Of a DNA stretch of 64,000 nt, positions 1 to 64,000 are shown piece after piece. The stretch is from positions 1,005,419 to 1,069,418 of the forward strand of contig JAJEKB010021159.1 in assembly GCA_022393335.1 (NCBI GenBank). Direction: 5' to 3'. The notes under the pieces are model-generated. The model was not told the origin of the DNA, did not search any database, and worked only from the letters and a program-made list of their open reading frames with translations. Positions within the stretch are counted from its first letter, which is position 1. Every line of letters starts with the position of its first letter. Made by a program: the position numbers and the translations under genes. The DNA comes from Macrotrachela quadricornifera (lineage: Eukaryota; Rotifera; Eurotatoria; Philodinida; Philodinidae).

Positions 1-400
1 TATCTCCTATATCTCCTATATCTCCTATAACCCCTATATCTCCTATATCTCCTATATCTCCTATATCTCCTATATCTCCTATATCTTATATAAGCCGTCC
101 ACCTATACCCACTATAGGCCCTTAAGACACATACCCTCTGTCCGCGTTTTGGCTTGTGTTTCTCTTTCCGTGGCACCCTCAGCGAGAGAGATGCCCATTA
201 AGTGCCCCTCTCGTGTTTCCGTGGCACCCTCATAGAGAGACACGCCCTCTGTCTCCGTTTCCGCGGCACCCTCAGCGAGAGAGATGCCCATTGAGTGTCC
301 TCTTGTGTGTCCGTGGCACCCTCATCGAGTGACACGCCCTCCGTCTATGTTTCCATCCTATATCTCCTATATCTCCTATATCTCCTATATCTGCTACGTT
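1..400. repeat. Tandem repeats: 9 bp minisatellite and ~105 bp unit
   Basis: Bases 1-86 and about 357-390 are runs of a 9 bp unit (tatctccta) with occasional variants. Between them, about 168-350, is a GC-richer repeat with two copies of a roughly 105 bp unit. Each copy is built from two related halves starting with 'ccgtggcaccctca' and ending in variants of 'gagagatgccc' or 'gacacgccctc'. No coding frame spans it. It is a simple satellite-like block of no evident function, cut by the window edge. Confidence 0.85.
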
Positions 401-640
401 TTACTCTCTTAGCATTTAATCGAGTTTCCGGGGATATTCTCCAAACGCATCATATGATAATTATATATTGAATAAGCATGGTTATATTGAGAATAATATA
501 AATGAATATATGTTACAAAGCATAAATGTAATACAAACATAGAAACAATAATTATACAACATCTGAGTAAATAAAACATGAATAAGCTAATGTCAGTGAA
601 GATCAAATGAAATTATTGAAAAAAAATGTCATAAATCTTT

Positions 641-3600
641 TCATTGTTCTGGTGTAACACGAAAACGATTTTTCAGTTTTTTGAATATTTTAACAAGATA
701 TGGTGAGATTAATCGAATGATGATGGATAAACCAACATACACACTTAAAAATGTAGTTAACAGTTCAAGTAGATCAAATCGATAATAATATCTACGAGTA
801 CAAGAAGTCGGAGCACAGCTATTGAAAAAATTTTCATAAGACACATTCTGTATCCATGATTCAATAAACATTTCATTAGCTAATGTCTCGACTGTATCAT
901 TAATATTGAATCGTGTCAATGAGGCGTTCAGTTGAATTGGGTTACCCGTTTCATTCTTGTACTGTTTCAGATACATGGGATCTATTCCCATTGCTAGCCG
1001 AAACGCTTCAATACATTCCATAGAATAGAAACAAGACAATGACGAGAGAAGTATTGTTTCGAGAGTAAAACAACCTAACACTATACCCTCGAATATATAA
1101 GTTATATTCGGTCCTAAAAATTGTGCTGGTGCTGTACAAGTTTGCAAAGTAGCACAAGAACAACTTGCATTTTGTTTTGTATTAACATAATTCATAGGGA
1201 CACTACCAAAAGAGGTTTGATTTTTCACGTCTTTTCCAGTCACCACTAGTCGCCAATTTGTTGTGAATACAGCCATCAAAGCATTTCCTTGGATATTTCT
1301 ACGAATAAGATATAATGTTGCAATGAATTCCATTGGTATCTTCTTTTGAAGTTGATTTAATGTCACATTCATTTGATTATTAAATTGAATTCGAGATATT
1401 AATTGATTGATGAACAGAAACGAAGTATTAAATATCATTATATTATTATCAACACCCTTTTCAACTAACGTGCAAAGCTGTTGCAGACTCGTATAAAATG
1501 GACCTATGAAACTTCTGAAATCGTATTTGCCAAAAAGACTTCCTTGAATGTATGGAGTACCTAAACAATACATAATGATGTATCTATGATCAATAGATAT
1601 TCATTAAATGTAGTTTTGCTCCTTTATTAGAATTTTGATTTCTCAGTCGCTGCAAAAGTTACTTTCATCTAAAGATTTGTTTCGATTACTTGTTTAAGTA
1701 ATGATCATTCAACTCATCAAGTTCTCAACTATTTAATACTAGAATTTGTATCGAGTGACGATTTTCAATCATTTGATTAAGTTGCAGATATATGAAATTC
1801 CTTTAATGGATATCAGTTTAGAAATTAAAAATGCTTTAATGAAGAAAATATTTTCAAACTGACAGATTTATCAATTGAGAATTGTTCGATAAATATATTT
1901 TACAATAGAAATCAGAACTTTCATATATTATGCCTCTTTTCTTTGAAACTGTAGTAAAACCTCTATAATATGAGTACCATCGAATATTCATTTGAAATCT
2001 TTTCCCGATAGTAAAAGATAATCTTCGTCTTTTCAATAGTTTATTCATTCATATATTCATCTTGTTTTCGCAAAAAAATGATTTTATGAGAACATGATAC
2101 TAAACTCTTCTAAAATCTCTATCGAAGAAACTGAAAATAGAGATTTTAGAAATTCCCCAAACTGTCTATCTGTACGTTTTCTACATGGTTACTGGTTACT
2201 ATATGGTAACTATGATCAAAACAACGATCTGATGGCTATGGTTTAATTGGTCATCAAATGAGTATAAAAGAAATCAGATATATGTGGTCTACAGTCAGCT
2301 CGAAATGGATAAGATTGTATATATAAAGATGTTGATTTCAGACAAATGGGGATATATGTAGAGAGGTTCGAGTGGATAGAGAAGTTTTTCGAAGTAGGAT
2401 GAAGGGCCGTCAGAAACTATCGATATATTTCGTTATCTTATGTATAAAGTGAAAAGTGTACACTAATGGATTCATTGTTTTCAACGTATTTGCAACAAGC
2501 TAATTTATTCTTTGTTTCTTCCTTTTCATATAGTTTCTCATATGAAGTTCCATACTTTTCTCCAGAATACACACATTCTCTATGCACATTGGCTTCACGT
2601 AACAATAGCTGAGAGTGTGTTAACGGATTCCTCTTCACAATATGTTTTCTCTTCTTTCTTTTCCTTTCCCTCGATGCGATATCACTCGATCATCATGTCA
2701 TCGTCATCATCTCTTTATTGTATTCTTTCTTCTTCTGTTTCTTCCCTGGACTCATATAGTAATATATATACGCGTGTTATTATTAATCACTTTGGTCTGA
2801 GGTAGTGTGGATGTATGTGTGTATTTTCATTTTATGAATAAACAACAAATGTCCATTAGGACTTGCCGCTAACAGAGTGACGAGGTGTGTATATTCTGAG
2901 GATGATAAAAATTAATTTTCAGAATTGACGTTATACATAAACACGGTCCATTTACAGATTGAACTTTTTTGCGGTAAATATTTCTTTTTTTTTTTGTTTT
3001 CTATAATTATAAAAAGTGTGTCTCCTTGTCAAGTTCTAATATTGCGATTTATATATCCTTAATTTTCACTGGAAAAAATTTTAGTTTTTAAATAAACCGT
3101 GTTTATACATAATGTCAATTCTGAAAATCAATTTTTTTGATCGTTTATAGTACACTTATCATACTATCAATATCATCGACTACTTAGCATTGAAGTTAGA
3201 AGAGGCTGACCTTCCAAGAAATTGAGACGATTATTATTAAAATGGAAGAGTATGCTTCTTTTCAAGTTTAGAATGAGAACTGAGCGACAAAACATCTTAG
3301 GCCTGTCTTAAAAACTGTTCTGGCTCCGTCACTGCTGCTACTTTCTATAGTGCTCCTAAATAACTAACAAGAAAAGACTCCTAAGTGTGCCGTTGAAACA
3401 TTATGAATGTGGTACACTAAATGCCCTAATTAAAAAGATTTCTACCACAACTTTTATTGAAGCAGCCTTAGTCGTTAATTGTGTTCGATTAAACATTTGA
3501 GCATCTGATGTAGCAAACCCATGCAATTTCAACAGAAATCTGAGGAACACTCAAGCAGACTTTCGAGGGGTTTTTCGACTCCTCCATTTTGTGTTGTCGA

Positions 3601-5337
3601 TACCTTCGAAAACATCCATCGCCGAGTGCTCGATCCATCGGAAAATGGCACTCCGAGCTCTTGATTTCCAAATCCTATAGATCAAGAACTCGATCCTCAA
3701 ACAATGCTTCCAAAGACCTTTCAAAGCTTTGATTTTGGACTTCTAGAACTTTCGAGTTACCGAGTCTCAAGTTCTTGACCCATCAGATTTGGTAATCGAG
3801 AACTCAGAGTGCCATTTTCCGATGGGTCGAGCGCTTGACGCGTCCATCACACGTCTTTTCTAGCTCACTTGGGCACACTCAGAGATTTTCCTTTATAAGA
3901 GTGACTATGTCCGTGAGTCAATTTCAGTAATCTGGGGCTAAATGAATTGTTGCATGATGAACGTTGCTTGTAGATAAATGTCCGGTAGTTTTAACTGGTG
4001 AATTTGACGGCGTTAAGCATAGCGATGTACCGAGACTTTCGGGTGAAACAATCTCAGTTTCGGCCATGTTTCGGTATCTGAATTTTGGTTTTTTCGATTT
4101 CTCCCGCACTGTGCTTTTTATCGACATCGTTAGCATAAGGGTCTTTGATGTTAACAACGTTAAATTTTCAAAATTTCCTTTGAAAAACCAAATTATGAGT
4201 GGAAACGATCCTTTTTTTCGTGAAAGGAGTCGAAAATATAGAAAAGTGTTTTGTATAAATGCAAAGCGAAAACAAGATTGATACAAAGTTAGTCTCTGCG
4301 AGATCCAAGACAAACCGAGACTTTCGGCCGCGGTACATCCCTAGTTAGGTACAGAAAATAAAAGTAATCGTTCCATAATTCCCGTTGTTTTTCTAAGGTT
4401 TGATAGAATTTCTTTCCCATCTTTTTTTTCATCTTATAATCCATTTGTTTCAGTAACGTTAACAAAAATAAGAAATCTTTCGGAATCATTTATCAGTTTT
4501 GATTTGTTCTGACATAAGTAAATTAATACGTGGTGACATTACTTGGTATTGATAGCTGATTATATGTTCAGTACATCACACACACACACTCTATATATAT
4601 ATATATATATATCTCATTACTGTTCATTATAAGATGATCGACATAACATCATTTTTTTCTGGTTCTGTGTTCAAATGATGGAACTTATGTTGCTTACATT
4701 ACAGATATTGTAATTATTCATGAGACTCAACCAAACGCTTCTATTAGAGAGGTGAATTCCGAAAAAAATTCAAATTGCTGATTCATAAATCATTCAGATT
4801 TGAGAAGGTGTTCATTGTTCAGAGTTGTCCACATATAGAGATTCCATTGTAGTGTATGAAAATTATCTGAAAACTTGAATTAAATTAGTTATGCTTACCT
4901 GCGGTCAAGGTTGTCTGAATCACATCGGTTGAACACACTTGATGGTATGCATTAACACGTAATTCTGTAACGAATTCATTGTAAGGAATTGACATACGCG
5001 TACATGGACAATTGATACCATCTGAGTACAGATCCAACAGATATTCATAATCAACAATAGAAGATAATTTATATGTTATGGTATTGCTTCGCTGAATGAT
5101 GGCTGTATAAAAGAGCAACACACTAAGACAAATTGTGAAGAGTACAAGATATACCCTAGTATATACTCTTTGTTGTCGTATATTTATTTCATCAGTCTCA
5201 GTTGTCTTATACAGATTTAGATTTATAATTGATTTCCAAGCAATACTAAAAATACGTTTGAAACGAATGAGCACAGAACGTGATGCTAAAATGATGAAAC
5301 ATAAAATGAAAATGAATATATTCTTAGTGATTATCAA
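641..5337 (-). CDS. Two-TM cysteine-rich ectodomain protein (copy 1), split by a 3.3 kb intron
   Basis: Two ORFs that look separate are the two halves of one gene. Exon 1 (5337-4899) carries an N-terminal hydrophobic span and the family motif CPC..SIPY..F...HQVCS, and ends in a donor, G|GTAAGC. Exon 2 (1560-641) follows a TTGTTTAG acceptor, encodes the rest of the ectodomain (NCSC-like cysteine pairs), CAPTSC, and a C-terminal membrane span. Both junctions are phase 1, and joining them gives about 452 residues against 439 and 448 for the two paralogues that follow. The junction also restores the family spacing HQxCS...DFR...LC. The intron (1561-4898) holds at least three inverted-repeat elements. 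Exon 1 opens with TTG and no in-frame ATG was found, so the 5' end may lie in an unseen exon. The function is unknown. Two spans around a Cys-rich domain recall DEG/ENaC channels, but no signature of that family is visible. Confidence 0.72.
2907..3140. repeat. Inverted-repeat (MITE-like) element inside the large intron
   Basis: Arms of about 45 bp (2907-2950 and 3092-3140) are reverse complements with few mismatches. They share the core cagaattgac / gtcaattctg and acacggt / accgtgt. There is no coding capacity. It is one of the insertions that expanded the intron of the first membrane-protein gene. Confidence 0.75.
3620..3843. repeat. Inverted-repeat element with ~70 bp arms
   Basis: The left arm (about 3620-3688) and right arm (about 3771-3843) are reverse complements at roughly 85-90 percent by eye. 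Both contain 'atcggaaaatggcact' or its complement. It is GC-richer than its surroundings, non-coding, and lies inside the 3.3 kb intron. Confidence 0.75.
4022..4347. repeat. Possible short-TIR element
   Basis: A left end 'cgatgtaccgagactttcgg' is mirrored by 'ccgagactttcgg' plus 'cggtacatcc' at about 4318-4347. The arms match only over short blocks and no target duplication was identified. It lies in the same intron as the two clearer elements. Confidence 0.4.
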
Positions 5338-5351
5338 AAGTCTCCTTAAAT

Positions 5352-5573
5352 TACTACTATCGGAATTTAAAAAAAAGGCAGTCGAGCAAAATGCTTATAG
5401 CTTTTTAACTCCGATAGCGAGAGCCCTGTGGTCTTCATTATTCGACAGAAGGAACTGGAGTACGTTACCAGTACTTTCTTTCGAGTAATGAAGACCACAG
5501 GACCCTCGCTATTGGAGTTAAAAAGCTATAAGCATTTTGCCCGACTGCCTTTTTTAAAATTCCGATAGTAGTA
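5352..5573. repeat. Near-perfect palindromic MITE (222 bp)
   Basis: The left arm (5352-5440) and right arm (5486-5573) are almost exact reverse complements, starting tactactatcgg and ending ccgatagtagta, around a 45 bp loop. It contains no ORF of its own. It sits 14 bp from the 5' limit of the first membrane-protein exon, between copies 1 and 2, and so may have displaced the original promoter or first exon. The boundary TA could be a Tc1/mariner-type target duplication. Confidence 0.88.
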
Positions 5574-5763
5574 TTAATACTATCTAACGAGTTTTCTTGT
5601 GACGCACAGCAAACTTTAAAGCCAAGCAGTTATATAATCAATATTTACTGTAAAATATTTCTGAGATTATAAGTGATTGTTAATACTTATTCGATCTATT
5701 TAAAAGTACTTCGTCTGGAAACTCTTAATACCAATAAAATTGATGTTAACTATGATATTTCAT

Positions 5764-7083
5764 CTACTTACAATCTTGAACTTCTGATTTTTTACAAGCG
5801 TCAATAACAAAGAAAATAAGCTTGCCAAAACATGGTACAAGTATCCGAAGAATTTTATTAAGTCCACTACATACAGAAATGAGAAGTAACAATCCTACGA
5901 TGATATCACGACGTTGTACAATTGTATATGAACAAGAAATGGGTGCACATCCGCTATAATAATGATTGAAATCTGTATCATTATTGATCCATGTTTCCAT
6001 AAACATTTCTTGAAGTAAATATGTAAGTAATTGATTATTTCCAAATCGGGTTGGTACTGATGTATTAAGAGGTTTGATATTTAATGGAATTGGAGACTGA
6101 ATGAATATTGAATAAGATTTTTGAATATTTTTCAGATAAGTATCATTATACCACCAATTAAACGGTGATATTAAGAATCCAGCTAAAGGTACACAGCCAA
6201 TTGGTAATTCGGAAAAAAAGTGTTCAAATTGAAGAGAATTGGTTCCATTTGTATATATGAAGGTTTGTCCAGAGCAAGTGAGTGTGTTCGTTGGACAATT
6301 ACAGATACCGCTGGATGTGAAAACACCGTTGTGTACAGTAACACCTGTCCTGTAGGAAAGATCATTAATAATGAATGTACCATCTCTGCCAATGTTAATA
6401 CGAGAATTTGTATTTGCACCTGTTAAAAAAGAGTTGCAGATAAAAGAAATATTGATCCAATTAAACATATAATTAAAGTCGTATCGGATGTTATTAACAT
6501 AGGTTGTAATCAAGGCTTGAGTTTGTTCTATGAAAAGTGATCGTGAAAGAACATGATCATTTATAAATGGAGTGTTAGTAAATATACGATGCGCATCGTT
6601 AATGTTGGTTTTCATTAGTGAGCAAAAAGTAGCCAGAAGTTGAAAATAAGCGGCGCCTATTGTACGAAAGTCGTGTACCAACTCTGTGTTTGTCCATAGA
6701 GGTAAAAGAATAGGATCAAAAGATGCCAAATACTTGAGCCATGCTGATGAAACTAAATCACTTGAACATACTTGATGTAAGACGAATGTGACATTGAGAA
6801 AAGTTCCATATGGAATGGACACTTGTGAGCAAGGACATTGTAATGTGTCTGAATGGTCATTGTACAATTCGTCATAAGTAGCAAGAGATGGATGTGGAAT
6901 TGTCACTATTTGGTTTTCAACAACAAGAAATATGTAGAATCCAGCAGCAATCGAAGAAATAACGAGTAGAAAAATAAAAATACGTGTTACAAATTGTTCA
7001 CGAAAAATGTTGATAGGTGTACGTGGTTTTTGACTTTGAAAAAGATTTAAATTGACAATTTTTTGTTGAATGTACTGTAACAA
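5764..7083 (-). CDS. Two-TM cysteine-rich ectodomain protein (copy 2)
   Basis: Open frame of 439 residues. The order is a basic N-terminus; a hydrophobic span at about residues 33-57 (TRIFIFLLVISSIAAGF); the family block CPCSQVSIPYGTF...HQVCSS; a Cys-rich ectodomain with many N-x-S/T sites and an ICNCPTNTLTC cluster; CAPISC; and a second span at about 395-425. It aligns along its length with copies 1 and 3. The first codon of the open frame is TTG and no in-frame ATG is seen nearby, so the true start may be in a spliced upstream exon. Role unknown; predicted plasma-membrane protein with both termini inside and a disulfide-rich outer domain (inference from topology). Confidence 0.75.
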   Translation of the reverse strand: MLQYIQQKIVNLNLFQSQKPRTPINIFREQFVTRIFIFLLVISSIAAGFYIFLVVENQIVTIPHPSLATYDELYNDHSDTLQCPCSQVSIPYGTFLNVTFVLHQVCSSDLVSSAWLKYLASFDPILLPLWTNTELVHDFRTIGAAYFQLLATFCSLMKTNINDAHRIFTNTPFINDHVLSRSLFIEQTQALITTYVNNIRYDFNYMFNWINISFICNSFLTGANTNSRINIGRDGTFIINDLSYRTGVTVHNGVFTSSGICNCPTNTLTCSGQTFIYTNGTNSLQFEHFFSELPIGCVPLAGFLISPFNWWYNDTYLKNIQKSYSIFIQSPIPLNIKPLNTSVPTRFGNNQLLTYLLQEMFMETWINNDTDFNHYYSGCAPISCSYTIVQRRDIIVGLLLLISVCSGLNKILRILVPCFGKLIFFVIDACKKSEVQDCK

Positions 7084-7509
7084 TCGTCGCAGACGAATTA
7101 TGATAGCATGTACTATAAATATATCATTTATACATTGAGAAAATAAATTATATATTCATATTTTTATGTAATTATTAGATCAAAGCATTTAACAATAGAG
7201 ATAGAAGAAATAGTAGTCAGACATTCACTGACTACTTTTTCGTTTTGTCACTAATGCATGATATCCATAGGACAACAAATTCGTATGTTTCTTTTCTTTC
7301 ATTCTGTTGAGTTATACGATAAATGAATATAAAAATTCTTTTCAATGGATAACGTCAATCAGTGATAGAACGAAAAAATGTTTAGTGAGTGAGAGAGTGA
7401 CTGCTATTGCTCCTATTCATAATATATTATTATAGAAGTCACAGATTGCGAAACTGAATTCTATGAAGTTATAGTACACGATTGAAAATAAAAGGTAAGT
7501 TATTTTCAA

Positions 7510-8856
7510 TCAAGTAATATGAATTTTTGTTATTTTGTGAAGTAGCAGGTTAAAAGATTCTATCATAGAAATGAATTTTTGCTTACACCTCATTTGTAGA
7601 GACGGTCTTACAAGTGATCTATTGGTGTTTAATCCATCTCTGTTTTTCCATTTTAATATCATTTTGACTATAAAAAGTGTAATAAATTTCAGTACTAATG
7701 ATAAGCCACCAAAGACACCAATGATTGTAGTAACAACAAAAAGAATATCGAAACGATGTGTATATGAATAAGTACAATAAGCAGGATTGCATTGTAAATA
7801 AAACAAATCAAATCGAATTTCATTGATCATTTCATCAATCATTAGTTCATCCAAGAGCATTTCTACAGTTGCATTTACTGAAAAATGTTTGTTTGAATCA
7901 TTTAACAGTGGTTCCACAACTAGAGACAATGATGGATGCAACAGAGAAAGACACGTTCGATTGTAGTAGCATTCAAATGTAGAAGCAAGTATACCATCAA
8001 TAAGCAAACAATCAATTATTATTCCTGGTATGATGATTAGTTGATCATAACTATCATTAAAACTACCAAAACGTGGACAACCTTCATTGTTTATACAAGA
8101 ACAATTATCAAACATGCGTGGTGAAAACTTCGGAGAGGGGGGTCCATTCGAATTTACTGGTAGATTACGTAAATAATAATTAGTTGCCAAAGCTGAGACC
8201 ATTTGGTTTCCACTTGTTATGCGTCGAATAAATAATAAATTGCGACGAAGTTTTACTTGAGCTGCATTAATATGGCTGTCAAGAGTTGTCTGAACTTGAA
8301 TTCGAACATCTTCTTCAGTAAGTGCGATCGGAGTAAAAGTGGAGGATGCACTAAATCCAGCTATAATATTAGTCCATGTTTGATTGCTTATGACACAAAA
8401 ACTTGCGATGATTTGCCAAAAATTGCTAAGAGTTCTGCGAAAATCAACTGATGACACAAATGAACTGTTTTGTTGTACAAATACCAGATCAATCCATGTC
8501 TGTTGAATAAATTGACTAGAACAAATTTGATGAAAATTAACGTGAGTAGTGACAAATGTGCCATAAGTAATACTGATATTTGAGCAAGGGCAAGTAACAG
8601 TATTTGGATATTTGTTTAATAATTGCAAAAACCTTGGATATGAAGATGAGTATTCAATCTTGTTAACGGGTCGAATTATCAAAGCAGTAGCAATTATAAT
8701 AATGAGAATGGAAACACCTAATGAGCAAATGAAGATACGAGTGGCAAGTTGTTCCTTTGGGAGTGTTTGTTCATCACTCGTAGGCTTTTTGTAAAGATTA
8801 AGTTTAAGAAAAGATTGCCATAAACGATTGGCCAAATTGCGTGCCATTTCAATCAT
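7510..8856 (-). CDS. Two-TM cysteine-rich ectodomain protein (copy 3)
   Basis: 448 residues from a clear ATG at 8856. The N-terminal cytosolic segment ends in LATRIFICSLG, followed by a long hydrophobic span (about 40-62), the family block CPCSNISITYGTF...HQICSS, several N-glycosylation sites, a CSCINNEGC cluster, CNPAYC, and a second span at about 380-410 with a basic cytosolic tail about 40 residues longer than in copies 1 and 2. It is the best-defined member of the cluster because start, stop and both spans lie in one uninterrupted frame. Function unknown; the same-strand tandem arrangement suggests local duplication. Confidence 0.82.
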   Translation of the reverse strand: MIEMARNLANRLWQSFLKLNLYKKPTSDEQTLPKEQLATRIFICSLGVSILIIIIATALIIRPVNKIEYSSSYPRFLQLLNKYPNTVTCPCSNISITYGTFVTTHVNFHQICSSQFIQQTWIDLVFVQQNSSFVSSVDFRRTLSNFWQIIASFCVISNQTWTNIIAGFSASSTFTPIALTEEDVRIQVQTTLDSHINAAQVKLRRNLLFIRRITSGNQMVSALATNYYLRNLPVNSNGPPSPKFSPRMFDNCSCINNEGCPRFGSFNDSYDQLIIIPGIIIDCLLIDGILASTFECYYNRTCLSLLHPSLSLVVEPLLNDSNKHFSVNATVEMLLDELMIDEMINEIRFDLFYLQCNPAYCTYSYTHRFDILFVVTTIIGVFGGLSLVLKFITLFIVKMILKWKNRDGLNTNRSLVRPSLQMRCKQKFISMIESFNLLLHKITKIHIT

Positions 8857-9776
8857 GCTTTCAGCACAATTATAACAAAATAATAGTGATATCTTTAATG
8901 AGAAAACAAAATAAACTCAGATTCTCCTATTTTATTGAAAAGAGCATCCTGAGTATTTTACTGATAATTGAAGTTACCTATATCACAGAGAAATAATATT
9001 TCCGTATCGACTAATATAAAAAATAATAAGTGGCGCATAGAGAACTACCTTGTTTGTAACATATTTTTAAAATTTCTTCTCTATTATCCCATTGATTAAA
9101 TTTATGTCATTATAGCTCTTGAAATTCTGCACAAAATGTTATACTTTATCTATCTAACAAATATTGTCTCATCAATTTTATTCGATTAAGTGCAATTCTA
9201 CAGTAAGATCAAGGATAGAATTTAAAATATATTTTTTCAATTTTTTTGGTTAACCATTCAATCTTGTCCTTATTATAATGTAGTCTCGATTCATAGTGTC
9301 AGCTTATTTATTCCATCAACTGTAATTTAATGCAAATAAATCCGATGAATTTGATGATCACTTGTTGTGTGTGAGATGGACATCGTTTTACTGATACATT
9401 CATTCGTTTCTTAACATTTTATTGTTAAATTTTGGAATTACTGAAAGAACATTATTGCATTCATTGTTCTCTTTTATAGTAACGCTGAAATCTAACAACA
9501 AAACAATGGGAAACAAGTGGATATATCCATAAAACGATGTAAGAATTTACATATATCACCTCAGTTAAATTTGGTGTGCTGATCAGTTTCCTACATTCTT
9601 CCGAAAGAACCATTGACTACCAAATTTATCTGATTTATGTTCACCAGATTGTAGTTTATGGAATGAATAAGCTGAAGCTATGAATTGACATCACATGATA
9701 ACAAAGGCAACATTAAGAGACGAAATAAGACGGTCAGACAAAAAAACTAAAAGAGAAAAACAATTTAAACTGTATC
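8857..9776. other. No gene seen
   Basis: AT-rich sequence upstream of copy 3 of the membrane-protein family. It should include that gene's promoter, but no convincing motif, ORF or repeat was recognised. Confidence 0.5.
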
Positions 9777-9947
9777 CAGGCAGTAAAAATCGATAAAATA
9801 ACATGTAATAACACATTAAAAACCATACTTTAATACCAAAAACGATCTTTTATTTTTTGAAAAAGATAAGTTTGCAATTGATTCGAAAAAACAGTTTCCC
9901 GTTTGAAAACGTAAAAACCGCACATTTTATCGTTTTTTGCTGCCTGA
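9777..9947. repeat. Short MITE with ~23 bp TIRs
   Basis: The left end caggcagtaaaaatcgataa is mirrored by ttatcgttttttgctgcctg at the right end, with one mismatch and a small indel. The interior is AT-rich and non-coding. Its transposon class cannot be assigned from so short a TIR. Confidence 0.65.
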
Positions 9948-11209
9948 GTAGATTTTGAGGTCACACATCCTCCGTATACAATAAGAACCTTGAATTATAT
10001 TGTGAGCATTGATTATGGTTATGAAGAGTTATCCACCGACGAGAAGTTAAATTTAGTATAAACTATAGATATTCAACAGTCAATGTTCCTAATAATAACA
10101 GATTTTCCGGAGATCTGTGTCGTTCCGTTTTTACACTGTCATTTCTTGTGATTACAAAAACGTTTTTTTACATATTTTAGTGCAGAAATGTCTGCTACAT
10201 CGAATGATGTAAAGGTCAATCAATTAACTAGTAAAATAATTAAATAATTAGCAATAGCTTACGAGTAACTGAAATTGCTCTTATTAGGAGCACTCTTTCA
10301 AATAAGACCAACACGAGAAAAAGTGTTCCTAATAAAGAGACGTACGTAGGTTACATATAAAATAGAAAAAATTCAGTAAATGAAAAAGTAGTGTCACAGA
10401 TCCCAGAAATCGCAGATCTCCAAACACATGTTTCATATACTGATGACATTAGAACATCGTATGGAATTATTACACAGTAATGATATTTTTTTAACTATCT
10501 CGAGCTCCTAAGGAAGATGCCATATCTCTACAAGAGGTGCTACACCTTGTTAGATCCGTAAATCCGTTGATGTATATATATATATTTATTCAANNNNNNN
10601 NNNATAGAATAATTCTTTATGGAATGTGTCTTATAAATATTCTATAACACACCTTAAAGGTTTACAGCTCCTCATGAAAAAGCTGTTAGCGCAAAGCCTG
10701 CGGGATTAAAATGTGAAACACGATATAGGTGCTGTGGCTGATTATACAGAAACTGTTTAGTTCTATGCCTCTTATGAATTCACAACACTGTCTGTCACGG
10801 CCTGTGACAGTCTTCGGTCACGGTCTGTGGGGGCGGGGTAATGGGTCCAAATTTCTACTCCTGTACACTTCAACAATCTTTCAAATTGTGTTTCACAAAT
10901 GTTTTTTCAGTATGACCTCCGCGACGATGCTGGAAATACCGTATCTCTAAGAAAGATCTGATCAAAGATACGGTATTTCTGATAGCGAGTAAGGCTAATA
11001 TCAAGTATATGCAATATATGAGATTACATGCTAATCGGGGATATTGAACTTTGCGGTATCAATTCCGCCACCGAAATCAGTTCCATTCAATTTCCAGAAT
11101 TTCTGAAATTGAGACAAGCTTGAACCAACAGTGATTCTTAATTAATCTATCACATAAGTGAGCAATTCAGCGACGGAATATCCCGAATTAGGAGGAAGCG
11201 GAATCGGGC
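9948..11209. other. Non-coding stretch with assembly gap and small hairpins
   Basis: Ten Ns at 10594-10603 mark a scaffold gap after an AT-microsatellite. Two short hairpins are visible: ctcttattaggagcactc with its near complement (10274-10342), and gaaataccgtatct / agatacggtatttc (10930-10975). No gene was recognised. Confidence 0.6.
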
Positions 11210-11213
11210 AGAA

Positions 11214-11362
11214 TCAGATGGAATTCCTGCCAATTTCTTTGAATTCCGAAATTGCAGGAACCGGTTTCCGATCTAAATCGGATGGAATCAGACGGAATTC
11301 CTACCAATTCCGTCGGATTCCGAAATTGTAGGAATTGATTTCCGACTGGAATTGGATGATCG
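11214..11362. repeat. Two tandem copies of a ~75 bp unit
   Basis: Two imperfect copies, each starting with caga(t/c)ggaattcct and containing ccgaaattg(c/t)aggaa, lie head to tail. A minus-strand frame of about 150 codons crosses them, but its composition is dictated by the repeat (many FRNP/IPS-like strings), so it is not called as a gene. Confidence 0.65.
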
Positions 11363-11647
11363 TTACATTGATAAAAGTTGATAGTATAATAATAGAAGTT
11401 GTAATCCCGGAATGGGACGAAATTCGTAGTAGTGTCAACCGATTCCGGTTTGGTTCGATTTGGAAATTCCGAAATTAAACCGAATTCTGAGAAAATGTTG
11501 TGCACTCGGTTTTTATCGAATTCTGGAAGCGGGGAAATTGGTTCCCCGCTGGAACTGGATTCGCAATGTTCAACATCGTGGAATAGGATGACTGCTCCAA
11601 CATATGGGAAGGGTGAAAACGCTTGTATATATAACATCTCATGAGAG

Positions 11648-12556
11648 TAGACATGCGCCAGTTCCAGTTGACTGAGTCCCAGTCGGACTGGGTATTCGCT
11701 TAGCTCAATTATAAGTCATTGATCGACTAGTACTTTTTTTTCTTAATACATTATAATAATTTAAGTATGGGGTTGCCAAAGTGTCGATGCGAACTATGCT
11801 AGGTTATTCACGTAAACTTTGATATCAAGAGAATTTTCAATAGATGTCCTGTGTGATCGAATTGATCTTTCTAGAATTTAATCATTTTTTTCTTTTTTAC
11901 TCGAATCATTTTGATGATTATCTAAAAGTCAAATCACACTATTAGGTATGCTAATGCTTCTAGTAAAGTAAATGCACAATGGTTAGATCAAAACCGCTAG
12001 ACTTTATCAAAAGACATATCTCTAAAGTACCATCTAATCCCTTCAACTATAGTCCGAACGATTAAAAGTCCGAGTAAAAATTTGATTTTTTTTCGCTACG
12101 TAATATTCGTACAGAGTGACCTACCACCACCACTTATCTTGATGAGAGTAGGGGACGCACCACCTTGTACGAATATTACGTGGTCAAAAAAAATCAAATT
12201 TTTTTACTCGGACTTTTAATCGTTCGGACTATAGTTAATTTAGTTTTTGAAAAATAAGATGTCAATGTATAGATAGTTGCTGTATGTTATATATTAATGT
12301 ATCTTTATTTGTCATGAGAGAATCGTTGTCTTCGTATTTGTTAAATTGAAAAATAGCATTTGCTATACACAAAAATGACTGTCCAGGTCGAGAAATCCAA
12401 TATCGAAACCAATCGGATCTACGCATGTAATATTTGTTTTCGGTATCCGACTACGAAAGTACATAACTGAAGATAGCAGTATAGGTGCAGACCCAGTCCA
12501 ACTGGGTTCCAGTCAGAACAGGGACTCAGTTAGAACTGGAACTGGTGCATGTCTGC
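11648..12556. mobile_element. Non-autonomous TIR element, ~0.9 kb
   Basis: The left end tagacatgcgccagttccag is mirrored by ctggaactggtgcatgtct at the right end. The inverted similarity continues through actgagtccc and the cccagt(c/t) blocks for about 60 bp. The interior carries no transposase frame and is itself interrupted by a second, palindromic element. The class is unknown. Confidence 0.7.
12045..12236. repeat. Palindromic MITE nested in the 0.9 kb TIR element
   Basis: Arms of about 70 bp (12045-12114 and 12167-12236) are near-perfect inverse copies, starting aactatagtccgaacgatt and ending with its complement. A central hairpin loop contains two short inverse blocks. TA at the boundaries would suit a Tc1/mariner-type MITE. 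Lying wholly inside the larger TIR element, it must be the younger insertion. Confidence 0.85.
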
Positions 12557-13970
12557 ATGGAAGCTCTCGGAGATGTTCGATTACTTCGATCTGTGACACT
12601 GCTGGATATACTATACAGACCAGCTATTTTCGCCTGAATTTTGTGATTGTACCGGTGAATTACCCGCTGATGTTCTGGTGATTAATTCGAGAAGTTCATT
12701 CGGCTGTTTAGGGCCAGTCAAAAGAAGATCACCAGTTCCAAATGCTTCCAGTCCACTTTAAGGGTTTATTAGAGATGTCCCTCGAGAGATGATATAGGAT
12801 TCAGAACAGAGTTCATTATGGACCAAAAATTATACTAATAACTAGTAAATTAAACATGTTCTTCAATTTAAAAAGGATTCTACGCTAGACCTTTTTTACG
12901 AAAGCTGATATCATGTCTGCGAGGAAGAACGGCGGATTCCGACGGATCGTGTAATAATAAAGTTATTGAAGTGTATTGAAACCTACGAGAAATTACTGGC
13001 ACTTACTAATATTCATCAGAATTCATCAGAAACCAGTCAAGTGAACCAGAAATTCAATGAAAACCATTGTTTTTCGCAATAATCTGAAATGAATATGGAA
13101 AATGTAGAGTCTGGTGCATTCTATGGTACCAGAAGAACCACAAAACTTATTGAGCTCTATCGGTACCTTCATCACCTGAATCTACTTTTATATCTTATGA
13201 AACATTTTGGCGATAGCTTTCCTTATTTTCTCGTTTAGTTTTGATCAAAGAGGTTCGTAGTAGCGTGAACAGGCTAGACTGGAACTTGCGTGACCGATTT
13301 GAAATCAGCACCAAGCTTGATCCGGCTCATTGCCAATATGGGCTCATACTAATCATTGAGATGAGAACGGAATGACAGACATACACACATAAAACTTCTC
13401 ATTTCAATGTGAATAAAGAAGAAGACAAGCAACTAATTATTTATGGTGGATGAAAATGATAGCAAGAGGGTAAAGATGAAAGGGACAGTTGTCATGCAAA
13501 CAGTCCCGAAAAATACAGCCACATAAAACATTTTTAACATTAACCTTCTGTACCATCCCTAATTTGATATGTACCAACATCGAAACCTTTGGAATTGGGG
13601 TCAATTTTGGGTGTGAAGAGACTCGTGACACATGAAATGGACCGAAAACTCTCCCGACTGTGAAAGTTTCGACGATCATACATGTCCATCTCGAAGAATC
13701 AGAGAATTTATGGATGCGTTAACCGATACAAATTCCTTATCGTGGACTCAAAAGAAAACTTTGTAAAAGAAAATGAATCATTGCAGATCGTTTGTCCAGC
13801 CAGCTGGAGAAACTGGATCCATACCTGCTAAATCTCTAATATATCTCTCACATCTCGTACACCATTGCCACATCCAATAACTCATAAATATATGCTTAAT
13901 CATATCTCTAAAAAGTAAAAAAGAACTAACCCAAGAAAAATGTAATCGAAATTCGTCAGGAGTCTTAGTA
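12557..13970. other. No supportable gene
   Basis: No splice-supported or family-recognisable frame was seen. An 80-codon minus-strand frame at 13437-13679 resembles nothing recognisable and was not called. Confidence 0.45.
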
Positions 13971-13974
13971 CATG

Positions 13975-15070
13975 GGGCACTACAAAAATTTTGCAGCCGG
14001 TCCTTACGACAAATATTCAGAGACTGTTCTAAAGCTGTTAATATTGCGTTGCCGTCGTCGAACTGAATTCCGCATAGTTGATTTCTTGAGTTTTGGGGAT
14101 AAGAAGAAGTCGCAGCGACTTAGATCTGGAGAATATGAAGGATTTGGATATAATTCTACATGATTTTCGGTTAAAAATTCGTTGGTAATCCAAGCTCGAT
14201 ATGGTATTGCATAATCATCATGAACAATGAGACCTCGAAGACCGTTCCTTGATCATCGTTCTTATACAGTTTTGAAGACTTGTGATAGACAGGTGTTGAT
14301 ATACCAGCTTGTATCTAGTGTTATATCAGTTTCTAATGGTACCGCCTTGATTAAACTAGATTTCATAGAGAAAACAGCCACCATTCTTTTGCCTGAACTT
14401 TTGTTGCGATGAACTTTGGTTGGACGTGGATCAGTTATTGACACCGAAACTTTTGATTGCTCTTTTGTTTCTGGGTCATAATGATAGAACCAAGATTCAT
14501 CCCCAATCATAATGTCAAATATACGACGGGATTGACCTTCTTCGAATCTTTTCCGCGAGTGACGGCAAAAATCAATACGCCACTGTTTCTGGTCATCAGT
14601 TAACTGATGTGGCACCCATCGAGCACAAACTTTGCGTGGCTTCAAATTATCATGAATAATTGAATATATTGCTGGCGAATGAATACCTAAGATGTCTTCT
14701 ATCTGTTTGTATGTTGAATGAGGATTATTTTCAATTATTGTTCGTACAGCATCTATTGTCTCTTCGTTGATAGATGTTCGAGGACGACCTGGACGAGCAG
14801 CATCTTCAGCATTAAAATTATTCCGCTGGAATTCATGAAACCAACGGAGGACTGTGGTGTCACAAGGTGCTTGTTCCTCTATGCTTGCACCAAACGAGCA
14901 TGGCTATCGTTGTATGTTAAACCAATTTTCCAGTCATATAAAATCATAGTGCAAAATTGTTCACGTGAGAGTTTAAAACTCGTATCGAAAATGATGTGAG
15001 GATGATTCGAAAGAAATGGAAACAAAATTGCAACGATAGGTAATCCGTGGAAGTCTGAAACTTTGCGCAT
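13975..15070 (-). pseudogene. Decayed mariner transposase (D,D34D)
   Basis: Reading the minus strand across frame breaks gives a mariner layout. The N-terminal helix-turn-helix region (about 15070-14880, KLSREQFCTMILYDWKIG) is followed after a frameshift near 14880 by VLRWFHEFQRNNFNAED...RPGRPRTS and the second HTH. Then comes ARWVPHQLTDDQK...GDESWFYHYDPETK (first catalytic Asp), a break near 14262, and VHDD...YSPDLSRCDFF. The second and third Asp are separated by 34 residues, diagnostic of mariner. At least two frameshifts or stops make it inactive. TIRs were not located. Confidence 0.85.
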
Positions 15071-15480
15071 AATTCCAAATATGTTTAGTCATTATAATAG
15101 AATAGATGTCCTCAAATTACGGCTTCTAGAAGAGCCGAGCGCAAAAACTTTGGTGGTGCCCTACGTACCTTACAAAAATTCCGTCTGATTATATCGTAAC
15201 TCAATTGCCGGATTTCCGTACCGGCATGAAATCAATCAGCAAAGGGAAGAAATCCGAGTTTAGGATATTTATTGGTTTTGGAGATTTAAAAGTACCTTCT
15301 GGGAATTCTGTACCGATTTTAAGTTAATCGACAGAAAGTAAGATGTATGAGTTAAGAGAACCTATTACGTCCCAGACTCGAAAGGAAGTCATAAGAATTT
15401 TATGTGATTTAATCATATTTCACTTTCAGAAATTCCATATTGTAGTTATCTGAATTAGTACTCAAAAAGATATTTTAGTT

Positions 15481-15589
15481 TAGGTATGCACCGAACCCAA
15501 GCGTATGACACTATATTCGGCCCCGAACTCGAACGTAGGACACAAGACCCGCACCCGAACGTATACCGTTCGGGTTCGGTACATGCCTA
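15481..15589. repeat. 109 bp GC-rich TIR element
   Basis: The left end taggtatgcaccgaaccc is mirrored by gggttcggtacatgccta with two mismatches. The interior contains further partial copies of the gaacg motif. It is a minimal MITE with no coding capacity. Confidence 0.65.
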
Positions 15590-17705
15590 TCTCTGGTAAG
15601 GAAAGATTTCTGAATTTTGAGACTGATTTCGCAATGATCAGCATCACAGATATATTCTCACTTGTAAGATTTCACGTCTTATAGATCTTTTTCGTGCCGA
15701 AAGCTCTGAGCCATCATTGATGCTCTTCTCTCGAGTTTTCTGATGTGAGATCTGGACCGATATCGGTACTAGATCCATTTTGTATATTTTACCATAAGTG
15801 ACAAAGAGCTTTCACTCGAAATCGTTTCTATGCGATACTAGAGAGGACATTCTCGTTGTGTGCTCGACAAGAGAACTGTTTTATGCTTCACAAAAGAAAG
15901 ACCCTGTGAGATTTGAGACAGCTATAAAAAATGCATCTATGATCGGCAAAGAACTTTAGAAAAATTACAAGACGACGGTGCTGGCCCTCCAAAATGTTTA
16001 AGTATCGTCTCACGCTATCCTTTTTTTTGTGTAAATGATAACTAATATCGAACTGCTACACGCTCATTGTAAATGAGAAATTGAAATGCGTTTGGAAAAC
16101 AATGCTTCTTCTATACTTTTATTCGTTTTGTATTTAAATATGCAGTTATTCGAGAAAATGCTTACTGTCTTCACTTCTGTAAAGGAAAAATAGAAAATGG
16201 TAAATATCAGGTTTTGTCCTGCTTTTTTTCTACATGTATTTCAAGAACATTTTAAAACAGCTGCTACAATATTAGTAACTCATTGAGACGATGAGAAGAG
16301 AAGAAAATGCAGAAGGATAGATGAGAACTTGTTTAAAATTAATATAGAAAAACACCAGGAAGTCATTTGCTTATTTTTAAAAATGTCATATTGAAAAGGA
16401 CTAAATAAAGACAATTTTATGTTTTAGAATTGTAGTGTGGCTGAAGCAAAAAGCGAGTTCGATAAAAAATTTTTTGTTGACGAGCAGGATAATCACTAAA
16501 CCAAACTTTTTTTTCTATCGATCGTTTTGAATTTATTTCTGGTTATCTGCATGATTTTATTCCAAAACAAAGCAATTCATCATAGTGTATTGGATGTATT
16601 AGAATATCTCGTACAAGCATTACTAGCAGATTAGGTACATAGTTTCAGTGTACAAGCCTACAAATAGATTCGCAGTTACATCAGTTAATCTTTTTCCAAT
16701 ATATGACCAGAAAGATAAAACTTATAGCAACATTGAAGGGTGCTACGATAATAAAACAAGGCTTTAGGTCAATTCCTGTAGTGATTAATAGGTAGTTATA
16801 AATAGTGAAGGTATTAATGCCATTAATATAGGACAACAAACGTGATGACCCGCTCAGATCGATTTTCCTATGGATTCGATCCGGTCAAATCGCGATCGGT
16901 ATTTCAGTAATAAGAAAAAGTCCTACAAACTAAATATATGTTACACTCATATCTATATTACACTTTCTGATTTTCGAGACATTTATGAATACAATAGAAA
17001 ACTTAAAGATAATGTTTCTATGTAGCAAACGGGGACAAATGAGAACATTATAATATAATTGAAAGAAAAAAAAATTTATAATTGCTTGACTGATTTCTAT
17101 CAGAATTTCTTTTCCATTTTCTAAAGATTTCCTCTATTAAAAGTATTTTTCTTATTTCTTCTATTATCATCATTAACAACACTGGAAGTCATACTTTTAT
17201 TCCATGGTGCGCTAATAACGATAAGAAATCTTTCCCAGCAGCTGTTTAATTAACGTTATTTCACATTTCATATTTTGTTTTTATCGTAAAATAGAAATGA
17301 ATCACAGAATATTCTTATTGATTACAGTGAGCCTAAACTAAATTTCCCCTCTATGTATATTTTTACTTTTAACGATTATAGTTTGCTTTTTTGAAATAAT
17401 ATATATAATTAATTATATAAACTAGCAGAAGTATCCGATGAAAAGAGAAAAAGGTTAAAGTTTCGCAGCTTCCACCCGATTTTTTCTGCCGTGCATGATA
17501 CGTCTTCTATAGGACTGTTTTCGCCGTGGGTGAGCCATCTTCAACAAAAATTTCCCGCCTTGTGTGAAATCCCTGCCATAGGACGTTTCTCACCTCACCT
17601 GGAACCTCTTGTACAGAACTCTTTTCCCCAGACTTAAGCTAACATCCTCACTCACGTCTACCCTAGACACAACTACTCGAATTGACAAGTGAGCAAAATC
17701 GTGAT
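15590..17705. other. No gene seen
   Basis: AT-rich intergenic sequence of about 2.1 kb without a recognisable frame, repeat array or RNA gene. Confidence 0.45.
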
Positions 17706-18185
17706 CTCTTACGACATGGATGAAGTTTCACGCACACCTCTCTCTCTCTCTCTCTCACCACCGGTGATCCTGCGGACTCTCTTTAGCACTCAAGGAACTG
17801 ACGCGGAAAGTTCTGTGACGCTATCTCGCACGATGACTAAATATATAGCGAACGGATTCATCAGAATTTAGATCCATATTGATTGGAGTGAAATTTCACC
17901 CAGCTCCCCTCACAATGGGTAGTGGTTCTAACCCCTTGTCAATCTTCCCTTGGACCTAGGGAGGCGCTATGGAAAGTGTAGTGACATTAGCTAAAACGGA
18001 GACCGAATGCATTAGCAATAACTACTGTTTTCCATCACCTGGATGGGATTTCATCCAGCCTCTCCTCTTCCGCTCCAGTTGGTGGTTCCAATCTAACGTT
18101 GACCTTCCTTGGGACCTATGGTCGTAGTGTGGAAAGTTTGGTGACGCTAGCTTCTATGGGGACTGAATGCATAACGAACAGACAA
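17706..18185. repeat. Three imperfect tandem copies of a ~155-165 bp unit
   Basis: Copies begin at about 17706, 17880 and 18036. Each has 'gatg(g)ga(g)(t)ttcac/tc' near its start, a 'gg(a)cct' block in the middle and 'ggaaagt(t/g)(t/c)(t/g)gtgac' followed by 'gaatgcat' or its variant near its end. A (TC)n microsatellite sits in the first copy. The block ends just where a duplicated piece of the first membrane-protein gene begins. Confidence 0.65.
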
Positions 18186-18213
18186 ACATTCTTCTTTATA
18201 TACATTTGTATAT

Positions 18214-18460
18214 GGAAGATAAGCATGGTTATATTGAGAATAATAGAAATGAATGTATGTTGCGAAGCATAAATATAATACAAACATAGAAACAATATCT
18301 ATACAACGTCTGAGTAAATAGAACATTAATAAGCCAATATCAGTGAAGATCAAATGAAATTATCGAAAAAATATTGTCATAAATCTTCTCATTGTTGTGG
18401 TGTAACACGACAACGATTTTTTAGTTTCTTGAATATTTTAACAAGATATGGTGAGATTAA
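18214..18460 (-). pseudogene. Duplicated C-terminal fragment of the two-TM gene
   Basis: This segment matches 471-720 of the window at high identity, covering the 3' flank and the last coding part of copy 1. On the minus strand it encodes LISPYLVKIFKKLKN with the tail CRVTPQQ (RVTPEQ in copy 1) and the stop. The coding sequence is cut at a TTAA by a piggyBac-type element, and no continuation was found on the far side, so it is a dead fragment. Confidence 0.85.
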
Positions 18461-19299
18461 CACATTCACCACGATGGGGTCCAACGGTGGACCCCACTAT
18501 ATTTTAACAAGAAACTTAACAGAAAAACGCTTTCTTTTCTTTTATTCTCAGGCGGAAGGTCACACATAATGTGCGATCTGCTTTGCTTTCCTTATTTTCA
18601 AAATCTTTTGTTACATAGCATAATGCTTCTCGTTAAAACAATCAAGACAAAAAAATTTGTTACAATCAGAACAGAAAGTTTTTATTCTCTTTGTTGTTGA
18701 ATGACACGCTTCTCTTGCTTGTTGTTCTCTATTTTTCTCGTAACAACCAACACAGCGTCTTCGGACATCGTAGTTAGATCCTTTCTTTTCTTCGAGCTTG
18801 TGATCGGCTGGTTTGCGCTTCAAATGATTTGTTGATTGTTGTCTCGGACCAGGTTTCAGCTTTTCGAACGGCATACCAAGTAGTAAAGATTGAACAAGAC
18901 TTTTCCGAAACTGTAAAATGGTCGTTTTGTTTGCAGCGTAGTGTGCCTTGTATATCAAATAGCTATTTACTATTGCTGTATCAAAAACCAATTTAAATGC
19001 TCCCTTTCGATACCACTTTATTGATCGTCTGAGACACGTGTAATAGGCTGACAGTTGATCAGACAGATCAGTACCTTGTCGTCCTTCATTATAATCTAGC
19101 ACTACTTGTGGCTTCATGATGGGTTCATTTTCACTATTGGTATTTCCAAAAGAAACGGTAGCGAGGACATTCGTCGTCGCTAACACTTTTATCCGTAGAT
19201 AGTGAAAAGGTTACTACATGCATTTATTAGAGGTTAACTTTTGACAGGAATGGATATTTCAAAGATATTTCTTAAGAAAACTGAATCGTGGTGAATGTG
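18461..19299 (-). mobile_element. Internally deleted piggyBac element (839 bp) with transposase C-terminus
   Basis: TTAA at 18457-18460 and 19300-19303 flanks perfect 14 bp TIRs, cacattcaccacga ... tcgtggtgaatgtg. This is the TTAA target duplication expected of piggyBac. The subterminal ggggtccaacggtggacccc is nearly palindromic. Inside, minus-strand frame 19186-18611 (191 codons) keeps only the C-terminal part of the transposase: VLDYNEGRQGTDLSDQ with the last catalytic Asp, and a C-terminal cysteine-rich domain (RRCVGCYEKN...TFCSDCNKFFCLDCF). The N-terminal half with the first two catalytic Asp is missing, so it is non-autonomous. Confidence 0.92.
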
Positions 19300-19303
19300 T
19301 TAA

Positions 19304-20877
19304 AGATTATTATTTTCTAGTCATTATGTGAGACAAGACTTGAAAATACTCACGCATATAACATACTATTGATAAATTCCAAGAACGTCATTTTTTCCTA
19401 CAAGCGGAATCTGAATATACTGTATAAGTCAAACCATATTCTCTTCTGTATTCATTCTCTTTTGAAACAAATTCATACTATCCATGATTCTCATTAGAAG
19501 TGAATCACATTAAGTTGCACGTTGTTTCGTTTCTTACTTTTTAAATTTGAACTTCGGCTACGATGATTCACTTGTTGTCTTCTATTCTTTGCTCATATCT
19601 AGACTTGAACAGCTAGCAAAAACCACCTGGAAGAATCTGAACTACCACTACCAACTTCATATGATAGTCTCACAATCAGCACTTCAATGAAAATCCCGTC
19701 ATTATAAAACCATTCTTTTCTTTAAGAAGCCCTTCCTTTACCTACAAAACTATGTACAAATTTTGCAAAACTGTTAATGCCTTTCAATTCCCCCACCCTG
19801 GAAAGTCTTTGGTCGAACTTAATAAAGAACCATTACTTTTTTTTAAAACTCTTCCTTTATCGAAAAAAAATATTTAAAAAACGTTGAAAAACTAATGCTA
19901 CCATTCGATTCCCGATCCCGAAAATCTTTCAGCAAACTTTAAGCGTCGGGTTGTCCTAAAAGTTGTGATTCTTTCATAGGTTTTTTCTAAGGACATGTTT
20001 TTTTTTTATCTTTGGCCTCGACGACAATCAAGCTAACAAACTATCTTTATTAATGTGACTCTCGCTGCAGTCAAGGGAATATCGATGACAAGCTTTAATC
20101 GGTCCGAACAACTCCACGTTTCAGCTTTACAACAGTCGCATTATTAATGTCCCAAAAAACGGTTCCTATAAACACCTCCCCATTTCCCTGTTTCTCCACT
20201 GTTGTGTTGGTAAAACATCCTGGTGTTCGAGTCAATCTGAGATTATCAAGGGTGCTCTACAAAAATCCTCACAGCATCTCCCACGATTATCCGTGAAATA
20301 AGCGTGTTAACATTTCGTGTAATCTAATCGGCTGTTACAAAAAGGTTCCAACCAATCAAATTTCCAGACGACTTTTCTCCAACAAGGTAAGGTCGGACCA
20401 TACGGTTGTTCGGGCCAATTTGGGGTTATCAAGAATGCTCTAGAAAAATCGTCACAGGATCTCACGGTTATCCGCTTGAACATCCAAGAGTACCTCCCAA
20501 TAGTAGCATTTGACGACTTAAGGGTACCCCCAATATATAAGTAGTTGAGATCGTATCGATTCTACAAAAGCTGTGTTTTGATTGGTCGAAAAAATTGACC
20601 AATCAGAGCGCGGACAAACTGACGAACAATTTCCGTTGCCAATACTCATCCTTTCAGGATTGAGAATATTTCTATCGAATTCTTAAGAAGAATATCCACT
20701 AAAAAGATAGAAGCACTATTTTTCTTAAAATCAGATTATTTTTAGTGAGACAAACTTATTTTCAAAATACCGTATTTCGGCATATCTCAAAGTTCATCAT
20801 TATATGAGTTTTTTTAATTGATTTTAATGAAAAACAAATTCTTTTTAGAATAAGTTTTTTTTTGATCAACTCATATG
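19304..20877. other. Intergenic, with one degenerate direct repeat
   Basis: No gene was recognised. About 20205-20293 and 20388-20472 are diverged direct copies, both with 'ttatcaag(g/a)(g/a)tgctcta(c/g)aaaaatc(c/g)tcacag'. The remainder is AT-rich. Confidence 0.5.
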
Positions 20878-22463
20878 TTAACCGGAATTGACTTGAGCAT
20901 TGAGTTCTTGTTTGGTCTTCTGCCGAAATACGTTCAATCCATCGTACTCATTGTTTCCCCAATAAAAAATAAGTGCCATCTGTGTTGCACCTGTTCCATA
21001 TGGGTAGTAGACCTGATAGTTGAATGTATTATTCAAACCACCTTTCTGATCTGCTACGAGGATCATATTCTGTTCGTTTGGCTTGACAGTGTTGCGAAGA
21101 ACCGTATTACCAGAGGCATATGAAACAGCGATTTCTCCACCACCAGTGCGCTTACCATCATTGTGTTCGAGTCGATTGTTCTCAAAGGAGCTGTTAGTTA
21201 CACGACCACGACTATAAAGTAGCATTAATTTTTATTTTTCAATAGCATTCATGAGTGACTTACTTGGCATCATATCCCCCAAAGGCTAGACCCCATTTAT
21301 CATTATCATGAAGATAGTTTTGTCGAACAATCATTTTTGTAGCTATACGACCCTTGTTTTCCGCCCCAATTTCTACTCCCATATCCGAATGATGCACTTC
21401 ATTAAATTCTATGGTGATATTTGATCCTCCGTCCACATAGATACCCGCCGCACTCGAGTCATATACAGAATGAATATTCCACACAGTATTATTGGCACAT
21501 CGGCCTGAACGAGCTCCTAGACTACTCATTCCATCCTCTCCACCTGATCAACAAAAGAGCACAACAAATAAAGCTTTTTTCTCAAACATCACTTGAAAAG
21601 TATTCGAACACATACCGATAAAGTCGATACCGATATTATTCATATTGTATACTCGATTATTAGTTATTTCAAATTGTTCGACGTTACCATTTAGTGTCAG
21701 AGCTTCACTCCAGGCTGGTTCACAATCATGTAATGTACAATTATCAATGATCAACTGTCGACGACTTGTTACCTGATTTCTATTGTAGACAGTGATAGCC
21801 ATGGCTCCACCTGATTGTCCACCTCCACGAATATTATAGATAAGCAAATTGCGAAGCTCTTTGAATATATAATAGATTTCAATCAGTAACATCGAAATAT
21901 TTGAAGATACTTACCAACGTTTGTTCCACCACCAACAATTCTCACCCCACTACATTCTGTTGCATTCAGCTCCCTCAATTCGAGATTGACGAAGCGAAGG
22001 TAGCTCTTGTCTTGCATGTAGATTAAATTTAATGTCCCATCAGCCGATAAGACTTTGGCTTGTTTGCCTGAAATAACAGATCGATTGTTCGATATCAAAC
22101 TAGTGAATGTAATGGGCCCATCATTTGCATTGCCTTGCATGTTAATTGTTACTGTTTCGTAATAGATTCCAGGACCAATGTAAACAGTAGAACCAGGTGT
22201 CGCTGAATTAGCTGCCTTTTGTATAGTGAGCCACGCGGTTGCTTCACTTGAACCATTATTATTGTCCTTACCAGATTTCATCACATAGTATGATTTGCTC
22301 GTCACTACAAAGAAATATCGATCAATATTGAAGTCTTCTAGATCTTTCTTATACTCGATTACAGACATCAAATGAGATAATTCAAATTTGAATTCTGGTG
22401 CATACCTGTTTGGATCAAAAGCAGAACATGGACAAGACAAACAATTTGCAGCTGAGTGATCAT
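20878..22463 (-). CDS. Secreted right-handed parallel beta-helix protein (pectate-lyase-like fold)
   Basis: Five exons: 22463-22406, 22304-21915, 21858-21616, 21543-21264 and 21211-20878. All introns are GT-AG, 51-101 bp, with matching phases (1,1,1,2), giving 434 residues. The ATG exon encodes a signal peptide (MITQLQIVCLVHVLLLIQ). Exon 2 has the hallmark start of bacterial and fungal beta-helix proteins, SGKDNNNGSSEATAWLTIQK followed by AANSATPGSTVYIGPGIYYE. Coils rich in N-x-I/V and GxxI then repeat (ITNNRVYNMNNIGIDFIG, ITIEFNEVHHSDMGVEIG). The family binds or cleaves polysaccharides outside the cell; no catalytic set could be assigned, so the substrate is unknown. A bacterial or fungal origin followed by intron gain is plausible but is inference. 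Confidence 0.85.
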
Positions 22464-23590
22464 GGTGAAATCAATCAACGTAAATGCCAGCACACAGTTA
22501 TGTTGTTTTTTTTATATTATGTGCGTACTTTGTCAACAGGAGTCCAAATAAATAGTCGTACTGTTTTCTTTTCTGCAGTTACCTGTTTTGATAACACTCT
22601 AAACCATGCGTTATAATAGGGTTTTCATCGTAAATGCTGCATATTGTGAGGGAAGTGGGCGCGAATATGCATCGAAAGAGAAAAGAAAAGGGTCGAGTAT
22701 CACTAAGAGCGATTTATTTAGCAAAAATACTAGAAATCAATACAGAACCAATTTAAAATAAATTGTTTTTATTGAAATATATGCGTTCAAGCATAACATT
22801 AAAATAAAAAATACAGGGAAAATATACATTTATCATGGTCATGTTTCATTACTAATAATTGAAAACGAAAAGAAAAAACGCATTCGAGCATGACATTAAA
22901 TAAAAAATATAGGCAAAATATACAATTATCATAATGATACTTCAATACTGACAGAAGGAAATGAAAAGAGAAAATGTATACGTCATACTAACATAAAAAT
23001 ATTCATCATATCTTAGATATTTTATTTGCCATAAATCAACTCATTTATAATGTTCTTGTGTAAACAGCAAGATGAACAAGGATTTTAATCCGATTTCTTG
23101 CTCTGATTAATATACTCTATACACATCTGCGAATAAAAACAGAATGAAAGAAAAAACACTGATAGTTATGGTTAATAACATGTGTATGTATGAAAGGAAA
23201 CACAATTGATATATATGGATAATGTCTTCAACACACTTGCTATATGGTGCGTGTTACTTGCGCATCATAATCCTTCAGATGCGTTTATTCTTTTTTTCTC
23301 TCTCTTCGCCTTTCTGAAAGGAGAAAAAGCATCCTTATTAAATCATGATATATGAGAAAGAAAGAGATCGAAGAAGAAAGAATGTATGTATTTTCTGGTT
23401 TGAATGACGAAGCCATGAAGAGAGAAGAGAAAAGCATTAACAATGTTTCTCTGTAGATAATCGTTATGTTAGTTATATTTTCTCGCTTATTCTGTTGAAA
23501 ATATCTACCCCTTCCCCCCGTGTCGAATTTCTACAAGTGTATATCTGTATAAACTATAGTATTTTATTTTCCTAAACAATTATCTACAAC
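22464..23590. other. No gene seen
   Basis: AT-rich sequence upstream of the beta-helix gene. It contains two diverged direct copies of a roughly 110 bp stretch (about 22775-22880 and 22880-22990: 'gcat(a/g)acattaaa(a)taaaaaatata/caggcaaaatatac'). No coding potential was recognised. Confidence 0.5.
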
Positions 23591-24501
23591 AATTACTTAG
23601 GGCATGCCAAAAGTAGTGGCGCCGACTCTGTCATTTTTTACAGAAGCCTTTTAAAATTTTTTTTTCTATATATTCTGATAGGTCAAGTCGAGCTCTATAA
23701 TTCTATGATATTTCATAAATCTTCAAACGATACTATAACTTTGAAAACAGAACAAAAACAGTGAATAGTTCAGAGAAAATCAATTTTTGCCTGATTTTCG
23801 GTCGAATTTCTCTTGAATAGTCAAATTTGTGATTGAAAAAAATAATATATTTGAAATCAGCATAAAAAACTGAGTCGATGTATGTATACTGCAAAATGCT
23901 TTATCGACTTTCATTTTCGTCGGAGAGTTCAGCTGTAGCCTTCACATAGAGGCGGCGCCAGGATTTTTGCCTTAGGGGGACTGAACCCCCCAGAAAAAAA
24001 TGTGAGGGGGCTCAACCCTTAAATCCTATACTTTTGTGAGAAAATCATCAATTTTATAAGACAATTCTAAGAAATCTGAGGGTGCTCGAATGATTTCTAG
24101 GGGGGCTCAGCCCCCGCCAGACACCCTGTGGCGCCGCCACTACCTTCACAGGGATGTACCGGGATATTCCGACGAAAATGAAAGTCGATAAAGCATTTTG
24201 CAGTATACATACATCGACTCAGTTTTTTATGCTGATTTCAAATATATTATTTTTTTCAATCACAAATTTGACTATTCAAGAGAAATTCGACCGAAAATCA
24301 GGCAAAAATTGATTTTCTCTGAACTATTCACTGTTTTTGTTCTGTTTTCAAAGTTATAGTATCGTTTGAAGATTTATGAAATATCATAGAATTATAGAGC
24401 TCGACTTGACCTATCAGAATATATAGAAAAAAAAATTTTAAAAGGCTTCTGTAAAAAATGACAGAGTCGGCGCCACTACTTTTAATATGCCCTAAGTAAT
24501 T
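23591..24501. mobile_element. Long-arm foldback element (~334 bp arms)
   Basis: 23597-23924 and 24168-24495 are almost perfect reverse complements, starting ttagggcatgccaaaagtag and ending ccctaa. The palindrome extends a few bases outward as attac/gtaat. The arms contain no transposase. The loop is occupied by a smaller element. The TIR start TTAGG...CCAAAAGTAG recurs in the element at 43337-44244, so the two belong to one family. Confidence 0.9.
23947..24142. mobile_element. hAT-like MITE nested in the foldback loop, 8 bp TSD
   Basis: The direct repeat ccttcaca (23939-23946 and 24143-24150) flanks a 196 bp segment whose ends are tag(a)ggcggcgcca and its complement tggcgccgccacta. An 8 bp target duplication with short TIRs is typical of hAT elements. 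The interior is G/C-rich with ggggggctcagcccccg-type inverse blocks and no ORF. Confidence 0.8.
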
Positions 24502-24739
24502 TCACAAATTTTAAAGTAACTGATTATTATTTGAGTCATACACTCTAAGAAAAATAAACAATTAGCAGCAAGAAAGAAAACAAAAGAAAGCATCTCTATA
24601 TATAATTTTCTATTTTGTGTTACTAAAAGAGTGATGAACTAGGAGAAAATAAGATTGACTCTTTCTGCCTTGCTTTCTCATCTTGTCAAGACAAAAATTG
24701 TTAACAACTATTGGGTTTTTCTTGGTTAGTTATTGCTAA

Positions 24740-25410
24740 ATGTCATCTACTTCACAAGTTCCCGCTATTCTAAACGCCAATGAAGCATATGCTGCTCAAT
24801 TCGACAAGAGTAATTTGGCTATGCCACCGGCTCGTAAAATGGCTATTGTTACATATATGGATGCACGCATTGATCCAGCTAAAATTCTCGGATTGGAAAT
24901 CGGAGATGTAGGTCTGAAAGACATGTAAATATAACATTAGTCTCATTTTCTTTGTTTACATAGGCTCACGTAATTCGAAATGCAGGAGATAAGTTTTAAT
25001 AATCAAACGTTGGCTTTTAAATTTCTTTTCAAGTACAGGTCGAGCTGCAGATACTCTCCGCTCACTCATCATTAGTCAACAACTGCTTGGCACATGCGAG
25101 ATTCTTGTTATTCATCATACGAATTGTGGTACGATTTTTTCTTGAATTTTATTTTCTCTCCTATGAACTAAAATTTGATTTTTATATTCAAGGTATGGTT
25201 ACATTCAAAGATGCTGATTTGCAAGAAAAAGTGAAAAAAGAACTTCATGCAACTGCCGATCACATAGCATTTCTCTCTATTGTCAAACTCGAAGATTCTA
25301 TACGTGAAGATGTGGACTTTCTCAAAAATAACCCATTATTGATGAAAGACATACCTATCACTGGCTGGCTTTACGATGTTAAAACGGTAAAATTGAATCA
25401 GATTGTTTGA
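24740..25410 (+). CDS. Beta-carbonic anhydrase-like protein with damaged zinc site
   Basis: Four exons (24740-24907, 24964-24988, 25039-25128, 25193-25410) give 166 residues, normal for the short bacterial-type beta class. Introns 1 and 3 are GT-AG. Intron 2 (24989-25038) begins ATAAGT instead of GTAAGT, but joining there restores the family sequence [20 protein letters not shown]. Family blocks: [42 protein letters not shown], ending [10 protein letters not shown]. Beta-CAs interconvert CO2 and bicarbonate through zinc held by Cys-His-Cys. Here the first Cys (usual CMDAR) is Tyr39 (TAT at 24854-24856); His91 and Cys94 remain. With one zinc ligand and one splice donor altered, this is either a dying gene or a non-catalytic derivative. 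An AATAAA at 25488 may be its poly(A) signal. Confidence 0.85.
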
Positions 25411-25611
25411 GACACATATTTTCACTTATTCGGACTTTTTATTCAACTAGATAGAGCTGCATGGTAAGCTATAGTATTCTGATTCGAAATAAAGAAACTA
25501 AACAAAGACATTTTCTCCCTCTGTTTCTATAGCTAATAAGCAATCTATTAAATATCACAATAATGTAATATTCATAGGTAGTCAACAGCGTGGCACTATT
25601 TGTTAGCTCTT

Positions 25612-26098
25612 CGCTGTAAGAAAAAAGCGCCGAATAATAAATCATTCAAAAGGATTTATTAGTTTCATAAACGATTTCATGTACTCTTTTTTCGTTTATT
25701 ATTTTCATAAACCCTTTCATACACCCTTTCAGCCCATAAACCGTCGAAAGGGTATGTTATACGTTGCACTTTTATAAACCGTTTAGGGTATATAACTGGT
25801 AATAAACCCTTAAAAAGTTGATTAATTGCATAAACCTTTTTGAAACCGTAGAATGAAAAACGCTGTCGAAAGTGTTTATGAAATTAATCAACTTTTTAAG
25901 GGTATATTAATAGTTATATACCCTAAACGGTTTATGAAAGTGCAACGTACAACATACCCTTTCGACGGTTTATGGGCTGAAAGAGTATATGAAAGGGTTT
26001 ATGAAAATATTAAACGAAAAAAGAGTATATGAAATCGTTTATGAAACTAATAAATCCTTTTCAAAGGTTTATCATTCGGCGCTTTTTTTTACAGTGTA
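25612..26098. mobile_element. Foldback element, ~485 bp, TIR CACTGTAA-A(n)-GCGCCG
   Basis: The left arm (25612 to about 25836) and right arm (about 25870-26098) are imperfect inverse copies through almost their whole length, with a short loop. The ends read cgctgtaagaaaaaagcgccg and the complement of cggcgcttttttttacagtg. The arms are full of 'ataaaccctt' / 'aagggtttat' words that recur at 26890-27010 and 58490-59050. Non-coding. Confidence 0.85.
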
Positions 26099-27467
26099 CA
26101 ACAAGCATTCGATCGCTTTACAATAAAATCCGGATACATTAAAGAAGCAGAAAATAAGGCAAATGAGAAACGACCTTTGTCATTGGTTCAAAATGACTGA
26201 AAAACCGGCCAAAAGATCATCTGTGAGACTACATAATCGTCAACACGAGGATCAAAAGCGTACGAAATTCGCTCAGAAAACAATATGTTTGCAACGCTTT
26301 TCTTTTTTCGTTCTATTAACATAATGTCACATACAATAATTGAATACTTTTTGAATTATTAAAGTAAGATTATATTATACTTTGTCCTCAATTACATCTG
26401 AATGAGGAACGGGGTGTATCTGGAAACGAGAATCTGCCTAGTTGTCTTTTAATCGCGAAAAAGGACAACTGAGCAGCCATTCAAGCGCACGATGTGAACG
26501 AAAAACTGAACAACCAAATATAAAGCATTCATACCTCATTGGGGTTTATCTTATGCACAAAGCCCGAGCTCAAAATGGATTGGACAGTTGGCGATGTTAC
26601 CTCGTAAGTCCTCCACCTACAATAATCACATGTTCAAGTTTGATCGAAGACAGGTCTTGAAAGAAAGCCTAACTGAATAGTTAATCTAAAAGGAACACGA
26701 ACTTATTTATATGTTAACATGTTATATAACTCATTTTGTATCCGACTAAGAAAAATAATATACCCTCGGTCGTAATCAAAGAGAAAGAATTGAAAAGAAA
26801 AATAAGTGAAAGAAAATGGTAGACAATAACAGTTGTGCAACATACCACGTGGGCCATAATGATTAAAGGAAAAGAATCCGGATAGTAATCTATCGTTGCC
26901 CTTTAAAAAATTGTCATTAAACCCTTGAAGGGTTTATCCCGATGTGATAAACGTTTTCAGGATAAATCGTTCAAACTTTTTATAAGCACACGGGTTTATT
27001 AAAATTCAAAGAGTATCTAGCGGTTATATAAAAACTTCTCATTCTATAATTTTATGCTAGAAATCTGTTCTTCAATGGATGACAGTAAATTATGATACGC
27101 TTTTCATAAGGAGAGTATTCTATTGTGCGTTTTTAGGTTTATTACTCTACTTCTTAGTCGCAAGAGTTTATCAGCATATCTTTCTGAGGAGATGCTTTGA
27201 ATCTCTTCCTCTATAAATCTCACCCTCACTCACATTTGTTTATTCAACTATTTCTTCTTTCTTCTTTTGAGTCTACCGACAATACATATCTTTTTTCATC
27301 TATTTTACAATGCTGGGAATAAACAAGTAATTACACAATCGGGAAAACAACCTGCGACACACGATAGATTTAAATGCAATGAAAGAAAAACAACAATTCA
27401 GTCATTTTCACAATCAATACAAGAGACATAGTTTTCAGAGTAACGCACAACTAAATCACTTTCATCA
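26099..27467. other. Intergenic; remnant of the 'aaaccctt' repeat family
   Basis: No gene was recognised. About 26900-27010 contains attaaacccttgaagggttt and related words, a decayed copy of the preceding foldback family. The last 200 bp before 27468 are likely 5' flank of the F-box-like exon. Confidence 0.5.
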
Positions 27468-27620
27468 ATGTCGCACGAAAATAATTTTTCTCTTCATACA
27501 TTACCCGTGCTAATTGTCTATCGAATTCTCGATAATCTCGACGAATTGAATATTCTATGTTCGGTACGAAACGTTTGTACACGTCTTGACCAAATCGTGG
27601 ACACTTATCATCGGTATCAG
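27468..27620 (+). CDS. F-box-like first exon
   Basis: The ATG at 27468 opens a 51-codon exon ending in a CAG|GTAAAC donor at 27620/27621, phase 0. Residues 12-45 read LPVLIVYRILDNLDELNILC with SVRNVCTRLDQIV, an F-box pattern (LP-x4-xILxxLD-x4-LxxxxxVCxRLxxIV). F-boxes recruit Skp1/cullin ubiquitin ligases and are usually followed by substrate-binding repeats. The LRR exons that start 870 bp downstream are also phase 0, so one F-box-LRR gene is attractive, but connecting exons between 27621 and 28491 could not be established. The intervening frames contain stops. Confidence 0.6.
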
Positions 27621-28491
27621 GTAAACTTCATCTTTCTAATTTTCAGAATTTTCGAGACATACTACAGACAGGAAGAATTAGAAGTCACTCACGTACTCGC
27701 TTATTGCGACTCATTTTTGTTGTTCTTTATCTTGCACGAGGCGAGTACAGGAGAAAAATAATCGTTTTCTTGTCTGCCCACCGCTATATACGAAACATAT
27801 ATTACGAATTGCCTCATGTATTCGGTCTCGTACAAGTGGCAGAACGACAGGACTCCGAAAAAAGTATTAAAATGTTTTTTTTACCGGCGTATTGAACGTA
27901 TTTGGCACATGAGCTCCGCGAAAACGACGATCTTTTGTCCAATAAAAAACAGTATTTCTAATCTGAGAACACCACAAACAGCCAAGTTTAGACAATTGCA
28001 TACAAGTTACTTTTACGAACATTAAGACCCACTTTCGATGAGTAATAGAGAAAAATCGTTAACTAATGGTGAAACTATCTTCCAACATATGTCATCTCTA
28101 AATAGCTTTTTGGAGAAACTCTTTATTGTAAACATTTAAGATCCATTCCTCTTTGTCAGTATATATGTATTAATGCCTTCCAGGTCCGTACTAACAAGTC
28201 GATAACATTCAGCTTTACCTTCAGTCACATCTATAAAAACATACAATTTACCTCTTCTAAGATTCATTTTCAACCATTAAGCAGAAAAAGTTTCGTATGA
28301 ATATGAACACATTCAGTGTTCTCTGTGCATGTTTCTTTAGTTAATATTAAGTGAATCGGAAAATGGATCATTTCTATCAAACTCGGTGATTTCAGAAGAT
28401 TATAGAAATATTGAAAAATAATGTTCGAGATGTCGATACAAAAGCAATAGTATGATACTCATCCTATTTTTATTTTCCTCTTTACACACAG

Positions 28492-31152
28492 ACACTCGTC
28501 TCACTGGATCTTTATTTCAAATTTCTCAAAGTTGCCAAGGTACAATGTCTCGCTAATGCTTTACGGAATAATAAAGTAATACTCAACGTACGTTTATGTC
28601 TCTCATAAAGATCTTCTTGTCGACGCATAGACTCTGACTACATTGAATCTTGGAAGCAACTCGTTGGAAAACGTTGAAGCACAATTTCTTGCCGACACCT
28701 TGAGATATAACACAGTAATTTTCATTGTATTTTTATTTCTCTCTCTTATTTGGAACTTCTTGCCTACGCATAGACACTCATCACCCTTGATCTACACTGG
28801 AACGAAATCGGATCTGCGGGAGCAGAATATCTAGCCAACGCTTTGAAAATTAATTCGGTGATTCTCGTCGTATTTCATCAGTCTCCATCTTCATTTTCTT
28901 ACCTATGTATAGACACTCAAAACGCTGAATTTACAACAAAATCGAATCGGAGATGTTGGAGCACAACATCTCGCTGATGCTTTACACGATAATAAGGTGA
29001 TGCTCATCGTACTTTAATCTCTCTCTCATATTCGTCTCCTTTTTTATATGTAGACACTCACCACACTGATCCTCAGCAGTAAACTGCATGCTTATGAGCA
29101 TAAAATCGGAGTTGCAGGCGCAAAACATCTTGCTGATGCGTTAAAAATTAACAAAGTGATTCTCATCCTGTTTTTATCTTTCTCTCATATACACCTTCTT
29201 TTCTTCACATAGATACTCACCACTCTAGACCTTGAGCGGAATATAATCGACGATTTAGGAACACAACATCTTGCTAAGGCTTTGACAAAAAACTCGGTAA
29301 TCCTTATTGTATTTTCCTCGCTCTCATATCCATCCTCTTCTCTCTTTATATATAGACACTCACGACACTGAACCTTGCGTGGAATGAAATTAAAGATCAC
29401 GGAGCACACTATCTCTCTTCTGCTTTAAGAGTTAACAAGGTGATTTTAATTGTATTTTTATCTGTCTCATCATCATTGTATTCTCCATGCACAGGCACTT
29501 GTGACATTGGTTCTTGATAAAAATCGAATCGGAGTTGTTGGAGCGGAATATCTCGCTGATGCGTTGATAGATAACGAAGTGACTTCCACCCAGTTTTTAT
29601 CTGTCTGATATTCATCTTCTTCTATATATACAGACGCTCACCACACTGAGCATCGGCGGCAATAAAATTGGACATGTTGGAGCTCGACATTTTGCTAATG
29701 CCTTAGGGAAGAATGCGGTGATTCTCATGTTATTTTCACCACTATTACATTCATCTTCTTCTCTACATATAGACACTTCTCACGTTGAATCTCGGTGATG
29801 ATTATGAAGATAATAATAATAGCATCGGAGATGATGGCGCACAACATCTCGCTGATGCTTTAAAAAATAACAAGGTGATTCTCGTTTCATTTTCATTCCT
29901 CTCAAATTTACTTTCTTCTCGACACATATAGACACTTACCACACTGGACCTTCGATGCAATAGAATCGAAGATAATGGAGCAGAACATCTAGCTAATGCT
30001 TTGAAAAATAATACGGCAATTCTTATACTATTGTTATTTTTTTATATTCACTCATTCTTTTCTCTACTCACAGACACTCATCACACTGAATCTCAAAGGA
30101 TTTTCGTTGAGCTTTAGGCAAATTAAAGATTTAGGAGCACAACGACTTGCTGATGCTTTGGGATGTAATACGGTAATTCCCATTTTATTTTCAGTTCTTT
30201 CATATCTATTCATCTTATTCTCTACACACAGACACTCACTACACTAAATCTTCAAGGCAACAGAATCACAGATGATGGAGCAAAATATCTTGCTGATGCC
30301 TTACGAATTAACAAGGTGATTCTGATCGTATTTTTAACTCTCGCATATTCATCTTCTGCTTTCTGCATAGACACTAATCACACTGATTCTTCGGCATAAT
30401 AAAATCGGAGTCACTGGATCACAATATCTAGCGGATGCCTTGCGATATAATACAGTAACTCGCATCCTTTTTACACTCTATCATATTTGTCTCCTTATAT
30501 ATGTATAGAAACTCTTGTCACTGAACCTCGCTGACAATGGAATCGGAGATGTTGTGGCACAATATTTTGCTAATGACTTACAAAATAACACGGTGATTCA
30601 TATCTTGTCTTCGTCTCTCTCATATTGATCTTATTTTCTATATATAGACACTCAACACACTAGAGCTTGGTGGCAATAGAATCGGAGATAATGGGGCACG
30701 AATTATCGCTGATATGTTAAGAAATAACACAGTGATTTTATTCATCTTTTTATCTTTTTCATATGTATCTTCTCAATGCATAGACACTCATCTCATTAGC
30801 CATTAATTTCAATCTTATCGGAGATGTTGGAGCACAACATCTCGCTGATGCTTTACGGAGCAATAAAGTGATAGTTGTTCTACTTTTATCTCTCATATTG
30901 ATCATGTTTTGTACACGTAGACACTAGTCAGTTTGAATCTTGTAGAAAACGTTTTTGGAAGTGTTAAGGCACAAGAACTCGTTAATGCCTTAAGATATAA
31001 CACGGTAATTCTTGTTTTATTTTCATCTCTATCAAAATGGTCTTCTTTTCTACACATAGACACTCAAGGAATTATATGTCTTCCATGGGAATGACAACAT
31101 TTCTCGTTACGAACAAGAGAAATTGAAACGTCAGGACAATAGAATTAAATAA
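28492..31152 (+). CDS. Ribonuclease-inhibitor-type LRR protein encoded by 18 one-repeat exons plus terminal exon
   Basis: Exons start at 28492, 28631, 28774, 28913, 29054, 29213, 29356, 29495, 29634, 29773, 29932, 30074, 30232, 30371, 30509, 30648, 30784 and 30921. The terminal exon is 31060-31152 with TAA. Fifteen internal exons are exactly 84 nt (28 codons); the others are 102, 102 and 99 nt. All junctions are phase 0 and the frame is open throughout. Each exon is one 28-residue LRR of consensus TLTTLxLxxNxIGDxGAQHL then ADALxxNx. Introns are about 52-58 bp and similar to one another (GTGATTCTCAT...ACACATAG), so most units have a 139 bp period. The donor after 30015 is GC rather than GT. 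Such LRRs (RNH1/NLRC3-like) form a horseshoe for protein binding. The final exon encodes a short charged tail. The N-terminus is unresolved; the F-box-like exon upstream is a candidate. Confidence 0.88.
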
Positions 31153-33300
31153 TTTGTTTTTTGATGACATTGTGTTTAATTGCTCATAAAACAATCGTAT
31201 TGTTCAGTACGCATCATGAAAATAGTGTTTGAATGAGTTAAGCTATGATTACGCACGCTGAGCAAATTTTCCTACTCATCAAGATATGAGAAATAGTGGA
31301 TCTATTATGTTATCATTATCTCTCAATTTTCCAAAGTTTGGGAATTCTTTCTACTGAACAATAACTCATAAAGGTGACAATTTTTAGTATGATAACTTCT
31401 TATTATTCTTTATTTTTTATCATGTTTTATTAATGTATGAGTTACACAAAAAATTGAGCTTATGCAGTATCTTGAATTATCATTTTCAAGAGTAAAAATA
31501 GAATGAGTATATTCTTCTTTTTTAATAATATCGTGAAGTTGAGAAATCGGTAATATAGCATCTTCTTTTGAACACGTACCGATTATTTAAAATTGTCACT
31601 TACTGAATTAACGATAATTTTGAGATAGAACAATATACTCATATGCTTTCTAATTTTGAAAATTAGAATTCATGGTACAAAAGATGAGCATCTTAACATA
31701 GTCAGTGTAGTAGTGTTACATTGAATGCTGATATCACTCGGTCAAAAGAATAATGGAGAAATGGTCATTGAAATGCATTTTTATTCATAAATGAATTATT
31801 TTGACCATTTATAATGCATATATTCTTCTATTTTCCACTGTAAAGAATATACCAATATTAAGATTAAACCTCGAAACATTTGGGTTTTGATTCAGTTTTT
31901 ACTTCAAAGGTTGAAGATTTGTAATAGGCTTTGGATATGAGAAGTTCGCTCGAACTTAAAATCTGCTCGAAGCTGGCACACTCCAAACCTAAAATTGACT
32001 GAAAGCGAAAATGATTAGATTCAATACATTGTTATCCAGTGTATTGACTATTTTTACTCAATCTGCGTTTGACAATAAACAAAAATACTTTTTAGTACTT
32101 GCAACAATTAGATGTAAAAGGAGAGAATCCGAGATGTATAGGTAATAAGGATTGGAAACGCTTATTTTCTCGAACAAAAACAAGCTTATGATAATTCCTT
32201 AAACTTTGAATATTGCAAAAACATGTATTCAATCTTGATTTATCTGAACCGTTAGCTAGTCAAAAAGCCAGTTTTTGAACAACATTAAAACAACCAATCA
32301 TGACATTTGAATCAGGAAGGACTGTACCTTGCATAATATTGCTCTACTTAAATGTTTTTTTCTCGAAGACCAAATGTATCTGTGGCAGAAGTAATGTTTA
32401 TTTGATTTAAAACGAAATAAATTTCATTTTTTGTCCATTTAATGCACAACATATCATAGGCAACTAACCTAATACTATTTTTTTTCTAAGTCGTGAAGAA
32501 TGTTAACAATTTTAAAGCATCGAGGTACAATAAGATTATCGAAGCTATAGTGTAGATTAAAATCAGAATTTCGATCATAATCTGAAATCATTGAATAACA
32601 TTAAACTTCTAATTTGGATAAAGTTGAATAGTTAAAATTTAAAAGCAATTCTGTAATTCTCCTATTCGGAACACATAACCACAAATAGAACTTAAAGTTA
32701 TTACTTTGCATTTAAATCAGCTCATAGTCACTGTTATTTTTGTCGAATTTGTTTGTTCAGTTAAAATAGTTAGAAAAACCTAAATTGACAATTATTTTTT
32801 ATTTGATAATTCATTTGTGATGAAACAACATGTTCAATCAATGACGCATTAATTTAACTATTTTTACATATTTAGAAAAAACTCGTCTCCTATTATGATA
32901 CTTCGAACATGATGCATTCTGAATATTTTTGAATATTGTTGATGGGAATAAATATTTTAGAATGTCTATCAAATCTTTTGATATACTTGAGTTTTTTCGT
33001 AAGCTTTGTACTAAAAGATTGTTTTTTTATCTTTCTAAAAAAATATTTCTTTATTCACTACTGAGATAATTACAATACCCTATGATATCATATTTCACAA
33101 CAGTATCATGCAGCTTTATACATACCTAATCGATACAATTAGATATGACAAAAAAATGGTATTCTCTTTTGTTATACTGATTTATTTTTAAACAGATAAA
33201 TACTTTGTCGTTCACAATAATGGCTGCTCACATTCTGTTTACTTGCTGATATTTACAGGAATATCTATGCGAAAATATAATATAGAGAAGATAGATATTC
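31153..33300. other. No gene seen
   Basis: About 2.1 kb of AT-rich sequence between the LRR gene and the LINE insertion. No frame with family similarity, no repeat array and no RNA gene was recognised. Confidence 0.45.
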
Positions 33301-33527
33301 AAAAAACATAACATTCGGCGTTTACACTCGGTGGCGATCAGTCGCATTATCGAGTGCTTTCGTTATTTTCTTTCGTCTTTCACAGCTTAACTTCTACGAA
33401 GTTTTTTCTTACACATTCAAGTCCTTGGACTTAAAAGTTTTTTGGTCTTTGTTCTTTGGTTTTTCTTTGTTCTACAAAATCACTCAGGCGGAACAAATAC
33501 TTATTTTATTTGGTGGTTCCTGTTGGA

Positions 33528-34967
33528 ATGCCTCCGAAAACAGGAGGGGGTGGTGCTGGTGGCAAGAAGCGTAATAGCAGCTCGGTTAACCAGCCACGTC
33601 ACTCGCCAACAACAGCAACAACAATGACCACAACATCACAAACAACCCGACAAGCTGGCAACAGCTCAATGGTCAATAAATCCGGCCAACGAAACTTCAG
33701 CATAGCTCCTCTCGTCCTAGAGGGAGTGAAACTAAGTAAGTTGGAACTGAATGATATGCTTAAGAAAGAACTGAAGGACATTAAAATTGCGGATATCCAA
33801 CTCGCACGCTCAGGTGCTTTCACCTTGTATGCCATTGATGTTCAATCGTTCAATCGTCTTTTGAACGAATTGTCATCAATTTTATGCAACAAAGGTCAAC
33901 CTAGTGCAAAAGTTTTTGTTCCTCGCTCGATCCAGCGGATCAAGGATACAGAAAAGTTGGCATTCGTCAAACGGGTCGATCTTGAATTATCGGAAGATCG
34001 AATAGCAGAAGCACTTAAGGCCGTTGGTCTTGATGTGACTAATGTTACTCGATTAACCGGTAAGGATGGAAAAACCCCTATTAGGACAGTCAAGGTATCA
34101 TTCAGTGACGTCAACAACAGAAACACGTTTGTGCATACTGGTTTACAAGTGGATTGCATGCACTTCACCGCTGAACCAGCATCACAAAATTCCAAGCCGG
34201 TGCAATGCTACATTTGCTTGAAGTACAATCATATAGCCAAGTACTGCAGAACGAAGCAGCAAGTATGTGCTCGATGCGGTGAAAATCATCGTATGGATCA
34301 ATGTACTGCTGTTAGTGAAGCAGCCAAGTGCTATAACTGTAAAGGTAATCATTTAGCCACTTCTAATGATTGTCCATTTTATAAGGAACAAGAAACAAGA
34401 ATGGTCAAAATGATTAACCAATACTCATCATCAAGCAAACCAGTAGCAACAGCACCGTCAATCTACGACATCAACCATTACCCACCACTACCGATCATGT
34501 CACAACGGCAACAAGATCACCTACAAAGTGACTTATTCGATGAATTGATCACTGTATTAAGTAGCAAAATGGAAAAAATCGTCGAAGAAACTACTAGCCG
34601 ATTATTCCAGAAGCTACAACAGAAAATCAAGAAAATCGAAAAGTCATTAGGTTTAACTGACAACAATCAACATGATGCATTAACTATATCAGATTCTGAC
34701 TTCAGTAATGATGAAGAATGTAATGTAGTTAAGCACATGAAGAGCAGACAAAGTCAAAGTGTGGATACATCTAAAACAACAGCATCATCGATAATTGTTA
34801 ATAGTAAGGCAACAACGGCTCCTAAGGTAGCTTCTTCATCAAAGTTACCAAAGAAGCAAAAAGAAGCATCAAAGTCGACCAAAAGAGGCCGTTCTTCGAA
34901 CAGCTCTCTAGAGGCAACGACAATTGATAGCAACAAAGACCTTAAAATAAGCAACGTCGATGATTAA
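33528..34967 (+). CDS. LINE ORF1, gag-like nucleic-acid-binding protein
   Basis: 479 residues from ATG at 33528 (MPPKTGGGGAGGKK). The frame is open further upstream, but only through non-ATG codons. Layout: a basic Gly/Ser/Thr-rich N-terminus with poly-Q/T codons; a central RRM-like region; three CCHC zinc knuckles (CYICLKYNHIAKYC, CARCGENHRMDQC, CYNCKGNHLATSNDC) at about residues 226-290; then a hydrophilic Ser/Lys tail with a helical segment (MEKIVEETTSRLFQKLQQKI). In this retrotransposon group ORF1 coats the RNA. It ends in GATGATTAA, overlapping the ORF2 start. Confidence 0.9.
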   Translation: MPPKTGGGGAGGKKRNSSSVNQPRHSPTTATTMTTTSQTTRQAGNSSMVNKSGQRNFSIAPLVLEGVKLSKLELNDMLKKELKDIKIADIQLARSGAFTLYAIDVQSFNRLLNELSSILCNKGQPSAKVFVPRSIQRIKDTEKLAFVKRVDLELSEDRIAEALKAVGLDVTNVTRLTGKDGKTPIRTVKVSFSDVNNRNTFVHTGLQVDCMHFTAEPASQNSKPVQCYICLKYNHIAKYCRTKQQVCARCGENHRMDQCTAVSEAAKCYNCKGNHLATSNDCPFYKEQETRMVKMINQYSSSSKPVATAPSIYDINHYPPLPIMSQRQQDHLQSDLFDELITVLSSKMEKIVEETTSRLFQKLQQKIKKIEKSLGLTDNNQHDALTISDSDFSNDEECNVVKHMKSRQSQSVDTSKTTASSIIVNSKATTAPKVASSSKLPKKQKEASKSTKRGRSSNSSLEATTIDSNKDLKISNVDD

Positions 34968-37643
34968 AGTATGCCACATTAATATCAACTCAATTACAAA
35001 ACACAAAGACGAACTCCTAGCTAGATTCTCCAAATACGACATCATTTCTGTGAATGAAACTATCTTGAAGAGTGAACGTCAGTTCTCTCTCTTGGGTTAC
35101 AATGTTTACAGAAATGACCGTGTCGGGAAGTCTGGTGGTGGGGTTCTACTGGCAGTGAAACAACATATCAAATGTCGAGAAATGCTGAACAAGACAACAC
35201 GTCAAAATGAAGCGATAGCAGTAGAGATTGAAACGCATAATTTCAAATCAATACTGTTAGCATCAATTTACGTGCCACCGACAGCGCAGATCGACATTAG
35301 TTTATTTCATGAACTGTACAGTATTAACAACAATTGTGTTATTGTAGGTGATCTTAATACCACATTATATGAAATAGGATCAAGGAAGACTAATGCAAGA
35401 GGAAGACAGCTTCAAGAATTAATTAAAGATGGCTTGATCGATTGTGTCGATGATGATAGTGCAACATTTGAAAAATATGATTATGAAGAGAAACTCGATT
35501 GAATATTAGCCAGTCAGCCTCTGCTATCATTTATATCAAATGTAGAAACACATCCTCAAATCGGCACAATTACTGGGCACAAGCCGTTAACATTTGATAT
35601 TCCTTTTGGAGTGCAACTAAGACCACTATCTTCAAGAATATCATTTAACTTTAAAGCGGCAAAATGGCCATCATTTAGAAGCGAGTTAGATCAGCAACTA
35701 AAGAGGTGGAGAAATGATCGTCGATTGGATTCAACGGCAGATATAGAAGAATATACGTCGTTCATTACCAACAGCATATTGGTAGCAACGAAAGAAGCCT
35801 TTCCACCAGTTAAACAAAAATGCATCAGCTATACACCAAGTGAAGCTTCGAAGAGCTTGATCAAATTAAAGCATCAAGCATACCGAAGATGGAAGAAGAC
35901 TGGAGATTATAATGATAAACATCAATATTATAACTTCAAGATCTTGTTAACAAATTCACTTAAGAATGACAGAAGAAACAACTTCAACAAGTTAATGTCT
36001 TCACTCTGTCATAAGAAGATGTATTCGGAAGCTGTTTGGCGAACGGTGCGCAAGTTCCACAACAAACGGAGCAAGCAATCCTATGCGAACATCATGAAAT
36101 ATAACAACACCACAGCAACATCAGACAAGGAGAAAGCGGACCTATTCGCGGATTATTTTCAAAATGAAGTCTACTTTCAATCTGCTGATACACTACCATT
36201 TCATGATCAAGTAACTCGTCAAGCAAGCATCATCAAGAATGGATTTATAACCAATTCAAACACGACTAGGTGGAAGAGAATCACTGTTAAAGAAGTTAAA
36301 TCTCATCTTAAACAACTTCGTAACAGCTCTCCTGGTCCAGATAACATCCACAATAGGTGTTTGAAAAACTATTCAGAATTACTTGTCCAGCATCTAACCA
36401 ATCTGTACAATCAAATTTTGAAGAAAGGTTATATTCCAGAAGGGTGGAAAAAGGCCAATATTATTCTTCTATTGAAACCGAAAAAAGACAAGCAACATCC
36501 GTCAAGTTATCGACCGATTAGTCTCCTTAGTTGCCTCGGCAAACTACTGGAGAAAATCATCAAACAACGGCTAATGCTTGAACTCAATCGACGAAACATT
36601 CTACCACAACATCAAGCAGGATTTAGACCAGGCAAAAGCACAGTTTACAACATCGTAAGACTAGAACGATATGCGGAAGGACAACTAAGGCGGGAACGTC
36701 GAAGGCGTAATTCAGCTGTCGTTCTCTTCGATATTAAAGCGGCTTTTGACTCGGTATGGCATGATGGCTTGATTTATAAATTAAATGATCTACGTCTTCC
36801 TCGATACATTATTCAATATATGATCTCATTTCTTAACAAAAGAATGGCTGCAATTGAACTTGAAGGTGTATTATCACGTCCATTCAACTTAATGAGCGGA
36901 ACGCCACAAGGATCTCCGTTGTCACCATTATTGTATATCATATACACGGCAGATTCGATGAATGGAATACCGACTCATACAGAACATGGGTTATTCGCCG
37001 ATGATACAGCACTTTGGACATCAGGAAACACCATGACAATCCTGAATACAAGATTACAACAATCCATAGATGCATTCGAAAGTTGGTGCCAGTCATGGAA
37101 ATTAAAATTACAACCAACAAAAACAGAGTTGGTCCACTTCAGCATACATCCAAGGAAATCGTATAAACATCCAGTGGAGGTGAAAGTTGAAAATACAATC
37201 ATTAAACCATTGGATTATACAAGGTACTTGGGTGTTATGATAGACAAACGACTCAGATGGCGAAGTCATCTCGATTATATCGAAAGCAAGATTACCCCTC
37301 GGATTAGTCTTCTTAGATATCTATCGAGAATTACGTACGAACCCAACAGCAGGACGATGATAAACATCTACAAATCAATTGTACGCACAATGCTTATTTA
37401 TGGTTATCCTGTTCTACTGACAGCTGATTCAAAAGTATGGAACCGAATGCAAGTTATGCAAAACAAAGCACTTCGAGCTGCACTCGGTCTACCAATGTAC
37501 ACATCGGTGGATTACATACATAAGATCAGCAATGTCCATAAGATCAAGGATTATGCAATAGGATTGCTGAACAAGTCAATTCAAAATGCAACTGTAAATA
37601 ATGATATTATCTTGAAGAATCATCTACAAGACATATTTAATTC

Positions 37644-37650
<7 letters not shown>
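34960..37650 (+). pseudogene. LINE ORF2, AP endonuclease-reverse transcriptase, one premature stop
   Basis: The frame of 897 codons is interrupted only by TGA at 35500-35502, in KLD-stop-ILAS where relatives have Trp (TGG). The N-terminal part is an exonuclease/endonuclease/phosphatase-type endonuclease (KVCHININSITKHKDELL, SVNETIL, VGDLNTTL, TGHKPLTF), which nicks the target. The reverse transcriptase follows: PGPDNIHNRCLKNY, SYRPISLLSCLGKLLEKIIK, HQAGFRPGKST, VLFDIKAAFDSVWH, SGTPQGSPLSPLLY and the catalytic FADDTALW at about 37000. The C-terminus contains the usual thumb/connection region. The single nonsense change suggests an inactive but young copy. Confidence 0.9.
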
Positions 37651-37674
<24 letters not shown>

Positions 37675-37739
37675 CACCACCTACCTCGTCTTATAATATC
37701 AACGTCGACATACAAGATCACTGATGGATCAATAAAATT

Positions 37740-38260
37740 CATGTGGAAAATGTTATATCGGATTCGGCTATTTCGATCCAGCTATTTCATTTCTTCATAT
37801 ATTATCGTATTATTCAATATGATAATGGATCAATCTATTAGCTTATCTGTGTTCTTGTAATCATTCATAACGAAGTTAAGTTGATATATCGGCATATTCT
37901 AACAACATCGATTAATGATACACATTTACCCTGCTTCATTTTCATGTCTAATATGAAGTGAAGTAGATTTATCGGCTTATTCCAACACCATCGAACTATA
38001 TTATTCATTTACCCTGCTTCATCTTCATATCCAATATGAAGCGAAGTAGGTTTATCGGCTTATTCAACCACTATCGATTAATGTCATGGGTTTACTTCAC
38101 TTTATTCTCATATTATATATGAAATAAACTGAATCTATTGGCTTATTCAACAACCATCGAATAATGTCACTGAATTACCTCGCTCCACTTTCATATTATA
38201 TACGAAGTGAAGTTAATCAACTGGCTTATTCGTACCAAATCAATCATGAACTCTTTCTTT
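37740..38260. repeat. Imperfect ~85 bp tandem repeats in the LINE 3' UTR
   Basis: At least five diverged copies are seen. Each contains 'atatgaa(g)tgaa/taa(a)', 'atcggcttattc(c)aac' and 'atcg(a)tta/atgtca' followed by 'ttcattttcata'. They lie between the A run after ORF2 and the terminal poly(A), so they belong to the 3' UTR. Confidence 0.75.
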
Positions 38261-38615
38261 ACAGCTCTATTTTCATATTTAATATGAAATGGAGTCAATC
38301 TTTTTCTCTATTACATTCTTTTATTCTTTATCATATACCTTTTTCTTTCTCTTTCCCTTTTTTTCTTTCTTCCATGGTTATATACTATGCTCTCCATACA
38401 CACATCAATCTGCATATTAATCTCTTATCCAAGAAATGTATATTTCTTACCTATTCTGAGACATAAGACATATGTCACGAGTCTCGTCGTTGCTTTACCT
38501 AAACCAGCCTTATTGTAACATCGGTTGTGGATTTGTAACAGTTGTGTTTTTCTTTTCTCTATATTTCAATAATAAAAGGCTTTGACTCCAAAAAAAAAAA
38601 AAAAAAAACATAACA

Positions 38616-39920
38616 AAAACGTAAGATAAGCAGTAAAGATGAATATATCTTATTAATGTTTCGATATGTTTAAATGTATCATCTATTGGATTGTGGATGT
38701 TTTACTTTTTGTATATACAAATTAATTAATGTACACACGTCTATGTAAAATAATTAACTGAACACATGCCTATGTTTGCTTATAATATTACATAAAGAAA
38801 TATATTTTCAGCTGTTAGAGAAACCTTTCAGTTTCACTCTAGGTTTTTACATTAAACTATAATTAAGTTTCATTTGACAATTTGTTCATAATACATTAAA
38901 AGCAAAATAATCGTATTAATAAAGACATAATCAGACTTTTTAATGTTTCACATTTTTTTTTATGAATAAAAATAATAATCATAGATCTGTTCCACATAGG
39001 TATTAAATAGAGATAATTCTATTCTTCTCATCATCTCCATACACACAATGATTAGTATATTTGTTTATATTTAGTCCTTGAGCACAATGGAAAGAAACAT
39101 ATTAACTTAACACCGAATTAAGTAATATGATTGGTTTATTCCTATTAATCAATGATAATCTTTGTCATCGAACAAAGAAAAGAACACTGATATAAAAGAA
39201 GAGAAAAACATTAATTCGATTTATTTGAAAGCTAGATAATTCAATTGTAACATGTTAGTTATTTCTATCCATGACACAGCTAAGAAAGTTTAATAGGATA
39301 AACAAAGTAATAGTAATAAAAGCAATGCTTTTTTTATTTCGACTGATTTAGACATTTGAGAATTTTTCTTCGAATAAATTGCTTGTGTAATTTACTGGTA
39401 CAGATCATGTGTTCTTTCATATCTCCCTGACTTAAATAGACACGACATCAAATTTTTTTCAATTTATTCAAAACAACATTGTGAATTAGATCTTATAATA
39501 AAATTTTGTGTTCGTGACTCTTAATATCTAACACATACGACGACGTCAGTCATAAATTATATTCACTATACAGCAAAGAAATATATTTCATATCCTATTT
39601 TGAAGAAACCAGTGAGTTATGTTGTAGGTCTGTTTTATTGAAATTGTGCTTATTGAGGAGTAGAGTATATGAACGGTTCATATAAGTGAGAGGTATATAA
39701 ACAGACATCATATAGAGGATACATTGAGTAAAATATATATGATATCACATGTACGAAGAAAAGAATAAATCAAAGCACGAGTTGAATATTTAGAAATTTA
39801 CTACTTAAATTAATCATTTTAATGCCTCATCAGCAAGCATTTTTAAGGGTGAATTGTGACAGTTTTTTTCCATTATAATTATGTAAATTTTGGATCATTT
39901 TAATGCCATTTTTTCCTTAA
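38616..39920. other. No gene seen
   Basis: AT-rich flank after the LINE target duplication. No recognisable feature. Confidence 0.45.
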
Positions 39921-40142
39921 AAAATTTGGCTAGGTCACTCCAACAAAAAACGTCATCAATGCGAATTAATAGATGGGGATAAGAGATTCAATCGTGATAT
40001 TGATAGTGCAAGAGCAGCAATTGATAATATCAATCAACGTCTCAAAACATATACTGTATTGGGTAATGTTTATAGAGGAGCTATTAATGATTTGCATAAG
40101 TTGACTAAAATCGTACAGTTATTTCTACTCTATTCGAAATGA
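39921..40142 (+). pseudogene. C-terminal fragment of a DDE transposase (Harbinger-like?)
   Basis: A 73-codon open stretch reads KKRHQCELIDGDKRFNRDID then SARAAIDNINQRLKTYTVLG and NVYRGAINDLHKLTKIV before a stop. The pattern R-x-x-I-x-x-ARxxIxNIxxRLKxxxxL followed by a helical tail resembles the end of DDE_Tnp_4/Harbinger-type transposases. No upstream catalytic part was found within 300 bp, so this is a remnant at best. Confidence 0.45.
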
Positions 40143-41625
40143 ACTTGAATAAACATGTTATTCGTTGATAAGCAAAATGATAAGATGCATTTCCTGCTTA
40201 ACTATTTAATAATAAAACTCTACGATCATTACTTCATATTATTTTGATTTTCTTGGCAAAACTGATGTGTACTAACAAATTAGACCTGAAGTAACTTTTA
40301 ACCCAACCATTTTAAATACATAATTAATATTATTCGTTTCCACTGACATACAGGTCTCGCATAGTAATAGATCATTAACATTACATAGACACATGGATAA
40401 CTACAGAGTTTTGTTTAAAAGAATTCTTTTTTTGCGTTGTTATATCGTCAAGATTACTCGCAATATATTGAAGAGAAAATATTATCACTATATGTAAATA
40501 ATAAAGCAAGAAACAGAACATCGAGCGTAGACTTTCTCTTTCTTATAAAGTTGATAGATACAAACTACAATATTGTGAAGAAGCTCTATATGCTATGGAT
40601 TCTCCTCATACTTACAATGTCATAGATTGATGCATCGTAACACTGTCTTATGCTATATTGTTTTATGATTATTTCCTCTTTCCTCTTCACGTACATGTAA
40701 GTAATAATATATCTTATTGATAAATGTAATGTTTCTTTTTCTCTTCTCATACAACGAATATTTTCTGTCGTTTACTGAATAAAAGATTCAATGTTTTATG
40801 AAATTATGTGTAGGAGACAGATAGCAAAGATGTCGATCGCGACTAATAGTCTGCCGTTGTCGCGATGGTATTTTAAAAAATTTGTTGGTTTTCAAGAATA
40901 TGATTGATTTCAATTGGTACTACTGCTGCTAATTGACCAGATTCGGAAAGTATTATCGTATAGCATACATAATTACTTCTAGAAAGAAAATTATAAAAAT
41001 TAGTTCAGAAGTTTATTATCGCAATTTGATGAACAGCGATCAAAAAATAACTGGATATCGATTAATTATGTCATTGGTTTCTATTTTAGCTCGCGTCGAA
41101 GTGTACGATGATCATCAAATACCACAAAGTTTCGCGAAACTTTCTGAGAGTCGTCCGACATCTTTTTTTCCAGTACATGGTAAATGATTTCTATTCATAT
41201 TGTAACATGAACAATTGATTACGCATGAATTTAAATATCTGTATCAAAACACTTTTTCGATTGATAAACTAGAAAAAGTTAACTTGAAAAGTGTAATAGG
41301 AAATTATTTTAATTAACGAGTGTTAATGAGTGTCTGTATTTCTCTTTGAACTTGTCGAAGAAATAAGAATTAATGAACAAATATAAAATTTATGTAAAGT
41401 TAATTGAGTATAACTTTACATATTTATTTTCTAATTAAAAATGAAATATTAATTTCTAGAATTTAGTTGATAAACTTCAAATGCAAAGAGGATCAATAAT
41501 AGATGGTCTATTTGACGCATGATCTATAGCGGATATTATTTAAATTAAAGTATTTATTTAATTAAATTTATTTTGTTATAGTTGATGAGCTTTATCTAAC
41601 AGAAGTTCATTTTGAGTTAACCCTT
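40143..41625. other. Possible eroded coding pieces, none assignable
   Basis: Two stretches have codon-like composition: 40437-40625 (62 codons, ending LYMLWILLILTMS) and 40933-41187 (84 codons, GYRLIMSLVSILARVEVYDD, ending before a possible CATG|GTAAATG donor). Neither resembles a family known to me, and no consistent splice structure links them. The rest is AT-rich. Confidence 0.3.
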
Positions 41626-42090
41626 CTATTCCCAACTCCAGTTGACACCGATGATTCCTTCACGGAGACTTCCTCTGTTGACCTGTTTGAAGACTTTTTG
41701 AGACAAGTCGAGGTTGTTGTATCCACAGTTTTCGCATTTATCCACAATGCGAACTCGGTGAGCAGTTCCATGAGGCCCTCTAACAATGATGGACTTTCCG
41801 CATATTGGATTCTTGTTTACATTATTTACCCAACGATCTCCCCCAAATGTATACCATTGTTGAGCATTCTGTCACGAGAAGAATAATGAAAAAGGAAATG
41901 TGATAGCTGTGCATTAACTTACCATAGCTACCCAATTGCCTCCGTTCCACCAAGGACTGTAGAGCAAGCCGCATGCTCCTCTTCCCGCTGATCCTGGATC
42001 GTGCCAAGTGGCACGTCCTCTTTGACCCATGCAAACTATGATGAGACCAAAAAAAAGAACAGATACGAGCCAAAATTTGTTCATTTCCAT
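41626..42090 (-). CDS. Small secreted double-psi beta-barrel protein (expansin/RlpA/barwin-like)
   Basis: Two exons, 42090-41923 and 41868-41626, flank a 54 bp GT-AG intron (phase 0) and give 136 residues. ATG at 42090 or 42084 starts a signal peptide (MNKFWLVSVLFFGLIIVCMG). The mature part begins RGRATWHDPGSAGRGACG, the entry motif of double-psi beta-barrels (G-x-ATWYD-x-G...GACG). It ends with VRIVDKCENCGYNNLDLSQ, matching the VxDxCxxC...xxLDLS block with the catalytic-type Asp, and then REGIIGVNWSWE. Four cysteines could form two disulfides. Relatives loosen or bind cell-wall polysaccharide (expansins, barwins) or cleave peptidoglycan (RlpA). A longer frame overlaps it in another phase, so the gene is easy to miss. 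Substrate and origin cannot be told from sequence alone. Confidence 0.85.
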
Positions 42091-42784
42091 ATATATCTAG
42101 AAAATTCAAATCCACTTTTGCCTAAGATCTGGGAGAGGCCAAATATATTTTTTTCTTAAATATAAAACATTTTCAAATTGGTAAAGACCAACTGGTCCTA
42201 CTGGAAACAACTCTATGATATTTAAATCAAGGGATGGAATAAGACTTTGACAGTCTACAAGCATCTTCTTACTTCATACAGCTGTAGAAGTTTGGTGATA
42301 AGAGTTGTAAAACAAATACATAAAATGAAGTCAATTATGTGCTGGTTATATACACAAGCGATGACTCAATGACGTGTAAAAAAGACATCATGTAATGTAT
42401 ATCATGAGTTCGTATGGAATGGGTCTTTCCCATTCTATGTTATGAGATGTTTTTAAAAATGTTGCATCCCATAGAATGGGATAGAACGAAAAAAATCGCC
42501 CCACAGAATTAATGATTCTGAGGTGCTTCATAGAATGGCATTATCTTTATCTTCCTGTTCTTACTTCGTACGGCATGTTGTAGTTTATCCCTAGCTTATC
42601 TCTCTTAGTTTCTATATTCATAATTCTTTCCTCTCATATTCTTTTTTTCCTTTGATGGACGGGTATAAAGGTACACGGTCTACCCCATATTCGTTCCATT
42701 TTTCGTCCCACTCTATATTTATTGATTAAGAAAAATCTTATTAGTACGAGAGAGTGATATCTTGCTGTAATATTTAATTATGTG
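42091..42784. other. Intergenic with small repeated hairpin words
   Basis: About 42415-42540 contains three copies of cattctatg or its complement (catagaatgg) that can pair. Otherwise no feature was recognised. Confidence 0.45.
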
Positions 42785-43093
42785 ATGAGGATGGATATAA
42801 ACGTGATTCAGGTTCATGTCAGACAATGGAAGAAATTATACGATAGAATAAATGAAGAACTTCTCGAATTATTGAAAGAACATGAAAATGGACAATTAAC
42901 TTCATCTGAATTAGTTATTAAATCAGAGAAAGCTGTTCTCTTTCTCGTAGAGAAGAGTCTTGCAAACGTAAATTGTCTGATTGATTATATGTCTGCACAA
43001 GGTCAAAAAAGCATGTTATTAATGTTCTCTATAAAACTTGACCAAAAGGTTTTCGAGGATGATGAGTTTAAATTTGAGATTCATTTTAATTGA
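42785..43093 (+). CDS. Hypothetical helical protein, 102 aa
   Basis: ATG at 42785, or the following ATG at 42791. The product is hydrophilic and strongly helical with heptad-like Leu/Ile spacing (WKKLYDRINEELLELLKEHE). It is not recognised. It could be a small gene or a single exon; the stop is followed by AT-rich sequence. No homologue occurs elsewhere in the window. Confidence 0.4.
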   Translation: MRMDINVIQVHVRQWKKLYDRINEELLELLKEHENGQLTSSELVIKSEKAVLFLVEKSLANVNCLIDYMSAQGQKSMLLMFSIKLDQKVFEDDEFKFEIHFN

Positions 43094-43163
43094 TTATTAA
43101 TTAATTATTAAATCATTGTAATTCCCTAGACTGGAAGGCTAGGATCTGCAGAACGTAAATTCA

Positions 43164-43192
43164 CCTATATCTGTCTGTCTGTCCGTCTGTCG
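43164..43192. repeat. (TCTG)n-type microsatellite
   Basis: A short run of tctg/tccg units (tctgtctgtctgtccgtctg) lies just upstream of the foldback element. Confidence 0.7.
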
Positions 43193-43336
43193 GTAACGCC
43201 ACACAGTACAAATGACCATTTAACAACTATAGTTGGAATGTCCATAGTAACTGTCGTACAAATAATTAAAATTATAACAGCTATGCCTAAGCACTCACAG
43301 TAACTATAATGTAAAATCCCATAGTATGAATAGTAC

Positions 43337-44244
43337 TTAGGATTATCCAAAAGTAGCGGCGGAGGCCTTTTTTATACTAATCGAACTATATTCAACTACG
43401 AGCATTATAATAAAATCTGGACAAAAACTTTTTTCGTTGAATTCTAGCTGGTTATTTTATATCATAATGGATGAAACACTGTTGAATTTCATTTTATGAT
43501 TTTATCATTTTGTCGTCGTTTAACAAGTTATATTAAAATCCCGAAATATATCACAAGATGCAGCGTGAAAAGCTCTATAATTCATGAAGGGCTACTTATT
43601 TTATGGTTGCATTTTTTTGTCTTTAAAATGGGGAAAACTCTAAGCAACCAAATTTCGATGTTGCGAAAACAGGACTGTTTGTTTACTAAGAGTTATATTC
43701 TTTTTTGTTCATGTCATCTTTTTATAGTTGTTCTTTGTAAATTGTCTTCTCTTTTCATGCTGCATCCCGTAGTATATTTTGTTTTTCTAATAAACATATT
43801 AAGTAATAATAAGATAATATAGATAAAAATGAATGCGGCGTTTGCCAAAGAAAGATCTTGTTTTTTCAATGTTGAAATTTAGTCGCTCAGAGTTTTGTTT
43901 CTTTGAAAACAAAAGAGTGTAACTATGAAATAAGTAGCCCCTTAGAAATTGTAGAGTTTTTCACGCTGCATTTTGTAGTATTTTTGGGTTTTAATACAAC
44001 TTGTTAAACGATGAAAAAATGGAATACAAAATACTCTACACGTTATGATCTAAAATAACCAACTAGATATCAACAAAAATAATTTTTATCAAAATTCCAT
44101 TACTGTGGTATTAGGTGAATATTGATTAAATAGCATAGAAAGATAGATTGAAAGACACTCTATCTATTCATAAAAAAAAGAAAATTGTTTTTCCTTATAA
44201 TAAGAAAAAACGATTCTAACGACACTACTTTTGGATTGTCGTAA
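43337..44244. mobile_element. Old foldback element, TIR TTAGG...CCAAAAGTAG
   Basis: The left end ttaggattatccaaaagtag is mirrored by ctacttttggattgtcgtaa at the right. Inverse similarity then continues, with many mismatches, over about 350 bp on each side. For example, tgcagcgtgaaaagctctat near 43560 pairs with tgtagagtttttcacgctgc near 43955. The loop is about 150 bp. The terminal motif matches the younger element at 23591-24501, so this is an older member of that family. No transposase frame is present. Confidence 0.8.
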
Positions 44245-44576
44245 GTAGCTCTCGCAAGCGAAACAGTACCTAAATAATCTGCACGTGTCAGATATTTGTG
44301 ATAGTAAATATGATCGATAAATTTTAGAAGTAGAGATTTTGATTTTATTACATTGAAAATTAGTGTTAATGGAATCGCTATTGATGATAATGAGGAAACA
44401 TCAATATGACTGTTGTATGTTCATTCAACACAATCTTTCTTTCTTAAATTTAGTTCTAACATAGGAGATCTTGATTATTTTTATTTTTTTTTTCGGAAGT
44501 ATGAGATAAATTAGTTTAGAAATGTATTTATTACAAAAAGAGAAATTCTAATGATTCAATTTAAGCTAAACTCATA

Positions 44577-46379
44577 TCATTTACTAAGCAATCGAATTTT
44601 GTTGTTTTGAGCAAAAATTTGACTTAATATGCGTTCATAATGAATACAATTATTGTTAACATTGATATTCGATAAATATAGTTGAATTAAATCCGAATGT
44701 ATCCATAAAATTGGTTGTTTATTACAGGATAATTCAGAAAGGAAGTAACAATTATCATTTTGTGGTCGACAAATAAATATTGGAATATAATTACTAATTT
44801 TATATTCAAAACTTAAACGAATTTCAAATGCTAATGTAGACGTTGAACTTCGTTGAAGGCCTGCTGTTCCTTGCCACGGTTGTCGATGTAAATTTGGTCC
44901 AACTTGAATTAAAAATTGTCCACTATCTGATGATTTATTATGAATACTTAATCGTACAGTACCCGGTAATAAGAATTTTAAATCGTCTAATTCATATTTA
45001 TTTTTTGCTGCTGTATTTGATTCATATGAACAGATATATTTAATTGCATTTATTAAACTTGAAAATAAAACATGTCGTCTTAATAATTCATTTTGTTGTT
45101 GTTGTTGTGGTTCATAAATTTGAGCTAAAAATTTTAATTCATCATTTGGTTTAAGTTGAGCTTCAGCTAATTCTGGATGATAACGACTATGTAATATAGG
45201 TTCAATCATACTTGGTATTATGTCATTCAATGATAGTTCACGAACTTTAGCTAAGAAACTATCACGTGTATTACACATTAGTAATTCATTTTTTTTTTCG
45301 AAAAATGGTTTTGAAAATTGTTCAAATTTATTGGAATAGATTTCTTGACGTTTTCGAATAAATGTTTCTAATGCTTGTGGTTGTCGAATTTTCCATGCTT
45401 GTTCTAATGAATCATGTGATGTTAATATAACTTCATTACAAATATCTAATTGTTTAGCTATTTCATGTAAACACTTTGAATAAGCTTGAATATGTACATC
45501 TAAAAATGTATCATATGAAGCATATCGACGACCATCTTGTACGACAAATATTCGAATTGGTTTTATTGTAGCATTATAAGTTTCATCAATTGTTTGTATT
45601 AACCATTTAATACTACATTTAATAGACGATAATACGTATAACAATTGTTCTGCTTTATCAAAGTCTAAAACAATATAATTATGAGACAATTCTTGACGTA
45701 ATATGTCAACATGATATTCTTGAGTTTTAATATCTGTATATGTAGAATGACATTTTGGGATGAGAATCTTTAGAATAGCATTACGAAAATCTATAATTGT
45801 TTTTACATCAGGTTGTACTATCTTATCAAATAATTTAAGTAACATCTGAGTATAATTTTCTGTTGCAATCTTTATAGCTTTAACAATAGACCATAATTGT
45901 AATAATGCAACAGCTTCACCTAAATCCGGTAAATAGCCATCATTTTTTGCTCGATTTCGATCACGACATGGTAACATTAAAATAGAAAATGTTAAACCAT
46001 CCTTATGCATTAAACCATTTCTTATCAAAGATTCACGTAATTTAAGTTGTTTTTCATCATTTGGTATTGCACCACGTCGGATTCCACGACTAAATAATAT
46101 TTCAATAATTATGTGCACAAGAGTTATTCGTTGATTAGATAAATAAGACCATCGAGGTTCAGTTGGCGCTCGTTGTATGACGTTTTTTGCTATACGTTCA
46201 GCTAGAATTTTTGCTTCTTCTTTTATTTTATTAAAAAATAAAGTTTGAACACATTCGGTACTAACTTCAATGTATGGAAACCAGTGTGTTGTTGAAATAA
46301 ATTTATCAAATTGTGATTCTAACTGTTTGAATAAACTATGTGTACTTGAATCTGAATTATAATTAGTCGTTGTTGTCAT
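44577..46379 (-). CDS. DIT1/PvcA-like (isocyanide synthase family) protein
   Basis: 600 residues in one exon from ATG at 46379; the open frame extends 20 codons upstream without an ATG. Three blocks appear in the order found in DIT1_PvcA proteins: LPCRDRNRAKNDGYLPDLGE at about residues 137-155 (family PxKxxNRxKVxGxLPDxGE); IRIFVVQDGRRY at about 275-286 (family IxIxSDGRxF); and VRLSIHNKS...QFLIQVGP...QPWQG at about 475-505 (family RLSIHxx...KxxIxLxP...PWHG). PvcA-type enzymes convert the amino group of Tyr or Trp to an isonitrile using ribulose-5-phosphate; yeast Dit1 makes a dityrosine spore-wall precursor. The protein is longer than bacterial PvcA and closer to fungal sizes. Several family residues are changed (Gln for Ser before DGR, PWQG for PWHG), so activity is uncertain. 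It is divergent from the sugar transporter, with 481 bp between start codons. Confidence 0.62.
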   Translation of the reverse strand: MTTTTNYNSDSSTHSLFKQLESQFDKFISTTHWFPYIEVSTECVQTLFFNKIKEEAKILAERIAKNVIQRAPTEPRWSYLSNQRITLVHIIIEILFSRGIRRGAIPNDEKQLKLRESLIRNGLMHKDGLTFSILMLPCRDRNRAKNDGYLPDLGEAVALLQLWSIVKAIKIATENYTQMLLKLFDKIVQPDVKTIIDFRNAILKILIPKCHSTYTDIKTQEYHVDILRQELSHNYIVLDFDKAEQLLYVLSSIKCSIKWLIQTIDETYNATIKPIRIFVVQDGRRYASYDTFLDVHIQAYSKCLHEIAKQLDICNEVILTSHDSLEQAWKIRQPQALETFIRKRQEIYSNKFEQFSKPFFEKKNELLMCNTRDSFLAKVRELSLNDIIPSMIEPILHSRYHPELAEAQLKPNDELKFLAQIYEPQQQQQNELLRRHVLFSSLINAIKYICSYESNTAAKNKYELDDLKFLLPGTVRLSIHNKSSDSGQFLIQVGPNLHRQPWQGTAGLQRSSTSTLAFEIRLSFEYKISNYIPIFICRPQNDNCYFLSELSCNKQPILWIHSDLIQLYLSNINVNNNCIHYERILSQIFAQNNKIRLLSK

Positions 46380-46860
46380 TATGACAAAGTGTTTTTTCCT
46401 CTGAAGAAATAGGTGTATTGTTTTTAATAGCAAAGTCAAATGCTTTCGTCTATATATGAGAGATCTATGATATCAGAACAGAATATGTAAATGTATATAA
46501 TTACGTTGCTTTCAGTTGGTCTATAGGTCAAAATAAGCTAAAACACCAAATATGACTCATGTGCACATATATTTACATTTCGAACATAGAGAAATTTCGG
46601 AGTCCACATGTATGATCTCACTTAGTCATTTATGCAGGTGTGCACACCTTGAGAAAAAGAGAGTTATCTATGTAATATATTATCTTTTTAGTTTTTGTTA
46701 TTTCATACAAAAATGAAAAATTGCTTTGTCATTTGAAAAGAATTCGAATTTATCCGGCGGTGTCCTTTGTATGATTTGGACAACGAGAATTTACATATGA
46801 ACAAGTATTTGATCGTCGTGTGTTTAGTTTTAGATCAATTATTAAAAAACAAATCTAAAA
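46380..46860. promoter_or_regulatory. Divergent intergenic region, likely promoters for both flanking genes
   Basis: 481 bp separate the start codons of the minus-strand DIT1/PvcA-like gene and the plus-strand sugar transporter. No TATA box or known operator can be named with confidence. The call rests on geometry only. Confidence 0.3.
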
Positions 46861-49069
46861 ATGGCTGAAGGAAAAGTATGCACAATAAGAGTCATTGTTC
46901 TCAATTTTCTTAAGTTTTTTTTTATTTCGATTTTGGTAGGTATTTACTAAAGAACTTATAATAACAGCTTTAGCTTCTGCTTCTGGTCTACTTTCAGTTG
47001 GTTGGAATTCAGGTTGTATTAATTCACCTCAAAAACATATTATCAAATTTATGTCCGATGTATATTTCCATCGTAGTGGAACAGCATTACCCCATCATGT
47101 TATTACGTTATTATGGTCAATAACTGTTTCAATATTCCCATTTGGAGGTGCCATTGGTGGATATTCAGCTGGCCCTGTTAGTCGTCGATTTGGCATAAGA
47201 AATGGACTTTTGTTAACAAATCTTCTAGGAATTCTTGCTGCTTCTTTCATGGCAATATCCAAACTTGTATCATCACCAGAATTATTAATTATTGGAAGAT
47301 TAATGATTGGTATTGAATGTGGTTTATATTCAGGTTTGAGTCCAATGTATTTAAGTGAAGTTAGTCCAAAAAAGATACGCGGTCAAATTGGATCATTGAC
47401 TGCTATTTCTGGTTCTGTTGGATTAATGTTTGCCGAAATATTTTCAACACCAATTTTATTGGGAACTGAAAACTTATGGCCACTATTGATGGTGTTAGCT
47501 GCTATTCCAAGTGTGACACAATTTGTTTTATTGCAATTTTGTTTTGAAAGTCCACGATATTTATTAATTAATCGTAATAATGAATCACAAGCAAAATTTG
47601 TCTTAAGTAAATTAAGAGAAAAAACCAATGTTGATGATGAAATTAATGAAATTAAGCAAGAAGCCGAACATTTAATAAATGAAAAAAAAGTGAGCATTTG
47701 GGAATTATTTACGAATAATATCTATCGGTAAGAGTATACGATAATCATTTTCATTACTTTTTTTAAAGTGATCTATGACTTAGAGATTTAACGATTGTCG
47801 GTTAAATAGTTGAGCGAACAATTTCAGCAAAAATCGGACAAAATATTTTTGCAACTTTAAGAGCTTTCCATCCACAAATTGAATTGAAACCTAGACTATT
47901 TTTTTATTTTAATATTACTGTGTCGTGTTCAAAATCGAGTAAAAATGGTGGTTATTCTATCGAATTTAGTTGACATTGTTTAACTATCACAACTATTCAG
48001 TCTCCAGTGATTGGGTTTTATGAGATTTAAGATTTTCATTGAAAATTCTTTTTGTTGAGGTCAATAGTAATATTTAACAAAGGATCTTTCCTGGACATGT
48101 CTCTATCACTGGTAAAAAAATCAGCAAGTTTGCTCGAGTCGTAATGGAGATATAAGATTTTATTTTTGTATAATTACTTTTGGAACACCCTGTACAATGA
48201 ATAAATGAAGTTTAGGATATCTAAGTAGTAGAAAATCACGATCATCATGTCTGCTGTTTTTTTTCTAAAGGTTACCATTAGCTGTTGCAATTATTGCTCA
48301 TATATCAATGCGTTTTTCTGGTATTAATGGCATAATGTACTATTCAACAGCTTTATTCGAACAAGCTAATATTGGTAAAAATAGTTCATATGCAACAATT
48401 GGTGTCGGATTTATTTCGATTCTTGCGACAATTCTGTCTGGATATCTCATGGATCGTGCTGGTCGTCGTATTCTACATTTAACTGGTCTCTTAGGAACAT
48501 TTGCATGTTGTGTATTAATAACCATTACATTTATTTGTGCAGTAAGTAAATATCTCGACATTTGAATATTGTTCTTAACATATTTTTGCTATTTATTTAG
48601 CATTTAGTTGATTGGTTAAAATATTTTTCAATAACATTTGTATTTGCATTTGTTGTCTTTGTTGGTCTTGGTCCTGGAAGTGTCCCATGGGTAATCGTAC
48701 CAGAAATATTTGCTCAAGGTGCTCGTCCAGCTGCTATAAGTGTAGCGATGGTTACTAACTGGTTATCTAATTTTACTGTAGGATTAATATTTCCATTGTT
48801 AACTGTAAGTATATGATGGTTCATGCTTATACTTCGTAGTAATGATGATTCTTATGTTCATCATTTTCTAGGATAACATTCCACATTATGCATTTGTACC
48901 ATTTGCTATTATGACATTATTCGCAATATTATTCTTATACAAATATTTACCAGAAACAAAGAAACGAACATTTGAAGAAATAACAATGTCATTCAGATCA
49001 CACATGCGGCAAAATACGAAACAACTACAATCAAATTCTAATCATTATGAAATACTTGATATTTGTTAG
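46861..49069 (+). CDS. GLUT-type facilitative sugar transporter (SLC2A family, MFS)
   Basis: Five exons: 46861-46875, 46940-47727, 48271-48541, 48601-48804 and 48872-49069. All junctions are GT-AG with matching phases, giving 491 residues and twelve predicted membrane spans. Class I GLUT landmarks appear in order: GWNSGCINSPQK after TM1; GGYSAGPVSRRFGIRNG; GRLMIGIECGLYSGLSPMYL then SEVSPKKIRGQIG; ESPRYLLINRN; MRFSGINGIMYYST (QQLSGINAVFYYS in GLUTs, with Gln-Gln replaced by Met-Arg); DRAGRRILHLTG; GPGSVPWVIVPEIFAQGARP; and PETKKRTFEEI at the end. It should mediate facilitated hexose diffusion at the plasma membrane. Loss of the Gln pair in TM7, which contacts sugar in GLUTs, may change substrate. 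The 543 bp second intron is ten times the local norm and contains a mariner-type terminus. Confidence 0.92.
48176..48196. repeat. Mariner/Tc1-type terminus inside transporter intron 2
   Basis: ttacttttggaacaccctgta reads, in reverse, tacagggtgttccaaaagta, a typical Tc1/mariner-superfamily terminal repeat. The matching opposite end was not found inside the intron, so a truncated insertion is inferred as the cause of the intron's length. Confidence 0.5.
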
Positions 49070-49409
49070 AAATTTTATTGTTACTTTGATGAAAATCGGT
49101 TTTCTACAGATTGTTTATGAATTAAAGAATGATTAGCTTATATCTCGGCCAAAAATCCATATGAACCTAAATTCTTTGAAGGCTATTCATATTAATACTT
49201 GAGAGTTATTAATTTTTTTCGGAAGAACTCGAGGTTGAAACGCATAATATTTAAGGCCTCCTTACAAAAGTCAATTTTTATCAGAAATTTCGGAATTGAG
49301 ATAAATACCTGAGAAGATAGCCCATATTTAGATCTTTCAGAAACAGTATGAATTCTCTTTTAATGCCTCGTTTCTGGTAAATTTTGTAATGATTTTCGCG
49401 ATGTACTAC

Positions 49410-49631
49410 TCATAAAACAGATTCAACTAAATTCCACATCTGATTAATCATAGCTGCTGCCTTAGTAACATTAGCAGTTATTTTTTCATATTTTGAATAT
49501 GAGTCGTTTAAACCTTCAGTAAGTACTTGATAATTGTTTTTTAAAGAGAATACAACTTGTATACGAATATTATCAAACTCCTGTAGTAATAACATATTTC
49601 CTCTTAAAGTTCGTTCGATGTCTGTTTTCAT
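49410..49631 (-). CDS. Hypothetical coiled-coil micro-protein, 73 aa
   Basis: ATG at 49631. The product is entirely hydrophilic and helical (MKTDIERTLRGNMLLLQEFD ... ENVTKAAAMINQMW-like pattern near its end). Its size and composition recall small subunits of trafficking complexes such as BLOC-1/BORC, but no specific similarity can be claimed. It could also be one exon of a longer gene. Confidence 0.4.
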   Translation of the reverse strand: MKTDIERTLRGNMLLLQEFDNIRIQVVFSLKNNYQVLTEGLNDSYSKYEKITANVTKAAAMINQMWNLVESVL

Positions 49632-49722
49632 TGCTTTAAAAAAGAGTTTTCAAATTCTATCTCGTCACCTTCACTTTTATTATAAAAATATATCGAACTT
49701 TATTATTAATTGAAGCGATTAA

Positions 49723-49802
49723 TCCAAGGGAGAAAAAGCGAGACTCCCACTGTACTCCCTTGTACTCCCGGAGTATGGGAGTCTCGCTTTTTCCCTCTTG
49801 GA
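49723..49802. repeat. Hairpin with 27 bp arms
   Basis: 49723-49749 and 49776-49802 are reverse complements with one or two mismatches (tccaagggagaaaaagcgag / ctcgctttttccctcttgga). The loop is 26 bp and contains three repeats of tactccc. It is a minimal foldback unit or transcribed hairpin between two small ORFs. Confidence 0.75.
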
Positions 49803-49910
49803 TACATATAAAAGTATATACCAAATTCTAAGCATTTTTGGATTTGTAGCAAGAGAGAAAAATAAATTTTTCTATGAAATACGAAGACTTTTGGCTCACT
49901 CTTTACTGTT

Positions 49911-50075
49911 ATGGGCAACTCAGCATATAACAGTGATAGTGTTGATCCAGTTCTAGCAAAAGATGGTAATCGATGGGTAGTATCAGGCGTGGGCTTATTT
50001 GTTCATGAATCAACGAATAAAACATTTGATAATATATCAAATATCTATACGCATCTGATGTATTATTTAGACTGA
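49911..50075 (+). CDS. Possible small gene or first exon (MGNS N-terminus)
   Basis: 54 codons from ATG at 49911: MGNSAYNSDSVDPVLAKDGN followed by RWVVSGVGLFVHESTNK. The Met-Gly-x-x-Ser start is compatible with N-myristoylation. A second coding-like stretch (50539-50675; DEEIQEKQDARMKPEHFNSI then EKFPKKLYQLLNTLDRILYF) begins after a CAG and may be a later exon, but donor and acceptor phases could not be reconciled. Unrecognised; possibly a decaying gene. Confidence 0.35.
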   Translation: MGNSAYNSDSVDPVLAKDGNRWVVSGVGLFVHESTNKTFDNISNIYTHLMYYLD

Positions 50076-50800
50076 ATCTACAGTATTATCTTATAATCAC
50101 TAAAATAAATCAACTTAACTAAGTTCTTCGTCAAAAATTCGAATGAACGGGTTCTGCGCATACTCTCACTATCTGTTCCATCCAGTGTTATTGATTTTAA
50201 TTCATAGATACTTAATCAGTCAACTAAGAAACTACGAATGAAAGGTCAACATAGCATATGATGAACCAATTTTGTTCTCTCATCTGTTTTTTTTTATTAT
50301 TCAGGTATTTGTAAGAAAAAATAACCAATGTGTTACAAAAAGAAAGAAAAAAAAGCGAGTGGATAGTTGTTCATCATATGCCCATCAAAGATTCAAAAAT
50401 TGGTTAATCAATTTATAACTAATTTTATTCCAGCTTATTTTTTTCATTCTCAAACAGTGCTACTTAGTTGATTCATAATGAGGAAAAAACATATCTAATC
50501 AATATTTTGTGTGTGGACTGATACTAAATAAACGACAGATGAAGAAATTCAAGAAAAACAAGATGCACGGATGAAACCAGAACATTTTAATTCTATTGAA
50601 AAATTTCCGAAGAAACTTTATCAACTCTTAAATACATTAGATCGGATATTGTATTTTATTTCAAAATTCTTATAATAGATTTTTGTCTGAGGATGGTTAA
50701 AATAATGTGAATAATTTTTATCATGAGTGACGCCCTCACCTTCAAAACTGTTATATTTCTACATTTTTAGTAGGCAACTTCAAAAAAAATACAAAAAGAG

Positions 50801-51763
50801 TTATTTATGATCAGTAGATGCTTCAGCATAATGTATTTCCACCGAAATAGTAACACGTTTTTCTTCCACAATAAATTTTGGATTTCGCGGAATGATTTCA
50901 AGTCGTTTAGTTTCACACATATCTGGTAATTTAAATGGATGTGAAAAATTGATAAATCCATCAAGTGGGATAGGAGGTATATAATTACTTAAGTCTGCAG
51001 AGCCACCACCAAATCCAAACAGTTTCGGTAGTTCAACAAAAAGCTTTTTTATTTTTAGCATAATTTTTCCAGTATTTTCCTCCAATATTAGTTCACATTC
51101 ACCCTGAACAGTTTGTTTAGTAATACGTGGGAGTCTTTCCATTGGACCAAAAACTTCTGCAAAAGCTTTAAATTGAAAGATCGATGGAGATAAAAACGTT
51201 TCCATTTGAGAAATTTTTATTCTAAATCCAATTATCTTAACTTGAATTGATTTCATTATTTTAAACAGTTCATTAAATGTACTTTGATGTACTGTAATTG
51301 AAATATATTGACCTAAATGTTCATGGACTGGGGTTGCATCATGTGCATCTAATACATCACGAATAGAAGAAAGTAGTTGACGTTTTCCAAAGACATATTG
51401 AGTTGATGATGTTGTAAATTTTTCAGTGTTTTCATATTCAGTCGAATAAACAAAACAATTACGTATTTCACGTGGTAAGGATTCAACACGTGCCAATTCT
51501 TCTTTAAGATTTTGATATAAATGACCAATAATGACTAGAATGACGAGAGTATTTTCATCAAGTTGTGCAATATAATGCAATGCATTATCAAAAGATGCAC
51601 ACCGTTCTACATGATGTTGAGCACACTCTTTCTTCAATGATTCTAAACATTCAGTCATTAATTTCTTGTTGCCATCTTTGTTGATAACGACAATAACAAT
51701 TCTTTGATATACTTTTGAAAATTCTTGTACTTGTGGAATTTTTTCTGAAGTTTCACAGGCCAT
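50801..51763 (-). CDS. Uncharacterised 320-aa protein with alpha/beta N-terminal domain
   Basis: Intronless frame from ATG at 51763. Residues about 20-125 alternate hydrophobic strands and helices (RIVIVVINKDG ... CASFDNALHYIAQ ... NTLVILVIIGHLYQNL ... NCFVYSTEY), a receiver- or TIR-like Rossmann-type layout. The pattern 'strand, then a position-naming helix, then VILVIxG' is common in lineage-specific bdelloid proteins as I recall them, but that is not verified. The C-terminal half (about 150-315) is beta-rich with YISITVHQSTFNELFKIMKS and a glycine run FGFGGGS. No catalytic motif was identified and the function is unknown. Confidence 0.6.
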   Translation of the reverse strand: MACETSEKIPQVQEFSKVYQRIVIVVINKDGNKKLMTECLESLKKECAQHHVERCASFDNALHYIAQLDENTLVILVIIGHLYQNLKEELARVESLPREIRNCFVYSTEYENTEKFTTSSTQYVFGKRQLLSSIRDVLDAHDATPVHEHLGQYISITVHQSTFNELFKIMKSIQVKIIGFRIKISQMETFLSPSIFQFKAFAEVFGPMERLPRITKQTVQGECELILEENTGKIMLKIKKLFVELPKLFGFGGGSADLSNYIPPIPLDGFINFSHPFKLPDMCETKRLEIIPRNPKFIVEEKRVTISVEIHYAEASTDHK

Positions 51764-52069
51764 TATCTACATTGATAAATATCATTAAAGTACTTAGTTT
51801 AAGAGATCATTTTTCGATTATAAAAATGGGAATGAGAAAAAACTGTGTGAACGAAAGACATAAAATAACATACTTTGTTTTATTTCATGACTGTTTTGTG
51901 TCGTCAAGTAGACAAACTATTCTTTTCTCCTCAACGCGTTTGTTGAATTTTGTCGACAGAACGAAACATAAAACGTGCTTTAGAGTTATTCATCGGTGAG
52001 GTCTACTCCCTTACGGACACAAATAAAGCAATGATAAAATAATATTTGAATATTTTGAACTTCTTCTCT

Positions 52070-52550
52070 TAACACTCATGAATTGAATGTACATTGTTGA
52101 AGAGATTTATAGAAAGAATTATAACTGGAACCTGAATAAAAAAATCTAGAAAATGTCGAAATTGCTTACCATCTTTCTTCATCAAATGGTCTTTTAACAG
52201 CAGCTTGTTCTTGATTAAATGAAATTTGTTGAGATGATAGAGGTACAGTATCGACATCAATCGAAATCAGATCAACACTGTCATCAATCTCTGAGTTACT
52301 GTTAAAAATAGTAATTGTTGAAGCTTTCGATTGATTCATACAAGAAAGTGCAGGTGAAATATACGTCTTTGATCGATTTGATACAGTTTTTCGCTTTACT
52401 TTCGGAGTTTGAGATTGTCATGATGAAGGTTCATGAGAGACCGAATGAGAATCTCGAGAAGAACTCGATAAAGACAAAGAACGAAAATGAACATCAGTTA
52501 AACTTGAATCCAAATCAATAGAACATGACGGAGTTGACGATGATATATTT
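52070..52550 (-). pseudogene. Ser-rich coding remnant
   Basis: On the minus strand, one frame from about 52545 to 52173 reads a serine-rich, disordered segment (SSSTPSCSIDLDSSLTDVHF), an in-frame TGA near 52420, then QTPKVKRKTVSNRSKTYISP, DDSVDLISIDVDTVPLSSQQ and VKRPFDEERW before a GTAAGC donor. The downstream exon would end within 20 codons. It looks like the 3' part of a real gene that has picked up a stop, or has an unseen intron. Confidence 0.35.
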
Positions 52551-52559
52551 AAGTAAATG

Positions 52560-53335
52560 AAAGAATGAAATATAATACATGATAGTTACTAGTACTACAA
52601 AAAGTAATCAGGTAATTTGTTAATAGCTTTTAATTAAAAACAATTGATTCAAAATTCATTAATTTATTTCATTTTCATAAAAATATACATAAAAAAAAAC
52701 AAAAATATACTAAAGAAGCAATTTATTATTGTCGTTGTTATTGTTGTTTTGAGCAGTTGGTGGGAATGTTCAATGAAAGATCTAGAACCAATGAAAAAAA
52801 TTTTATAATAATAAATTTAAATTTTCTTATGTTAATGTGTGCAATAGCTACACACCGGACGACGATGACCGTAAACTGATGTGTCGCACCACCCACTAAA
52901 TATTTGAAAAGATTTTCTATATAGTTAATTGTGAATTTACATACCTGAACTTGACGGATTCGGAGGACGATGACAATGAAAAGGTCATTAATGCTGTTGT
53001 TGATGTTGGTGTCGTGTGGTGACATCTTTTTTTTTTGTTTTTATTAAATTTATCTTATTTTCTCCGTTCTATTTATAGTGTGCGTACAACTGTACATAAA
53101 ACAAGAATTTTCGTTAGTGAACTAGTAGAAAAACATTACCTTTATGTGAAACGTCCGTATAACAAGCCAATACATTCTTTCTTGAATTCAGCTATACCAT
53201 TCTTTTTTGATGTTGCGTGCAGTCTGATAAAATAAATGAGCTAGTGGAGGTAAGACGATCGTCTCTTTATGATTGGAAGCCAATAAACATGCGGAATTTT
53301 TAATTTGTTGAATCAAATGACACATAATTAATATA
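52560..53335. other. Low-complexity stretch, no firm gene
   Basis: A minus-strand path starting near 52990 (MTFSLSSSSESVKF), with a GTATGT...TTTAG intron of about 55 bp, would give SGWWCDTSVYGHRRPVCSYC before a stop. It is protein-like but only about 34 residues, and was not called. Confidence 0.3.
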
Positions 53336-53866
53336 AAAGCAGTTTTTGACGAAGTATTTTATTTTTCTGTTGAATAATATAGTCAAATAAAATCAAATGA
53401 AAAAAATTTAGTTAATAAGTAGGATTTTCGACCTTCACTGTTGACTAATACGGTCATCGTCAATATATAACCATAATAACACGATAATATTTGTTAAAGT
53501 TGAATAAAGTTTAACAAAAACATATAAATATATAAATCAATAATTGTATCAAGTAGCAACAAAACATAGCCATGAATGTAAATATTCAATAATAATCAAA
53601 CATAGCATCAAACCATAGACCAAAAATAAATATAATTACTCAAGTTGATGAAAATTAACTGAAAGTCAATAAATAATCAATTCTTATTTTATAATATAGA
53701 TAACTTGAGATTTATTAAATCGAAAAAATAATAAATAATTAAATTTCTTTCATTTGATTATATTATTTAACAGGAAAATAAAATATTTCGCCAAAAACTG
53801 CTTATATATTAGTTATTTATTATTTTTTCAATTTAATAAATCTCAAGTTATCTATATTATTAAACA
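53336..53866. repeat. Complex inverted repeats (~530 bp)
   Basis: 53690-53735 and 53820-53866 are inverse copies (gataacttgagatttattaa...). 53336-53410 is an inverse copy of 53745-53808 (gcagtttttgacgaagtatt / its complement). The arrangement suggests a foldback element with a rearranged or nested arm. It lies just outside the piggyBac insertion. Confidence 0.65.
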
Positions 53867-53969
53867 AATGACACATCTTCACACACCCCTACATATCGAG
53901 CGTGGTATATCTGCCTTTCTTGTTTTCAATCATCGTACTATTAATGACAAATTAGAGATGCTAGCTTAA

Positions 53970-56065
53970 CACATTGGGCCCACCGGTGGGCCCCACCATA
54001 TTTTAGCAAGAAAGTTCATAGAAGAACGCTTTTTCCTCTTTTATTCTTATGCGGGAGGTTATAAATAATGGACAGTCTTGTTCCCTTTCGCTATTTTTAA
54101 AACCATTTATTACATAGCATAATGCTTCTCGTTAAAACAATCAAGACAAAAAAATTTGTTACAATCAGGACAGAAAGTTTTTATTTTCTTTGTTGTCGAA
54201 TGACACGCTTCTCTTGATTGTTGTTCCCTGTTTTTCTCGTAACAACCGACACAGCGTCTTCGAGCTTGTGATCACCAAGTTTGCGCTTGGAATGACTTGT
54301 CAATTGTTGTCTTGGACCAGGTTTCAGCTTCTCGATGGGCATACCAAGGAGTAAAGATCGCACCTGACTTTCACAGAACTGTAAGATCTGTATATTGCTT
54401 GATGCATAAATTTCCTTGTAAATCAGATAACTGTTCACTACTGCAGTTCCAAATATCAACTCGAATGCCACCTTTCTATACCATTTTACTGACCGTCTTA
54501 GACATGTATGGTATGTTGATAGTTGATCTGATAAGTCAGTACCTTGTCTGCCTTCATTGTAATCGAGAACAACCTGCGGCTTCACGATGCGTTCATTCAG
54601 TTTATTGATTTTTCCAGTATTCACCACAGTTGCTGAATGGGTGGTTTAGTAGATATCATCAGAACGTCTCTTTTATCTTTCCACTTGATCAGTTTTATAC
54701 CGATTTCGTTCTGCTGCCCATAAACTTCACCACGCTTGAGCTTCTTCTGAACAACATCATGCCCAGATCCAGCACGATTACTCCTCATTGTTCCGATAAG
54801 ATACGTTTCCTTTTCCAACAAACGTTTTGCTAAAGAAATACCAGTAAAGAAGTTGTCAGCCACCACGGTTCGATAACATCCCGAAAGACCATTCAATAGA
54901 TTTATCACGACTGATTCAACATGTCCAAGACCTGCCATAGGATCTTGTTGACCAGTATAGATCATATAATTCCAGGTGTATCCATTGACAGCCGCGAGCT
55001 TGTATATCTTCACGCCGTATTTATGTGCTTTTCCAGGAATGTATTGTTTGAACGAAAGTCTACCTCGCCATGGTACCATACTTTCATCGATACTAGCAAC
55101 TGAGCCAGGCATATAGACTAATGTAAATCTCTCTTTGAGCAAATCTAAGAGCGGCCTCACCTTGACTAGCTTGTCTTGGTCCGAATTCTTGTTATTGTTG
55201 TTCGTGAAATGCCAAAACTTCAGGAGTAATTCAAACCTCTCCTTCGACATGGAATTTCTTATGATATCTAATCGGTACAATTGACTACTGCTCCAATAGT
55301 ATTTCAGTTTGGGCATTTGTACCAATCCCATCTCAATAATGATACCAAAGAACTTCCACATCTCTTGATTGTTGGTTGATTTCCATTGACGAAATTTCGA
55401 TCGTCTGCTAATCTCATGAGTTTGTGAATATTGCTCGGCATAGCGATTAGTTTCACGAACCATAAGATCAATAATTTCGTCCGTAATGAAATGGCGATAG
55501 CAATCGACAGGATTGATTGTGTTATCTTCTGAAGCAGAAACTACTTCTTCGACAAGTCCATAATCTTCCACGAATTCTGCATCAGGTTACGGTTCTATTT
55601 CATACCAACCGCTTGAATTCACCTCGTCAACAGCCATTTCTTCATCGGAACTTTCAGATTCCAGATGCATTCCATCAAAATCATCATCTAAAGAACTCAC
55701 TTCAGTGAGTGAGCTTGTGCTTTTTTCTGAATCGGTTCCTTCGAACGACATCTTTACGGTTCTCTAAATTCATTCGTCTTTTTATAGTCGAACGAAAAGT
55801 AGATAAGAAGAACAGAGAAAAATCTGGAATTTTCCTCATTCTTCTCGCAGGTGTCATGTATAACATGCGAAAGAACGAAAAATTGACTCAGGTAATTTTA
55901 GTTCTTTGCTAAAAATGAACCATTATGCGGTAATACAAGAGAGAGGGATCAATAATCAGTAGAAGATGACGAATGGATCATCAGATGCATTTATTCGAAG
56001 TGAATTATTCATGAAAATGACATCCTGTAGAAATTTCACGAGAAAATCGAATCATGCCCAATGTG
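53970..56065 (-). mobile_element. piggyBac transposon with both ends and broken transposase (2.1 kb)
   Basis: TTAA at 53966-53969 and 56066-56069 flanks 10 bp TIRs, cacattgggc ... gcccaatgtg. Next to the left end is a perfect palindrome, gggcccaccggtgggccc. Its ends begin CACATT like those of the deleted copy at 18461-19299, and the two transposases are clearly related, so they form one family with diverged termini. The coding region is intact in outline but carries a stop and frameshifts. Confidence 0.93.
54181..55751 (-). pseudogene. piggyBac transposase, disrupted
   Basis: ATG at 55751 starts an acidic, Ser-rich N-terminus typical of the family (MSFEGTDSEKSTSSLTEVSS). It is stopped by TAA at 55586-55588. 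The frame then continues from about 55585 to 54621: MRETNRYAEQYSQTHE-like region, VASIDESMVPWRGRLSFKQY (first Asp), TVVADNFFTGISLAKRLL (second Asp). A single frameshift near 54625 follows, then VLDYNEGRQGTDLSDQ (third Asp) down to 54181. The C-terminal cysteine-rich domain is still recognisable in DNA out to about 54120 but out of frame after a small deletion near 54260. At least three lesions mean it cannot encode active transposase. Confidence 0.92.
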
Positions 56066-56069
56066 TTAA

Positions 56070-58490
56070 TCTAAATAGTTTAAAAAGAAAAAAGATGAAT
56101 AAAATAATGAAGTACAAAATTGATAGTTGCTTTTATTCTCGAAAGCTGTAATAATGATTTTGAATAGAATAAAAGGGAGAAGAATTATGGGAGTAAAAAT
56201 GTTATTGCTTTTGATTACTTAACATGTAATTAATAACGTCGAAGAAGGATAGAACAAAAAAAGTCAAGAACATGAAAAAGATGAATTCAGCCACTGATCA
56301 ACATTCTGTTGTTCATTGTAGAGATGAAAACACGAAAAATTTGAAGAATTGAAAAATAATATTTTCAGTTATTGCTCAAAGATCATGGAATTTTTCGAAA
56401 TAGGACATAGAATAGCTTGATATGGTGTTTTCAGAAAAGATGTATGAATTATTTCAGAAGTGAAAGAGGGAAAACATAAGGAAGGATAATGAGATAATTA
56501 GTAATCATTTGTTTTATAATGTGAAACACGTTACTGACCGAGAGATGGGCGAAATTATGACGATGAATGTTTGAAAGTGATGCTACTGTTACGGAGGTTT
56601 CCACTATGATTAGAAAAAGAGTTGATTATTCAGAATATGAATGAATTAAAATTGGTGGAATGATACCACATTGAGAAGAACTTCTTATGAATCGTTATCG
56701 AACTGAGGAAATGACTAGTTGTTAATGGATGTGATATGTATTTGTTTCTGTTTTCATAGACGAAATTTGGATGCGGTCAAATATTTCTGCGATGAAGCTA
56801 TTCTGACTGCTTTACACATTATAGGATGTGTTGGTCAGATTTTTCGCTCTGAAAAATGAGAATGGTCGAGAAGCTCGTTTCATTCGATGGAACACTTGGT
56901 TCAGTTAAGTGGATTAGTGAGTTTTAACTTTTAATTAATCATAAGACAATGTCAATTATTGATTAATATGACTATATCAGAGAGCGAATAGAATCGAATT
57001 TTTCTTGATCGAGTTCCGTTCGATTCAAATCCAGTAGCAATACTTCCAACTAATCAAGAGTACACTATACATCAGTAATTGTTTCTCAAACAATCTGAAC
57101 TGTCATATTGAAGTGGATACTTATATGAATTAATAATTATTCATATATTTCGAACTAAAAAATTTTTTATATTAGTACATCAGAACGAGCAGTTTTTAAT
57201 ATTGGTATCAATTTTACAGCATTATTCACGATTTTTTACTACATTTCAGAAAAATTGGAGAAATTTAATGCAAAAAAGGAAACAAAGAATTCTGCCACAT
57301 TGAAGTGTTCTATTATTATAAACAAAAAATAGTCTAATTGTTATGAAGAGAAAAAGACAATGCTATAAATGGAAATTCAATTAAGCATGTGCGACAATCA
57401 ATAAAAATTGGTTTTTGTTTTTGCCGATGGCATCATATTTTTTTCATTAGTATTAGTTCACTCAATCATTTTTATCTTAAATTAGTCTATGTGCAGCTAT
57501 CTATTAGAACATTAGTTCGAGCTTGGTTCAATTCAGTTTGTTTTTGCCCTGTGGACAATATTAAGACGAGACCCATGTCGAAAATTTTCAAAGCAAAATG
57601 TTTCCCTTTTTTATTTAAGAAAAATACATGTTGCTTCATGATTTTATGTACTCTATTAACTTTTATTGAAATCATGAAAAATTATATAGAATGAACAAAA
57701 AGTGTTTTGTATGTAAAAGAATTTTTTAAGAAATCTATAGATTTCATACATTTGAAGAAAAATTGAAGGAAAATTTTTGCATGAAAATGAATCAAGAATG
57801 ATGTGTTAAGCACGACGTTTTCGTTTGTTTTAATATGTTTTAATTTGTTTTTGTTTGAAAGAGCATCTCAGGATGCAGAATATGACGAAGTTTGTTTTTT
57901 CAAATACTTATTTCTTAAGTAGAAAAGAAGGTCACAAGTTTCATGACTTCAAAAACTCTCTAAAAATGGGTGTCGATTTATATAAATCTCTATGGATGTT
58001 ATAAAAGCGAAGCATAACTTTAAAAATGGGCCTCATCATGCTCCATCATGACAAGCTATTTCAAACCAGAAAAATTTAGAATGCGTGATCGAAAAAGCAT
58101 AAGTTGATTAAAAACGAAGAATCGTTTTCATTTTTTTCAAAATAAGCATGTTTTTCAAGAAGAGGTTAAGAAAAATGATCAAAAATGTTGAGCAAAACGG
58201 AGGTGCCGAAGAAAAACCAACGTTGTTCCTGAAATGTCTGAAAATGGGCCATTTTCTCATTCATCTATCTCAATTTCAAACATTCAGACAAAAATTTACT
58301 TTTTTGGAGTGAGGGATGCCTTAAATCGTTCCAGTTTATCGAAGAGCAATGAACCATTTACTATTTCCCTATTCAAACCTTTTAGTCCGGAAGTAGAATA
58401 CTATATCTTTGCTCGAAGAATGAAAAAATATCTGTAGTACCATAGAATGACACATCGTTTTGACATTAGCATGGAACAAACGACCTTCAA
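56070..58490. other. No gene seen
   Basis: 2.4 kb of AT-rich intergenic DNA downstream of piggyBac. Frames of 60-100 codons occur, but none has family similarity or splice support. Confidence 0.45.
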
Positions 58491-59130
58491 TCGTACAATA
58501 AAAAACTATGCTGAGGTTAACGTATAATAATCTACCCTTAAGCCCATTATGATAAACCCTTTTACCAAGAGCGTGGAACAATCTACCCTCAAACATATGA
58601 TAATCTACCCCTAAGTATTTAATAACAAATCCTTTTATTAAAACCGTACAAGAATCTACTCTCATAAGTAGAGTAATAAACCCTTTTATTAAGAATGTGG
58701 CGCAATCTACCCTTAAACGTAGAGTAATCTACCGAAAAGATAGATTAGCAAACCCTTCGGTTGAAAGCATGGGACAATCTATAGGTGAACGTAGAATAAT
58801 ATACCCTTTTATTGCAATCGTAGAACAGTCTACGTTTAGAAGTAGAATAATCTACCCGTGAACGTATAACAATAACCCATTTTATCATTACCGTAGAACA
58901 ATCTTCAGTTAAAAGGAGATTAACAAACCTTTTTGATGAAAACGTTGAGTAATAAACCCTTGAATCGGCGTTATATACCTCTTGCGTTTTCATATACCTT
59001 TATCGTCATAAACCGTTTGGTTCATAATCCCTTCAAGGGTACATGCCCAGAACATATACCCTTGAAGGGGTTTTTGATGAGGTTTCTACTGTACAATGAT
59101 TGATTATTCTACCGTTTTTTTTTACAGTGT
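58490..59130. repeat. Degenerate ~55-60 bp tandem repeats ending in a foldback-type terminus
   Basis: About ten diverged copies of a unit like 'aataaacccttttattaaga.cgtag.acaatctaccctt.aa.gtaga' run through the region. The right end is accgtttttttttacagtg, the same terminus as the foldback element at 25612-26098. The 'aaaccctt' words are shared too. Small minus-strand frames here (repeating GRLFH/RVYYST) are products of the repeat. Confidence 0.65.
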
Positions 59131-59918
59131 ACTCAACATACGATATAAAATACATTATTCGTAGGTTTCTTTGATGCTACTAGCACATGTTCTTAATAAT
59201 AAAACCGAGTATTATCTCTAGTATATCCGCATCTTATACAAAACGGAGCATAGTCGTAAGTGATGGCCCGTAGGAGCACCAACGATCGACTTCGTCTAGC
59301 TCTTACAGTTCAGTTTTAAAAAACTGATCAGAAATTTAAGCGATCTGAGCTTTACACAAAATAATTATTGCTGGCAGTATTAAATTGCGGCTCTGTATTT
59401 TTGTGTAATATCAGCGAGTGTTCTCTAAATACAATCCAGCAAGTAGATATATGTAATGCTTAGATCGTATTCAGTCGAGGGTCAAGCGAATTGTAGCAAC
59501 GAGCGTTACTTGTATGATAAAAGATGTGTATATGTCGGATACAGTCGTCTTGGCTATTACCCAACAGAAATGATAAATATTTTTGAAAAGATTAACTTCA
59601 CAAAACATGTATGATGTTCGATAGTCATTTTTTGAATTAAAAGGTATGCCTCGTTTATTTTTATGTATTATTTGATCTATCAGCTCAGACTATAATCAGT
59701 GTATACAGATTAAAGATATTTGGTTTCGCATTGATAAGACAAATGGCAATTAAAGAAGTTGTTCTATCTTTGTTGAAATTATATTTTTCTAAACAAAATG
59801 ATGACACATGATGTGAAAGGTGAATATGAAGATTAAAAATATATTAGCAGCTTTATTTCAGATATAAACAATTAGAATATTAAAAAACGTCTGTTATTAG
59901 GAAACAATCCATCACTCT
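59131..59918. other. No gene seen
   Basis: AT-rich sequence at the 3' side of the tail-collar-like gene. No feature recognised. Confidence 0.45.
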
Positions 59919-60700
59919 TTATAATTTCATAATATAAACGAGTGCATAGAATCGAGGTATTAAACTAATTTCAGATGATGTTGCAACATGAGAATGAGGT
60001 TGATTTCCTCCACTTGAGTTGATTATATGTGTATGTTGACACGTTGTACAATTTCCCCATCCGTTTTGTCGAACATGGAACCAGCGAGTCATCTTATCCC
60101 TAAATGTTTGATACGTTGAGACAAAGTATTCTGGTACTGCATGACCATCATAATAAATATTCTCGTTATCTTCAATTCCTGTCACACCACCATGAGTATG
60201 ACTTGGCATTTGTGCTTCGGATAACACGCTACCCTGAACAAAGATTTCCGGAGTTGTGCTAGATGAACCACCAGTACTGTGTGGTTTATTTACTGCACCA
60301 GGACCTGAAGTGAAACAAAACGGATAATTTGTGCATGAAGCATAAAGAAAGAAAAATTGAGAGAACACGAACCAGAACCAATAACAAATCGATCACGTAA
60401 ATCAGGTGAACCATTTTTCCCATCACATACAACCCAACCTTTAGGAAGAAATTTTTCATTACCACTCCTAATGAGAAAAAGACAGTAAATAAATCAGAAC
60501 AAAAAGTAAAACTGATTCATCTACCATAATATAATTCCCCCTTTAGGTACTAAATATTGATGATCAACCTGTGAGGAACTAAACTGAAACAGCGAGATGA
60601 ATAATGTGGCTTTTATGGAAGAAAGAATCGATTTGCATGATACTTACTGTGCACATGTAAATGTTACAGCAAGTACGGATAGTATAACAATGAAGAGCAT
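59919..60700 (-). CDS. Secreted phage tail collar-like protein
   Basis: Four exons (60700-60648, 60578-60525, 60467-60373, 60304-59919) with GT-AG introns of 68-69 and 57 bp and matching phases give 195 residues. The ATG exon is a signal peptide (MLFIVILSVLAVTFTCA). The mature part reads YLVPKGGIILW, PKGWVVCDGKNGSPDLRDRF then VIGSG. This is the classic collar motif (G-x-I-x-x-W...P-x-G-W-x-x-C-D-G-x-x-G-T-P-D-L-R-D-R-F-V-x-G). The end reads MPSHTHGG, QPHSHVA and IPRFYALVYIMKL, matching the collar C-terminus (LPPYYxLxYIMKL). In phages the domain sits at the tail-fibre base. Secreted eukaryotic copies are thought to be horizontally acquired and their role is unknown. Four introns-worth of gene structure show it is an integrated eukaryotic gene, not contamination. 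Confidence 0.88.
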
Positions 60701-61510
60701 TACATACACTCAAAATAAGTTTTCTGTTTTCGTCAAAAGCATCAAACGGAGTATTTTTTCGAAGTAATTTTATGAAAAGAAATATGTTCTTTTATATATA
60801 GGCAATTAAAATTTCTAATCCTTATAAAATTAAAATTTTTTTTTTGGTATTATTATAACCTGGAAAGCATAGAGTAGTTTAATGCTTTTTCGTTCTTTTC
60901 TTTCAAATCTCCTGAAACGAGGGGTTTCATTTGTCCTACTGAGTCGTACGGTATTCTAAAAAAGTACATTTTTCGGAGTATATCTATCAGAGGACCCTTT
61001 TGCTTCTTTCTTTTAGTTCGTTTTTTACTTCGAATGATGAAAGAGGAAAAGTATCAAAATATGTAACAAAGGAAGAGAAAACAGAACAGAGCGAAAAGAC
61101 GAATAGAAAGAATACAGACAATAACACATGAAGCGATATGTAGGTATGTGAACAACATGCCTGTAACAATATCCACTATAAACTTTTCAGGTTCATATTG
61201 TACAAATCTACTATTTTTCTCTTAAGTTCACACTCTAAAATATCGTTGTCAATCAGAGCTCCAACGAAAGTATTAGTACAAGTATAATACTTTTACTTGC
61301 GGTGCTTGTACTAATCCTAGCTCTTGTGTCTGTTATTCAGGTACAGATACCTGCGGATATTCTATAATGTATTAGAAAAATATAATTTTCTTGTTCATAA
61401 AGGTAACAAAAAGGAAATAAGGATTTGTATTAACTGGATGTTATATATTAAATTAATTATAAATTTATTTATTTTTTAATCAGTATAAGTGGCAAATAAG
61501 AAAAACAAAA
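60701..61510. other. No gene seen
   Basis: 5' flank of the tail-collar-like gene, then AT-rich sequence. A short hairpin-like word pair (agtattagtacaagtataat / tacttgcggtgcttgtacta) occurs at about 61268-61312. Nothing else was recognised. Confidence 0.45.
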
Positions 61511-62030
61511 TAGATATACAGGATGTTTCATAAGTCTTGGGATGCGACAAAATTCTTTTACATGAACACATTAAACAATATCTATTTATTATGTTTCTAT
61601 ATCAATTTGTAGTACTTATCACTGCCTTTCGAATGATATATAATTCGATAATATCTTTCCTTATAATAATAAAAATTTAAGCATAACAATGTAGAGATGA
61701 GTTTTTTGAAATCGATAAGAAAGATATTTTATTAAAATGAAAATTTACTCTGGATTATAAATACATAAAAAAAAATCTTATTTAATTTTCATGTGTGTGT
61801 TCATCACCACTTTTCATGACTTCATTAAGTCTTTTAGGAATTTCATCAATAATTTTTTTGCGATCGTCACAAGCTATTTTGTTCCACTCTTTGTTCAATC
61901 TATCTTTTATCTACTTAAATATTTGAAAACTATTTTCTACATTTTTTTTCTATCAATATTTCCCAAATATTTTCGATAGGCTATACATTAGCAAATTTTG
62001 CATCATCTTCTTGAGGTGAAATTCGATAAC
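61511..62030 (-). pseudogene. Tc1/mariner-type transposase C-terminal remnant with terminus
   Basis: Minus-strand reading from about 62030 gives RISPQEDDAKFANV, a stop, then PIENIWEILIEKK (the conserved P-I-E-N-x-W after the last acidic residue). After a frame change it gives LNKEWNKIACDDRKKIIDEI and PKRLNEVMKSG, the usual C-terminal helices. A terminal-repeat-like sequence, acaggatgtttcataagtct, lies at 61519-61538 on the 3' side of the coding strand. Multiple stops make it inactive, and the other end was not found. Confidence 0.75.
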
Positions 62031-62544
62031 TGAATAATACACGTAATGTATTTATATATATTTTATACATTTCAGATCACCTAATCAACATATAAGCTTG
62101 ATTCAACCTGTGACTAGTAGCTTGTAGTGAGCACCGAATAAGTAATCAAGATAAATAGTTATTGATTGTACTAACGTTATTTCCTATGTAAATATGCTCA
62201 GTACTTTATTAGAAAATCTTTTTAAAAAATCATATGATCTTTATTGTCGAAAATCCGATGAAAAATCGACAGTAAAAAATACATTAATAATGATTATTAT
62301 CAGAATTCTTAAGGAATTTCGGCAATTGTGGGAAATTCTAGTTTACCTTTTTATATAAACATTTAACAAATCTCTTCTACTACTTACTCCGTTAAAAAAT
62401 ATTTCCAAATAACAAAGAAATAAAATCTATACCCGTCTTCCTTTTACTATAGTTTCAATAATCTTCTAGGCTGATTCAAAATTTTCTCATGTTACTCTAT
62501 CCGATCTAAAATCTCAAAAAAAACACACGTTTTATCTGTCTCGC
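62031..62544. other. No gene seen
   Basis: AT-rich spacer between two transposase remnants. Confidence 0.45.
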
Positions 62545-63046
62545 TTATGATGAAAAGAAAATAAACTTGATACTACATATAAAGCCGTCTGATGAGATCC
62601 TGAAGCAAGCTCGAAATCGCAATCGGAGTGTGCTTTCCAAAAACTCACCCTCAATAGTTAACGTGAGATGATCAGCTTCATTTAACATTTGTTGAATAGA
62701 TTTGCTTACTTTCTCTTTAAAAGAAAGTAAAATCATTTTCTTCAATGTTTTTGTCGAGATACAATCCCATTTAACATAACATTCTTTCATGAATCCACGA
62801 AAAGCAGCATTTTCGACCAAATTCAAGGGCATATTGCATTTTACAATCAAGTATTTACCAATGACAGTATTGATACGATTGCTAACAAGTTTCGTTGTTG
62901 GTGTTTCATCGATGGATTGTCCATTATTGTCATTGATTTCTTCGGATGAAATCTTTTCGTTCGACGGAAATATTCTCAAATATTCTGCTGAGTGTTTTTG
63001 TTTGAGATGTTTCAAGAAATTGCTATAAATACCATCTCGATCTTAC
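62545..63046 (-). pseudogene. hAT-type transposase N-terminal fragment (BED finger region)
   Basis: The frame runs from about 63046 (RDGIYSNFLKHLKQKHSAEY, the end of a BED zinc finger with the final His) through an acidic linker to MPLNLVENAAFRGFMKECYV then WDCISTKTLKKMI. The latter is the conserved hAT/ZBED stretch (P-x-x-x-VE-x-x-x-F-x-x-L/F...PS-x-x-T). It ends in a stop after a frame change near 62630. The catalytic and dimerisation domains are absent, so it is a fragment. Confidence 0.75.
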
Positions 63047-63362
63047 AAGGGAAGGTCCCGAGGTGATGACCCGAGTTGAAGGCTGATATTCTGTGGGTTT
63101 GCTACACTAAGTGTCCTGATGTTAAGTATAAAACAATTACCGGCTGAGGCCTGTCCGGGGAGAAACTGTAGCGAAGTCATTTTTAGACCATATAGTGTAT
63201 GTATATACGTACAGACATTTTTTTTTGAATTTTTTTTTTATACATATATTGTTCGGTGGTAGATATAACGAAGGCAGATGATTTGATATTATCTCCAGTA
63301 TAACACCTCTTTATATGTGCACAAAAGATAAGTCTCTCTATTACGATATAGAAGTGTTAATT
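63047..63362. other. GC-richer spacer of unknown origin
   Basis: 63050-63180 is markedly GC-richer than its surroundings (for example gaggtgatgacccgagttga and ggctgaggcctgtccgggga). It does not fold into a tRNA cloverleaf by eye and has no ORF. It may be a fragment of another repeat. Confidence 0.35.
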
Positions 63363-64000
63363 TTAATGTTTATGATCATCGATGAAAAAATGATTGAAAC
63401 AGAGTACGCTATCACAGTAACTACAAGAAATAAAACAACAATCATTACACGTAGACAAAGAACAAAAACATTCATCAAAAGAAAAACACACGTCCTGTAC
63501 ATTATCAAAAGTACCGGGATCTTGTGGTAAATATCCTGTTGAGAACCAAGCATATCTTATCATCGACTTGAATTTCGTTGCTGACAATTGATTGTGTATT
63601 AAGGAGTGCATCTTCAAGATGTTATTTCGAGAAGTAATATCGATGTCTATGCGATCAATGGCTATACGATCACATATTTTTTGTTTTAAATATTTCCATT
63701 GCCGGAAAAAATAACGATCTAGCGGTTGAATATCTCCAGTTGTTTTTGGAGGAATCTGCATCCGTTCACATGTGATATCGTCGTCAAAGACACCATCATA
63801 GGAACTAGGATTTGTTTGACCAGACCAAGAGTCGAATAATAATAAGACATCTTCAGAAACTGAAGGTTGTAACACTTTTTCAGCCCAATAAGTAATATGC
63901 GTTTTAGTAAGTTTACCTGATTTGCTACATGATACATGAATATTATCAGCCTGATAAAGTGACCGTTGCACACGCGGTCCTAGTTTTCCCGTTGGTTCTT
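63363..64000 (-). CDS. DDE superfamily (pogo/Tigger-like) transposase, C-terminal part, cut by window edge
   Basis: The frame is open from 64000 to the stop at 63363. It contains VLLLFDSWSGQTNPSSYDGV (second catalytic Asp region), QIPPKTTGDIQPLDRYFFRQ (the I-P-x-x-T-T-x-x-x-Q-P-L-D block of DDE_1 proteins) and a helical tail. It ends in a Cys-rich module CFCSLSTCNDCCFISCSYCD followed by CFNHFFIDDHKH. That ending parallels the piggyBac cysteine-rich domains in this window. No stop or frameshift is visible in the part present, so the element may be intact beyond the window. Confidence 0.75.
   Translation of the reverse strand, partial: EPTGKLGPRVQRSLYQADNIHVSCSKSGKLTKTHITYWAEKVLQPSVSEDVLLLFDSWSGQTNPSSYDGVFDDDITCERMQIPPKTTGDIQPLDRYFFRQWKYLKQKICDRIAIDRIDIDITSRNNILKMHSLIHNQLSATKFKSMIRYAWFSTGYLPQDPGTFDNVQDVCFSFDECFCSLSTCNDCCFISCSYCDSVLCFNHFFIDDHKH

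Follow-up and report, generated by a model that had tools for sequence, protein, structure and literature searches.

A predicted F-box-LRR gene family of the bdelloid rotifer Macrotrachela quadricornifera with one leucine-rich repeat per 139-bp exon-intron module

Introduction

F-box-LRR proteins are substrate receptors of SCF ubiquitin ligases. Leucine-rich repeats (LRRs) also build the variable lymphocyte receptors (VLRs) of lampreys, in which an incomplete germline gene is completed from cassettes, and a uniform repeat with a hypervariable residue pair is known from TAL effectors. Jawless-vertebrate LRR segments are mentioned in an excerpt of PMC6642158, which further describes human NOD and NLRC genes with one 28-residue LRR per frame-preserving exon and reports exon skipping for NLRP3. 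Bdelloid rotifers have LRR multigene families of their own, a member of which is named in an excerpt of PMC3846280. Our searches of the open-licence PMC literature returned no description of an exon-module plan in rotifers.

Here, we analyzed a 64,000-nt stretch of the M. quadricornifera genome (contig JAJEKB010021159.1, positions 1,005,419 to 1,069,418; hereafter the window), which contains a predicted F-box-LRR gene. Like the NOD/NLRC genes, this gene encodes one 28-residue LRR of the ribonuclease-inhibitor (RI) type per frame-preserving exon, an arrangement that is a precondition for skipping (PMC6642158, excerpt). Since this exon plan has already been described, the rule of one LRR per phase-0 exon is not new. 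The window gene differs from NOD/NLRC genes in that its predicted protein lacks a NACHT domain and has an F-box-like head, in its mutually similar introns of about 55 bp, and in having many related arrays in one genome. The order of an F-box-like head and a following LRR domain recalls SCF F-box-LRR receptors, but here each repeat of the domain is predicted to have an exon of its own, and modules would turn over. With lamprey VLRs the gene shares LRR modules as units of diversity; however, the predicted germline gene is already complete and open from ATG to TAA, which differs from VLR-like assembly. The likeness to TAL effectors lies in their working only, as these differ in fold, are bacterial, and bind DNA, and a ligand code is not seen in the window family. 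The LRR families of Rotaria and Adineta resemble it in their 28-residue repeats and in the exon register of their read-through and module-loss protein models, and their heads presumably include F-box, RING/B-box, and U-box/kinase types.

Results

Exon-intron structure of the window gene

The predicted gene occupies positions 27468-31152 of the plus strand and reads from ATG to TAA without a stop across 602 codons once its exons are joined; at that base composition, the chance of 531 stop-free codons is about 3e-18. Exon 1 (27468-27620; 51 codons) encodes the F-box-like head and ends in CAG before the donor GTAAAC. It is followed by intron 1 (27621-28491; 871 bp), in whose three frames we recognized no domain-like stretch by eye. 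A hidden exon in this interval was rejected on these grounds and because the head-to-LRR join is the same as in the Adineta proteins P0021 and P0082.

The 3' part of the gene consists of 18 exon-like segments, from 28492 to 31004, each of which corresponds to one LRR. Fifteen of them are 84 nt long, namely LRR exons 1 to 4 (28492-28575, 28631-28714, 28774-28857, and 28913-28996), 6 to 9 (29213-29296, 29356-29439, 29495-29578, and 29634-29717), 11 (29932-30015), and 13 to 18 (30232-30315, 30371-30454, 30509-30592, 30648-30731, 30784-30867, and 30921-31004). The three longer exons encode repeats of 33-34 residues, in which the extra residues always fall at the same variable loop: exons 5 (29054-29155; loop positions 8-11) and 10 (29773-29874) have 102 nt and six additional residues each, and exon 12 (30074-30172) has 99 nt and five. 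The last exon (31060-31152) contributes 30 codons, comprising a partial repeat and a charged tail, and the TAA. Every LRR exon length is divisible by 3 and every join is in phase 0, which confirms from the sequence what the initial annotation had reported, namely 18 one-repeat exons, 15 of them of 84 nt, all in phase 0. Removal of the introns in this phase is predicted for the window gene.

Each LRR exon is followed by a short intron; these 18 introns (28576-31059) begin with GT in 17 cases and with GC in one (30016, the sole GC-AG intron, after LRR exon 11), and all 18 end in AG. They measure 52-59 bp, a slightly wider range than the 52-58 bp first given, and their reported mutual similarity was borne out (see below). 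According to an excerpt of PMC3464624, most introns of bdelloid tubulin genes have 42-70 nt, so the length of the window introns alone is ordinary. As had been noted, the starts of successive exons lie mostly 136-143 bp apart (15 of 18 steps); the other three steps measure 158-159 bp, and the strongest autocorrelation period of the array is 139 bp. Rfam and tRNA scans yielded no match, and a scan of viral contigs returned no relative.

F-box heads and protein identity

Exon 1 of the window gene matches the Pfam F-box-like family with an E-value of 4e-4 and 20.5 bits, below the cut-off of 24.3, and a second F-box family with 17.0 against 20.5. These scores are lower than those of four short sibling heads that we scanned, all of which exceed the PF00646 cut-off and three of which exceed that of PF12937. 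Of the 18 distinct arrays described below, 17 have an F-box head upstream, which is of a short type in 14 and of a long type in three (L010, L011, and L022), where it resembles the Adineta vaga protein P0098. L026, the one array for which no head was found, has less than 3 kb of contig upstream, and the head of its partner L012 lies about 5 kb upstream. Heads are located up to several kb from the arrays (more than 6 kb in L027), and their joining to the sibling arrays is a prediction. The head is a putative SKP1-binding domain.

The window protein matches LRR_6 with an E-value of 1.5e-55. Its repeats are of the ribonuclease-inhibitor type, and 15 of 18 have 28 residues, in line with the 28-29-residue LxxLxLxxN repeats of this type. 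Among proteins of solved structure, the closest in sequence is a flagellar LRR protein of a trypanosome, after which come an RI-like protein, NLRP14, and ribonuclease inhibitor. A structural model of the relative P0082 displays strand-helix units, with block pLDDT values of 85-97 over residues 51-200 and a whole-model mean of only 57; in Foldseek, its top match is an axonemal LRR protein, with NOD2, NLRP, and RI among the matches. Together, the sequence matches and the relative's model, which is confident only over the repeats, suggest an RI-like fold for the window repeats. A Pfam scan of the 602-aa model returned LRR families only and no NACHT domain, so the protein is not an NLR receptor. 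Its best protein relatives, among the best 120 of 1339 matches, are proteins from Rotaria and Adineta, unnamed metagenome proteins, fungal proteins, and vertebrate NLRC3. Based on the Pfam accessions among the matches listed, the heads of the relatives presumably include F-box, RING/B-box, U-box/kinase, and other domains; ubiquitin-ligase heads thus seem to recur among them.

Sibling arrays across the genome

Searching the 450-Mb genome of the species with the DNA of the gene returned 59 matched stretches when 40 of 588 candidates were scored; this number counts the window itself, and one array can contribute several pieces. The arrays read were that of the window and those of 19 sibling loci (L009-L028). 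In L015/L016 and L019/L020 every unit is identical, leaving 18 distinct arrays among the 20. Array size ranges from 12 to 20 units, with 322 units in the 20 loci, 291 of which could be parsed; the other 31 had no acceptor (18) or no donor (13). The parser admitted only exon lengths divisible by 3, so the phase 0 of the siblings is partly built in; under this setting, they show the NOD/NLRC-type exon plan, as the window array does. Nearly all parsed exons (287 of 291) are exactly 84 nt long and none contains a stop, and introns are exactly 55 bp in 201 of 271 cases across the 20 arrays. A 37-base motif spanning the intron tail and exon head occurred 192 times with at most three mismatches, compared to 0 occurrences of the reversed control.

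Steps of exactly 139 bp account for 177 of 236 in the non-redundant siblings, as opposed to 7 of 17 internal steps in the window. Of the 20 arrays, that of the window follows the period least strictly, which corrects the clock-like regularity ascribed to it; the period is sharper in the siblings.

Two further features of the genome were observed. On a single contig, two arrays with all units identical lie about 65.8 kb apart (G000:C4433:722214-724735 and 788014-790535), which would reflect either a very recent segmental duplication or an assembly duplication. In addition, uninterrupted LRR frames of 1073-2716 aa occur on G000:C3948, C4344, and C4511 (loci L001, L002, L004, and L007), so intronless LRR arrays coexist in the same genome with arrays of one exon per repeat; the former may have arisen as processed copies or may form a family of their own.

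Intron similarity and age of the window units

The window introns have a mean pairwise identity of 0.649, compared to 0.463 after internal shuffling (s.d. 0.017, 30 shuffles), 0.416 for decoys drawn as samples of 183 GT..AG window stretches, and 0.477 for composition-matched decoys (n=10 only). When similarity is normalized for composition, the intron interiors reach 0.34-0.43, depending on masking, versus 0.40 at fourfold sites. Since the introns are roughly as similar to one another as fourfold sites are, a special constraint is not needed to account for the likeness of the window introns. Between sibling loci, introns are 0.749 identical versus 0.682 for fourfold sites, and within sibling loci the values are 0.78-0.79 versus 0.76. 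Because the sibling introns are somewhat more alike than fourfold sites, mild constraint or homogenization is possible there.

The units of the window array are old, their tree is almost a star, and nothing in them points to recent duplication: internal branches make up 13% of the unit tree, similarity among units shows no dependence on distance and no exon-intron correlation, and the best pair of equal length is only 0.71 identical. Recent step-wise duplication in the window array was accordingly rejected. An origin by tandem duplication of an exon-plus-intron unit, as initially proposed, is supported by the likeness of the introns and by the recurrence of the 139-bp unit in the siblings, but the window itself retains no sign of a recent event of this kind.

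Unit number in near-identical arrays

Among the distinct arrays there are five pairs whose units correspond one to one at a mean identity of 93-96%; these would be either alleles or recent duplicates, and we refer to them as allelic-like. L012 and L026 have 17 and 12 units and lengths of 2362 and 1667 bp, the difference of 695 bp being 5 x 139. Units 1-5 and the last five are common to both (0.91-0.99), and between them lie 7 and 2 units, respectively, without counterparts; the flanks are collinear at 91-96% identity. Similarly, L021 and L027 have 15 and 12 units and differ by 425 bp, or three units; their flanks are largely collinear (88-95%), and L027 has an additional stretch of about 5 kb upstream. 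Unit numbers are equal in L013/L016 (18/18) and L017/L018 (14/14), and L010 and L011 have 20 and 15 units, a difference that may stem from the location of L011 at a contig end. The comparison of repeat number between alleles thus gave a mixed result, with two of the five pairs differing (by 5 and 3 units) and two being equal. Siblings thus differ in length by entire units, as had been suggested (17 against 12 in one pair, 15 against 12 in the other), but this is not seen at the window, of which there is no near-identical copy among the scored matches (40 of 588). Assembly error is a possible cause of the differences in unit number.

Hypervariability of residues 8 and 9

Residues 8 and 9 of the repeat occur as 116 dipeptides in 240 non-redundant units, with entropies of 3.75 and 4.01 bits. 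For codons 8-9, pN and pS are 0.66 v 0.37 between loci (omega ~3.2) and 0.62 v 0.30 within loci (~3.4), values that are rough because, under the Nei-Gojobori method with Jukes-Cantor correction, a pN of ~0.66 is near saturation; positions outside 3, 4, 6, 8, 9, and 11 have an omega of 0.36-0.42. In the window array, positions 8, 9, and 11 together show an omega of 1.9 (1.6-2.4 when 12 of 15 repeats are drawn), position 11 having been added to the set only after inspection of the data. Positive selection at the concave-face positions had been put forward for examination; at 3, 4, 6, 8, and 9 as a group, the window omega is only 0.98, which does not support positive selection across the whole concave face of this array.

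Analyzing recent within-array copies, defined as 20 pairs with at most 16 differences in 139 (codons 8-9 counted in the limit; the pairs share units and are not independent), we found 0.258 changes per site at codons 8-9, compared to 0.096 for introns and 0.083 for the other exon positions; in 6 of the 20 pairs, codons 8-9 are unchanged. Among within-array units whose introns differ by less than 6%, residues 8-9 differ in 83% (15 pairs), as opposed to 7% (49 pairs) among allelic-like units, whose mean intron difference is 5.8%. Between allelic-like units, there is no excess at codons 8-9 (pN 0.027 v pS 0.082; 59 pairs) and no acceleration relative to introns (0.064 against 0.071; 47 pairs). 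Consequently, there is no sign of an arms race now under way between alleles. In our reading, new module copies would diverge at residues 8-9 and then be kept, so that present variety would lie in which modules an array holds. Residues 8 and 9, along with 6 and 11, probably face the ligand and determine specificity. The diversifying change at codons 8 and 9 lends some support to the putative recognition role of the arrays.

Module differences in predicted relatives and splice donors

The Rotaria isoforms considered here are gene predictions. An excerpt of PMC7943196 states that Rotaria gene sets were made by BRAKER with aligned RNA-seq, and the proteins compared here would belong to these sets. 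The R. magnacalcarata proteins P0060 and P0115, both listed with a contig of 79,364, are identical except for 28 residues, a difference that has a unique placement and starts at repeat position 1, which is the exon register of the window. In R. socialis, P0001 and P0038 differ by one clean loss of 84 residues, and P0001, P0002, P0006, and P0038 (contig of 269,401) have common heads, with whole modules dropped or replaced. Between P0097 and P0111, the differences include the duplication of one 28-aa repeat. Across 48 near-identical pairs from 48 bdelloid-named matches, 55 of 102 internal gaps of at least 5 residues are multiples of 28 and 47 are not; an earlier hand-picked set of 15 pairs gave 16 of 37. 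Since many gaps are not multiples of 28, other indels and mispredictions must be frequent, and we base the argument on the exact Rotaria cases. These predicted proteins, differing by one or three 28-aa modules, suggest exon skipping in the relatives, with false joins between near-identical exons as a possible alternative source.

Read-through peptides of relatives, five of which were picked by eye, were compared with the window introns using 500 shuffles each. The P0097/P0111 read-through resembles the window introns (mean 5.6 identities vs 2.97 shuffled, 0/500), and a weaker likeness is found for P0098 (0/500) and P0054 (2/500). P0021 (446/500) and P0122 (257/500) displayed no likeness beyond shuffles and were dismissed as shared introns. 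Read-through and module-loss models of the relatives show the exon register of the window.

At the donors, position +5 is T in 16 and C in 2 of the 18 short window introns; G is absent from this position in the window and present in 5 of the 291 parsed donors of the 20 arrays. As a local control, we used a nearby gene at 46940-49069, named sugar-transporter-like by reading, whose three donors are GTAAG. Matches to CAGGTAAGT (of 9) average 5.2 for the array donors and amount to 6 for the transporter donors and 7 for window intron 1, a small gap. Weak donors would favor skipping, and we regard this as a lead.

Neighborhood of the gene

Elsewhere in the window, a single-exon DIT1/PvcA-like gene (dityrosine/pyoverdine biosynthesis) lies on the minus strand at 44577-46439. 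Its ORF is 75% identical to a Didymodactylos carnosus sequence, 67% to Rotaria socialis, and 49% to A. vaga; the seven named among its 14 matches are all bdelloid, and the gene was possibly acquired. Transposon genes are present at 18611-19186, 33456-37650, 54181-55571, and 63363-63971, the types in the window being a LINE-like two-ORF element (by reading only) and IS4/piggyBac-type (DDE_Tnp_1_7) and Tc5-type transposases. A row of membrane-protein-like ORFs on the minus strand (641-8856) look alike by eye, and the three that were scanned gave no Pfam match. At the window edge (1-396), tandem repeats of 9 bp (TATCTCCTA) and 42/92 bp are found.

Discussion

The array, its F-box-like head, the 17 distinct siblings, the whole-module differences in two pairs, and the hypervariable codons 8-9 together point to likely recognition receptors that change by ready-made repeats. 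We consider it fairly probable that these genes encode F-box receptors of ubiquitin ligases whose LRR array is composed of 139-bp exon-intron modules and evolves by module turnover. The predicted F-box-LRR protein would bring targets to a ubiquitin ligase, and residues 8 and 9 of each repeat would contact the ligand. One 139-bp module would equal one repeat, with whole modules being gained, lost, or swapped, and the combination of phase-0 joins throughout and matching introns would let unequal exchange, conversion, or exon skipping alter the array with the frame intact. A more far-reaching version, in which bdelloids have a modular recognition system of dozens of F-box receptors (with RING/B-box and U-box relatives), readable variable residue pairs, and modules both exchanged within and between arrays and chosen at splicing, by which these largely asexual animals would renew their receptors, seems to us doubtful.

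Module turnover has to be weighed against an ordinary F-box-LRR family, in which all exons are always spliced in, birth and death of units are slow and neutral, and residues vary because each protein has its own fixed partner, not because novelty is selected. Such a family would agree with the old, star-like window units that show neither distance dependence nor exon-intron correlation, with the allelic-like units that lack a codon 8-9 excess, and with the two near-identical pairs of equal unit number; moreover, an exon plan of one LRR per phase-0 exon is familiar from the human NOD/NLRC genes (PMC6642158, excerpt). It is harder to reconcile with codons 8-9 differing 2.7x as much as introns in recent within-array copies, or with the middle block of L012/L026, which has been replaced (7 v 2 non-matching units) and not just trimmed. 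On balance, we regard the ordinary family as possible, if rather unlikely. Still more improbable is that the array is decayed or untranscribed and has no product. The transposon genes within the window and an F-box score below those of four sibling heads could be read in this direction, but the 602 open codons, the good splice sites, the overall omega of 0.44 between the window repeats, and the invariance of leucines 2, 5, and 24 and Asn-27 among the 15 repeats of 84 nt make such decay hardly credible.

A different emphasis would place alternative splicing at the center: donors that are weak and alike (GTRAT, with G seldom at +5), together with phase-0 exons that can stand in for one another, would yield many variants per gene. 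The near absence of G at +5 from window and family donors, next to the GTAAG of the transporter, is in agreement with this, as are the predicted Rotaria proteins in which, behind a common head, entire 28-aa modules are missing or exchanged, drawn as they would be from gene sets informed by aligned RNA-seq (PMC7943196, excerpt; membership presumed). However, misaligned reads across near-identical exons could create false isoforms, the shared intron consensus may compensate for donors that look weak, and the gap in consensus matches is small. We therefore judge a central role of splicing to be quite unlikely.

What appears to be new is the combination of features: an F-box family built from uniform exon-intron modules of 139 bp, a di-residue that varies from module to module, and turnover of the modules. 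If this is true, whole repeats would be swapped as exons at no cost to the reading frame, with variation concentrated on two residues of each repeat. It would provide a testable way for animals with little or no sex to keep changing their recognition repertoire, and the many parallel arrays in one genome would allow module gain, loss, and exchange to be measured.
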